A stretch of DNA of 39,456 bases from Candidatus Martarchaeota archaeon (GTDB taxonomy: Archaea; Micrarchaeota; Micrarchaeia; Micrarchaeales; Micrarchaeaceae), in the NCBI GenBank assembly GCA_023485505.1, contig JAMCZN010000011.1:1-39456 (forward strand), written 5' to 3'. Shown here piece after piece: positions 1 to 39,456 of the stretch. The notes beneath the pieces were generated by a model. That model searched no databases and had not been told where the DNA came from. It worked only from the letters and a program-made list of their open reading frames with translations. Position 1 is the stretch's first letter; each line of letters begins with the position of its first letter. Both the position numbers and the translations under genes were made by a program.

Positions 1-767
1 TCTATGTCTATCTTCATCATTCCGTCATTTATATGGTAAGTGTTTACCATGTCTTCTATCGTCATGAGCTTTATCTGCATGCCTCCGCTGTTTTCCGTTT
101 CGTCAATCCTTCTTCCTCCCTCGTCGCTTTCGTTTAGGCTTGCGCTGCCCGGCCTTGCAGCTATTCCAGCGTTGAACAGGGTCACTTTCTTTTCAAAACC
201 GTTGTCGCTTATATTCCTCTTGCCCTCCAGGTACAGTTTCGTGAACGGCTCAAATGCGTAAACGTGCTCTGCGCCGGCAGCCGCATAAAACATCGTAGTA
301 TCACATACAAACGCGCCTATGTCCAGCACTTTTCTTCCCTTCACTGTTTTCGCATAACCCAACTTTTCCCTGTCCGATATGTCGCCTATTATGTACGCGG
401 CATATTCAAGGTTAAGCTTGAACCTCCTTCCCATTAGCGTGGCAGTTACCGTATCGTCGCTTGCCTCGATGTCGCATCTTTTTATCGTATCGTTCGAAAG
501 CGCCATGAAGTGCGATATCGCTATGGCCCTATTGAGGTTATTCTTATCTACCTTAATCTGTCTGCCATTCGTATATGTTAGCGTCGACTTCTTGATCAGC
601 CCCTTTGCGATGAACGGCACCTTCCACCAGTCCTTCATGGTCTTTCTCAATGGTTTTATGTAGTGCGTAACTGAGAAGAGCGTTGTGCCTACGACTATTA
701 CCGGAAATCCTATTATCAGCTTTGCCTTGTCCCTCGCGCTAAGATTTTCAAGAAGTATTTTGAACAC
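1..767 (-). CDS. FkbM-family SAM-dependent methyltransferase (3' end cut by window start)
   Basis: Reading the minus strand from a GTG at 767 gives 255 continuous codons that run off the left edge, so the C-terminus is missing. The N-terminus (residues about 15-40) is hydrophobic and basic and could anchor the protein. From about residue 145 the sequence has a Rossmann methyltransferase motif I (VLDIGAFVCDT), followed by AAGAEHVYAFEPF, then NISDNG, and at the cut end MKIDI, matching the MKIDIEG motif. This order is typical of FkbM-type O-methyltransferases that modify glycans or lipids. The GTG lies 4 nt after the stop of the upstream radical SAM gene, so the two are probably co-transcribed. 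Upstream ATGs are in another frame. The family call is firm and the substrate is unknown. The glycan genes nearby suggest a sugar substrate. Confidence 0.82.
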   Translation of the reverse strand, partial: MFKILLENLSARDKAKLIIGFPVIVVGTTLFSVTHYIKPLRKTMKDWWKVPFIAKGLIKKSTLTYTNGRQIKVDKNNLNRAIAISHFMALSNDTIKRCDIEASDDTVTATLMGRRFKLNLEYAAYIIGDISDREKLGYAKTVKGRKVLDIGAFVCDTTMFYAAAGAEHVYAFEPFTKLYLEGKRNISDNGFEKKVTLFNAGIAARPGSASLNESDEGGRRIDETENSGGMQIKLMTIEDMVNTYHINDGMMKIDI

Positions 768-771
768 AATA

Positions 772-1842
772 TCACCATAACATGCTTTTCATATCGCCGA
801 CAATCGTCTGGTAGGCCTCGCACGCCGTCCAGTTGTCCGGTTCCTTGCCCTCTTTTATGAGCTTCCTTACGTCGTTTGCACCATCGCTATTCCATATCTG
901 GTCAAGCTTAAAGCCCGTATCCCTAATGTTGCCCATCCTCCGTTGCCACATTACCGACGGATAAATGTTGCCATAGCTGTCCATGAACAGCGACGCGTCA
1001 AGACTCCTGCTTTTCATCGGCATTTTTCCCGTATTGATGTATCTAATCAGGTTCTTTAGGAATGAAGACTCTATCTTCGCTTCAACTCCAAGCGTGAAGC
1101 TGAACTGCTTTTCCCTCTTTTCCATAAGTTCGATCAGCTCCTGTGCTATTATTCCCCTGTCCGCCACAAAGTCCTCCTTTGTATTGTTGTAATATTCTGA
1201 GATTTGCCCTACGTTTACATGGAAATCGTTGTATGTTATTGCCGGAATCTCCTTTTTCACGCCATCAAAGCACTTTTCGAACTGTCCCTGGTTGTACTTG
1301 CTTATCGTGTAACCAAAGAAGAAGAACAGGTTAGGGTGGCTCTTTTTGAGCTCCATAAGCCTCTTGTACATGCCTATGGCCCTGTCGAAGTTCCCAGGTA
1401 TGCCCCTTAGCGTGTCGTGCATCTCCCTGTAACCGTCAAGGCTTATGGTCATGACGACCTTCGGTATCCCTAGCTGCAGGATCTGCTCTATCTTGCCTAT
1501 GATCATGTCCTGATTGCATAAAGAGTTTGTTGGTATTGTCAACAAATACATGCCCTTGTTGTTTTCATGGAATGCCTTGACTATCTCAACGATGTCCTGC
1601 CTAAGGAAGGGTTCGCCACCAGTTATCTCGAACCACCTGAAATCCCTGTTGTTCCTGGCAAATTCCCTTATCTCATCAAGGCTCAATTCGCCTGTTGGCT
1701 TAAGCTGCCAGATATCGCACGTCTTGCACCTGGACTGGCACTTGAATGTGATGGAAAAGGTGAGCTTATACGGCTTTTTCAATTGCCCAAAGTTGCTCCT
1801 AATGGCGGTCAGTGCCAATCCCGCCAACTTTGTAGTGCTCAT
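772..1842 (-). CDS. Radical SAM domain protein
   Basis: A 356-aa protein with the 4Fe-4S motif CxxxCxxC at Cys35, Cys39 and Cys42, followed by the SAM-binding GGEP at residues 75-78. This arrangement defines a radical SAM enzyme. A conserved SLDGYREMHDTLRG segment follows, as in SPASM/Twitch-type members. The C-terminal third (MDSYGNIYPSVMWQRRMGNI) resembles the region where SPASM proteins hold auxiliary clusters, but it lacks a full set of cysteines, so an auxiliary cluster is doubtful. The start ATG follows a GAGGGTAAC ribosome-binding sequence. It sits just upstream of the FkbM methyltransferase and inside a glycan-like cluster. The reaction is not predictable: tailoring of a sugar, a lipid or a peptide are all possible. 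Confidence 0.88.
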   Translation of the reverse strand: MSTTKLAGLALTAIRSNFGQLKKPYKLTFSITFKCQSRCKTCDIWQLKPTGELSLDEIREFARNNRDFRWFEITGGEPFLRQDIVEIVKAFHENNKGMYLLTIPTNSLCNQDMIIGKIEQILQLGIPKVVMTISLDGYREMHDTLRGIPGNFDRAIGMYKRLMELKKSHPNLFFFFGYTISKYNQGQFEKCFDGVKKEIPAITYNDFHVNVGQISEYYNNTKEDFVADRGIIAQELIELMEKREKQFSFTLGVEAKIESSFLKNLIRYINTGKMPMKSRSLDASLFMDSYGNIYPSVMWQRRMGNIRDTGFKLDQIWNSDGANDVRKLIKEGKEPDNWTACEAYQTIVGDMKSMLW

Positions 1843-1879
1843 GTTACCCTCTATTTTTATGCGTAAATGTGATGTCTAA

Positions 1880-1893
1880 GATGATATAAATAC
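1880..1893. promoter_or_regulatory. Shared TATA-like element between divergent genes
   Basis: The AT-rich core GATATAAATA lies between the minus-strand radical SAM gene and the plus-strand secreted protein. For the plus gene a start about 27 nt downstream would fall near 1914, giving a leaderless or very short leader. Read on the other strand it gives TATTTATATC, about 40 nt ahead of the radical SAM start. This is inferred from spacing and composition. Confidence 0.45.
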
Positions 1894-1922
1894 CTTTATG
1901 GCGCTTTCTTCATGTGCTTGAT

Positions 1923-2741
1923 ATGACATATGCCCAGACTGCATTTTTAACGTTTTTGTTTCTTTTTGGAACGGCATATTCCGGCACCGTTACCCTTACC
2001 GGAACGTGCCATAGCACGCTCTCGTCCAACTATGTGAATTTTACAATAAGCAACTCCGGAAATGATTCGGCCACAGACATGTACGTTACCCCGTATCTTT
2101 TCGGAATGGGCAACGGCAGCGCCGCAAGCGCAAGCTATGCCGGCTTATTGGGGCCAGGCCAAAACTACTCGCACAGTTTCTACATAAACAGCGCACCAAT
2201 ACATGGAACTTATGCGATTGGCTTCATAACCAGCTATTCACAGGGCGGTTCGGCGTTTTCTGCGGCATTCCCGTGCCTTGCAAGTTTCGGTGCCGTTGAG
2301 GGAAGTGGCATTTCCATAGGGAATATCGCCCAAAGCAAAGGAGACTACCTGGAAGCGACCATATACAACAACAGATCAACTGCGGTAAACGCTACAGTAT
2401 ATGCAATAGCCCCGTATTCGTTGGAGATTCTTCCGAAGTCGATAAGCCTGTCATTAAACCCCGGGTCTTACAAAAACGTTAGCTTCGAAGTAAACAGCTC
2501 AATCCCGGATGGCATTGGCGCATTCACGCTTGCGATAGCGGCCGAATATACCGTTAATGGTACGCATCATGCGACGATGTCTACTTACGATATGAAAGCG
2601 GGTTCATCAGTGGTGCAGATAGGGGTAGGCGAAAACAGGTATCTTCCCGAGGAGATAATTGGCACAATAATTATAATGCTTGTCGCACTCATAATAACAT
2701 CGCTGCTAAAGTCCAAGGGGGCAAAGAAAGCCAAAAGATGA
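1923..2741 (+). CDS. Secreted, C-terminally anchored glycoprotein-like protein
   Basis: A 272-aa protein from ATG 1923; an in-frame GTG at 1914 is an alternative start. Residues 1-20 form a signal peptide ending near YSG. The mature part is beta-rich, with Thr/Ser/Asn-rich sequence and roughly ten N-x-S/T sequons (NFT, NGS, NYS, NRS, NAT, NVS, NSS, NGT), and it has two cysteines. A central NxxSxxAxDMYVTPYL segment resembles CARDB/Ig-like adhesion domains. A single transmembrane helix near the C-terminus (IIIMLVALIITSLL) is followed by a basic tail, so the protein would be bound to the cell membrane facing outward. The glycosyltransferase gene starts 4 nt downstream, so the two are probably coupled. 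No specific family was recognised. Confidence 0.75.
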   Translation: MTYAQTAFLTFLFLFGTAYSGTVTLTGTCHSTLSSNYVNFTISNSGNDSATDMYVTPYLFGMGNGSAASASYAGLLGPGQNYSHSFYINSAPIHGTYAIGFITSYSQGGSAFSAAFPCLASFGAVEGSGISIGNIAQSKGDYLEATIYNNRSTAVNATVYAIAPYSLEILPKSISLSLNPGSYKNVSFEVNSSIPDGIGAFTLAIAAEYTVNGTHHATMSTYDMKAGSSVVQIGVGENRYLPEEIIGTIIIMLVALIITSLLKSKGAKKAKR

Positions 2742-2745
2742 TAAG

Positions 2746-3441
2746 TTGCCAAAATCCAACAATCCAAGGGTCTCGATAGTCATCCCTACGTTGAACGAAG
2801 AGAGGAACATGGTTCCCCTGCTTTCCGGGATAAAGAAAGTCATGGACGGTTCCGCTTACGAGTTGATTGTCGTAGACGGAAGCAGGGATGGGCCATCAAC
2901 CGATAGGACGGTCGGGATTGCGAAGAGGTATGGGGCCAGGATCCTATATGCCAATGAGGGCAAGGGGCTTGCCCTGTTGAAAGGGCTCAGGGCAGCACGC
3001 GGACAGGTGCTTGTCTCTATGGATGCGGACCTATCCCATAAGCCGAATGAGCTAAGGCTGCTTATTGCCGGGATAGAAGCGGGATACGACCTGTGTGTGG
3101 GCTCAAGGTTCCTTTTCGGAGGAGGCACGTCGGATATGACAAGGACGCGCATGGTCGTAAATAAGACATTCGTCTTTCTTGTCAATACGATATACGGATC
3201 AAAATACACAGACATGTGCTATGGGTACAGGAGCTTTTCCAGGTCCGGATTCAGAAGGATGAAGCTGAAGGAGCTGGGCCTTGGGATAGAAGCGGAGATA
3301 AACATAAAAGCGCAGAAAGCCGGCCTGCGCATAATAGAAGTGCCAAGCTTCGAAAAGAAACGCGCAGCGGAAAAGGCAAAGGTCATCGCATGGAAGGCCG
3401 GGTTCTCAATACTGTCTACGATATTCAAGAACATGGGCTAA
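2746..3441 (+). CDS. Family 2 glycosyltransferase (dolichyl-phosphate sugar synthase type)
   Basis: A 231-aa GT-A fold glycosyltransferase. The N-terminal VSIVIPTLNEERNM is the GT2 nucleotide-sugar-binding strand, VVDGSRDG at 43-49 matches the usual VVDxSxDGT motif, and SMDADLSHKP around 91-100 contains the metal-binding DxD. These features resemble Dpm1/Alg5-like enzymes that move a sugar from NDP or GDP onto a polyprenyl phosphate. There is no C-terminal transmembrane region, so it is the short soluble type. The start is a TTG at 2746, right after the previous stop; no in-frame ATG lies nearby. A lipid-linked sugar from this enzyme could feed the polytopic glycosyltransferase encoded convergently next door. 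That link is inference. Confidence 0.88.
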   Translation: MPKSNNPRVSIVIPTLNEERNMVPLLSGIKKVMDGSAYELIVVDGSRDGPSTDRTVGIAKRYGARILYANEGKGLALLKGLRAARGQVLVSMDADLSHKPNELRLLIAGIEAGYDLCVGSRFLFGGGTSDMTRTRMVVNKTFVFLVNTIYGSKYTDMCYGYRSFSRSGFRRMKLKELGLGIEAEINIKAQKAGLRIIEVPSFEKKRAAEKAKVIAWKAGFSILSTIFKNMG

Positions 3442-3466
3442 GCAGGGCAAGCCGCTAAAGGATTGG

Positions 3467-5194
3467 CTATTTTTTCGTTACATAGTAGAAGGCATAGTTC
3501 CTGTTATAAGGGACGAACAGCGAGTTTGCTATGGGTTGCAGTGTAAACTCGGTGCGCAGTTCATCGCAGAGATTGTTCGGGGTATAACACCAGTACCCCC
3601 AGTCCACAACAAGACACGAATTCTGGCTCCTTAGCGTATTGAACATGGTGCTGTTGTAGATGTAACTCATCTGCAACGCTGTCCTGTTGTTCATTTGGAA
3701 AAGCCCCGGGTCGTACGTGTATGTTATGCAGTTGTTCGGTATTGCATTGCTATCGTTGTATACGAAATTCTCATAGAACCTTGCGTCTTGCGCCTGCGGT
3801 ATGCTTGACGGGCTTATTGAAAGCAACGGCACCATCACATAGATGGAGAAAGCGATAAGTATTATGAGCAATATGAAGACGAAGTAGCCAATAAACTTAT
3901 TGGCCAGCTTTTTTTTCGAAACATCCCCAAAAATCCGTATTAGCTCAGAGCAGGCAAATCCTGCAGCTATGCTTACCGGCGCTATCATGCTAAGCACGAA
4001 CCTCCAGTCTACCCCGAAAGTGACTGCACCTCCATAAAATAAGGTATAAAGAAGGAAGAATGTGGCAAACCACACAAAAAGGGAAAGAAGCAGCTTTTTC
4101 CTTTTTCCGACTATCATCAACGCGACTCCTAAAATCGCAAGCACGCTGAACAATACCGGCTGCATTATGTATTGGTTTTGGTAATAGTCAAACCAGAACA
4201 GTACGTTGCCGCAGACATTGTATTTGAAATTAATCATGCTGAAACTGCTGTTTACGGTGGTGCTTTTGTTTGGCGCGCATGTGCTCTGGAGAGGGGTTCC
4301 CTGGGCCCCATAGTTTCCGTGTTGCAGTTCATTATAGGAAAAGATGAACGACGGGGCGATGGCAATCACGAAGAACAGCAGGACCAGCAATGTCTTTGTA
4401 TTGTATATATTGTCCCTTGCCAGGCAGTATATGTCCTTAAGGGATCTTGTTAACCTGTCACTGTCCAGAAGTATGAACATCGCTATCAATACGATTACAA
4501 ATAAGAACATATCCACTTTCATGTATGTGAGGAATGCAAAAGAGGCAAGGAAAGCGGCAAACGTATAAACGGTCCTTTCCCTAATGAAAATAAGCATGAA
4601 GAAGAGCGCCATTATGGAATACGCGAGCGCAGGGATATCCGACGTGGTCGGCATGGCCCATACGAGAAGCACCGGTGCCATTGCCATTATCAACTCCGCA
4701 AACAGCGCAGTTTTTATGTCCTTGAACATCAGCAATGCGACCAGGAATGTGAATAGCACCGCAAGGCATGCCATGAACAATTCAATCCCAAATGCCGTCG
4801 CCCTGCTTGCCCCGAATAGCGCGTACCCCAAAGCCAGGTTGAACGACGTCCCTATCGGCTCATGAAATATCTCTCCTATAAAGCACTGCGTTGAAGTCCC
4901 ATAGTCGCACATCCATGCCTGGCCGGTATGGAGAAGCGTCAGGGCCATGCCCTGGTATATCGCATCATCAAAGAAAAGCTGTTGCGTCGCTTTTACGGTA
5001 GACAGCTCGAAGACCGCAAATGATGCGACAATCAATACGGCAATGGCAAGATACCTGGCGTTGAGGCCAGAGCGTTTCAATGCCGATGATATGTTTCGGC
5101 GAGACTTTACCGAAAACGCTATTATGCCTATGAAGGACAGGATTATCCCTATGGTAAAGGTATACTCTTCAAAGCCAGAGGAAAGGAGCATCAT
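3467..5194 (-). CDS. Polytopic PMT/ArnT-like glycosyltransferase (GT39/GT83 type)
   Basis: A 575-aa membrane protein with about 11-12 hydrophobic helices and a C-terminal extracytoplasmic domain of about 130 residues. After the second helix it carries FFDDAIYQGMA, an acidic loop typical of the GT-C catalytic loop in PMT_2 and ArnT-like enzymes, followed by FHEPIGTS and FGASRATAFG. Such enzymes use polyprenyl-phosphate sugars to glycosylate lipids or proteins outside the membrane. The start ATG (5194) overlaps the TGA of the carbamoyltransferase gene in an ATGA junction, preceded by GTGGTGT as ribosome-binding site, so translation is coupled. The C-terminal domain contains several Cys (for example CLVVDWGYWCYTPNNLCDEL). 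The acceptor is not known. Confidence 0.82.
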   Translation of the reverse strand: MMLLSSGFEEYTFTIGIILSFIGIIAFSVKSRRNISSALKRSGLNARYLAIAVLIVASFAVFELSTVKATQQLFFDDAIYQGMALTLLHTGQAWMCDYGTSTQCFIGEIFHEPIGTSFNLALGYALFGASRATAFGIELFMACLAVLFTFLVALLMFKDIKTALFAELIMAMAPVLLVWAMPTTSDIPALAYSIMALFFMLIFIRERTVYTFAAFLASFAFLTYMKVDMFLFVIVLIAMFILLDSDRLTRSLKDIYCLARDNIYNTKTLLVLLFFVIAIAPSFIFSYNELQHGNYGAQGTPLQSTCAPNKSTTVNSSFSMINFKYNVCGNVLFWFDYYQNQYIMQPVLFSVLAILGVALMIVGKRKKLLLSLFVWFATFFLLYTLFYGGAVTFGVDWRFVLSMIAPVSIAAGFACSELIRIFGDVSKKKLANKFIGYFVFILLIILIAFSIYVMVPLLSISPSSIPQAQDARFYENFVYNDSNAIPNNCITYTYDPGLFQMNNRTALQMSYIYNSTMFNTLRSQNSCLVVDWGYWCYTPNNLCDELRTEFTLQPIANSLFVPYNRNYAFYYVTKK

Positions 5195-6903
5195 ACACCA
5201 CTTTTATTGGTTACGAACATCCCGTTTATGAACATGTATTTTGTTTTCGTGCTTTTCATCACGTCAATCGCCTCCTCCGGCGTCCTGACTATCGGATAGC
5301 CGTGCAGATTGAAGCTCGTGTTGAGGACCATGCCGTTGCCGCTTATCCTCTTTACTCTCTCAAGGAGGTTTTTGTAAATTGGATTCTCGTCTCCCACCAT
5401 ATGCGGCCTGGCAGAGCCATCGATATGCATAACCGATTTTGCAAGGCCTCTGGCCTTGTCCTTTACCATGTAAGCCATCGTCATGTACTTGTCATAGCCT
5501 TTGCCGTCGAAATCGAATAACGAAGGAACGTCGCCGTCCAGCACCGAAGGCGCAAACGGCTGGTACCATTCGCGTTTCTTCACATAGAGGTTCAGCTTCT
5601 CCTTCACATCTTCAGAGTCGCTTTTCGCAAGTATGCTTCTGTGGCCCAGAGCCCTCGGCCCGTATTCCATCCTGTCCTGGAACCAGAATACGTAGTTGCC
5701 TTTTTCGATCAGTTCTGCGGCATGCGCCGCCTGTTCCTTCGGCGTTTCAATTTCATATTTCAGGCCCCTGTCCTTTTTCAATGCCGCTTCCGTATAATCC
5801 TGGTCAAACGAATCACCCAAATATGCTCCAAAGCCATAGTTCGATTTTCCAGTAGAAAGGTAACTGGAATACAGTGCGCTTCCGAGTGCTATGCCGCCGT
5901 CGCCCATATGCGGGAACACGTACCATCTGTCTATGTTTTCAAGATTCCTCAGTAGCATGTTCATCTTTACATTGGCAAAGATCCCCCCCGCAAAGACCAC
6001 GTTCCTGAAGCCGTACCTGTCAAGGGCATTGCTTATTAGTTTGGCCAGCGCGGTCTCAAGGAGCTGCTGCGCCATATAGGCAAATTGCTCCCTTGGCATG
6101 CTCCATGCTATCCTGTCAAGCATATCGTATTGCTTGTGCCAACCGTATTTGGCCTTGATTATTGAGCCTGTTACATTGTAGAAGTCCTTGAGTTTGTTGT
6201 CATCATATTTGAACGGATACGAATAGCAGGCCATTGCCATTACCTTGCCCTCGTCCTCCTGCTCTCTCATGCCTACAGAGTATGTCACCATCTCATAAAA
6301 CACCCCTATAGAATCCCTTGCCTTTATCACCTGCTTCCTTTCAAGTTTGCCGTTTTCGAATGTGCTGATGCTGCCGCAAAGCCCGTCCCCGAATCCGTCG
6401 AGTGTGATGACCAGGGCGTTATTGAGTCCCGAGGTGAATGCTGCTGTTGCTGCGTGTGCCGTGTGGTGCTCTACTACGTCAAGCCTGGATTTTCCAAAGC
6501 CTATCTTTTTCAGTTGGGATGCGACCGCCGCCCTGCTAATGGTATTGCATCCGGGTACTATTCCAATGGAATTGACAGTATACTTGACCCATCTGCTGTG
6601 CTTTATGTCGTACCATTTTGGTTTCAGCATCTTCCTTCTTCTGAACTGGTAATAGTTCTCCTTTATGTAAGGAAAGACCCTCGTAAGCGTCTTTGTGAAC
6701 TCTGTCGTGGTAAAGGCAATCCTGTCTATGTCCGTGGGCTTCAGTTTTGCAAATGCGAGCGCCGCATTTATGGAGTTTGAGGGAAAGTTTATCTCCAGCT
6801 TTCTTCTCGTGAATCTTTCCTCGTTTGCGGCATAGACTACCCGGTCATCATCTAGCAAAGCTGCCCCGGAATCGTGCCCGTCCCAAATGCCAAGCGTGTA
6901 CAT
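5191..6903 (-). CDS. Carbamoyltransferase, NodU/CmcH/TobZ family
   Basis: A 570-aa protein of usual family length. The N-terminal YrdC-unrelated, ASKHA-fold Kae1-like part begins with LGIWDGHDSGAALL and has NEERFTRRK near 28-35, the metal-binding EHHTAHA at 145-151, LDGFGDG at 168-174, VFAGGIFANVKMN at 303-315 and GDGGIALG at 334-341. The C-terminal carbamoyltransferase domain has YGPRALGHRSI at 414-424 and REWYQPFAPSVL at 444-455. Family members transfer the carbamoyl group from carbamoyl phosphate, through carbamoyl-adenylate, to sugar hydroxyls. The gene is followed by the polytopic glycosyltransferase with an ATGA overlap, supporting a joint role in carbamoylated surface glycan. The specific acceptor sugar is not predictable. 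Confidence 0.93.
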   Translation of the reverse strand: MYTLGIWDGHDSGAALLDDDRVVYAANEERFTRRKLEINFPSNSINAALAFAKLKPTDIDRIAFTTTEFTKTLTRVFPYIKENYYQFRRRKMLKPKWYDIKHSRWVKYTVNSIGIVPGCNTISRAAVASQLKKIGFGKSRLDVVEHHTAHAATAAFTSGLNNALVITLDGFGDGLCGSISTFENGKLERKQVIKARDSIGVFYEMVTYSVGMREQEDEGKVMAMACYSYPFKYDDNKLKDFYNVTGSIIKAKYGWHKQYDMLDRIAWSMPREQFAYMAQQLLETALAKLISNALDRYGFRNVVFAGGIFANVKMNMLLRNLENIDRWYVFPHMGDGGIALGSALYSSYLSTGKSNYGFGAYLGDSFDQDYTEAALKKDRGLKYEIETPKEQAAHAAELIEKGNYVFWFQDRMEYGPRALGHRSILAKSDSEDVKEKLNLYVKKREWYQPFAPSVLDGDVPSLFDFDGKGYDKYMTMAYMVKDKARGLAKSVMHIDGSARPHMVGDENPIYKNLLERVKRISGNGMVLNTSFNLHGYPIVRTPEEAIDVMKSTKTKYMFINGMFVTNKSGV

Positions 6904-6949
6904 AAAGACCAGTGAAACATGGATGAAACTATGTTATTGAATGTTCACA

Positions 6950-6959
6950 AAAGTATAAG
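6950..6959 (-). promoter_or_regulatory. TATA-like element for the carbamoyltransferase operon
   Basis: On the minus strand the sequence reads CTTATACTTT, about 47-56 nt upstream of the ATG at 6903. Transcription would start near 6930 and leave a leader of about 25 nt. Assigned from position and composition only. Confidence 0.35.
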
Positions 6960-7012
6960 AATAATATACCATGCCATCAGATGTCCACCTCCCTCGAACG
7001 TTGATAGTACCC

Positions 7013-7022
7013 TTTTTTATAC
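7013..7022 (+). promoter_or_regulatory. TATA-like element upstream of the 206-aa hypothetical gene
   Basis: TTTTTTATAC stands in a less AT-rich surrounding, 38-47 nt before the ATG at 7060. The expected transcription start lies near 7045. No good ribosome-binding sequence is seen before the ATG. Confidence 0.35.
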
Positions 7023-7059
7023 GTTTCTCCGGGTTTTGACATGTAGCGTTATCGTTTGA

Positions 7060-7680
7060 ATGAATAAATACCCGTCAATCAAAAGTCTATTGGAGGTGAT
7101 GACTGCTATTATTTCAGATAGAGGGTGGATGGCAAGAAGGCCGGAGGGGATTGATGGGGCCATTTCACAGCTTGTTAGGCGAGAGTTGGATCTTTGCCTC
7201 TCCAATGGCGCCACATCGTCTGTTGGGCACGGTGCGATTGGTAAAAGGGACGAAGTAAACCGGCTGCTTCAGATACTAAGGGTCGGCGTTACACTAAAGA
7301 ACAGACACATTGCCGATTATCTTTTGCCGCCGCAGTTCAATGTAAATCTATTGGCGCTTGAAGATAAGTTCAGGGCGTGCAGTGAATACAATTTTATCGA
7401 TTCATTCGGTCTGCCTGCGCTGGATTCCACAAGGCTGAAGGTTCTCGTAAGGGTGTATGGTCTAAACAATGAAGAGACCGAACGCATAGCTGCAATATAT
7501 AAAACGCACTATTTCCAGATGATAAAACTGCTTAGGGCCGCCGCGGTTGGCGGTTCTACTGTAGTTACTCCTGTGCAAAACTACATGAAGCTGGAACAGC
7601 ATATGCCTGATTTCATGTTGCTGATAGCGCAGCTATGGATGCGTAATCAAACAATAAAAGAGGGCCTTGCGCCTTCATAA
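7060..7680 (+). CDS. Hypothetical protein, 206 aa
   Basis: I do not recognise this family. The protein appears soluble and mainly helical, with no signal peptide, transmembrane segment or cysteine cluster. It has two Cys only (LDLCLSNG, FRACSEY). The middle part (DSTRLKVLVRVYGLNNEETERIAAIYKTHYF) looks like a helical DNA- or protein-binding bundle, but no clear helix-turn-helix can be defended. It starts at ATG 7060 and ends shortly before the convergent end of the 658-aa membrane-anchored protein gene, with a 29-nt gap. Codon use agrees with the neighbours and the frame is intact for the full length, so it is very likely a real gene. Confidence 0.68.
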   Translation: MNKYPSIKSLLEVMTAIISDRGWMARRPEGIDGAISQLVRRELDLCLSNGATSSVGHGAIGKRDEVNRLLQILRVGVTLKNRHIADYLLPPQFNVNLLALEDKFRACSEYNFIDSFGLPALDSTRLKVLVRVYGLNNEETERIAAIYKTHYFQMIKLLRAAAVGGSTVVTPVQNYMKLEQHMPDFMLLIAQLWMRNQTIKEGLAPS

Positions 7681-7709
7681 CTTATGGATATCGAATTGCA
7701 GCGCAATAG

Positions 7710-9686
7710 TCAGACCTCCTCCTCTTCCTCTGCATCGCTGCCAGGTCTTTTCCTTCCCGTCTTTACCTTTCTGGGTGGCTTTTTCGCTCCTCCACTTACA
7801 TCGCTATTCTGTTGCTGTGCCGTGTTTGCGCCTGATGAAGATGGCTGTCGTTTTGGCCCGCTGTTTTGGTCTTGAAGGTTTTCACTGTATTTGTCGACCT
7901 GCTGTTTTACTATATAAGTGTCCTTTAGCCTTTGGTGCCTTTCGTCGCTTGATTCGCTAATATGTGCGCCATATCTTTCATTCCATTCCTCCTTCCATAT
8001 CGGTTCTCTTTCTACATTAGCGACGTTTTTCTCCCTGTTGTCCGCTTCTGTTCTTGCCCTTACATCTTTTGTGGTGCCGTGCTGCTCCCTGTAAGCGTAT
8101 GTGTCCTTAAGCCACTGTGGCGGCTCTTTCATGAAGTTTGGCACGAATCTTCCAGTGAAGAATCCTGTTTTCTCCTGCTCCTCCTTCACTTCAGGTGCCC
8201 TTGTAGGCGTGTTGGTCGCGTCCTTGCCTCTGTCCTCTTCGGCACCGGCTCCTGTCACCCTATCCTTCGCCCTTCCGGCATATGCTGCCACTACGTAAGG
8301 CGCATTGGATGCTGCGACTCCAACCTTGGCAATTCCACTTTCCATGCTTTGCAAGCCCCTCGCTGCAAGCGAGCCGAACATATAAACATCCCCAGCTAGA
8401 TCTCCCATTCCTGTGCCTTTCCAAGCTTTCTTTACGTTGGTAATTTGCTCTGGAAATGGGACATATGGTTTTTGCACTTCAGTTTTGAGCTCAGGTGCCC
8501 TTGTTGGCATATTTGATGAATTTGTTGCGTATACTGCTGTTGTGACCTGTCCTATACCTGAAGACGTTGTGTATTGCCCCCCTGAAGAGGTTGTGTATTG
8601 CCCTCCGAAAGATGTTGTGGCTTGCCCGCTGCTTGATACTGCAATCCCTGCCATTCCAAACCCTCCCGAAGTGGAAGCCATTCCATATACTGGCTGTACT
8701 ATTGTTGGATTGCTTCTGCTCGGTATGGGTGGCGGAGGTAATGATAAAGTTCCTGTCCTTTTGGCGTCTGTCACCACACTTTTTGCGTAAGCGTAAAGAG
8801 CACTGTCTGACTTATTCATAGCCTTTACTGACTGTGCTGCTGCGCCCCTTGTAAGGTGCCCTCCCGATACTACGGTGAGGATCCCGCCTATAGGCAGGAT
8901 CGGCAGACGGATTATTGGTGCCTGTTCCCATTTGCCATTTTTGAGCGTGCCATCCTCATTTAGGCCCCTGAAGTGCCTCCACTGTTGGTAATTAAGCGCA
9001 AATTTCTGCCCAATCGTTGGCTTTCCGCCGCTCTTGTAAGCATCTTCGACAGTTTTTCTTGCAGAAAGATATCTCTGTGCTGATTCGTCCGCTATCTTCG
9101 CCTTCTGCTTGGCTGTTTCATCCTTTTCTCCGACCTTTGTTGCGCGGCCTACCCTTCTGCTTTCGCTTGCCGCTGTGCGGACTCTTCCAAAGAAACTTCC
9201 AGCAACTGCTCCTCCTGCGGCAGCCCTGCCGATTGGTCTGAGTTTTCCTTCTGATTCGTCCTTTGCCATCTGCCTGAGTCCCTCTTTAGTCGGGGCATAG
9301 CCCCTGCTTTGGGCTATTGCGATTGCTTGTCCCATTGTGCCGCCCTTCCTTGCAGCGAGCTTTGATGAAATCTTTTTCGCAGCCGCTCCTGCTCCTGCCT
9401 TTATGCCCTTTTTGGTGAGGCCGCCCAGTGCGGTTGCAAACGCCGAGTTCTTTTTCATCGTCCCTGCCATCGCCTTTTGTATCTTTCCTCCCTTCAGTCC
9501 CTTCCCCGCTCCGCCAGCTCCGGCGCTTGTAATGCCGAGAAGAGTGCCTATCCCAAGGAATTGGAATATGTCCATACCGCGGCTAAGGCCGGCGGCCGCT
9601 ATTATAAGTATGAAGATTACCACTATAGGAGTGAAGTCTGCAAGCGTAGGTATTGCGGCAAGCACTATAGGTATCAGCCAGAACAT
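7710..9686 (-). CDS. Membrane-anchored, low-complexity protein with long charged tail (possible conjugation-type membrane component)
   Basis: A 658-aa protein with two or three N-terminal hydrophobic segments (about 1-16, 20-35 and 40-55), then a Gly/Ala/Lys-rich region (AGAGGAGKGLKGGK), a long mostly soluble Ala/Ser/Gln-rich part and a strongly acidic end (EEEEEV). It contains three tandem QxTTSxGG octapeptides, two PTRAPE[LV]K elements and two LKDTY elements. The start is supported by a good ribosome-binding site (GGGAGGAAT before ATG) and a TATA box further up. Two to three N-terminal helices with a long, repetitive cytoplasmic tail resemble the layout of some extended TrbL/TraG-type conjugation proteins, but no diagnostic motif is present. 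Its position beside the pilin-like genes is the main reason to link it to them. Confidence 0.72.
   Translation of the reverse strand: MFWLIPIVLAAIPTLADFTPIVVIFILIIAAAGLSRGMDIFQFLGIGTLLGITSAGAGGAGKGLKGGKIQKAMAGTMKKNSAFATALGGLTKKGIKAGAGAAAKKISSKLAARKGGTMGQAIAIAQSRGYAPTKEGLRQMAKDESEGKLRPIGRAAAGGAVAGSFFGRVRTAASESRRVGRATKVGEKDETAKQKAKIADESAQRYLSARKTVEDAYKSGGKPTIGQKFALNYQQWRHFRGLNEDGTLKNGKWEQAPIIRLPILPIGGILTVVSGGHLTRGAAAQSVKAMNKSDSALYAYAKSVVTDAKRTGTLSLPPPPIPSRSNPTIVQPVYGMASTSGGFGMAGIAVSSSGQATTSFGGQYTTSSGGQYTTSSGIGQVTTAVYATNSSNMPTRAPELKTEVQKPYVPFPEQITNVKKAWKGTGMGDLAGDVYMFGSLAARGLQSMESGIAKVGVAASNAPYVVAAYAGRAKDRVTGAGAEEDRGKDATNTPTRAPEVKEEQEKTGFFTGRFVPNFMKEPPQWLKDTYAYREQHGTTKDVRARTEADNREKNVANVEREPIWKEEWNERYGAHISESSDERHQRLKDTYIVKQQVDKYSENLQDQNSGPKRQPSSSGANTAQQQNSDVSGGAKKPPRKVKTGRKRPGSDAEEEEEV
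8557..8628 (-). repeat. Three tandem 24-bp coding repeats
   Basis: Units at 8557-8580, 8581-8604 and 8605-8628 are near-identical and in frame. They encode the octapeptide Q-[AY]-T-T-S-[FS]-G-G three times in the 658-aa protein. The two left units differ at only two or three positions, so the duplication is probably recent. Confidence 0.85.
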
Positions 9687-9948
9687 ATTCCTCCCTATAT
9701 AATATTATGTTGTTTTTGATATTTATAAGTATTTATGACTATTGATAATGACGTTTTTCAATCCAAAAACTTCATATGACAGAATAAATCGAACGTGAAC
9801 ACTGTTCAAAACTATCGCTAAAACACAAAGGTCTATAATATTGTGTTTAGGGATGATGTATTAAAGCGAATTAAAGAGCACCGCAAACACAAATAACCAC
9901 CACCAAGGATCGCTTATCCTCTCTCTATGTTTGCCCAGTAGCCAGAGT
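9687..9948. other. Divergent intergenic region, AT-rich
   Basis: This 262-nt stretch separates the minus-strand 658-aa gene from the plus-strand 217-aa gene. It is the longest gene-free stretch in the window. It is AT-rich, holds a TATA-like element for the minus gene near 9718-9729 and the AT-rich TCTATAATATTG near 9831, and shows no RNA gene or clear repeat. Confidence 0.6.
9718..9729 (-). promoter_or_regulatory. TATA-like element for the 658-aa protein gene
   Basis: On the minus strand the sequence is CTTATAAATATC, 32-43 nt upstream of the ATG at 9686. The predicted transcription start near 9697-9700 leaves a short leader that carries the GGGAGGAAT ribosome-binding site. The spacing makes this one of the better promoter candidates. 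Confidence 0.5.
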
Positions 9949-10602
9949 ATGGCAATTCAGAATAATAACGTATATAAGGATTGCCACTGGAATCTATATG
10001 GTGATTCATTGGCAGAGATATGGAGCGAATATACTGATGGGATTATAAAGGACGTTGACAGCGCCCTTGGCAAGAAATATAAGTTTACGGTAAGGCAGTT
10101 CCTAAAGAGTCCGATGGATTACGCTTCACAGCCAAACGTAAAGAACACAGCCGAGAGCATGCGCAAGGAGATCAACGGTTACCTTGACGGCATACTGAAC
10201 GGCCTAACAGAGCAGAGGAAAAACCTGGACGCAAGGGCGTCAAAGGTCAATGCCATAACCTCACAGCTTTCACAGAACATAGCCATGCAGTCCAAGCAGA
10301 ACAAGATACCTATGATAAAGCCCGTTGTGATAGAAAGGGACGTGACAAAGGAAGAGATAATCTACATATCCGAAGTGGATACCGGCGTGCTGTCATTGAT
10401 AGAAAAGCTCATCTCGAACTCAATATACATAGCGGATTATACCGGTGACTATAAGGATTACAAGATAGGGGACTGGTTCTTCGGCTCGAACAACAAGAAC
10501 TACTCTTTGAGGGTATATATGCCACAGGACCAGATAATAATGCTTGAAGGCGCAAAGGCCGAGATAAACGGACTGTTTGACATAGCTATGAGCGTATTGT
10601 GA
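9949..10602 (+). CDS. Hypothetical protein, 217 aa
   Basis: I do not recognise this family. I chose ATG 9949; an in-frame TTG at 9931 would add six residues. There is no signal peptide or membrane segment. The central part (about 75-135) is helical and rich in Gln/Asn/Lys (for example NAITSQLSQNIAMQSKQNK), possibly a coiled coil, and the C-terminal half is mixed alpha/beta (VVIERDVTKEEIIYISEVD, YSLRVYMPQDQIIML). The gene is convergent with the Cys-repeat protein gene, with a 16-nt gap. It is probably cytosolic. No link to the pilin-like genes can be shown except position. Confidence 0.7.
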   Translation: MAIQNNNVYKDCHWNLYGDSLAEIWSEYTDGIIKDVDSALGKKYKFTVRQFLKSPMDYASQPNVKNTAESMRKEINGYLDGILNGLTEQRKNLDARASKVNAITSQLSQNIAMQSKQNKIPMIKPVVIERDVTKEEIIYISEVDTGVLSLIEKLISNSIYIADYTGDYKDYKIGDWFFGSNNKNYSLRVYMPQDQIIMLEGAKAEINGLFDIAMSVL

Positions 10603-10618
10603 AAGCAATGTTGTTGGG

Positions 10619-11746
10619 CTAAGTCTTTTGACCTGAAAGTTCGTTGTTAACTACGGTGGTGCATGCGCCGGCGTAAGTCGAATTGGTCAGGTAGTTGCAA
10701 TCCGCTATGCTGCTCTGGTTTATCGCAAGGTGCAATATGCAGCCGTCCTGTTCGTATGAAATGTTGAGCTGCATGCACTGTGTTACGTTGTTCTCTTGCT
10801 CTGCCTTTTTCAGGTAGTACTCGTAATAACAGTATTCCTTTGAGTAAGAACTGTAACTGCCGCATGCCGCTATCGCAGTGCTGGCGTTCAGGTCGTAGTT
10901 TGTAGATGTGACGTTCCTTTCTATTATCTGCGATTCGCAAGATGCGTTTGCGATTCCTTTTATCAGGCCGCATGTCGATATGCTGTTTGTGAGCTGCGCT
11001 ATCGTGTAATAGCAGTAGTTTTGCGGGGACACGTTGAGGGTCGCAAAGTAATAGAGGTTTGCGATTTGCATGCTGGAATTGTATCCGGTGCTCTTTGTAA
11101 GATAGTAGAGCGAGGTCTCGTTCGGAAGCGCCTGCAGAGTGCTGCATGCGCTCGCATTCCTTGCGGATAATGCACTGTGGTAGTAGTATATGGACTTGCA
11201 TTCGTTGCTGTATGAATTATTGTTGATGTCCGAGCAAGAGTACGGGTTTGAGAAATTCGTTTCAACCGAATAGTTGTATATGCAGTTAAGCTCGTCCTTT
11301 CCCGTTAGAGTGTTGCACAATTGTATGTTTTTTCCTCCAACATTCAATCCAAGCACGCATTGCGGATAGAGATAAGAGCTCTTGTTCATGGCGGTGCATA
11401 TGCTTGCGTTGTTACTTGACTGCGCAACGCTGTAAATGCAGATATCCCTGTAAGAACCCTGCAGGTATCCGCATGCGCTTACGTTTCCACTCTCCTGGGC
11501 ATACTTTGTCAAGCAAGACGACAGCTCATAAGTATAGTTGCCGCAACCACCTGGATAATCCGGCGGCTTATAAGGAAACATGTAATTGTATATCGATAAC
11601 GCTATTGCAAAAGCCACGAAAATCCCAACAACGAACACGAGCAATGCTCTCTTTTGACTCTCGTTGAGGACTATGCTGCCATATGCCTCCCTCATGGTTA
11701 TTTGCGTGCCTTTGCTCTTGTTTCCAATATCTTTTTCCGACGCCAT
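10619..11746 (-). CDS. Membrane-anchored secreted protein with about ten short Cys repeats
   Basis: A 375-aa protein: a cytosolic N-terminus of about 32 residues, one transmembrane helix at about 33-54, then an outward-facing region to the end. The ectodomain is a chain of roughly ten units of 25-30 residues with the pattern C-x2-[LIM]-x(6-10)-C-x(7-10)-N-x-[ST]-x-C, for example CGYLQGSYRDICIYSVA and CNYLTNSTYAGAC. Two units in the middle have lost a cysteine. Many N-x-[ST] sequons are present. Such Cys pairs probably stabilise a helical-hairpin solenoid by disulfides, as in other secreted archaeal repeat proteins; a binding role is likely. The gene is divergent from the first pilin-fusion gene and shares its promoter region, which suggests a link in expression. 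Confidence 0.78.
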   Translation of the reverse strand: MASEKDIGNKSKGTQITMREAYGSIVLNESQKRALLVFVVGIFVAFAIALSIYNYMFPYKPPDYPGGCGNYTYELSSCLTKYAQESGNVSACGYLQGSYRDICIYSVAQSSNNASICTAMNKSSYLYPQCVLGLNVGGKNIQLCNTLTGKDELNCIYNYSVETNFSNPYSCSDINNNSYSNECKSIYYYHSALSARNASACSTLQALPNETSLYYLTKSTGYNSSMQIANLYYFATLNVSPQNYCYYTIAQLTNSISTCGLIKGIANASCESQIIERNVTSTNYDLNASTAIAACGSYSSYSKEYCYYEYYLKKAEQENNVTQCMQLNISYEQDGCILHLAINQSSIADCNYLTNSTYAGACTTVVNNELSGQKT

Positions 11747-11786
11747 ATCTGATCATTTTTGTCCTTACATTTATTGCTTTTGATAA

Positions 11787-11799
11787 CTATTATATATTG
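11787..11799. promoter_or_regulatory. Symmetric TATA element between divergent genes
   Basis: CTATTATATATTG lies between the minus-strand Cys-repeat gene (start 11746) and the plus-strand pilin-fusion gene (start 11836). It reads as a TATA box on both strands. Starts about 27 nt either side would give leaders of about 15-20 nt for both genes. Confidence 0.55.
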
Positions 11800-11835
11800 T
11801 TATGTATAATAAAACCTAGTAGTGGATATACTGGG

Positions 11836-14463
11836 ATGGCAATGCTAAACTATAGGATGACTTTTGTATTTGTAGCCTTCATGCTTGCGATGTTTCTATT
11901 AATCAATAATTCATATGCGGACTACAATCAATATTATGTGCCAGGTACTCCTTGGGTGTGCGCAAACAATTATAATTGTTACACAGATTCCCCGTATGGG
12001 GTTGGAAATGTGGTGGTAAGTCCACAGGTAATCCAACCTGGAGGCACAGTGACTGTGTCTTACAATGCCGCATGCGCATATGAAGGAAGTGGAGGTAACT
12101 GCCAGCCTCAGGGGAATGGTGATGAGATTGCTCTCGAATATTGCGGTATAAATGGGCAATGTACTAATGGATTGCTCGCGGGTGCTGCTAATGGCGGCAG
12201 CTTAAACTATTGTGGCGGAGGGACTAACAACCTGGCTACTGACAATATCCAATTTACGGCAACCCCGCAACAGACAGGTCCGTGTGATGTGATTGACAAT
12301 ACCGGCGGAGTATGTGCTTCCCCTACATATTGCAAGGTTCCGGATGGCGGTTCGGCCCAGATAACGTTCTCATCCAGTACGTCCCCTGGCATATACTACT
12401 TCTGTGGTGATGAGTATGATGAGTCTGACGGAATCACTGTAGAGCAGGTATGCAACTATGTCGTAATAGGGTCAAGCCCTCCAAGTTCATACTCTTTCCC
12501 TCCTGATACGACATGCCAGGCAAACTCTGGCGTCCCAAATTGTGGCTATGCTGCTTCTGGAGGCAATCCTCCCGGTCCGCAAGTGACGTCGCACCATGGG
12601 CAAATATTCTTTACCTTGCAACCTCCAATCAGCGGTAGCGGTCCAAGGTCTCCGAACGTCTATCCTTTGGGTGTCGAATATAATTCCAGCTGTGGCGTGG
12701 GCAACAACTGCCAGCAAAATGGCTATGGCGATGCGCTAGCCCTCGAATACTGTGCCTATGGCCAAGACACGTGTGCGTATCCATGGTCGTCAGAGGCAAG
12801 TGCAGGATCAAGCACGGTGGCCATGAGCGGATGCCCTCAAACCATAACGCCAGGCACTACTTCAACATGTGATCTTGTCGATAATACCGGCAATCCATGT
12901 GGTGCTTCGGATATTTGCGACGTACAGCAGATGGTAAATGTTTCAATTGGCGTTAGTAATGCAAAGGATAATGTCGCAACGTTCTGTGCATTTACGGGAC
13001 AGTACAACTCATTTGGAGATCAGATATCCGTTTCAGAGCGAATCTGCAAATCAATAAATATAGCTACATATCCACAGGTCAATGCTATCGTGACGTCCCA
13101 GCCAACAGTAGTGGAACCCGGTACGACTTCCAACGTATTGGTGACTGTATACAACATGTATCCTTCGATGTTCGGTATGCCGGGATCGGACAATAACCTG
13201 AATAATTACGGTGCATTTACATTACAAAATAAACTTTATGTTACTGGTGGAATTGGCTCTGTTTCATCACCGCCACAATCATGTCCTTTTGTTATGCCCA
13301 CAACAACCAAATGCAATGATGCCGCGCTAACTGGCGCTATAGGTTGGCCGTCAGATAGCCAGGGATGTTATTCACAGTTCCCCATAAACGGAAGCTCAAT
13401 ATCGCAAGACAAGGCCGGAAACCTATATTTGGGTGAGACGTTCTGCGCATCTGGGGGCACAGCATGCAGCATTTTCAACTTTACTACCTGGGCATATGGC
13501 GATGGTCAGGAACAAAACGTATGCATATATTATTCAATGAATCAGAATCCTAGCTATGCGACGCTAATAGGCAACGGGATAATTACGGCAAACCAGTTTG
13601 CCGACAGCTATGGTCTTACTATAGACGCATATCCGCATAGTTGGGACCTTGGAAATGCTACTGACTTGATGATGAAGACAGTATATGGCGTACATTACAT
13701 CACGCCGACAGTAAATCCTGTCGAGCAGACGGGCATATGTTATCCACAATCTGCATTTTCACAGTCCATCCCGAGCGGGGATCCGTGGCCGATTTGCACA
13801 ATAATTTTCGAAGGCAGCAGCACGAATGGCTGCGTTTTTGGTCATTCCATACAAACAGAATGTGCCACTCCTCCAACGCTTAATGCACCGTGCAATCTTA
13901 CCTCTCTAAAAGTAGATTACAATAACTCCGGGGGCAACAATACATTCCAGGAATATCTCAACACTGCATACATGCCGGATGGCACGTACACGTTGTGCGG
14001 GTTCGAGCTGATGCCGAATCCATGGTTAGACAGCAATGGAGCGTACTACGTACCTTTCTTCTCGAGAGCCACGCTCGAATGCCAGGGTGGGTTATGTACT
14101 GTGTACCCTGCAACCCAGCAGTTCGTTACGCTCCCGTGCACAGACTGCAATATCGGCAATGGTGGTGGGAGCATAACAAACCCGCAAATAACCATAGGAT
14201 CTTTCCAGCAGATAGTATGTAATATCTACAACCAGATGAACATAATCTTCTTCATATTCGCGCTGGTGCTTATGCTGCTTGGAGCTATACTCTATATGGG
14301 CGCGTCGGCTGTTCCCGGAGAGGGCCGCGGGACTCTGCGCGGATACGGCATGGGATTCATAATAGTCGGTATTGTAGCTACCGTGATAGCGATGGTTGGG
14401 TTCTTTATACTTGCAGAGATGGGAAGCACCACTGTGCAAAGCGTGATAGCATGTGCGCCGTGA
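11836..14463 (+). CDS. Giant secreted Cys-rich protein with C-terminal VirB2/TrbC-like pilin hairpin (paralog 1)
   Basis: From ATG 11836 (or 11842) the protein has 875 aa; the frame is open further upstream, but that part overlaps the divergent gene and is unlikely to be coding. A signal peptide (VFVAFMLAMFLLINNSYA) is followed by about 770 outward-facing residues rich in Cys, Asn, Gly and Thr. Two copies of a Cys module (about 58-215 and 252-410) share [AV]LEYC, CD[VL][IV]DNTG and a later FC...C pattern; later parts contain GTYTLCGFEL. The last 84 residues form two helices: CNIYNQ, helix, GAILYMGASAVPGEGRGT loop, helix, and a final Cys (VIACAP). This hairpin is shared with four neighbours. 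The call of a pilin-like domain rests on this architecture and on the context. Confidence 0.8.
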   Translation: MAMLNYRMTFVFVAFMLAMFLLINNSYADYNQYYVPGTPWVCANNYNCYTDSPYGVGNVVVSPQVIQPGGTVTVSYNAACAYEGSGGNCQPQGNGDEIALEYCGINGQCTNGLLAGAANGGSLNYCGGGTNNLATDNIQFTATPQQTGPCDVIDNTGGVCASPTYCKVPDGGSAQITFSSSTSPGIYYFCGDEYDESDGITVEQVCNYVVIGSSPPSSYSFPPDTTCQANSGVPNCGYAASGGNPPGPQVTSHHGQIFFTLQPPISGSGPRSPNVYPLGVEYNSSCGVGNNCQQNGYGDALALEYCAYGQDTCAYPWSSEASAGSSTVAMSGCPQTITPGTTSTCDLVDNTGNPCGASDICDVQQMVNVSIGVSNAKDNVATFCAFTGQYNSFGDQISVSERICKSINIATYPQVNAIVTSQPTVVEPGTTSNVLVTVYNMYPSMFGMPGSDNNLNNYGAFTLQNKLYVTGGIGSVSSPPQSCPFVMPTTTKCNDAALTGAIGWPSDSQGCYSQFPINGSSISQDKAGNLYLGETFCASGGTACSIFNFTTWAYGDGQEQNVCIYYSMNQNPSYATLIGNGIITANQFADSYGLTIDAYPHSWDLGNATDLMMKTVYGVHYITPTVNPVEQTGICYPQSAFSQSIPSGDPWPICTIIFEGSSTNGCVFGHSIQTECATPPTLNAPCNLTSLKVDYNNSGGNNTFQEYLNTAYMPDGTYTLCGFELMPNPWLDSNGAYYVPFFSRATLECQGGLCTVYPATQQFVTLPCTDCNIGNGGGSITNPQITIGSFQQIVCNIYNQMNIIFFIFALVLMLLGAILYMGASAVPGEGRGTLRGYGMGFIIVGIVATVIAMVGFFILAEMGSTTVQSVIACAP

Positions 14464-14467
14464 TTGT

Positions 14468-15991
14468 ATGAGGATAAGTTTTGTTGTATATCTAGCGGTT
14501 ATCTTTTCGGTATTTGTATTTCTTCAATTTGCAAACGCCAATTCATTCAGTGGCTCTATAGTGGTAAACCAACCGGAAGTGCTTTCAGGGGCTGTAGACT
14601 CGTATACTTTGTCTACCTCTCAGTCTGGCGGACTTGCCGATTGGTCGTTAGGGGGCGTATGCAATACTGGAAACAACTGGGGCGGCATACAGTGGACCGA
14701 TGCCCAATGCCCGTACGCTATATTTTGGACGGAAAATGTCGTATCATGCGCGCAGGCGCTTTCGAAATGGGATTATAACTTCAATCCATCAGCTATGGGT
14801 AGCTGCAATAATAACGTATGCAATAATAATAATAATTTCAACACCGGGAGCGGATATTTAACAGGTTTTTCATATGGTGATGGTGGCTATCTGCCTTGGT
14901 GCGGACAAAATGAAAACACCGCAAATGGCAATGACTGCATTGTCGCTGCTGGCACTTGTACATCAGGCGGTTCATGTTCTATACAAAACTACACGCTTGG
15001 CGTTGAGCAGCCCACTGGCACATTTGGATTGTGTTATATTATGGATGTACCTTCCGCTAGCTGGTCATCGTGCTGCTCAGACAACTTCTATTATTCGAAC
15101 ACCCCGTACTTATACACGGTAGCCAACTTTGTTGCTCCTTTCGGCTCTCTCACTCTCTCGTTGTCAAACACACCTGCTCCATCCACCTATCTGCCATATG
15201 TTACCGTTTACAACAACGCGCCACTCTATGTTGACGTTAGCAGCTCCGACACCAGCTCCGGCCCGGTATGGCTTGAGTTTTCCAATACTGTGCTTTCACC
15301 GTCGCTGCAGGCAAATGGGGCTGGATCAAACTACTGCACAAATCCGACTCCTTATGATGGAAATGGCGGATTTTTAAACATTCAACAGTGTCCAAGCCAA
15401 TTAAGCGCCAGTACTCCAACGTGCCTTTTGGGCGGTGGCGAAGGGACAAGCGTAACGTGGCCATTTTGTAATAACAATCCGAGCGGTGGGATATGCCAGG
15501 CGACTTCATCACCAGGTGCTTATGATACTGGCTGGATATCTTTCAACACCGTGGGCTTGCCTGGACAGGCGGAATATGAGCTATGTGCTTACCAAGGAAA
15601 TCCAGGACAGGAGCAGTACTTTACATACCAGATATTTTCATTGCTTTGCGGAATAACCGGTTGTGAGTCATTAAGCAATGTGGGCGGTTCTCCGATACTT
15701 GTTGGATCAATACAGGGAACGGCATGCACTACCTATTATGACGTTAGCCTGTTCCTTGTTCTGCTTGCGCTCACATTTGCATTGATAGGCGGCGCCCTAT
15801 ACGGAGGGGCTTCTATGCTGCCAGGTCAGACTAGGGGCAATATCAGAGGAGTGGCAATGGGCCTCATATATACGGGGATAGCGGGGCTCCTGCTAGCATT
15901 GCTGTCGATGTGGGTGTTGAGCTTTGTCACCGGCATACCCATACAAACCATACTGAGCCAGAACGGCTGTGCGCAAACGGGACTGACATGA
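14468..15991 (+). CDS. Secreted Cys-rich protein with C-terminal VirB2/TrbC-like pilin hairpin (paralog 2)
   Basis: A 507-aa protein from ATG 14468; an upstream in-frame GTG at 14453 overlaps the previous gene. The CCGTGATTGT before the ATG holds both the previous stop and a GTGAT ribosome-binding site, so the two genes are coupled. A signal peptide ends near NANS. The ectodomain (about 30-415) is rich in Cys/Asn/Gly, has a Trp/Cys-rich N-terminal part and Ig-like strands ending in GTFGLCYIMD and AEYELCAYQG. The C-terminal about 90 residues have Cys (GTACTTYYD), helix 1, GGALYGGASMLPGQTRGN loop, helix 2 and a last Cys (QNGCAQ). The role is probably a minor, ectodomain-bearing pilus or envelope subunit; this is inference. 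Confidence 0.8.
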   Translation: MRISFVVYLAVIFSVFVFLQFANANSFSGSIVVNQPEVLSGAVDSYTLSTSQSGGLADWSLGGVCNTGNNWGGIQWTDAQCPYAIFWTENVVSCAQALSKWDYNFNPSAMGSCNNNVCNNNNNFNTGSGYLTGFSYGDGGYLPWCGQNENTANGNDCIVAAGTCTSGGSCSIQNYTLGVEQPTGTFGLCYIMDVPSASWSSCCSDNFYYSNTPYLYTVANFVAPFGSLTLSLSNTPAPSTYLPYVTVYNNAPLYVDVSSSDTSSGPVWLEFSNTVLSPSLQANGAGSNYCTNPTPYDGNGGFLNIQQCPSQLSASTPTCLLGGGEGTSVTWPFCNNNPSGGICQATSSPGAYDTGWISFNTVGLPGQAEYELCAYQGNPGQEQYFTYQIFSLLCGITGCESLSNVGGSPILVGSIQGTACTTYYDVSLFLVLLALTFALIGGALYGGASMLPGQTRGNIRGVAMGLIYTGIAGLLLALLSMWVLSFVTGIPIQTILSQNGCAQTGLT

Positions 15992-16002
15992 TATTCAGAA
16001 AG

Positions 16003-16013
16003 GTTTAATTTAT
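16003..16013 (+). promoter_or_regulatory. TATA-like element upstream of pilin-fusion paralog 3
   Basis: GTTTAATTTAT is preceded by a purine-rich GAAAG that could act as BRE. The predicted start lies near 16038, leaving about 30 nt of leader with GTGGTAAAG before the ATG at 16070. Confidence 0.45.
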
Positions 16014-16069
16014 TTGTTGATGATTAAATAAGGTCGTAAAAATAGTCAATGTTTTAAGTGGTAAAGTTT

Positions 16070-19000
16070 ATGAACGCAAAAGGCTTTGCTAAAATTGGTT
16101 TGCTTGCATCATTCCTGTTCATGGCACTAATAATGGCACATGCAAACATATCCGGAGCCCAGTACTGCGATTATCAAGAGGGCGGGAATTCCGGCAGTTT
16201 GGTCAATGGCCAGCTCCAGCAGGCCGCAAGCACTACGTGTCCTGGCGGATATTTTTCATCTCCAGGAACGGTGACGCTTTCAGCGAGCGATACAACAGGT
16301 CAGTCGGATGGTTCATCTACATCTCCGATACTGATGGTATGGCATCCAAGCGACACGTATTCGATAGATTCCAGCTATTCGTCTGGCTGCGGTTCAAGCA
16401 ATAGCTGCTGGACCGATCCGACTCCAAATAGCAATCCTGCCGTTTCAGACTTTTTGACTCTTGAATACTGCGGTCCAAAGCAGCAGTGCAATGAGGCTAC
16501 CGGCGGTTACTACTCAGGTGCGGGTTGGGCTTACTGTGGCAATGGTCCATCAGGTTCGAGTTGTTCTAATGGCAACTCCGGCCAAGGCTATGACTATGGC
16601 AATGGATGCGGGGGTGCCGGTGGTGGCGGTGGCAGTACTGGTGGAGGTAGCTGTATTGTTGATAACACCTGCCCTGGCATAAATGCCGATCCAAATGTCC
16701 CATACAATAATATCGCATCTGGAGCTGGCGGCTGGAACTTTAACCCCGTTCAGAATACAGGTACTCTTCAAATACAGTGCACGATGTCTACTAACGAGTT
16801 CTTTCCGTGTGGCGGACAGGGTTCATGTACTACACCTGGCAGAAATACAGATATCCTCATAATGAATGATCCTCCGCCCGGCACGTACAGCTTCTGCGGG
16901 ACAACATATGGTCCAAATAATAATCAACTGAACTCTGGTTCCGGATTGAGCATATTGGAGACAGTTTGCAACTATGTGGCCATATATCCTCAGTCATGGA
17001 TAAACGCCATGCCGCCGACTACGTTTGTCATGGGAGCCAATGTGCTGCCTCCTGGCGCTTCTACTTATATCAATTATACAATCCCGTTGCAACCTGGAGA
17101 GCCAATGTGTCCAATATCATACATAATGATTGCGCCTCCAGGAAAGCCATGCAATCCGACATTTTCAATTCCAGGATACGCCGAAACGACCTCTAACCCT
17201 GCAGCATATTGCAACGAAAACTCGACAAACGCTCCGGGATATGGATGGCTTTGCAGTGGCGGCACCGGCACAGGAGGAAGCGGCAGTTGTGGCGGTACGA
17301 CAATGGTAGGCACAGGCCCTGCATGGCCACAATGCCTTTTGAACTACAACAACGAAAGCAACCCATGGGGGGACAACTATGATATTTATAACAGCGCAGG
17401 GAACGCTGGCCAGGAGCCATGGGTGGACAATACCCTTACGGATGAATGCCAGTACTCGTATTTCATGAGCACAAACTCCGTACCATTGCTGCAGGGCAAT
17501 TATACAGTATGTGCGTTCTACAAGTTCCCTGGCTCGGCAACCACATTCAGCACCCAGACGCAATTGAATGTCACTGGAAACGTACAGAATGGCCCAGGTT
17601 ATGGGTATTACCTGTATTTTGCTAATCAAAACGGGCAGCAGATTGGCGCAGGGAGCACTTTCAGCACAAGCTCACCTATAAGCGTGGATGGACAGCAGTG
17701 GCCGACAGGGCCGTTTAGCCCGTCCTCTTATCAGGCGACGTTTAATCCTGGGAGCAATCCACCTCCATTATCATGCAGTGTAAATTACATGGATTATATG
17801 GGCACATCTCCAGACGTGTGCCTGTATGAAATTGCTGCCAATACTCCCACAGGGGGCTGCATACCTCCTTTAACTTCCGCATGGCCATATGACTCATTTT
17901 ACTCCAGTGGTGCGGTCTATACTACGACACTTCCAATATGTAACAGCCCGCTAACGTCTCTTCCATGCCTCGTATACAACAGTCAGGCCAGCCCGTCTCC
18001 ATCAACCGACAACTATGCTCTTGCAGATTTGGGGACCGTTTCGATATCAGGAAGCACATTCGTGCCTAGCAACAGCTATGACATATGTGCCTATGACTAT
18101 AACACATACTTCTATCCCGGCACCTATCAGAATTGCAACCCAAACAATCCAACGTCATCATGCCAGGCTGTTGAGCCGGCTGGTAATGGTCAGCCAGGAG
18201 AAAACATAGCTCCTCTTGGTTCACCTACCGGCAGCAACCAAAACGGCGGAGGCAACGCTGGTCCAAATGCGGATGCTCCTCTCCTTGACAATCCTACCGA
18301 GGCCAGCCCCTTCTTTGCAACTGCCAGCGTAACATGCAACAGCATCGGGACATGTACTGTCGGCGGCCAGTATCAGGCAGGACCTTTCATCTTATACGGC
18401 AGCACCGCATATTTCGGAGCGCCATTTGGGACATTTAACGTGATACCGTCGGTGGTCTCCCTTGGCAACAGTCCGCCATCGTCAGTAACCATAATTGCAA
18501 ATGCGTATGATGTGGGCTTTACTACATCAAGCAGTTCATCACAGACTTCGGCAAACCTATACACATACATAGTGCCATTCGGCAAAACTCCATTTGTCAC
18601 TATCAAGGATGCATGCACGGGGCTCACACAGTCTATAAAAAACCAGTGCAGCAATAGCAATGGCGACTTCCAAAATGGCTGTTACGTAGAGTACCAAGGT
18701 CAAACCGGCAACAACAACGGAGGCGCGTCTTCTTCGAATGGATGTACTGTTGATACGTCTGGTTATCCCGGCACTAGCTGCACAGCTGCCACGACTCTAG
18801 TTCCTGGCTGCTATTCCGGTTCATCGTCTTCAAGCGGCTGCAACCAGAATCCAATGTCAACAGAAATAATAACCACTATGAGCCCATCCATTTCATCCAC
18901 AACACCTGCAAACACATATCTGCTCTGCGATATGCTTACGGAAGGAGGATCCGCCCCTGAGTACGTGGCTGGAGCTTTCCTGTTCATACTTCCTGCAGGG

Positions 19001-19315
19001 CAAACCTACTCCCCGTCAAACCTTGGCGAAGCATCAAGCTCCCCATTCACGGGTGAGGTTTGCAGTGTCTATTATGCGATAGAGTCCGTGTTCATAATCG
19101 TTACGCTTGTAATAATGCTCATAGGCGCTGGGATGTATGCATTCTCGCATGTGCTTCCGGGCACCGCAAGGGGGCCTATACAGAGCTACGCATTCGGGAT
19201 GTTCATAGCCGGCGTAGTTGGAGTGGCTCTTGGGGTCGCTGCAATATACATAATATCTTTGGTCACAAACACGGCCATAAGCCCAAGCGCAATATGTAAT
19301 ATGCAAGTGTCCTGA
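16070..19315 (+). CDS. Giant secreted Cys-rich protein with C-terminal pilin hairpin (paralog 3)
   Basis: The largest protein of the window, 1081 aa from ATG 16070; an in-frame GTG lies at 16058. GTGGTAAAG is the likely ribosome-binding site for the ATG. A signal peptide (IGLLASFLFMALIMAHA) is followed by an ectodomain of about 970 residues with long Gly/Ser/Asn-rich linkers. It contains the Cys module with LEYCG and CIVDNTC, and several beta domains each ending in a G-x-Y-x-[FVIL]-C strand (GTYSFCGTTYG, GNYTVCAFYK, NSYDICAYDY, NTYLLCDMLT). The last 85 residues hold EVCSVYYAI, helix, MYAFSHVLPGTARGP loop, helix and a final Cys (SAICNM). The hairpin is more diverged than in its neighbours (Gly replaced by Phe-Ser before His). 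A stalk-like adhesin on a pilin base is the favoured reading. Confidence 0.8.
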   Translation: MNAKGFAKIGLLASFLFMALIMAHANISGAQYCDYQEGGNSGSLVNGQLQQAASTTCPGGYFSSPGTVTLSASDTTGQSDGSSTSPILMVWHPSDTYSIDSSYSSGCGSSNSCWTDPTPNSNPAVSDFLTLEYCGPKQQCNEATGGYYSGAGWAYCGNGPSGSSCSNGNSGQGYDYGNGCGGAGGGGGSTGGGSCIVDNTCPGINADPNVPYNNIASGAGGWNFNPVQNTGTLQIQCTMSTNEFFPCGGQGSCTTPGRNTDILIMNDPPPGTYSFCGTTYGPNNNQLNSGSGLSILETVCNYVAIYPQSWINAMPPTTFVMGANVLPPGASTYINYTIPLQPGEPMCPISYIMIAPPGKPCNPTFSIPGYAETTSNPAAYCNENSTNAPGYGWLCSGGTGTGGSGSCGGTTMVGTGPAWPQCLLNYNNESNPWGDNYDIYNSAGNAGQEPWVDNTLTDECQYSYFMSTNSVPLLQGNYTVCAFYKFPGSATTFSTQTQLNVTGNVQNGPGYGYYLYFANQNGQQIGAGSTFSTSSPISVDGQQWPTGPFSPSSYQATFNPGSNPPPLSCSVNYMDYMGTSPDVCLYEIAANTPTGGCIPPLTSAWPYDSFYSSGAVYTTTLPICNSPLTSLPCLVYNSQASPSPSTDNYALADLGTVSISGSTFVPSNSYDICAYDYNTYFYPGTYQNCNPNNPTSSCQAVEPAGNGQPGENIAPLGSPTGSNQNGGGNAGPNADAPLLDNPTEASPFFATASVTCNSIGTCTVGGQYQAGPFILYGSTAYFGAPFGTFNVIPSVVSLGNSPPSSVTIIANAYDVGFTTSSSSSQTSANLYTYIVPFGKTPFVTIKDACTGLTQSIKNQCSNSNGDFQNGCYVEYQGQTGNNNGGASSSNGCTVDTSGYPGTSCTAATTLVPGCYSGSSSSSGCNQNPMSTEIITTMSPSISSTTPANTYLLCDMLTEGGSAPEYVAGAFLFILPAGQTYSPSNLGEASSSPFTGEVCSVYYAIESVFIIVTLVIMLIGAGMYAFSHVLPGTARGPIQSYAFGMFIAGVVGVALGVAAIYIISLVTNTAISPSAICNMQVS

Positions 19316-19360
19316 TTTTAGGACTTTTTAAACATATAAAAATATACCCATGCCTAAAGG

Positions 19361-19377
19361 TTAAATATAAATATAAG
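19361..19377 (+). promoter_or_regulatory. TATA-like element upstream of pilin-fusion paralog 4
   Basis: TTAAATATAAATATAAG is preceded by AAAGG. It is 44-60 nt before the TTG start at 19421. The predicted transcription start near 19395 leaves a leader with GGTGTG as ribosome-binding site. Confidence 0.45.
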
Positions 19378-19420
19378 TAAGATATTAGCAATACTATAAG
19401 TTAAACGCTGGTGTGTTAGT

Positions 19421-21142
19421 TTGTATAATACGAGGTTTGTGCTGCTGCTTTCAGTGCTGTTTGTCTTCATGTTTATCAAAATAGGGGCAGCAACTGGTCC
19501 TTCGATTACTTTTGCACCAACAGCAATATTACCTAGCAGCGCCTCTGCACCTGCCATTTCAAGCATAACTCCATCGTCCACGCAAGCAGGTCATGGAATC
19601 TTCAGTTATTCAGTCACTGCTGCTAGCGGTGATAATGTTAGGATATTTTACTGGGTAACCTCCTCTCAGCCGTCTTCAGGAACCGCACCACCTTCAGGAA
19701 CGTGGTACTGCACTGATTCAGGTTGCGATGGCGGCACTTATCCTATACCGAGTTCTGGCACTGCTACACTTACGGATTGCCTGCCTTTTAGCGCTTTCCC
19801 AGGTGGAAGCGTATATGTAGGTATTGAAGATTTGAATACCGGTCAATACGGGAATTGGGAATTGGTGACTTTGGAAACCGGCAACAGCGGCACATGGCAA
19901 AACTACTGCCCCTTTATTGCTGGTATCGGCATTCCAGGCGGTGTCGCCAATCCTCCAACTGTATCGCTTCCAAGCCCTCCTCCCTCCTCTATAACTGTTG
20001 ATATAAATGGCGAGCCTGGCGATTCTGTCGCTGTTTTCGAATGCCAGTCAAATCCTGGCGATGGATCTGCAGCCGGATCGGCATGTGCCTCTGTTGACAC
20101 TGGTTCGTTGGGTTCTGCTAGTCAGGGAGGTGGCGCTGAAATCAACATTCCAGTTCCAAGCTGCAGCACGTTCTATGTTGGCGTAGAGGATACATACATT
20201 AATACATGGACAAATTGGGTGCAGGTGAACAACCCAGGTGCAAGCGGCACATGCAACATTGGTGGTGCAAGTGGAGGCGGACCTGGCTGTTTTGGCACAG
20301 TATGCACGGGCAACCAGCAAACATCATCCATAGATATGACCGCATCAGCAGGGTGCGGTTCGTCAGACAATTGTAATATTAATATGGATGTCGTAGCGTT
20401 TGAATACTGCGGCAACAGTGGAACCGGCGGCTGCACGGATCCAGGCTTTTCATGCACATCTACTGGCGGTTCGGCACCTCCAATTACATGCACATATACC
20501 ATTCCGCAATGCAACGGTGGCGGATTTATAGGTGGTCCGCAAGATGGCAGCGGAACCGGGTCCTTCGATCCTGGCTCTATAACCAATGCGCCATGCATGG
20601 TTGATGATAATAGTCAGTATCCATGCGGAGGAAATGCTTATTGCGATGCGCCAAACTATGACCAATCAAACCCACCGCCAGCCAGCACTGCAATGGCAAC
20701 TGCCACGTTTGGAAGCAGTGATAGCGGCACCTATGGATTCTGCGAATACGACTATTCATATAGTGAATTAAAGACAATAGACAATGGCTGCATAACACTT
20801 CAAGTGTCTGGAGGCGCCTTGCAGGGGCCTCCTGGTGGTGGTCCATCGTGCCCTCCTGGTTCAACGTGTACTCCTTCCCAGCAGGTCACAGCGGCGATAT
20901 GCGGTGTCTATTTTGACGTCAATACTATAGTGTTCATACTTGCGCTTACTCTTATGATTCTCGGAGGTGCAATATACGGAGGCGCTCATATACTTCCAGG
21001 CCAGACCCGCGGTCAAGTCCAAGCTTATGCGATGGGTCTGATACTCGGGGGAGTGGCTGGAGCCGTAATAGCCCTGCTGGCTCCATGGATACTTGGCATG
21101 ATCTATGCGCAATCCGCTTCAATAATAGCGGCCACCTGCTGA
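19421..21142 (+). CDS. Secreted Cys-rich protein with C-terminal pilin hairpin (paralog 4)
   Basis: A 573-aa protein with a TTG start at 19421, supported by GGTGTG about 8 nt upstream and by the signal peptide that follows directly (FVLLLSVLFVFMFIKIGAA). Residues about 50-155 and 175-275 are two copies of a beta domain ending in [SF]-x-YVG[IV]EDxx...W.NW..V. Residues about 310-465 hold the shared Cys module (VVAFEYCG, CMVDDNS, GTYGFCEYDY). The last 85 residues are AAICGVYFD, helix 1, GGAIYGGAHILPGQTRGQ loop, AYAMG, helix 2 and a terminal Cys as last residue. The hairpin is very close to that of the free 129-aa pilin-like protein, so the two may assemble together. Confidence 0.82.
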   Translation: MYNTRFVLLLSVLFVFMFIKIGAATGPSITFAPTAILPSSASAPAISSITPSSTQAGHGIFSYSVTAASGDNVRIFYWVTSSQPSSGTAPPSGTWYCTDSGCDGGTYPIPSSGTATLTDCLPFSAFPGGSVYVGIEDLNTGQYGNWELVTLETGNSGTWQNYCPFIAGIGIPGGVANPPTVSLPSPPPSSITVDINGEPGDSVAVFECQSNPGDGSAAGSACASVDTGSLGSASQGGGAEINIPVPSCSTFYVGVEDTYINTWTNWVQVNNPGASGTCNIGGASGGGPGCFGTVCTGNQQTSSIDMTASAGCGSSDNCNINMDVVAFEYCGNSGTGGCTDPGFSCTSTGGSAPPITCTYTIPQCNGGGFIGGPQDGSGTGSFDPGSITNAPCMVDDNSQYPCGGNAYCDAPNYDQSNPPPASTAMATATFGSSDSGTYGFCEYDYSYSELKTIDNGCITLQVSGGALQGPPGGGPSCPPGSTCTPSQQVTAAICGVYFDVNTIVFILALTLMILGGAIYGGAHILPGQTRGQVQAYAMGLILGGVAGAVIALLAPWILGMIYAQSASIIAATC

Positions 21143-21182
21143 CGCTTTTTCTACCTTTTATCACTTTCGCAAAATCCCTCAA

Positions 21183-21192
21183 ACATTTAAAG
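21183..21192 (+). promoter_or_regulatory. TATA-like element upstream of the 153-aa membrane protein gene
   Basis: ACATTTAAAG lies 29-38 nt before the ATG at 21221, and a GGTGG ribosome-binding site follows at about 21212-21216. The predicted start is close to this site, so the leader must be very short. A T-rich stretch at 21145-21161 just before it could end the previous transcript. Confidence 0.4.
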
Positions 21193-21220
21193 GTATCTAT
21201 CTATAGATAATGGTGGTTAG

Positions 21221-21682
21221 ATGGCAAAAGCAAAAGCTAACAGGAACAAGGGCTTTATGGATGTGCTGAAATATCCGTTGTCGCTATGGGTAATATTCCT
21301 AGTTGTAGGGTTCATAGTAGGTTTCTCGGCGTTCTACTCCATTAGCATAGACGTGATGTTCGGCAACGTGGCTCTTTTATTCGCATTGCTGTTTGGGATA
21401 TGGATCGGGAGAAGATCAAGCAAGCGCTTCGATTACATGTGGATGAGCCTTGCTTCCGCTCTCATGCTTATAGTGATTATAGGCATAGTCACCATAATAC
21501 TCGCTTCGGTGCTTGCCGCATATTCGCAGAGCTTCTCGGCGTACCTTTCACCGTACACTACTCCAACAAGCTCCCCTGTAGCGGTGGTGCTAAACGCAAG
21601 CATAAACATGTGGATAGAGATAGCGATGGTAATGCTTGTAAGCGCGGCACTCGCATTCGAATTTTCGAGCTCAAAGCAATAA
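21221..21682 (+). CDS. Small polytopic membrane protein, 153 aa, four helices
   Basis: A basic N-terminus (AKAKANRNKG) is followed by four hydrophobic helices at about 20-40, 45-62, 74-98 and 125-146. Between helices 2 and 3 lies a basic loop (GRRSSKRFDY), and between 3 and 4 a Ser/Thr/Pro-rich outside loop with one sequon. The GGTGGTTAG before the ATG is a good ribosome-binding site. There is no Cys and no known motif. It stands between two genes with pilin-like hairpins and could be a membrane platform or chaperone for them, in the way VirB3 or similar small proteins act, but the sequence does not prove it. Confidence 0.72.
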   Translation: MAKAKANRNKGFMDVLKYPLSLWVIFLVVGFIVGFSAFYSISIDVMFGNVALLFALLFGIWIGRRSSKRFDYMWMSLASALMLIVIIGIVTIILASVLAAYSQSFSAYLSPYTTPTSSPVAVVLNASINMWIEIAMVMLVSAALAFEFSSSKQ

Positions 21683-21696
21683 GCGACTTGTTATTT

Positions 21697-21713
21697 GGCT
21701 GGAATTTCCAGCC
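21697..21713 (+). terminator. Hairpin after the 153-aa protein gene
   Basis: GGCTGGAATTTCCAGCC is a perfect 7-bp stem with a 3-nt loop, 15 nt after the stop codon, followed by GTTATATTTATAG. It could end the transcript or shape the region upstream of the next promoter. No strong T run follows it, so the terminator role is uncertain. Confidence 0.4.
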
Positions 21714-21755
21714 GTTATATTTATAGCATGGGTTAGCTTCCGCTAAAAGCGATAA

Positions 21756-21766
21756 GTATTTAAATC
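21756..21766 (+). promoter_or_regulatory. TATA box of the free pilin gene
   Basis: GTATTTAAATC is preceded by AAAAGCGATAA, a plausible BRE. The predicted start lies near 21788, leaving a 14-nt leader that includes the GTGG ribosome-binding site before ATG 21802. This is the best-looking archaeal promoter in the region. Confidence 0.55.
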
Positions 21767-21801
21767 ACATTGATATATTGTATAGCGACAAAGTGGTTTA
21801 A

Positions 21802-22191
21802 ATGGAGAACCTAATATACAGATTGATTTCGAAGAGCGGATACTTCAGGATAGTGTTCGCGCTATTGGCAGCTATAGGCATGTTTTCGACAATTGCTTCA
21901 GCATCGTCAGCAAGCACATGTGCAAACGTCGTTACTTCTATATCTAACATATACCAAGACGTATACACGACAATATTCATACTAGGACTGTTGCTCATGA
22001 TACTAGGAGGCGCGCTATATGCTGGTGCCCACATAATGCCTGGTTCAACAAAAGGTTCGTTGCAGGGATATGGCATGGGAATGATAATTGGCGGCGTGAT
22101 TGGTGTAGTAATAGCACTATTGGCCCCATACATATTGCAGTTGATAACGGGAGCTCCGGTATCAGTAGGCAATACAGCAGGTTGCGTTTGA
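21802..22191 (+). CDS. VirB2/TrbC-like pilin candidate, 129 aa
   Basis: A signal peptide of about 35 residues (RIVFALLAAIGMFSTIASA) is followed by a short mature protein of about 93 residues. The mature part has Cys40 before helix 1 (TIFILGLLLMILGGALYAG), the short loop AHIMPGSTKGSLQGYGMG with a single Lys, helix 2 (MIIGGVIGVVIALLAPYIL) and Cys128 near the end. This length and helix-loop-helix form match VirB2/TrbC pilins and the CedA1-like pilins of archaea. The same hairpin forms the C-terminus of four large proteins just upstream. It has its own promoter and a U-rich terminator, as expected for an abundant subunit. The function as the main pilus subunit is inferred. Confidence 0.78.
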   Translation: MENLIYRLISKSGYFRIVFALLAAIGMFSTIASASSASTCANVVTSISNIYQDVYTTIFILGLLLMILGGALYAGAHIMPGSTKGSLQGYGMGMIIGGVIGVVIALLAPYILQLITGAPVSVGNTAGCV

Positions 22192-22203
22192 TTTTCAGCA
22201 ACC

Positions 22204-22238
22204 TTTTCTTTTTCTTTTGTTTTTCATCATCTTTTTAG
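22204..22238 (+). terminator. U-rich archaeal-type terminator after the pilin gene
   Basis: This stretch is almost all T and C with five runs of four or five T (TTTTCTTTTTCTTTTG and following), starting about 13 nt after the stop. Archaeal RNA polymerase stops at such T tracts without a hairpin. It would separate the pilin transcript from the next gene. Confidence 0.65.
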
Positions 22239-22290
22239 CTTTTGCTCTTGATAACTACGTGTTAATAATGAGCACCTGCAAAGTGAGAAC

Positions 22291-23022
22291 ATGGCAAATA
22301 TAATAGAGTACTCGATGGAGGTGTATACAAAGCACATAACTCTTATACTGCTCTTCTCGCTGGCATTCATAATAGCGTTTGCCATACCCATATTCGCATC
22401 GTTTCCAACGTTCAACGACATGGGCGGCATATTCCTGAGGATACCTAGCACGTTCACCAACCTCAACGCATTCACTGCAGGGGTGATTGTCGTGGCTACC
22501 GTATTCTCGCTTCTCTTCTTGAGCTTTGCGATAGCGGCGATAAGCCTTATAGTAAAGCACAGCAGGACCGCTACCAGAATGAAGAAAGAGGTCATAAACG
22601 GGCTCGAGAAGCACACCTCAAGGGTGTTTGTCGTGCTGCTCCTATACACGGCCATACTCGAGTTCCTAAGCATAGCCGCATACGCGTATGGCATAACCCA
22701 GGTAATCCCTTCAGTAATAGGGCTTTTGATCACCCCTTTCTTCTTTTATGCGCCAGCCTCCATAGTCATAGACGAAAAGGGGGTTATAAGAGCCATGCAG
22801 CTCAGCGCAAAGGTATTCGTCAAGAACTTCCAGTATGTGCTTTTGCTCCTTTTTTCTGGAATAGTCGCGCTTACGGTATTTGACTTCATCTTTATCCTGA
22901 TAGGCGGGACCATGCTGTCAAGCTACCTGATGCTGATATTCACATCAATAATCATAATGCCTTTCTTCGTTGTTCTGCAGTGCGAAGCCTACATGAGAAG
23001 GTTCGCCCTATTGAGGCGCTGA
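22291..23022 (+). CDS. Polytopic membrane protein, YciC/GPDPase-membrane-domain-like, six helices
   Basis: A 243-aa protein with about six helices. The segment FFFYAPASIVIDEKGVIRAMQLSAKVFVKNFQY, quoted here in part as its key features, has the order hydrophobic helix, P-A-x-I-V-I-[DE]-x-K-G-V-x-x-A-[ML], followed by an amphipathic stretch. This is the hallmark of membrane proteins related to the YciC / glycerophosphodiester-phosphodiesterase membrane domain. These have no proven enzymatic role here. GTGAGAAC before the ATG is a good ribosome-binding site. It lies between the pilin gene and the VirB6-like array, so it might help membrane assembly of the machine, but relatives occur widely without such partners. 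Confidence 0.7.
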   Translation: MANIIEYSMEVYTKHITLILLFSLAFIIAFAIPIFASFPTFNDMGGIFLRIPSTFTNLNAFTAGVIVVATVFSLLFLSFAIAAISLIVKHSRTATRMKKEVINGLEKHTSRVFVVLLLYTAILEFLSIAAYAYGITQVIPSVIGLLITPFFFYAPASIVIDEKGVIRAMQLSAKVFVKNFQYVLLLLFSGIVALTVFDFIFILIGGTMLSSYLMLIFTSIIIMPFFVVLQCEAYMRRFALLRR

Positions 23023-23060
23023 ATCCATCATTTTACAACGTAAAAACCGTCAAAGAAAGC

Positions 23061-23070
23061 ATTATAAATC
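23061..23070 (+). promoter_or_regulatory. TATA-like element at the head of the VirB6-like array
   Basis: ATTATAAATC is centred 26-27 nt before the ATG at 23092, so the transcript could be leaderless. From here seven to nine genes follow with very short gaps until 30786, which suggests a long operon. Confidence 0.5.
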
Positions 23071-23091
23071 TCATTATACTTAACGGTTACT

Positions 23092-24399
23092 ATGTCCATA
23101 AGGGTGCGTCTGGGTTTATTAGCAGTGGCATTGCTTGTTCTGTTCCAATTATCCTATGTAAGCGGCGCAACCAACCTTAACTTCTATTGTGTGACTAATG
23201 GCAATACCTATCCCAATCCTACCGATTCGCAGATAGCTAATTGTTTCAATTCATCTATTAACTACGTGATAATTGGGCTTCTGGTCTCTTTTATGATGGT
23301 TGCGCTCTCTTATCTGATTGGAGAAGTGATAAACATCGCCTCGTTTAAGAACTGGTACAGGAACGAGCTCTGGGAAACGATAAAGACCGTGATCATCGTT
23401 ATTGCGATATTCTCCGCTGTCAGCGTTGTTGGCACGCTTGGCACATCGCAGGCTTATCAGATCGGCCCTTCCTGTTCCGGAGGATCCGGTACTGGCCTTT
23501 CGGGCTCTGGCATAGCTTCATTGTACGTAGAAGCGTCAAGCTACCTGAGCAACTGCGCTTTCTGGAATGCGGATTCGGCATACGGGGCCGCGCTTGGCGT
23601 GTCTGTTGGTAGCGGCCTGGTAAAATCAATGACCCTGATGACTTATTTCACAATTCCATTTCCACCTGTTCCGATACCTGCTCCTCCTCCTGCTACTGGT
23701 TATGTGCCCGTATTTGGGAGCTTCAATATCGGAACGGATTTGACTCCATTCTCAAGCGACATACTCCAAACGAGCATAACAAAAGGCCCGTCTTTTCTCA
23801 AGGACTATATGGGCATATTCACGTTCCCGTTGCTGCTAGTGGTGGCGACTATCAATGCGCTGATTTATCCGCTCGGTGCGCTTTGCCTCGGAATACTGCT
23901 TCCACTGGGGGTGATATTTAGGGCATTGCCGTTTCTGCGGCCGATAGGCGCGTCGCTGATAGCGTTATCAATAGCTGGTGCAGTTATATTTCCAGCGGTG
24001 CTGGTTTTCTTCAACATCCCGCTATCTGTATACATGGGTTCATTAAGTCCGGGATTCACTCCGCCGCAATCATCGTGCAATGCGTTTGGCTCCGTGTGCA
24101 GCTCCATGAATTCACAGGGTGGCAGCTCCGTTACCCAGCAATACACAGGAAGCACTCTTGGCCTTGATGCTGCTGAAAGCAACGCGTATAACTGGGGTTC
24201 CAGTGCTGGAGGGGCCGTATACTTCAACAGCGATTTCTCTCCGGTGCTGAATCTGTTGCTGCTGTATGGCGTGCCGTCTGCGCTGCAGTTCCTGTTGCTT
24301 GTGATCGACTTGGTGATAGGGATAATCGCAGCGCAAAACCTGGCAAGGCTTATGGGCGGCAGTCTGAGGTTTGGAATAGGAAAGATGAAACTTACGTGA
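23092..24399 (+). CDS. VirB6/TrbL-like polytopic membrane protein (paralog 1 of 6)
   Basis: A 435-aa protein with a signal-type first helix (LLAVALLVLFQLSYVSG), a Cys pair in the first outside part (Cys33, Cys51), helix 2 ending in LSYLIGEVINIASF, then the cytosolic N-W-Y-R-N-E-L-W-E-T and helix 3. A long outside loop (about 120-240) holds Pro-rich sequence (PPVPIPAPPP). The family signature lies at 273-305: GVIFRALPFLRPIGASLIAL followed by IFPAVLV. Two or three helices complete the C-terminus. Shape and signature agree with the VirB6/TrbL group (CedA-like in archaea), which forms the inner-membrane base of conjugation machines. Sequence identity to bacterial VirB6 is expected to be very low, so the call rests on shape and neighbours. 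Confidence 0.7.
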   Translation: MSIRVRLGLLAVALLVLFQLSYVSGATNLNFYCVTNGNTYPNPTDSQIANCFNSSINYVIIGLLVSFMMVALSYLIGEVINIASFKNWYRNELWETIKTVIIVIAIFSAVSVVGTLGTSQAYQIGPSCSGGSGTGLSGSGIASLYVEASSYLSNCAFWNADSAYGAALGVSVGSGLVKSMTLMTYFTIPFPPVPIPAPPPATGYVPVFGSFNIGTDLTPFSSDILQTSITKGPSFLKDYMGIFTFPLLLVVATINALIYPLGALCLGILLPLGVIFRALPFLRPIGASLIALSIAGAVIFPAVLVFFNIPLSVYMGSLSPGFTPPQSSCNAFGSVCSSMNSQGGSSVTQQYTGSTLGLDAAESNAYNWGSSAGGAVYFNSDFSPVLNLLLLYGVPSALQFLLLVIDLVIGIIAAQNLARLMGGSLRFGIGKMKLT

Positions 24400-24405
24400 T
24401 GAAAA

Positions 24406-25638
24406 ATGCCATTGACATGCGCTTATGGTACTGACTGGCTTCCGGTAAACATAATCATAATACTGCTTACCTTCCTGATAGTCTCTGGAATCTACATGCT
24501 GAGCAGGTTCTTCCCCTCCAGTTTCAAAGGGAAGCTCGTAAGTATCGTGAAGCAGGAGATAAGCACCGCGTTGATTAGCGTCATAATACTGCTTGTCATA
24601 TTCTCGTTTTCAAATCTCTTATGCGGAGTGACTTCGTCTATAGCACAGCAGATACAGTCCTCTTCGGTCACTCCGTCACAGCAACCAGCTACAATACCAT
24701 TCCCTGCACTTACGCTTCCGTCGGTTCCGACAACGAGCGATCCATTCCAGTATTCTGAGAGTTACGTCGGGAATTACGCTTTTGGCGTTGGGCCGATACT
24801 TGCGTCCCAGATATATGGATATTCCTACACTTATGGAATAGAGCAAGGAGTATGGACACAGTTTGGATACTACCTCACTGGTCTGTTGCCTTCGCTTACC
24901 CCCGTAGACTACGAAACGCCAGCATTAGGGCTCAAGATAAGTTTCCCGCTAGGTGTAGATCTTGGAGTCCCGTACGGAATACTGAGCAACTTGCTTTTGG
25001 ATGTGTTTTCTCCGTTTGTCGTCCTTGGCATAGGCATGATGCTGGTGCAGTTCGTTTTGCTTGTGATAATAGAAAATTACGCCTTTGCCGTTATACTGCC
25101 CATTGCCATAATGATGAGGGCAATACCTCTTTCCACTGGGCATTTGAGGAACGCGGCCAATGCTGTGTTGGCCATAGCCATAGCGCTGTATCTTATTTAT
25201 CCGGCGATGGTGGTGTTCGATACGTATGCATTGAATTGGCTGTTCACGCCATGCCTGACAGGCACTCAGCTCAACTGCAACCCTACTGCAGTTTATGTGC
25301 AGGGCGTCTATAGAGTAGACCCATTGGACAACGTATTCGCATCTTCACAATCGACATCAATACATGGAGTATCAGTTCCTCTCGGCCAGTCTATAGAAAA
25401 TTTCTTTGCCGGAGCTCCGATAGGGATAATAAATTCGATCGGCGGGATATCCGGCATGAACGGCGACCAAGCCGTAATCGGCCTTCAATCGATAATATTA
25501 AAAGTCTCTGAATACCTATTTGCAGTTATAGTGATGTTTGCGATAAACTTCTCCGTAACTCTTGGGTTTGCGATGGGATTGACAAAGGCATTGAACAGCG
25601 GCGTAGAAGGCGCATCGCAGTTCTGGGGCAATTTATAG
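24406..25638 (+). CDS. VirB6/TrbL-like polytopic membrane protein (paralog 2 of 6)
   Basis: A 410-aa protein from ATG 24406, 6 nt after the previous stop; GTGATGAAAA serves as ribosome-binding site. It lacks the signal-type first helix of its neighbours and starts with a helix at 14-34, followed by the basic loop SRFFPSSFKGK and a helix at 52-75. The outside loop (about 78-190) is rich in Ser/Pro/Thr. The signature region (about 228-270) is ILPIAIMMRAIPLSTGHLRN followed by ALYLIYPAMVVFD, a diverged form in which the usual Gly-Gly is replaced by Arg-Asn. The C-terminal helix (FAVIVMFAINFSVTLGFAMG) is followed by LTKALNSG. It is the most diverged of the six. Confidence 0.68.
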   Translation: MPLTCAYGTDWLPVNIIIILLTFLIVSGIYMLSRFFPSSFKGKLVSIVKQEISTALISVIILLVIFSFSNLLCGVTSSIAQQIQSSSVTPSQQPATIPFPALTLPSVPTTSDPFQYSESYVGNYAFGVGPILASQIYGYSYTYGIEQGVWTQFGYYLTGLLPSLTPVDYETPALGLKISFPLGVDLGVPYGILSNLLLDVFSPFVVLGIGMMLVQFVLLVIIENYAFAVILPIAIMMRAIPLSTGHLRNAANAVLAIAIALYLIYPAMVVFDTYALNWLFTPCLTGTQLNCNPTAVYVQGVYRVDPLDNVFASSQSTSIHGVSVPLGQSIENFFAGAPIGIINSIGGISGMNGDQAVIGLQSIILKVSEYLFAVIVMFAINFSVTLGFAMGLTKALNSGVEGASQFWGNL

Positions 25639-25654
25639 TTTAAACAGTGAAAAA

Positions 25655-27241
25655 ATGTTTGGAAATATAGCGAGCAATGGTTTCATGAATGGTCTTACTG
25701 TGCTCAGCACTACGCCGGAGGGCTTTTCTGCAATATCCGCAAATTTCATGGCTCTTGTGGTAATCGCCATACTGATAGATGCGTCAATAGCCGCAATCTG
25801 GTATATGATCGGCGTATTGATCAACAACCAAACCGTAAAGAGGGGTGCGCGCGGGGAAGCGGTTCAGGTAATAGGTACCTCCATAATAGCCGGCGCCATA
25901 CTGATGGTGTTGATGATTTTTGGACTCATATATTTCAATTCGGTCACGCAGGTCGGCGTGGCAGGTGCCACCGGCACTGTGCTGTCCCCCGGAACGATGT
26001 CTAGCATATGCGCAAATCTGGAGAAGAGCGCAGAGGTGCAGTTTGCTGCAAGCGCGGTAACAGTTGAAGGTTCCAATCCAAACACTGGACAGCAGACTCC
26101 AAGCGTATGCGACATAATAAACGGCGTCAAGAGCTACCAGTCCAGCGGAGGCACGGGTGATGTCACAAACACTTTGCTCATGGACTATCCATTGGCTACG
26201 ACCGGGGTGATAATGGCAAACCTTACCAATCAGGTAGGGACTGAAATAAATGATACGTTTGTGATAGACGATTACCTTGGTGTTTTGAAGGATTTGAAGG
26301 TAACGTATGGTCTCTGCTTCCAGGATCCGGAGACTGCATCGTGTTCGGCATTCCCCTTCTTCGGAGTGCCACCAATACCTTTTACCGAGGATTATATCGC
26401 ATATTACAAGATAGCATGGCAGCCATTGGCGGGTCTTGACATGGTGACAAAATCTCTCGGAACGATGTCCACGATGTTCTATCTGTCGTTGAATTCGTTC
26501 CTTGCGCAGCTGCTTTTCATAGACATCTTCATATTCGTGTGGCCGTATCTGTTGTTTATAGGCTTGGTTCTCAGAGGGTTTTTCTTCCTTAGGAAGCTTG
26601 GCGGGTTGTTTATTGCGATAGCCATAGGGGTAGTGCTGTTTTATCCGGCAATAGTGTCTATGGAGTATTTGACCAGCTACAATACTGCGGAGCTTCCGGT
26701 TTCATATCCGATTGGATTCTGCGGTGTCACAAGCCCGTATAGCTATCAGCTAAACTTCTTCAACCTTCCAAGCATACAAGGTGTTGCTCAAGATTGCGGC
26801 TGTTGGCCGAGCCTTGGAACTCTTGGCAGCGTAAGCGCGCTTTGGGCTGGACTCAACACTCCGTATTTCTGGGGTTCGGATTTGGTTAAAACAATATCTG
26901 ACTGGGTAACCGGAAATGCCGGGAATGCGCAAGGCGCAGCCAGCCAGGTCGGCACATTCAGCATTCCATTGATTGGCGGCGGCTTTGCGTCAGCGCTGGC
27001 CTTTGGGGGAATACCAGTGTGCAACCCTGGCGGTTACACACCACCATCTTCAACAGGAGGGGGATATGGCGGCGGAGGAGAGGGATTTGCTTTCAGCCTT
27101 TCACAGGTATACGGGATAGTTGGTGTATCGTCATATTTCCTGCCCATAATAAACATCATAATAACATTGGCGGCAATACTCGGATTATCGGGTCTGCTTG
27201 GAGGCGATGTACAGCTTGCGGGATTGTCTAGATTGGTTTGA
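25655..27241 (+). CDS. VirB6/TrbL-like polytopic membrane protein (paralog 3 of 6)
   Basis: A 528-aa protein, the longest of the six. GTGAAAAA precedes the ATG. Helix 1 (about 32-56) ends in YMIGVLINNQTVKRGARGEA, a basic loop matching the RFGxxE[IL]xE position of its neighbours, and helix 2 spans about 75-96. A large outside region (about 100-275) has Cys pairs, including CFQDPETASC. The signature at 303-333 reads GLVLRGFFFLRKLGGLFIAI followed by LFYPAI. A second outside loop (about 340-470) has Cys-Gly-Cys and ends in a Gly-rich stretch (TGGGYGGGGEG). The final helices lie at about 485-520. The stop overlaps the start of the next paralog. Confidence 0.7.
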   Translation: MFGNIASNGFMNGLTVLSTTPEGFSAISANFMALVVIAILIDASIAAIWYMIGVLINNQTVKRGARGEAVQVIGTSIIAGAILMVLMIFGLIYFNSVTQVGVAGATGTVLSPGTMSSICANLEKSAEVQFAASAVTVEGSNPNTGQQTPSVCDIINGVKSYQSSGGTGDVTNTLLMDYPLATTGVIMANLTNQVGTEINDTFVIDDYLGVLKDLKVTYGLCFQDPETASCSAFPFFGVPPIPFTEDYIAYYKIAWQPLAGLDMVTKSLGTMSTMFYLSLNSFLAQLLFIDIFIFVWPYLLFIGLVLRGFFFLRKLGGLFIAIAIGVVLFYPAIVSMEYLTSYNTAELPVSYPIGFCGVTSPYSYQLNFFNLPSIQGVAQDCGCWPSLGTLGSVSALWAGLNTPYFWGSDLVKTISDWVTGNAGNAQGAASQVGTFSIPLIGGGFASALAFGGIPVCNPGGYTPPSSTGGGYGGGGEGFAFSLSQVYGIVGVSSYFLPIINIIITLAAILGLSGLLGGDVQLAGLSRLV

Positions 27242-28344
27242 TGGTTATGACAATGGTACTCGATAAAATCAGGAACGTGTTCGGCGCTCGCCTATCGAGA
27301 GCTGCGCTGCTGCTGTTTGTGGGCCTGGCAATCATGACCAACGTGTCTGGCGCTGACTTCTGCAGCTCTGTGCTTGGCACACAGGTCACAAGCTCGGGCG
27401 CCGCGGTGTCTGGCACAAATACATTACTTAGCGTATCCCTGCTATTGCTCCTCACTATGATTACGATAGCTGCGCTCATGTACCTGCTCGGCTCAACCTT
27501 CAGGATAGAGTCTTTGCAGCGCTTCGGAAAAAGCGAGATAGGAGAAGTGGCGATAACTGTGATAGTCGTATTGGTTTTCATAGGCTCGTTTGCGGCGGTA
27601 AACAGCCTTCCTCCTGCGGGCAACTTCCTTGCCCTTAGCCCTACTACGGTAAGCTCCGGCATTTTCTCAAATGACTGCGAGATGCTGCTTACAGGGTCGC
27701 AGAATGCAATTGGGAATCTGGTTGGCGTATTCCTTAACAACGACCTTATAACTTTTACGTCAAGCATATCTTTTGGTTTTGAGTGGAGCTTCCTTGGATT
27801 CAAGATATCCCCTCTTTCCGGGATGGATCTGCAGCTTACTCCAATAAGCACGATTACCGACGTAATAATGGCGCTTGTAGCGATACCATTGGCTGGTGCC
27901 GCGATAGTCGCGTTTTTCTACATGGTTGCTCCGTTGTTCCTTTATCTTGGAATAGTGTTCAGGACATTCCCATGGACGAGGGCAGTAGGGGGCACTTTCC
28001 TTGGCGTATTCATAGCGTTCTACATACTGTTCCCGTTGCTCCTGTATCTGTTTGCGGGTGGCACTACCGTCGGGGTAACCTCATTTGGCGGCGGGGGCGT
28101 TAGCCAGTTGATGAATACCGAATTCGGCAACCTAAATCCTGGAAGCTCATGGACGCCACCTGCCGGCGATCTCGGGATTGGCCTGCTTATGACGTTGGCG
28201 CAGAACGTAATACCAAACGTATTTTACCTGTTATTTTCACTTGTGATATCCCTGTTGATATCTTATGATTTCATGGAACTTGCAGGGGATCTTTTGGGCG
28301 CGCCAAGCCTGAGCTCAAGCCAAGCCCTCAAGAAATTGATTTAG
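27241..28344 (+). CDS. VirB6/TrbL-like polytopic membrane protein (paralog 4 of 6)
   Basis: A 367-aa protein if ATG 27241 is used. TTG 27238, ATG 27247 and ATG 27253 are other in-frame choices. The TGATG junction with the previous gene means a 1-nt overlap. A signal-type helix (AALLLFVGLAIMTNVSG) is followed by Cys42, helix 2 with MYLLGSTFRIESLQRFGKSE and IGEVAITVI, and helix 3. The signature (about 237-270) is YLGIVFRTFPWTRAVGGTFL followed by ILFPLLLYLF, the clearest example in the set. The C-terminus has a helix (NVFYLLFSLVISLLISYDFM) and ends soluble. It is most like the 418-aa and 435-aa paralogs. Confidence 0.72.
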   Translation: MVMTMVLDKIRNVFGARLSRAALLLFVGLAIMTNVSGADFCSSVLGTQVTSSGAAVSGTNTLLSVSLLLLLTMITIAALMYLLGSTFRIESLQRFGKSEIGEVAITVIVVLVFIGSFAAVNSLPPAGNFLALSPTTVSSGIFSNDCEMLLTGSQNAIGNLVGVFLNNDLITFTSSISFGFEWSFLGFKISPLSGMDLQLTPISTITDVIMALVAIPLAGAAIVAFFYMVAPLFLYLGIVFRTFPWTRAVGGTFLGVFIAFYILFPLLLYLFAGGTTVGVTSFGGGGVSQLMNTEFGNLNPGSSWTPPAGDLGIGLLMTLAQNVIPNVFYLLFSLVISLLISYDFMELAGDLLGAPSLSSSQALKKLI

Positions 28345-28350
28345 TGTTTT

Positions 28351-29511
28351 ATGGTTATGATTATGAATATGAAGAAGAGCAAAGAAAACAAAAAAAGGAA
28401 AGGAAAGACAGGTTTGCTGCAGCGAAGCAAAGCCAAGCTGCATTCTGTAAGACGCATGCCATTGGCGTTCTCCTTGATAGTGTCAATAATGATGGCTACT
28501 GCCATAGCGAGCGGCACAAACAACCTTCAGACTCTTCCGGTCTCTCCTTCAGCCGATTGGATAACCGTGGCAGTAATAGTGGTGCTTACTGTGATGGGCA
28601 TTGCCGCGATAGTATATGCGCTTTCGGGCATCATGGATACGCAGGGCCCAAGGGCATGGGCGAGGTTCCAAATATACGAAGGAATACTCTCAATAGGACT
28701 GATAATAGTTTTCGCGACATTCACTTACCTGTTTTTCATGAATCCATCAAACTCCCTGTCTGCGATTGGCCTTGTTCCGCAGAATTCGCAAACGATACTT
28801 GATTGCACAGGCACGTATACGATGTTCGACCTTTCGACATGCAACCTGGCGGTATTTACTGCGTATACGTACGGATTCCTCGGCGTATTATTTTACATGA
28901 GCCTTTATACAGGGTACACTCCCGGATTCGGCTTCAATTTTGACGTCCCTGGCTCTGCTACGAACGCAGAGTTCGAAGTTTCCGCAAGCATGCCTAGCCT
29001 TATACCGATTTCGTGGGATACTGCGGAGACCATGGCATTCTCTGCATTGAGCGTATTGCTTCTTATGAATCAGATCCAACTGTTCCTTGTGTCCGGAGCA
29101 ATGCTATGGCTTGGCTTGTTCCTGACTATAGGCCTTATAGCCAGGACGCTTGGATTTTCAAGGTCCTTTGGCGGCGCTATGATAGCACTGGCTCTTGGTC
29201 TCGGATTCATCTACCCATTGATCGTGAATGTCACTTATGGGTTCATAAACACGCAGATAGCGGCAACCCCTGACAACTCTCCTGGTTATCTGGGCTATGA
29301 TATGTTCGGTTCTGTGCTTAGCTTAGTGACGGGAAGCAGCGTAAACAACGCCCTAAATGGAAATTGGGTGCTTGCCATAATGCTGGTCATGGCTGGGCTT
29401 ACTTTCATACCTTTCATAAACTTTACGATTGTTGACGCTTTCATAGTGGACTTTTCGAAGGCGATAGGGGAGAGGCTCGACTTCATGTCGATGCTTGTCG
29501 GTATAATATAA
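28351..29511 (+). CDS. VirB6/TrbL-like polytopic membrane protein (paralog 5 of 6)
   Basis: A 386-aa protein from ATG 28351, but four in-frame ATG codons lie within the first seven codons. The first 35 residues are very basic (KKSKENKKRKGK), then a helix (LAFSLIVSIMMATAIASG). Helix 2 (about 70-92) leads to ALSGIMDTQGPRAWARFQIYE, which matches the loop of the other paralogs, and helix 3 follows. A Cys pair (Cys152, Cys164) lies in the outside loop. The signature (about 259-291) is TIGLIARTLGFSRSFGGAMI followed by GFIYPLIVNV. The last helix is near 342-365 and the tail is short. The start is uncertain by a few codons. Confidence 0.7.
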   Translation: MVMIMNMKKSKENKKRKGKTGLLQRSKAKLHSVRRMPLAFSLIVSIMMATAIASGTNNLQTLPVSPSADWITVAVIVVLTVMGIAAIVYALSGIMDTQGPRAWARFQIYEGILSIGLIIVFATFTYLFFMNPSNSLSAIGLVPQNSQTILDCTGTYTMFDLSTCNLAVFTAYTYGFLGVLFYMSLYTGYTPGFGFNFDVPGSATNAEFEVSASMPSLIPISWDTAETMAFSALSVLLLMNQIQLFLVSGAMLWLGLFLTIGLIARTLGFSRSFGGAMIALALGLGFIYPLIVNVTYGFINTQIAATPDNSPGYLGYDMFGSVLSLVTGSSVNNALNGNWVLAIMLVMAGLTFIPFINFTIVDAFIVDFSKAIGERLDFMSMLVGII

Positions 29512-29529
29512 ATTACGTGCGATACTTGG

Positions 29530-30786
29530 ATGATGTTCATGAATAAAAAAAAGATGTCTGGAGGAACAGAGCAAAAAGGGCATTTCTCTAGCCTGCGCTC
29601 CAAGACAAGGCTCGCTAAAATTACCATAGGGGTAATATTGGTGCTTTTCGTTTATCTAAACTCAACGAATGCCGGCAGCCAGCCTGCGGGCAACCCATGC
29701 ACTACCAACTCGCAGATATTCAACAATCCCACACAGCAGCAGCTATGCGTTCAAAATGAGATAACGAGCATATGGGCCGGACTCATGCCATTGGCGATAA
29801 TGGCGGTGCTGTTCTCATTTACCCTCGCATCTCTTATAATCATAATAGGCATAGCGTTAAAGAGCGACGGCATCAGGAACTTTGGGACAGGGGAGCTCTA
29901 TGAGGCAATTGCGACTGCCATATTGGTTGGATTCTTCTTCCTAATTTCGGAGATGGTGATGCAGACTCTTCCAGGCATGTTTATATCAAACATAGCCACG
30001 TCCGCTGGCGGTTCTTCGGTTACTATAACCGATCCATACTCTACCGCCGTGATTGATCTTTCAAGCACGATAAACACTATACAATCTGACTATGACTGCA
30101 TGTATAATGCCAACAACTGCCCAAGCACCTGTTCAAATGCCGGGTGCCTTAATGACGGTTATGGCTTCGGCAATGGGTTTGTCACTCTCGCCGCCGGGAT
30201 AACCCTTACTGCAAGCGCTAGCTATGACACTGAAACTGAAGACGGGAATGTTACTACTGGCGGCAGTTGGCTCACTCCCCTAATTACGGGGGCAAAGCTT
30301 CCTGCGATATTCTACGGCTATTTCCCGCTGGTGTCCATGGGTTCATTCCTTATAGACGCGCTGTTCGTGCTCTGGGGCGAGTTTTATCTGGTATACCTGT
30401 TCTCGTTCCTTGGCCCGGTATTCGTGATAAGCGGAATAATACTGAGAGCGATATTCCCGACAAGGGCCCTCGGCGGGATGCTGATATCCGTGGGCATAGG
30501 CTTTTACGTGGTCGCTCCGTCGCTGATAGCTTTCTTCTATTCGGCGAACCCATACACGAGCGGATATGTCCTATCAAACATGTGCAACGGCGGCACTGGG
30601 GCGCCAAACTACTGCGGATTCCAGGGGCTCAATGTGATTACAAGCATAATAGGCGACATCTGGCTCCAGATACTGTTCTATCCGATACTCGTCATAGCAA
30701 TAACGTACACCTTCATAACACAGCTGGCCAACTTCATAGGCGCATCGACGCAGATGAGCGGAAGGTTGCGCGTGGGCTTCATATGA
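29530..30786 (+). CDS. VirB6/TrbL-like polytopic membrane protein (paralog 6 of 6)
   Basis: A 418-aa protein from ATG 29530; ATG 29533 and 29539 are in frame too. A basic N-terminus is followed by a helix (TIGVILVLFVYLNSTNAG), a Cys pair (Cys57, Cys73), helix 2 (about 85-110) with IALKSDGIRNFGTGELYEAI, and helix 3. The outside loop (about 145-255) holds five Cys within 16 residues or so (CMYNANNCPSTCSNAGC). The signature (about 300-333) is SGIILRAIFPTRALGGMLIS followed by YVVAPSLIAFF. The final helix and QLANFIGASTQMSG tail close the protein. It ends the array; a promoter-like site follows before the next gene. Confidence 0.7.
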   Translation: MMFMNKKKMSGGTEQKGHFSSLRSKTRLAKITIGVILVLFVYLNSTNAGSQPAGNPCTTNSQIFNNPTQQQLCVQNEITSIWAGLMPLAIMAVLFSFTLASLIIIIGIALKSDGIRNFGTGELYEAIATAILVGFFFLISEMVMQTLPGMFISNIATSAGGSSVTITDPYSTAVIDLSSTINTIQSDYDCMYNANNCPSTCSNAGCLNDGYGFGNGFVTLAAGITLTASASYDTETEDGNVTTGGSWLTPLITGAKLPAIFYGYFPLVSMGSFLIDALFVLWGEFYLVYLFSFLGPVFVISGIILRAIFPTRALGGMLISVGIGFYVVAPSLIAFFYSANPYTSGYVLSNMCNGGTGAPNYCGFQGLNVITSIIGDIWLQILFYPILVIAITYTFITQLANFIGASTQMSGRLRVGFI

Positions 30787-30813
30787 TTAAAGAGCTCTTG
30801 TCATTCCAAGATG

Positions 30814-30822
30814 CTTATAAAG
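30814..30822 (+). promoter_or_regulatory. TATA-like element upstream of the VirB4-like gene group
   Basis: CTTATAAAG is followed by a T-rich stretch. A start about 26 nt downstream would lie near 30842, which coincides with the first possible TTG start at 30840. It could drive the genes from 30867 to 34104 separately from the VirB6-like array. Confidence 0.45.
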
Positions 30823-30866
30823 TTTTTCATTCATAAATATTGGGGTCGATTGGTTTGGAAGTAAAA

Positions 30867-31688
30867 ATGCTTGGATTCATTGCCTTTTTCGCCGCATCGG
30901 TATTCATGGTGCTCATAGTATCATCTATACCAACCGCCCTGCTTCCAAGCGGATTCAAGATACTTTTGCTCATTATCGCATTCTTTATTGATGCGGTGGC
31001 GATATCCACAAGGTTTTACTCGTATCTGATAACGCCGTTGATCAAGCAGAGGAAGAGGCACATAGTGCTAAGCAACGAAGATGCATACTGGCTTTCAGTA
31101 TCCGGAGACGCAATACTGCACAGGGAGGGCGAACAGTACGTCGCTACTGTGTACATAAAGATACCGATATATGTATCGGCCACTGAAATGACCCCTGAAG
31201 AAAAGCTCGAGTTTACCAGCCAGATGGCAAAGCTCCTCAGCGTCGGAGATACCCCTACAAGGTACACGACACAAATCCACATAATGAACAAGGATTCATA
31301 CATAGATACGCTTAGGAACATGATGAACTCCTCTGAAAACGAGGAGGCAAAAATGATGTCGAGCAATGCGTCTCAGAAAGACCTGGAAAGGGTAAAGGGG
31401 AAGGTAAGCATGTGGCACCATATAATGGATAACGCCTCATCAACGCTCTCTCTTGAGCAGGTCACTTATGCCGCCATATCATCGATAGGATCTAAAGAGT
31501 TCGAGGCGGTAAGCGGCGTCCAGCAAAAGGCAAGGGAGGCAATGTCCGGAATATCTGCAGTGCTCGGCGTGACTCCGAGCGTGATGACCGGCGAGAGCAT
31601 ACTTAGGTTTGTAGAACCGGAATACCTCATACCGTACTCTACCGTAAGCGAGCAGATATCAAAGTCTATGAGGGAAGAGGTGCTGTAA
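30867..31688 (+). CDS. Membrane protein resembling a detached VirB4 N-terminal domain (copy 1)
   Basis: A 273-aa protein from ATG 30867; TTG codons at 30840 and 30855 are in frame, and the promoter position would allow the 30840 TTG. Two helices near the N-terminus (about 3-20 and 28-45) are followed by a soluble part. It reads HIVLSNEDAYWL, EGEQYVATVYIKIP and TQIHIMNKDSYIDTLRNMM, then a helical region with ERVKGKVS and LGVTPSVMTGESIL, ending in EPEYLIPYSTVSEQI. The order of strands and helices follows the N-terminal CagE/TrbE/VirB4 domain, with a VirB3-like helix pair in front. This is a fold-level inference from pattern, not from strong motifs. It overlaps the next gene by 1 nt (TAATG). Confidence 0.68.
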   Translation: MLGFIAFFAASVFMVLIVSSIPTALLPSGFKILLLIIAFFIDAVAISTRFYSYLITPLIKQRKRHIVLSNEDAYWLSVSGDAILHREGEQYVATVYIKIPIYVSATEMTPEEKLEFTSQMAKLLSVGDTPTRYTTQIHIMNKDSYIDTLRNMMNSSENEEAKMMSSNASQKDLERVKGKVSMWHHIMDNASSTLSLEQVTYAAISSIGSKEFEAVSGVQQKAREAMSGISAVLGVTPSVMTGESILRFVEPEYLIPYSTVSEQISKSMREEVL

Positions 31689-32521
31689 TGGACGAGGAAG
31701 CGATTATGTATCTGGCGATGTGTGGCGTAGCGCCCCTCATAGCCATAGCTCAGCTTGGCCAGTTCGGCAGCGGCATCTACACCTACATAATAATACTGCT
31801 TGTGGGATTGCTCATTGGCTTCCTGCTCATAATGACGTTTGCCGACTATGTTGTATTCCCTTTAATAACCGGGATGCTTGACATAACTTTCCAGCCGTAC
31901 AAGAACTACAAGATAACAAGGAGTCAGGATGCGGTGGTGAAGAATGTCAACGGGCTCTATTATGCTACTGGGTTCGTTACGGCAAACCTGTTCTCTTATG
32001 TGTTCAAGGCGGAAAAGCTCGAAGAGGATACGGAACTGAAGAGGATAGAAGCGCCGGAATCCTGGGAAAAGGTGATAATGAGCATACCATTCTCGTTCAA
32101 GTATCATGTGCTTTCTGTCGGATTGAGCGTCCAGACCGTTAGGGACGAGCTTGAAGGGAAACGCGGTTACCAGGAATACCAGATGTCCAGGGCGCTTCAG
32201 AGCGCGAAGGCCAACGACATGGTGATAGCGGACATACAAAGGAAGCTCAACGTCATCCAGGCGAGGATAGACAGCATAGGCAAGGGGGAGAAGCCAATAG
32301 CCTCCCTTATGTACATCGAGACGACTGCCGTCGGGGTAAGCGAAAAGCAGGCTCTTGACCAGCTTTCAGCGCAGGTCAAACAGCTGCAGATATCAATGAG
32401 CGCGATGGATGTGCAGCTCCTAAGGGTAGTCGGAAGGGAGCTCTACACGTTATTCAAGTTTGGCTTCGGGTTGCCGACAACATATGCGCAAGTCGCGACA
32501 AACTTCGGAGTGGAAAAATGA
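31688..32521 (+). CDS. Membrane protein resembling a detached VirB4 N-terminal domain (copy 2)
   Basis: A 277-aa protein; its ATG shares one base with the TAA of the gene before it, so the pair is translated together. Hydrophobic segments at about 5-22 and 31-55 are followed by ITRSQDAVVKNVNGLYYATG, MSIPFSFKYHVLSVGLSVQT, a long helix with ELEGKRGYQEYQ, QARIDSIGKGEKPIASLMYI, and a helical part with QALDQLSAQVKQLQISM, ending in VVGRELYTLFKFGFGLP. The sequence order, with K-R-x-Y-Q-E-Y and G-E-K-P before a strand, is that of the VirB4/TraC N-terminal domain. Together with the ATPase gene 80 nt downstream it may make up a split VirB4. The role is inferred. Confidence 0.7.
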   Translation: MDEEAIMYLAMCGVAPLIAIAQLGQFGSGIYTYIIILLVGLLIGFLLIMTFADYVVFPLITGMLDITFQPYKNYKITRSQDAVVKNVNGLYYATGFVTANLFSYVFKAEKLEEDTELKRIEAPESWEKVIMSIPFSFKYHVLSVGLSVQTVRDELEGKRGYQEYQMSRALQSAKANDMVIADIQRKLNVIQARIDSIGKGEKPIASLMYIETTAVGVSEKQALDQLSAQVKQLQISMSAMDVQLLRVVGRELYTLFKFGFGLPTTYAQVATNFGVEK

Positions 32522-32533
32522 CAAGTGATATTT

Positions 32534-32605
32534 ATGGAAATTGAAAAAATAAACGTTTTTGGCATAATGGATGAGACTGTGCCCGTTGGTGTGGTGTTGA
32601 TATGA
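32534..32605 (+). CDS. Possible 23-aa leader peptide or microprotein
   Basis: An ATG with a GTGAT sequence 4 nt before it opens a 23-codon frame (MEIEKINVFGIMDETVPVGV, then VLI). Its TGA overlaps the ATG of the ATPase gene in an ATGA junction, so it could couple translation. It fills the only sizeable gap between the VirB4-like genes. The frame is too short to be sure it is translated. Confidence 0.35.
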   Translation: MEIEKINVFGIMDETVPVGVVLI

Positions 32606-34104
32606 CTCTGCTTAGACTGCAACATATATTGAGCATCGAAGTGGCCAAGAGGCCATTTATATCCAGGCCGCCGGAGCCTCCTTCAGAGGTGCTGATAAAC
32701 GATCCTCTCCAATCCATTTTCATCGGCACAACCAAGATATTCAGGGTGCCGTTCAGCTGGACGTTCTCAAACCTTGCGAACCCGCACATAGCCGTAGTCG
32801 GTATCACAGGAGCAGGAAAAAGCTACTTTGTGAAAACGCTTCTCATAAGGGCAAGCTACATCTGGAACACAAACGCGATAATAATCGACTGGACCGGGGA
32901 ATACAAGCCATGGGTGCAACAGTCTGGCGGTGTGGTGATATCGTTTGCCAAAGGGGACTACATGAATATACTGGATCTGGCCGGCACAAAACCGCTTGAC
33001 AGGGTAAAGCAGATAATGACCTCCTTTGATATACTTACCGACATCAGCGCTTACCCGGAACAAAGAAGGCTTACCGAGGAGGCAATAGAACAGTGCTATA
33101 CGAACCTTGGCTTTATAGTCTCTGCGCCGCCACCGGAAGGAAAAGAGGCCCCCACATTAAAGAACGCTATATCTCTTCTTGAGGAAAAGCTGCAGGAAGG
33201 AACATATGAATATCCTGCAGAGCTCGAAAACGCCATATACAGGCTGAGGCAGTTCGCAAGGGAAGGGGAAGACTACTTTGCGAGAAAGAGCACCCTTGAC
33301 ATCGGGAAGATTTCAGAATCTGGACTTGTGGACATCGATTTGTCCGGATTGCCCGACGAAAACTTCAGGACTCTTGCCGCTCTTTTCATACTGCAGACGC
33401 TTAAGGAAAAGATGAGGACGGAAAAGATAGGGGAGGCGCCAGGGCTAAAGGCGATGGTTGTGCTTGATGAGGCATGGAAGGTGGCGAGCAATGAGAAAAG
33501 CGACGCCATAATGATCGTCAGGGAGGGAAGGAAGTACCAGTTTGGCCTTATAGTCGCTTCGCAGAATCCGACGGATATACACGAAGCCATATACAGCAAC
33601 GTTGGCACTAACTTCATCCTTAGGATTAAATACGAGAAGTTCCTCAACTTCCTGCAGGGATCGCTTAATTTCTCCAACTTCATAAGAAGCGAGATTGGAA
33701 AGCTTGGGGTAGGCCAAGCTGCGGTCTACATGTTGTTCAGGACCGCAATAAGGTTCCCGGAGACGTTCCTTCTGGAGAAGATCCATGGCGAAGAGCCGCT
33801 GTACGTGTATACGATTGACTTCTCCGATGTGCTTACCCAGAGCGAACTTTCCGCAAACATAATACAGAAGGACTACCAGTTCGAGCAGGGAGAGTTGAGA
33901 AACAACCTCATAGAGGTCAACATAAGCGCAGACGTGATAGAGGGATTATTCAAGATGATGGATAGCAAGAGCAGGAACGTGAAGGCAACTGATTTCATAA
34001 ATGAGCTCAGGATGAGGGACGTGCCAGTGCAATCCATGATATCGTTCCTGAAGAGCCTGAGCCTTGACGATACCCTGATAACAAGGATAATATCTAGGAA
34101 ATGA
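32602..34104 (+). CDS. VirB4/HerA-type conjugation ATPase (CedB-like)
   Basis: A 500-aa P-loop ATPase. The first 50 residues are short of hydrophobic helices and lead into IAVVGITGAGKS with Walker A at 67-74. IIIDWTGEYKPW at about 93-104 is the strand and acidic motif seen in VirB4/HerA members. Walker B is AMVVLDEAW at 284-292, and GLIVASQNPTDI at about 315-326 is the sensor segment. LRIKYEKFLNFLQ and the later VGQAAVYMLF also fit the family. VirB4 of bacteria is about 800 aa; here the N-terminal domain seems to be encoded separately just upstream. A stop codon 30 nt before the ATG excludes a longer form. The ATPase would drive pilus assembly and/or DNA transport at the cytoplasmic face. Confidence 0.9.
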   Translation: MTLLRLQHILSIEVAKRPFISRPPEPPSEVLINDPLQSIFIGTTKIFRVPFSWTFSNLANPHIAVVGITGAGKSYFVKTLLIRASYIWNTNAIIIDWTGEYKPWVQQSGGVVISFAKGDYMNILDLAGTKPLDRVKQIMTSFDILTDISAYPEQRRLTEEAIEQCYTNLGFIVSAPPPEGKEAPTLKNAISLLEEKLQEGTYEYPAELENAIYRLRQFAREGEDYFARKSTLDIGKISESGLVDIDLSGLPDENFRTLAALFILQTLKEKMRTEKIGEAPGLKAMVVLDEAWKVASNEKSDAIMIVREGRKYQFGLIVASQNPTDIHEAIYSNVGTNFILRIKYEKFLNFLQGSLNFSNFIRSEIGKLGVGQAAVYMLFRTAIRFPETFLLEKIHGEEPLYVYTIDFSDVLTQSELSANIIQKDYQFEQGELRNNLIEVNISADVIEGLFKMMDSKSRNVKATDFINELRMRDVPVQSMISFLKSLSLDDTLITRIISRK

Positions 34105-34128
34105 ATATGCCGTATATAAACTGATAAA

Positions 34129-34437
34129 ATGGCCAAGCTCGAGACCTATACTATAACAAGACAGGACCTCAGAAGGATACTCATAGCGTTCGGGATGAGC
34201 GAAAAGAACATAGAGCCGATACTCGCTTCTATGGAAAAGGCCCATAGACACATAAATGTCGTCGTGTTCGCAAGCCTCCTTGAAAGGTCAGGCCTAGAAA
34301 GGGACAAGATAATGAACGTCTTGAGGAGGTTCGGCATGGACGACGTGTCCATAAGGCTGGTGCTCGACATCGCAGACGAGCAGAAGATACTTTCAGAGAC
34401 CGGAAGGCTGTTTGACGTCAGCGTTGACTATGGCTGA
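34129..34437 (+). CDS. Small helical protein with internal duplication, 102 aa
   Basis: An all-helical, charged protein without Cys. Two segments are alike: RRILIAFGMSEKNIEPILAS (about 15-34) and MNVLRRFGMDDVSIRLVLDI (about 62-81), both with F-G-M-[SD]-[ED] and an I-x-x-[IV]-L end, which points to a duplicated helix-turn-helix-like or UBA-like unit. It starts 24 nt after the ATPase gene and is probably in the same operon. It may be a small adaptor for the ATPase; no known family was recognised. Confidence 0.65.
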   Translation: MAKLETYTITRQDLRRILIAFGMSEKNIEPILASMEKAHRHINVVVFASLLERSGLERDKIMNVLRRFGMDDVSIRLVLDIADEQKILSETGRLFDVSVDYG

Positions 34438-34470
34438 CTTTGATGCTGTAATGTTTTTACTAGTGATACG

Positions 34471-34881
34471 ATGGCAAATGCAAAGCAAGACAGATGTATA
34501 ATGTGCGGAGAGCTAAGGCATGGGCTTAAGGTAAAGGAGGATTTTGTAATAATTGCTGTAAGATGGATAAAAAGGAACATAACAAAGAACGAGAAGGGAT
34601 ATTCGCTTGTTGTGTGCAAGGAATGCTACGTTAACTACGACAAGGCAAAGCGCACCTTTATCAAGAGGCAGATACTTTATGTGGCAATAGGCGTGATATT
34701 CGCGGCTCTCATAACCATAGGCTCTACTGACAAGTTCCTCGCCGTTCTTTATTCGATATTGGTGATACTGTTCATGTACATGCTCTCATTGCTGACGTAT
34801 GTCCCAAGCGTCGAAATGCCCAATATGGGCCAGTCCAAATCCTTAAAAAATGGGAAAAACAGTGCCAGAAGGCGCCCATAA
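34471..34881 (+). CDS. Zinc-ribbon membrane protein, 136 aa
   Basis: The N-terminal part carries Cys9-x2-Cys12 and Cys49-x2-Cys52 (CIMCG and CKEC), a zinc-ribbon pattern with a 36-residue loop. Two helices follow at about 68-84 and 89-110, then a basic tail (KNSARRRP). The AGTGATACG before the ATG provides the ribosome-binding site. The zinc part would be in the cytosol and could bind nucleic acid or a partner protein at the membrane. It lies between genes that appear to belong to the conjugation-like locus. A specific family was not recognised. Confidence 0.7.
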   Translation: MANAKQDRCIMCGELRHGLKVKEDFVIIAVRWIKRNITKNEKGYSLVVCKECYVNYDKAKRTFIKRQILYVAIGVIFAALITIGSTDKFLAVLYSILVILFMYMLSLLTYVPSVEMPNMGQSKSLKNGKNSARRRP

Positions 34882-34883
34882 CA

Positions 34884-34893
34884 ATATATAAAA
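34884..34893 (+). promoter_or_regulatory. TATA-like element upstream of the coiled-coil gene
   Basis: ATATATAAAA stands just after the stop of the zinc-ribbon gene and 49-58 nt before the TTG start at 34942. Transcription would start near 34915. A second AT-rich site (GTTATATATTG) lies at about 34904-34914. Confidence 0.4.
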
Positions 34894-34941
34894 GTGTTTG
34901 GAGCGTTATATATTGATATTAACTGTCAGAGGAGTGATTGA

Positions 34942-35667
34942 TTGGCCGAAGTTGCACCAATAGAGCCGAGCATTGAGAGCATAACTATAAAGGGGAAGCT
35001 GCTCAACAGCTTCGAAACTATGTCAAGCAGGCTCTCTACGTTGCAGATGTTCTCGTTAAAGTCATCCGGCGACTCGCTCACCATAGCGAGGGTAGAAAGC
35101 AGGAACATACAGAAAAAGCCATTCCTGTTCTTCATCTTCGACTTCAATTCCGTTGAGATAAAGGTCACGTATTCGATAGGCCTGGATACGAGTGCAAAGA
35201 TACGCAGGCTCTATGTGCTCAAGAACCTTATAGCGGTGCTTTCCCTGGTTTCAGACGCCTACGAGGCGGACAATACCGATTTGCTGCAGCACCTCGATTC
35301 TTCAATAGACGATGTGCTCGGTTCCCTGTCGCAGAGCTACAGCTCGCTTTTCAACAACTACGATTCGCTATTCAACAAATACAGGGAGCTAAAGAGGCTC
35401 AATATAGAGCTCACGAATTCCAACAAGAACCTCTCGGTGCAAGCTGCGATGTTCAGCTCTGAGAACACCGATTTAAAGGACAGGCTGAAGAAGCTTGAAA
35501 CTTACTCAGACGAATCACTCATGTCGATGGTCCAGGAATGGATAGAAAGCCACGATGGGACGATAGATGTTAACGAATTCTCTAACACTTACCACATAAC
35601 GCCTCCAAGGGTCGAGCAGATCCTGAACCAGATGGTGTCTTTGGGATACATTGAATTGAAGGGTTAG
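34942..35667 (+). CDS. Coiled-coil protein with C-terminal winged-helix-like domain, 241 aa
   Basis: The start is TTG 34942, supported by a GGAGTGA ribosome-binding site 5-11 nt before it. Residues 1-100 form a mixed domain with strands (FLFFIFDFNSVEIKVTYSIG). Residues about 135-185 are a coiled coil (LFNKYRELKRLNIELTNSNK). The last 50 residues (LMSMVQEWIESHDGTIDVNE, then PRVEQILNQMVSLGYIELKG) have the helix-turn-helix and wing order of a winged helix and could bind DNA or another protein. No membrane segment is seen. It might be a regulator or a cytosolic scaffold of the locus. Confidence 0.7.
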   Translation: MAEVAPIEPSIESITIKGKLLNSFETMSSRLSTLQMFSLKSSGDSLTIARVESRNIQKKPFLFFIFDFNSVEIKVTYSIGLDTSAKIRRLYVLKNLIAVLSLVSDAYEADNTDLLQHLDSSIDDVLGSLSQSYSSLFNNYDSLFNKYRELKRLNIELTNSNKNLSVQAAMFSSENTDLKDRLKKLETYSDESLMSMVQEWIESHDGTIDVNEFSNTYHITPPRVEQILNQMVSLGYIELKG

Positions 35668-35668
35668 C

Positions 35669-35824
35669 ATGAGATATTCCGTAAGGATAAACAAAAAGAT
35701 AAGGAATGTGCGCGTCTACACGATAGTAAAGAAGGTAACCGGAAACAGCAGCGTCCTTACAAAGATCTTCCTGAAGGTATTCTCTAAAAAGGGTGCCAAT
35801 GAGGAGGTGCCAAAAATAAAGTGA
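35669..35824 (+). CDS. Small basic protein, 51 aa
   Basis: The frame from ATG 35669 to TGA 35824 encodes MRYSVRINKKIRNVRVYTIV, then KKVTGNSSVLTKIFLKVFSK and KGANEEVPKIK. It is strongly basic, without Cys or a clear membrane helix. GAAGGGTTAGC lies just before the ATG, 2 nt after the stop of the gene before it, and the next gene starts 4 nt after its end, so it fits precisely between two coding regions on the same strand. That packing and the residue composition make it likely to be real. Function unknown. Confidence 0.6.
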   Translation: MRYSVRINKKIRNVRVYTIVKKVTGNSSVLTKIFLKVFSKKGANEEVPKIK

Positions 35825-35828
35825 ACGC

Positions 35829-38279
35829 ATGATATTAGGAAAAAGACCGCAACAGACTATTTCGCAGCCGCAAACGTTACACTCTGCAAAACCTACTGAC
35901 AAGAGGAAAAAGCCGTCGATGCGCAAGAAGCTGATAATGGTATTTTCGATAATGTTCCTGGTCCTTGTCGCGGTGCTTGCAGTGCTTGGCATAATGCTGC
36001 ATCAGGAAATGGCATCATACAAGCCCACGTTTGCGGGGATAGGCGGCATACCATATATATCGTCATATTTGCAAGCCCAACGATCACTGTTCTATGGCGA
36101 AAGCAGCTCAATCCTGCCGTTCGTCCAGATATCCTACTCGTCACGCAATGTTTCATACATAAATGTCGTGGCGTCATATTACGATAGCCCTCCACCTACG
36201 CATATATTTGTGTTGAATTGGTCAAACCAGTGCTACCAGTGCGGTGACATCAGCGCAGTGGTGTCAAATCTGAGCCTTGACCTTGGCGCATTTGGGCTTT
36301 TGAACGGCACCAACAAGCTGAGCGTCATATCCAGGCAATCCCTGTCGACTATGCCTGCAAATTCCATACTGATAATATTGAACGGCCTTATGCCGGATTA
36401 CATGGTTTCCAACTCGAACGGCAGCGAAGTGCCGTTAACACAGATCCTTTCAAAGGGGGTAACCGTAATGTACATAGGGAGGAACTTCTCCAGGCTCGTA
36501 TCCGAACAAGACGTAATCGTACCTGCAATCAACAATCCAGGATATCTTACTACCGGAATACCGAGCCAGATAAACACGTCATACGAGGCTAACTCGCTTT
36601 ATGTATATGCCTTCAACAACCCTACGTTCGTATTTAGCACACCGACCTCACAGGCAACCTACGGGCCAATAACATACGAAAGCGTGGGTTCCGGGAGCCT
36701 TGTCGCATTTTCAAATTACCTGAACACGTGGCCGAACACAACGGCATCAGCGTCAGACATATCGCAAGCCATCAGTTCGCTCCTATGGCTGCCATCTTTT
36801 GGTACCACTACGTTTACCTTTGCGCCATCCAACGTGGTGCTCAGTTCGGGCATATTCGGAAACGTAGGCAAACCAATAAAGTCCGGCAGGTCCTTCTTCG
36901 GTTCTGCAACTGCGTATGGAAAAATCGCCGTATCTGGCGTCAATCCAAATGGCAATGTGGTGTACGACGTGCTGTATTACACGCCAAAAATAATTTCGCA
37001 AGGGTCATTGTCGATGCCATCTATCGTTATACCTAACAAGATATTCAATGCCACGATATCCGTATTTACGACCAAGAACCAGTTCATCGAGCCCCATATG
37101 ACGATTTACAATACTAACCTTACGGAGATAAGGCAGCTTCCTCCATTGTTCGCGAAGAACATAACGCCCCCAGCGTACACTGTGATATCAACGCAAAACA
37201 TCGTTTTGCCTCCTGGCGGATACATAGCAAGCATAGAAGGGTTTTCAAACCAGCAGTATGCGAGCGCTTATTTCATTGTGCCCAACGTGACGCTTGGCCT
37301 GGCACAGCAGGTAAACGCGACTGCGTTCAACCTCAGCGCGACAATGGCCGGGGTGCCGTTGAATGACGTCAATGCCACCGTAAGCATAAACAACAATTTC
37401 TACAGGAACGTAACGATAAAGAACGGATACATAATGTATGCCCTGCCTTCCAATTCCAGCATACCTGGCGGTGCACTCACCTTCACTGCAAACGTGCTTG
37501 GAAGGAAATCATATTACGTAACCACTTATACGCCTGTCAACATATCGATAAACCCTCAATACATAGAGTTCATTTTCGCCATGCTGATAGTCGTTCTCGA
37601 GATCACGCTGATAAAGGCGCCGGTAAGGGACGACTTCTTCATTGATGTGCCTTCACTTCCAAAGCCGGAGAGCAGCAAGATAAAGATAAAGTCCACCGAG
37701 CTTATTGGCGTGTTCGACAAGCTCAACTATTACTACCACTGGCACTTCATGCCATTGTCAAAGAGCGAATTCAGGTTTGCAGTTGCAAACAACATAAGGA
37801 TCAACAACATGCCGATAACGCTGACATACAGCAACATAGACGAAGTCCTTAACGGCCTTACCGAAAAGGGTTACATAATATCGGCAGACGAGCTCTACGC
37901 TCCTACCACGTGGATAGAGCAGAGCAAGCACGACATAGAGTACCTTGCGACTTTCAAGAAGCTTAGGTTATTCCTTGTCAGCAATGGCCATATATTTACG
38001 GATCTCGACAAGAGCGATACCTCGGATATAGTCACCACGCTCCACAATGAAAGGGCATACATAGTGGTTTACTCCAGCACAAGCAGATTCATGAAGAATC
38101 TGCCAATCGTTGCAGGTGTCAAGACATACATAGTATTCCTCAACGAGGACAGGCTTGAGGAGTTCAGGCGAAGCCTGTATGACGTTGCCGGACTGGTAAA
38201 CGAGCAGCTCAAGCTTTACATATCAACTGGCACCGTTGTCCTGGTCAACGCCGACAATCCGGAGGGCCTTCCGACATAA
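35829..38279 (+). CDS. Bitopic envelope protein with large ectodomain and cytosolic C-terminal domain, 816 aa
   Basis: A basic cytosolic N-terminus (residues 1-33, KRKKPSMRKK) is followed by a helix at about 34-57, an outside region of about 520 residues, a second helix at about 577-596 and a cytosolic C-terminal domain of about 215 residues. The outside part has many N-x-[ST] sequons and a single close Cys pair (CYQC). The cytosolic part begins with a winged-helix-like stretch (STELIGVFDKLNYYYHWHFM, LNGLTEKGYIISADELYAPT) and continues with strands such as AYIVVYSSTSRF and KTYIVFLNEDRLEEF. Such a layout suggests a sensor or an envelope-spanning scaffold linked to the conjugation-like machine. 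GTGA lies before the ATG. No family was recognised. Confidence 0.75.
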   Translation: MILGKRPQQTISQPQTLHSAKPTDKRKKPSMRKKLIMVFSIMFLVLVAVLAVLGIMLHQEMASYKPTFAGIGGIPYISSYLQAQRSLFYGESSSILPFVQISYSSRNVSYINVVASYYDSPPPTHIFVLNWSNQCYQCGDISAVVSNLSLDLGAFGLLNGTNKLSVISRQSLSTMPANSILIILNGLMPDYMVSNSNGSEVPLTQILSKGVTVMYIGRNFSRLVSEQDVIVPAINNPGYLTTGIPSQINTSYEANSLYVYAFNNPTFVFSTPTSQATYGPITYESVGSGSLVAFSNYLNTWPNTTASASDISQAISSLLWLPSFGTTTFTFAPSNVVLSSGIFGNVGKPIKSGRSFFGSATAYGKIAVSGVNPNGNVVYDVLYYTPKIISQGSLSMPSIVIPNKIFNATISVFTTKNQFIEPHMTIYNTNLTEIRQLPPLFAKNITPPAYTVISTQNIVLPPGGYIASIEGFSNQQYASAYFIVPNVTLGLAQQVNATAFNLSATMAGVPLNDVNATVSINNNFYRNVTIKNGYIMYALPSNSSIPGGALTFTANVLGRKSYYVTTYTPVNISINPQYIEFIFAMLIVVLEITLIKAPVRDDFFIDVPSLPKPESSKIKIKSTELIGVFDKLNYYYHWHFMPLSKSEFRFAVANNIRINNMPITLTYSNIDEVLNGLTEKGYIISADELYAPTTWIEQSKHDIEYLATFKKLRLFLVSNGHIFTDLDKSDTSDIVTTLHNERAYIVVYSSTSRFMKNLPIVAGVKTYIVFLNEDRLEEFRRSLYDVAGLVNEQLKLYISTGTVVLVNADNPEGLPT

Positions 38280-38295
38280 CCCGTTTATCGGTTTG

Positions 38296-39456
38296 TCAGG
38301 ATTCGTTTGAAGCGTCACTGTCATTTTCTTCTGGGTCTTTTCCTTCTTGCTCGAAATTATCCTCTTTCCCTTCGGTCATCTCTTTTTTGAAATGCGGATA
38401 GTGCTTTGCGACAAGCCTCTCCAGCTCGTCCTCTATCTTATTTGGGCTGTTTCCCGTAAGCTCTCCGAGGTCTCCGGCCAATTGTTTTGCATATCTCATC
38501 GTTGCCTTGTACCTGTTGGCTTCAAAAGAGGCATGCTCCTTTCCGCGTATGAAGTGCTGGACCCCGCGTGCTGCTTCCATTACCGCGAGCTTTATCTCCT
38601 CTATTATCTCGTCCTCCTTTGACACCGCTTCCTTGCCCACTCCCGAGTATGGGATGTGCGTGGATGACATGTTTACGAATACGCTTATCGGCTGCGCATC
38701 CATGTCTATATTGTACCGTTTCCACTGCAAGCCTTTCACCGCTTCGGTTAGCGCGCAGTTTCCCGCATCGAATAGCAAAGGGACCTTGTTTGCGAATCTG
38801 AGTATGTTTCCCTCATAGCCCTCATCTGTCTGCTTTCCGCTGTTGCCGCCATATGCCACGGCCGCTTCTATGACAAACGGTATCCCTCCCCGGAATACCC
38901 TGGGCTTCCTCTCGACTACGCTCATGAATTCCGGGTTCAGTATGTTTTTCAGGGCGGTTTTCACCTGCTCTTCGCCAATAGGGACTATTGCGGTAGAGTC
39001 CGGCGCTATCCATTTTATGGCTTTTATCGCCTTTATCAGCTCCTCTGAATCGCTCCACGTCATCTCCTTTGGCTGCTTATCAAAATCCACGCTCTTCGCG
39101 AGTTCCTTGAGCTCGTTTACCTTGTTGGCAGTGGTCCTGGCAAACGTATCCACCATGAATGAGGATATCTTCCTGCCCGGGCTCGCATGCGCAAACTCCA
39201 GAAGATCGTTTACGGAAAGCCCCAAAGGGTGCGGCTGTACCGGTATCGGCTTTGCAGGCATCTGGTTTACCGCCCTAAGGAATACGAATTCCTTTCCGGT
39301 AGGGTCTACAAACTTTATCTGGCAATGCGGATTTGCGAGCGCTGTCCTTTTCAGATATTCATATACTCCATGATCGCTGTTCTCGTATTTTACGTCAGCA
39401 AATTCGCCTATTACTGAAAGTCCTCTGAAGTCCTCGTTCAAGTCTACCATGTCAAC
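38296..39456 (-). CDS. top6B: DNA topoisomerase VI subunit B, C-terminal part (5' end beyond the window)
   Basis: The frame is open to the window edge; an ATG at 39450 is present, but the family continues upstream with the GHKL ATPase domain, so the true start lies outside. The visible part has GVYEYLKRTALANPHCQIKF, a segment known to follow the ATPase domain, an H2TH-like region (LSVNDLLEFAHASPGRKISS), and the transducer domain with FRGGIPFVIEAAVAYGG and FANKVPLLFDAG, where the Lys corresponds to the conserved switch residue. The last 25 residues are very acidic (EGKEDNFEQEGKDPEENDSD), longer than usual for this family. The enzyme with subunit A relaxes and decatenates DNA. It is a core archaeal gene, so the neighbouring locus is chromosomal. 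Confidence 0.93.
   Translation of the reverse strand, partial: VDMVDLNEDFRGLSVIGEFADVKYENSDHGVYEYLKRTALANPHCQIKFVDPTGKEFVFLRAVNQMPAKPIPVQPHPLGLSVNDLLEFAHASPGRKISSFMVDTFARTTANKVNELKELAKSVDFDKQPKEMTWSDSEELIKAIKAIKWIAPDSTAIVPIGEEQVKTALKNILNPEFMSVVERKPRVFRGGIPFVIEAAVAYGGNSGKQTDEGYEGNILRFANKVPLLFDAGNCALTEAVKGLQWKRYNIDMDAQPISVFVNMSSTHIPYSGVGKEAVSKEDEIIEEIKLAVMEAARGVQHFIRGKEHASFEANRYKATMRYAKQLAGDLGELTGNSPNKIEDELERLVAKHYPHFKKEMTEGKEDNFEQEGKDPEENDSDASNES

Follow-up and report, generated by a model that had tools for sequence, protein, structure and literature searches.

What would a conjugation-type pilus machine do with pilins that carry giant extracellular domains? The question is raised by a 39,456-base stretch of DNA (47.6% G+C; hereafter the window), which is contig C20 of a 0.75-Mb, 73%-complete genome of the Micrarchaeota lineage (now Microcaldota). 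Several relatives are labelled phylum Microcaldota at NCBI, and the closest relatives with a name are Candidatus Micrarchaeota, most of which are metagenome-assembled genomes; the archaeon itself is ultrasmall and probably host-dependent. A preliminary description had proposed that five genes at 11836-22191 end in a common two-helix hairpin akin to VirB2/TrbC pilins, and that in four of them the hairpin follows a large secreted domain.

Five genes with a C-terminal hairpin

The five genes are collinear, all on the + strand, and encode proteins of 875, 512, 1085, 573 and 129 aa. The common hairpin is borne out: the 129-aa protein, searched against its own genome, recovers the C-termini of the other four at E = 6e-25, 3e-16, 3e-15 and 8e-15, and in the alignment of the five hairpins (A1), which spans about 105 residues, ten columns are invariant. 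The exact long motif first written for them is complete only in the 129-aa protein and in the product of 19421-21142; the core common to all five is G-x3-Y-x6-PG-x3-G, with G..G in the second helix and a Cys close to the C-terminal end. Two further family members are encoded elsewhere in the genome, one of 193 aa on contig C37 and a divergent one of 132 aa on contig C29.

Each of the four large proteins, which we call FUS1 to FUS4, has a putative signal peptide, an ectodomain and the C-terminal hairpin. FUS1 (875 aa; 11836..14463, +) has a Cys-rich ectodomain of about 760 aa and its hairpin at about 14170-14457; FUS2 (512 aa; 14453..15991, +) has about 390 aa before a hairpin at about 15647-15973. 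FUS3 (1085 aa; 16058..19315, +), whose start is probably 16070 rather than 16058, judging by a GGTGA-like ribosome site, has an ectodomain of about 960 aa and its hairpin at about 18998-19303, and FUS4 (573 aa; 19421..21142, +) has about 450 aa and a hairpin at about 20837-21139. These sizes agree with the roughly 390-970 residues given earlier for the four ectodomains. In the free pilin (129 aa; 21802..22191, +) the hairpin makes up nearly all of the mature protein, as had also been described, and the predicted structure is a helical hairpin with helices at 38-78 and 83-116. The N-terminal segments of the hairpin proteins are hydrophobic, with A-x-A-like sites visible by eye.

Charge is distributed very unevenly in these proteins. 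Among 90 hairpins the loop has 12 K/R/H per 100 residues vs 0.2-0.5 K/R in the flanks. Across the 12,197 extracellular residues of 18 fusions (six species), K+R amount to 0.98% and Cys to 4.2%, figures that support secretion of the large domains; cytoplasmic proteins of the window have 10-14% K+R. With a basic loop and K/R-poor flanks and ectodomains, both ends of the hairpin most likely lie outside and the loop inside, a predicted topology that fits a pilin of VirB2 type with outer ends able to carry domains.

The hairpin as a VirB2-like pilin and its partner genes

Kinship of the hairpin with VirB2/TrbC is supported through a second pilin family of the same lineage; the direct profile-profile test was negative. 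Against Pfam, the free pilin matches TrbC at E=4.3e-5 (24.1 bits vs a cut-off of 27.9) and T4SS_pilin at E=0.004 (17.6 vs 26.6 bits). TrbC is matched by 10/31 aligned family members (best 3.7e-6) and not by a reversed copy of the pilin, a control of one sequence; at a loose threshold it finds matches in 12/14 control genomes, so TrbC alone would not suffice. Comparison of the pilin profile with proteobacterial plasmid TrbC/TrwL (hhalign) was negative, no solved structure was matched when the same profile was used for a sequence search, and Foldseek, which is uninformative for helical hairpins, gave no significant match to the monomer model. The general form known from VirB2, TrbC and T4SS_pilin, two hydrophobic helices joined by a short loop, is found in the free pilin, and the four fusions have the same hairpin.

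Because the direct TrbC/TrwL comparison was negative, we argue pilin identity through a second, minimal locus, present on contig C29 of the window genome and in ten relatives. It consists of a pilin (120-134 aa, or more if the start codon is in doubt), a protein in the VirB6 position, a two-TM protein resembling the VirB4 N-terminal domain (NTD) and a HerA/VirB4 ATPase. The minimal-locus pilin aligns with the window pilin profile at E=2e-8 (hhalign), with controls at probability <=0.3, and that of relative L095 passes the T4SS_pilin cut-off (E 4.8e-7, 30.2 vs 26.6 bits). As the window pilin falls below the curated cut-offs and its homolog in L095 lies above, we name it VirB2-like rather than a member of the curated family. 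The bridge through the minimal locus is the decisive evidence for pilin identity, the direct Pfam matches being suggestive. An unrelated two-helix anchor, VirB2-like by composition only, would fit the TrbC matches below cut-off and the negative plasmid profile comparison, but it is very improbable in view of a bridge family above the T4SS_pilin cut-off and a whole gene set that corresponds to a VirB2/VirB6/VirB4-like locus. Judged by its sequence, the hairpin is a VirB2-like pilin.

The genes do sit in a T4SS-like locus with VirB6-like, NTD-like and HerA/VirB4 ATPase partners; the machine reaches downstream to about 38279, past the region then described, with genes on the same strand separated by short gaps or overlapping. 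Between FUS4 and the free pilin lies a gene for a four-TM membrane protein without a family match (153 aa; 21221..21682, +), whose slot is kept in several sister species. A polytopic membrane protein of 243 aa (22291..23022, +), with a weak BPSS1780-family match (E=2.8e-4), adjoins the pilin in the relatives examined. Six polytopic VirB6-like proteins follow, all on the + strand: B6a (23092..24399), B6b (24406..25638), B6c (25655..27241), B6d (27238..28344), B6e (28351..29511) and B6f (29530..30786). They are all mutually homologous (hhalign E 1e-8 to 1e-20) and share homology with the protein that takes the VirB6 position in the minimal locus (E 3e-11 to 1e-20); none matched TrwI or TrbL, and Foldseek of the B6b model gave no significant match. 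The N-terminal hairpin of B6b resembles the pilin (hhalign E=3e-5; the pilin HMM hits the L054 ortholog at E=1.8e-8), and a VirB6-type N-terminus resembling the pilin has been reported for CedA/CedA1 and VirB6/VirB2 (PMC9905601).

Two paralogous two-TM proteins come next (E=2e-5 between them). That of 282 aa (30840..31688, +) matches the 253-aa minimal-locus protein at E=3e-13 and is a candidate separate VirB4 NTD module; that of 277 aa (31688..32521, +) matches the minimal-locus protein at E=2.4e-17. The ATPase (500 aa, without TM segment; 32602..34104, +) belongs to the HerA/VirB4 clade, matching Pfam HerA (5e-19) and the NCBIfam models CedD (4.5e-20), CedB (2e-18) and VirB4. Its minimal-locus counterpart (E 2e-44) matches TrbE/VirB4 at E 4e-10, and such an ATPase near a pilin is a feature of Ced/Ted or T4SS-like machines. 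The block from pilin through the 243-aa protein, B6a-f and both two-TM proteins to the ATPase is syntenic in relatives. Four conserved associated genes, for proteins of 102, 136, 241 and 816 aa (34129..38279, +), occur in the same order in L044; the 241-aa protein has a coiled coil and a possible winged helix, and the 816-aa protein has two TM segments and a secreted domain.

A reading as type IV pili, or as prepilins of archaellum type that bear large heads, has a negligible probability here. Micrarchaeota do have type IV pili, with two systems in Mia14 (PMC5498576), but the hairpin proteins combine a Sec-type N-terminal signal segment with two C-terminal TM helices and lack the single N-terminal prepilin helix, while the ATPase is of HerA/VirB4 type and has no T2SSE match in Pfam. 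The type IV pilus reading is ruled out on this anatomy.

Given the part-by-part matches to the minimal locus and the pilin-like N-terminus of B6b, the window locus reads, at the level of sequence, as a multiplied minimal T4SS-like system, with five pilins, six VirB6-like proteins, two NTD-like proteins and one ATPase. The pilin is chromosomal and phylum-wide, encoded in 82/97 genomes sampled from the phylum. Relaxase PF03432, the type covered by the search, was absent from all 21 genomes searched, that of the window included. These two observations argue for a chromosomal, probably domesticated system. A tblastn search of plasmids gave no match, and promoter and terminator scans yielded signals not above chance.

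Fusion slots, polypilins and head domains

The same fusions were found in sister genomes by a search that covered this phylum. Ordered FUS1-FUS2-FUS3 slots, accompanied by a FUS4 slot and by free pilins, occur in six species (the window, G002, G004, G006, G012 and G013). In a hairpin tree, built on few columns and with many open forks, FUS1 forms one group (support 92/84), so that it is an orthologous slot in the six species, and FUS2, FUS3 and FUS4 sort mostly by slot. The conserved order speaks for selection for the set: the fusions are maintained. Proteins in these slots range in length from 472 to 1284 aa, and identity between ectodomains is only slightly above that of shuffled sequence, which argues that the heads evolve fast while the slots persist. 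Frames of at least 400 aa with strong hairpins are nearly confined to one genus, G025 being the exception seen.

Sister species extend the repertoire: (i) The hairpin also occurs mid-protein, with 466-745 residues after it that form a second large domain. (ii) The FUS4 slot may hold a short pilin, a fusion or a polypilin, i.e. several hairpins in a single chain. In G001 the FUS4 slot encodes seven hairpins that are 31-64% identical, with the 5' end lost in an assembly gap, and in G013 four that are 38-51% identical; units so different from one another speak against an assembly error. Polypilin chains would make sense if hairpins pack together, and are thus a hint of packing.

The main rival concerns the FUS1-FUS3 hairpins. 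These are more diverged in the tree than the free pilins, lying on divergent branches away from them, which could mean that co-polymerisation has been lost; captured pilin paralogs would then be membrane anchors only, and the fusions ordinary surface proteins outside any filament. Ectodomains of this size on major subunits could also crowd a VirB2-type lattice. Against this, the fusions remain within the T4SS-like cluster in six species, they keep the Gly/Pro-Gly/basic-loop pilin core, which a mere anchor would not need, and the FUS4 slot alternates between short pilin, fusion and polypilin. We consider an anchor-only role unlikely, if still the likeliest of the alternatives.

As to the heads, a Cys-rich module is common to three window fusions, and a second one, about 120 aa long, is present in ten fusions that come from five species, FUS3 included; neither matched a Pfam family, nor did the window ectodomains match any named adhesin family in Pfam. 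Known domains were detected in sister species, both in pilin fusions (InlB B-repeat, 6.5e-11; Ig_7/SprB, 8.8e-8) and in VirB6-like proteins (Ig/SprB/PKD, 5.9e-17; Big_3_5, 1.4e-30). Domains of the InlB/Ig/SprB type typically belong to extracellular modules that serve adhesion or form stalks, and their presence supports a putative role in adhesion. Ig-type domains on VirB6-like proteins, and the presence of six distinct paralogs of VirB6 type beside five pilins, suggestive of a hetero-oligomeric ring, would also fit a machine without an extended pilus, in which the hairpins make a short ring or collar round a VirB6-like pore and the fused domains a cell-contact crown. Yet relatives in which the same partners accompany one or two short pilins are like the filament-making Ced/Ted systems (PMC9905601), and a collar of this kind seems rather improbable.

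A putative contact machine and its relatives

The explanation that we favour, with some confidence, is a domesticated chromosomal contact machine, derived from a T4SS, which displays adhesin-like heads by means of its pilins. After export by Sec, small VirB2-like pilins would wait in the membrane, each as a two-helix hairpin whose basic loop faces the cytoplasm and whose two ends lie outside; the HerA/VirB4-like ATPase would extract them onto a VirB6-like platform, and a filament would grow from the free pilin. In this genus, paralogous pilins carry large, probably disulfide-rich ectodomains before the hairpin (in sister species also after it); the hairpin would do the docking, and the ectodomain would be the head on display. 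Most likely, the fusions would be minor subunits at the tip, spaced along the filament or at its base, and the heads would recognise and hold a partner cell. Computation shows the fused hairpins, their orthology between species, the charge signals of topology and the T4SS-type partners. We infer that free and fused pilins may co-assemble, that the fusions may take such positions in a filament, and that the machine may bind a host and handle a cargo. More specifically, and more tentatively, free pilins, giant-headed pilins and in some species polypilins could form a hetero-polymeric VirB2-type filament or ring, with hairpins as the lattice and fused domains as the heads, by which a DPANN archaeon recognises and taps its host; we put only guarded trust in this fuller picture.

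Several known systems share parts of the design. The Ced/Ted systems of Crenarchaea (pilins CedA1/TedC; PMC9905601, PMC11868833) have a short VirB2-like pilin, a chromosomal location, split VirB4 parts and a VirB6-like channel with a pilin-like N-terminus; CedD and CedB are the best models for the window's HerA/VirB4-clade ATPase. The window locus differs in having five pilins, four of them with 390-970-residue ectodomains, and six paralogs of VirB6 type; its NTD-like parts are two separate proteins, and its ATPase lacks TM segments. A pilin-ectodomain fusion was not found described for Ced/Ted in the accessible text of those papers. Patescibacteria, also ultrasmall and host-dependent, have chromosomal T4SS mostly without relaxase (PMC12102498, PMC12857230), with arrays of diverged VirB2-like pilin genes near a VirB4-like gene; these are pilin sets, 25% identical on average (PMC12102498), and neither giant ectodomain fusions nor single-chain polypilins are reported in the accessible text of the two papers.

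VirB5/TrbJ pilus-tip adhesins and PrgB-type adhesins (PMC12857230) have the same proposed role, namely to recognise a partner cell from the tip or the surface of a conjugation apparatus, but are separate proteins, whereas the window head is covalently part of the pilin. The extended VirB6 proteins of Rickettsiales (PMC12857230, PMC7648143) share multiple virB6 paralogs and large hydrophilic domains on T4SS membrane subunits, and Ig-type domains occur on the sister VirB6-like proteins here; in contrast, this genus puts large domains on pilins. Neither VirB2-like pilins fused to large ectodomains nor polypilins were found in the literature searched, which includes few subscription papers or preprints, and the combination of a conjugation-type pilus machine with giant-domain pilins was not found described there.

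Related DPANN archaea under the microscope have thin filaments, tubes and pili-like links to hosts, for which the genes are not known (PMC11329633, PMC5498576); any link of these filaments to the window locus would be conjectural. For DPANN host contact and exploitation, the locus names a testable, phylum-wide candidate machine. It suggests that VirB2-type pilins, so far described as short, can carry heads of up to almost 1000 residues, and that pilins can be joined into single-chain polypilins, which offer a natural route to solving hairpin-hairpin packing. One machine may both build a filament and display different cell-recognition heads.

Polypilins and enlarged VirB6-like proteins

Polypilins, single chains holding several pilin hairpins, occur naturally in two related loci, with seven hairpins in one (L038:3241-5586) and four in the other (L049:6313-8211); both lie within the slot of FUS4, the fourth head-pilin fusion gene, and apparently have separate origins. 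Four VirB6-like proteins are enlarged, to 793-1045 aa (L051:285-2816, L077:11283-13739, L077:15391-18528 and L039:2257-4638), and Ig/SprB/Big_3_5 domains are found on three of them.

A second, minimal T4SS-like locus

The window's own genome carries a second, minimal T4SS-like locus (L057, contig C29:4161-7533), encoding a pilin, a VirB6-like protein, a two-TM NTD-like protein and a HerA/VirB4 ATPase, and it is also present in ten related genomes (L094-L103). Its pilin matches Pfam T4SS_pilin, exceeding the cut-off in L095.

Ectodomains and flanking genes

Lysine and arginine are extremely scarce in the fusion ectodomains (11836-22191), at one per 372 residues in FUS2 compared with 3-4% in other secreted proteins of the window, while cysteine makes up ~5%. 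A GTG/GGTGA-like ribosome site directly precedes most block genes (start sites, 19421-36000), and judged by this signal FUS3 probably starts at 16070.

A basic protein of 658 aa that has an N-terminal TM segment (7710-9686, minus strand) may be a component of the machine, because a related stretch sits within the L052 pilin-VirB6 block (10436-11632). Divergent from the fusion genes is a 375-aa secreted Cys-repeat protein (10619-11746, minus strand) with no Pfam match, and the C-terminal part of topoisomerase VI subunit B, with its transducer domain (38296-39450, minus strand), adjoins the pilin block. A carbamoyltransferase and PMT_2-like and family-2 glycosyltransferases (2746-6903) flank the block here and in many relatives, and possibly serve surface glycosylation of the heads.
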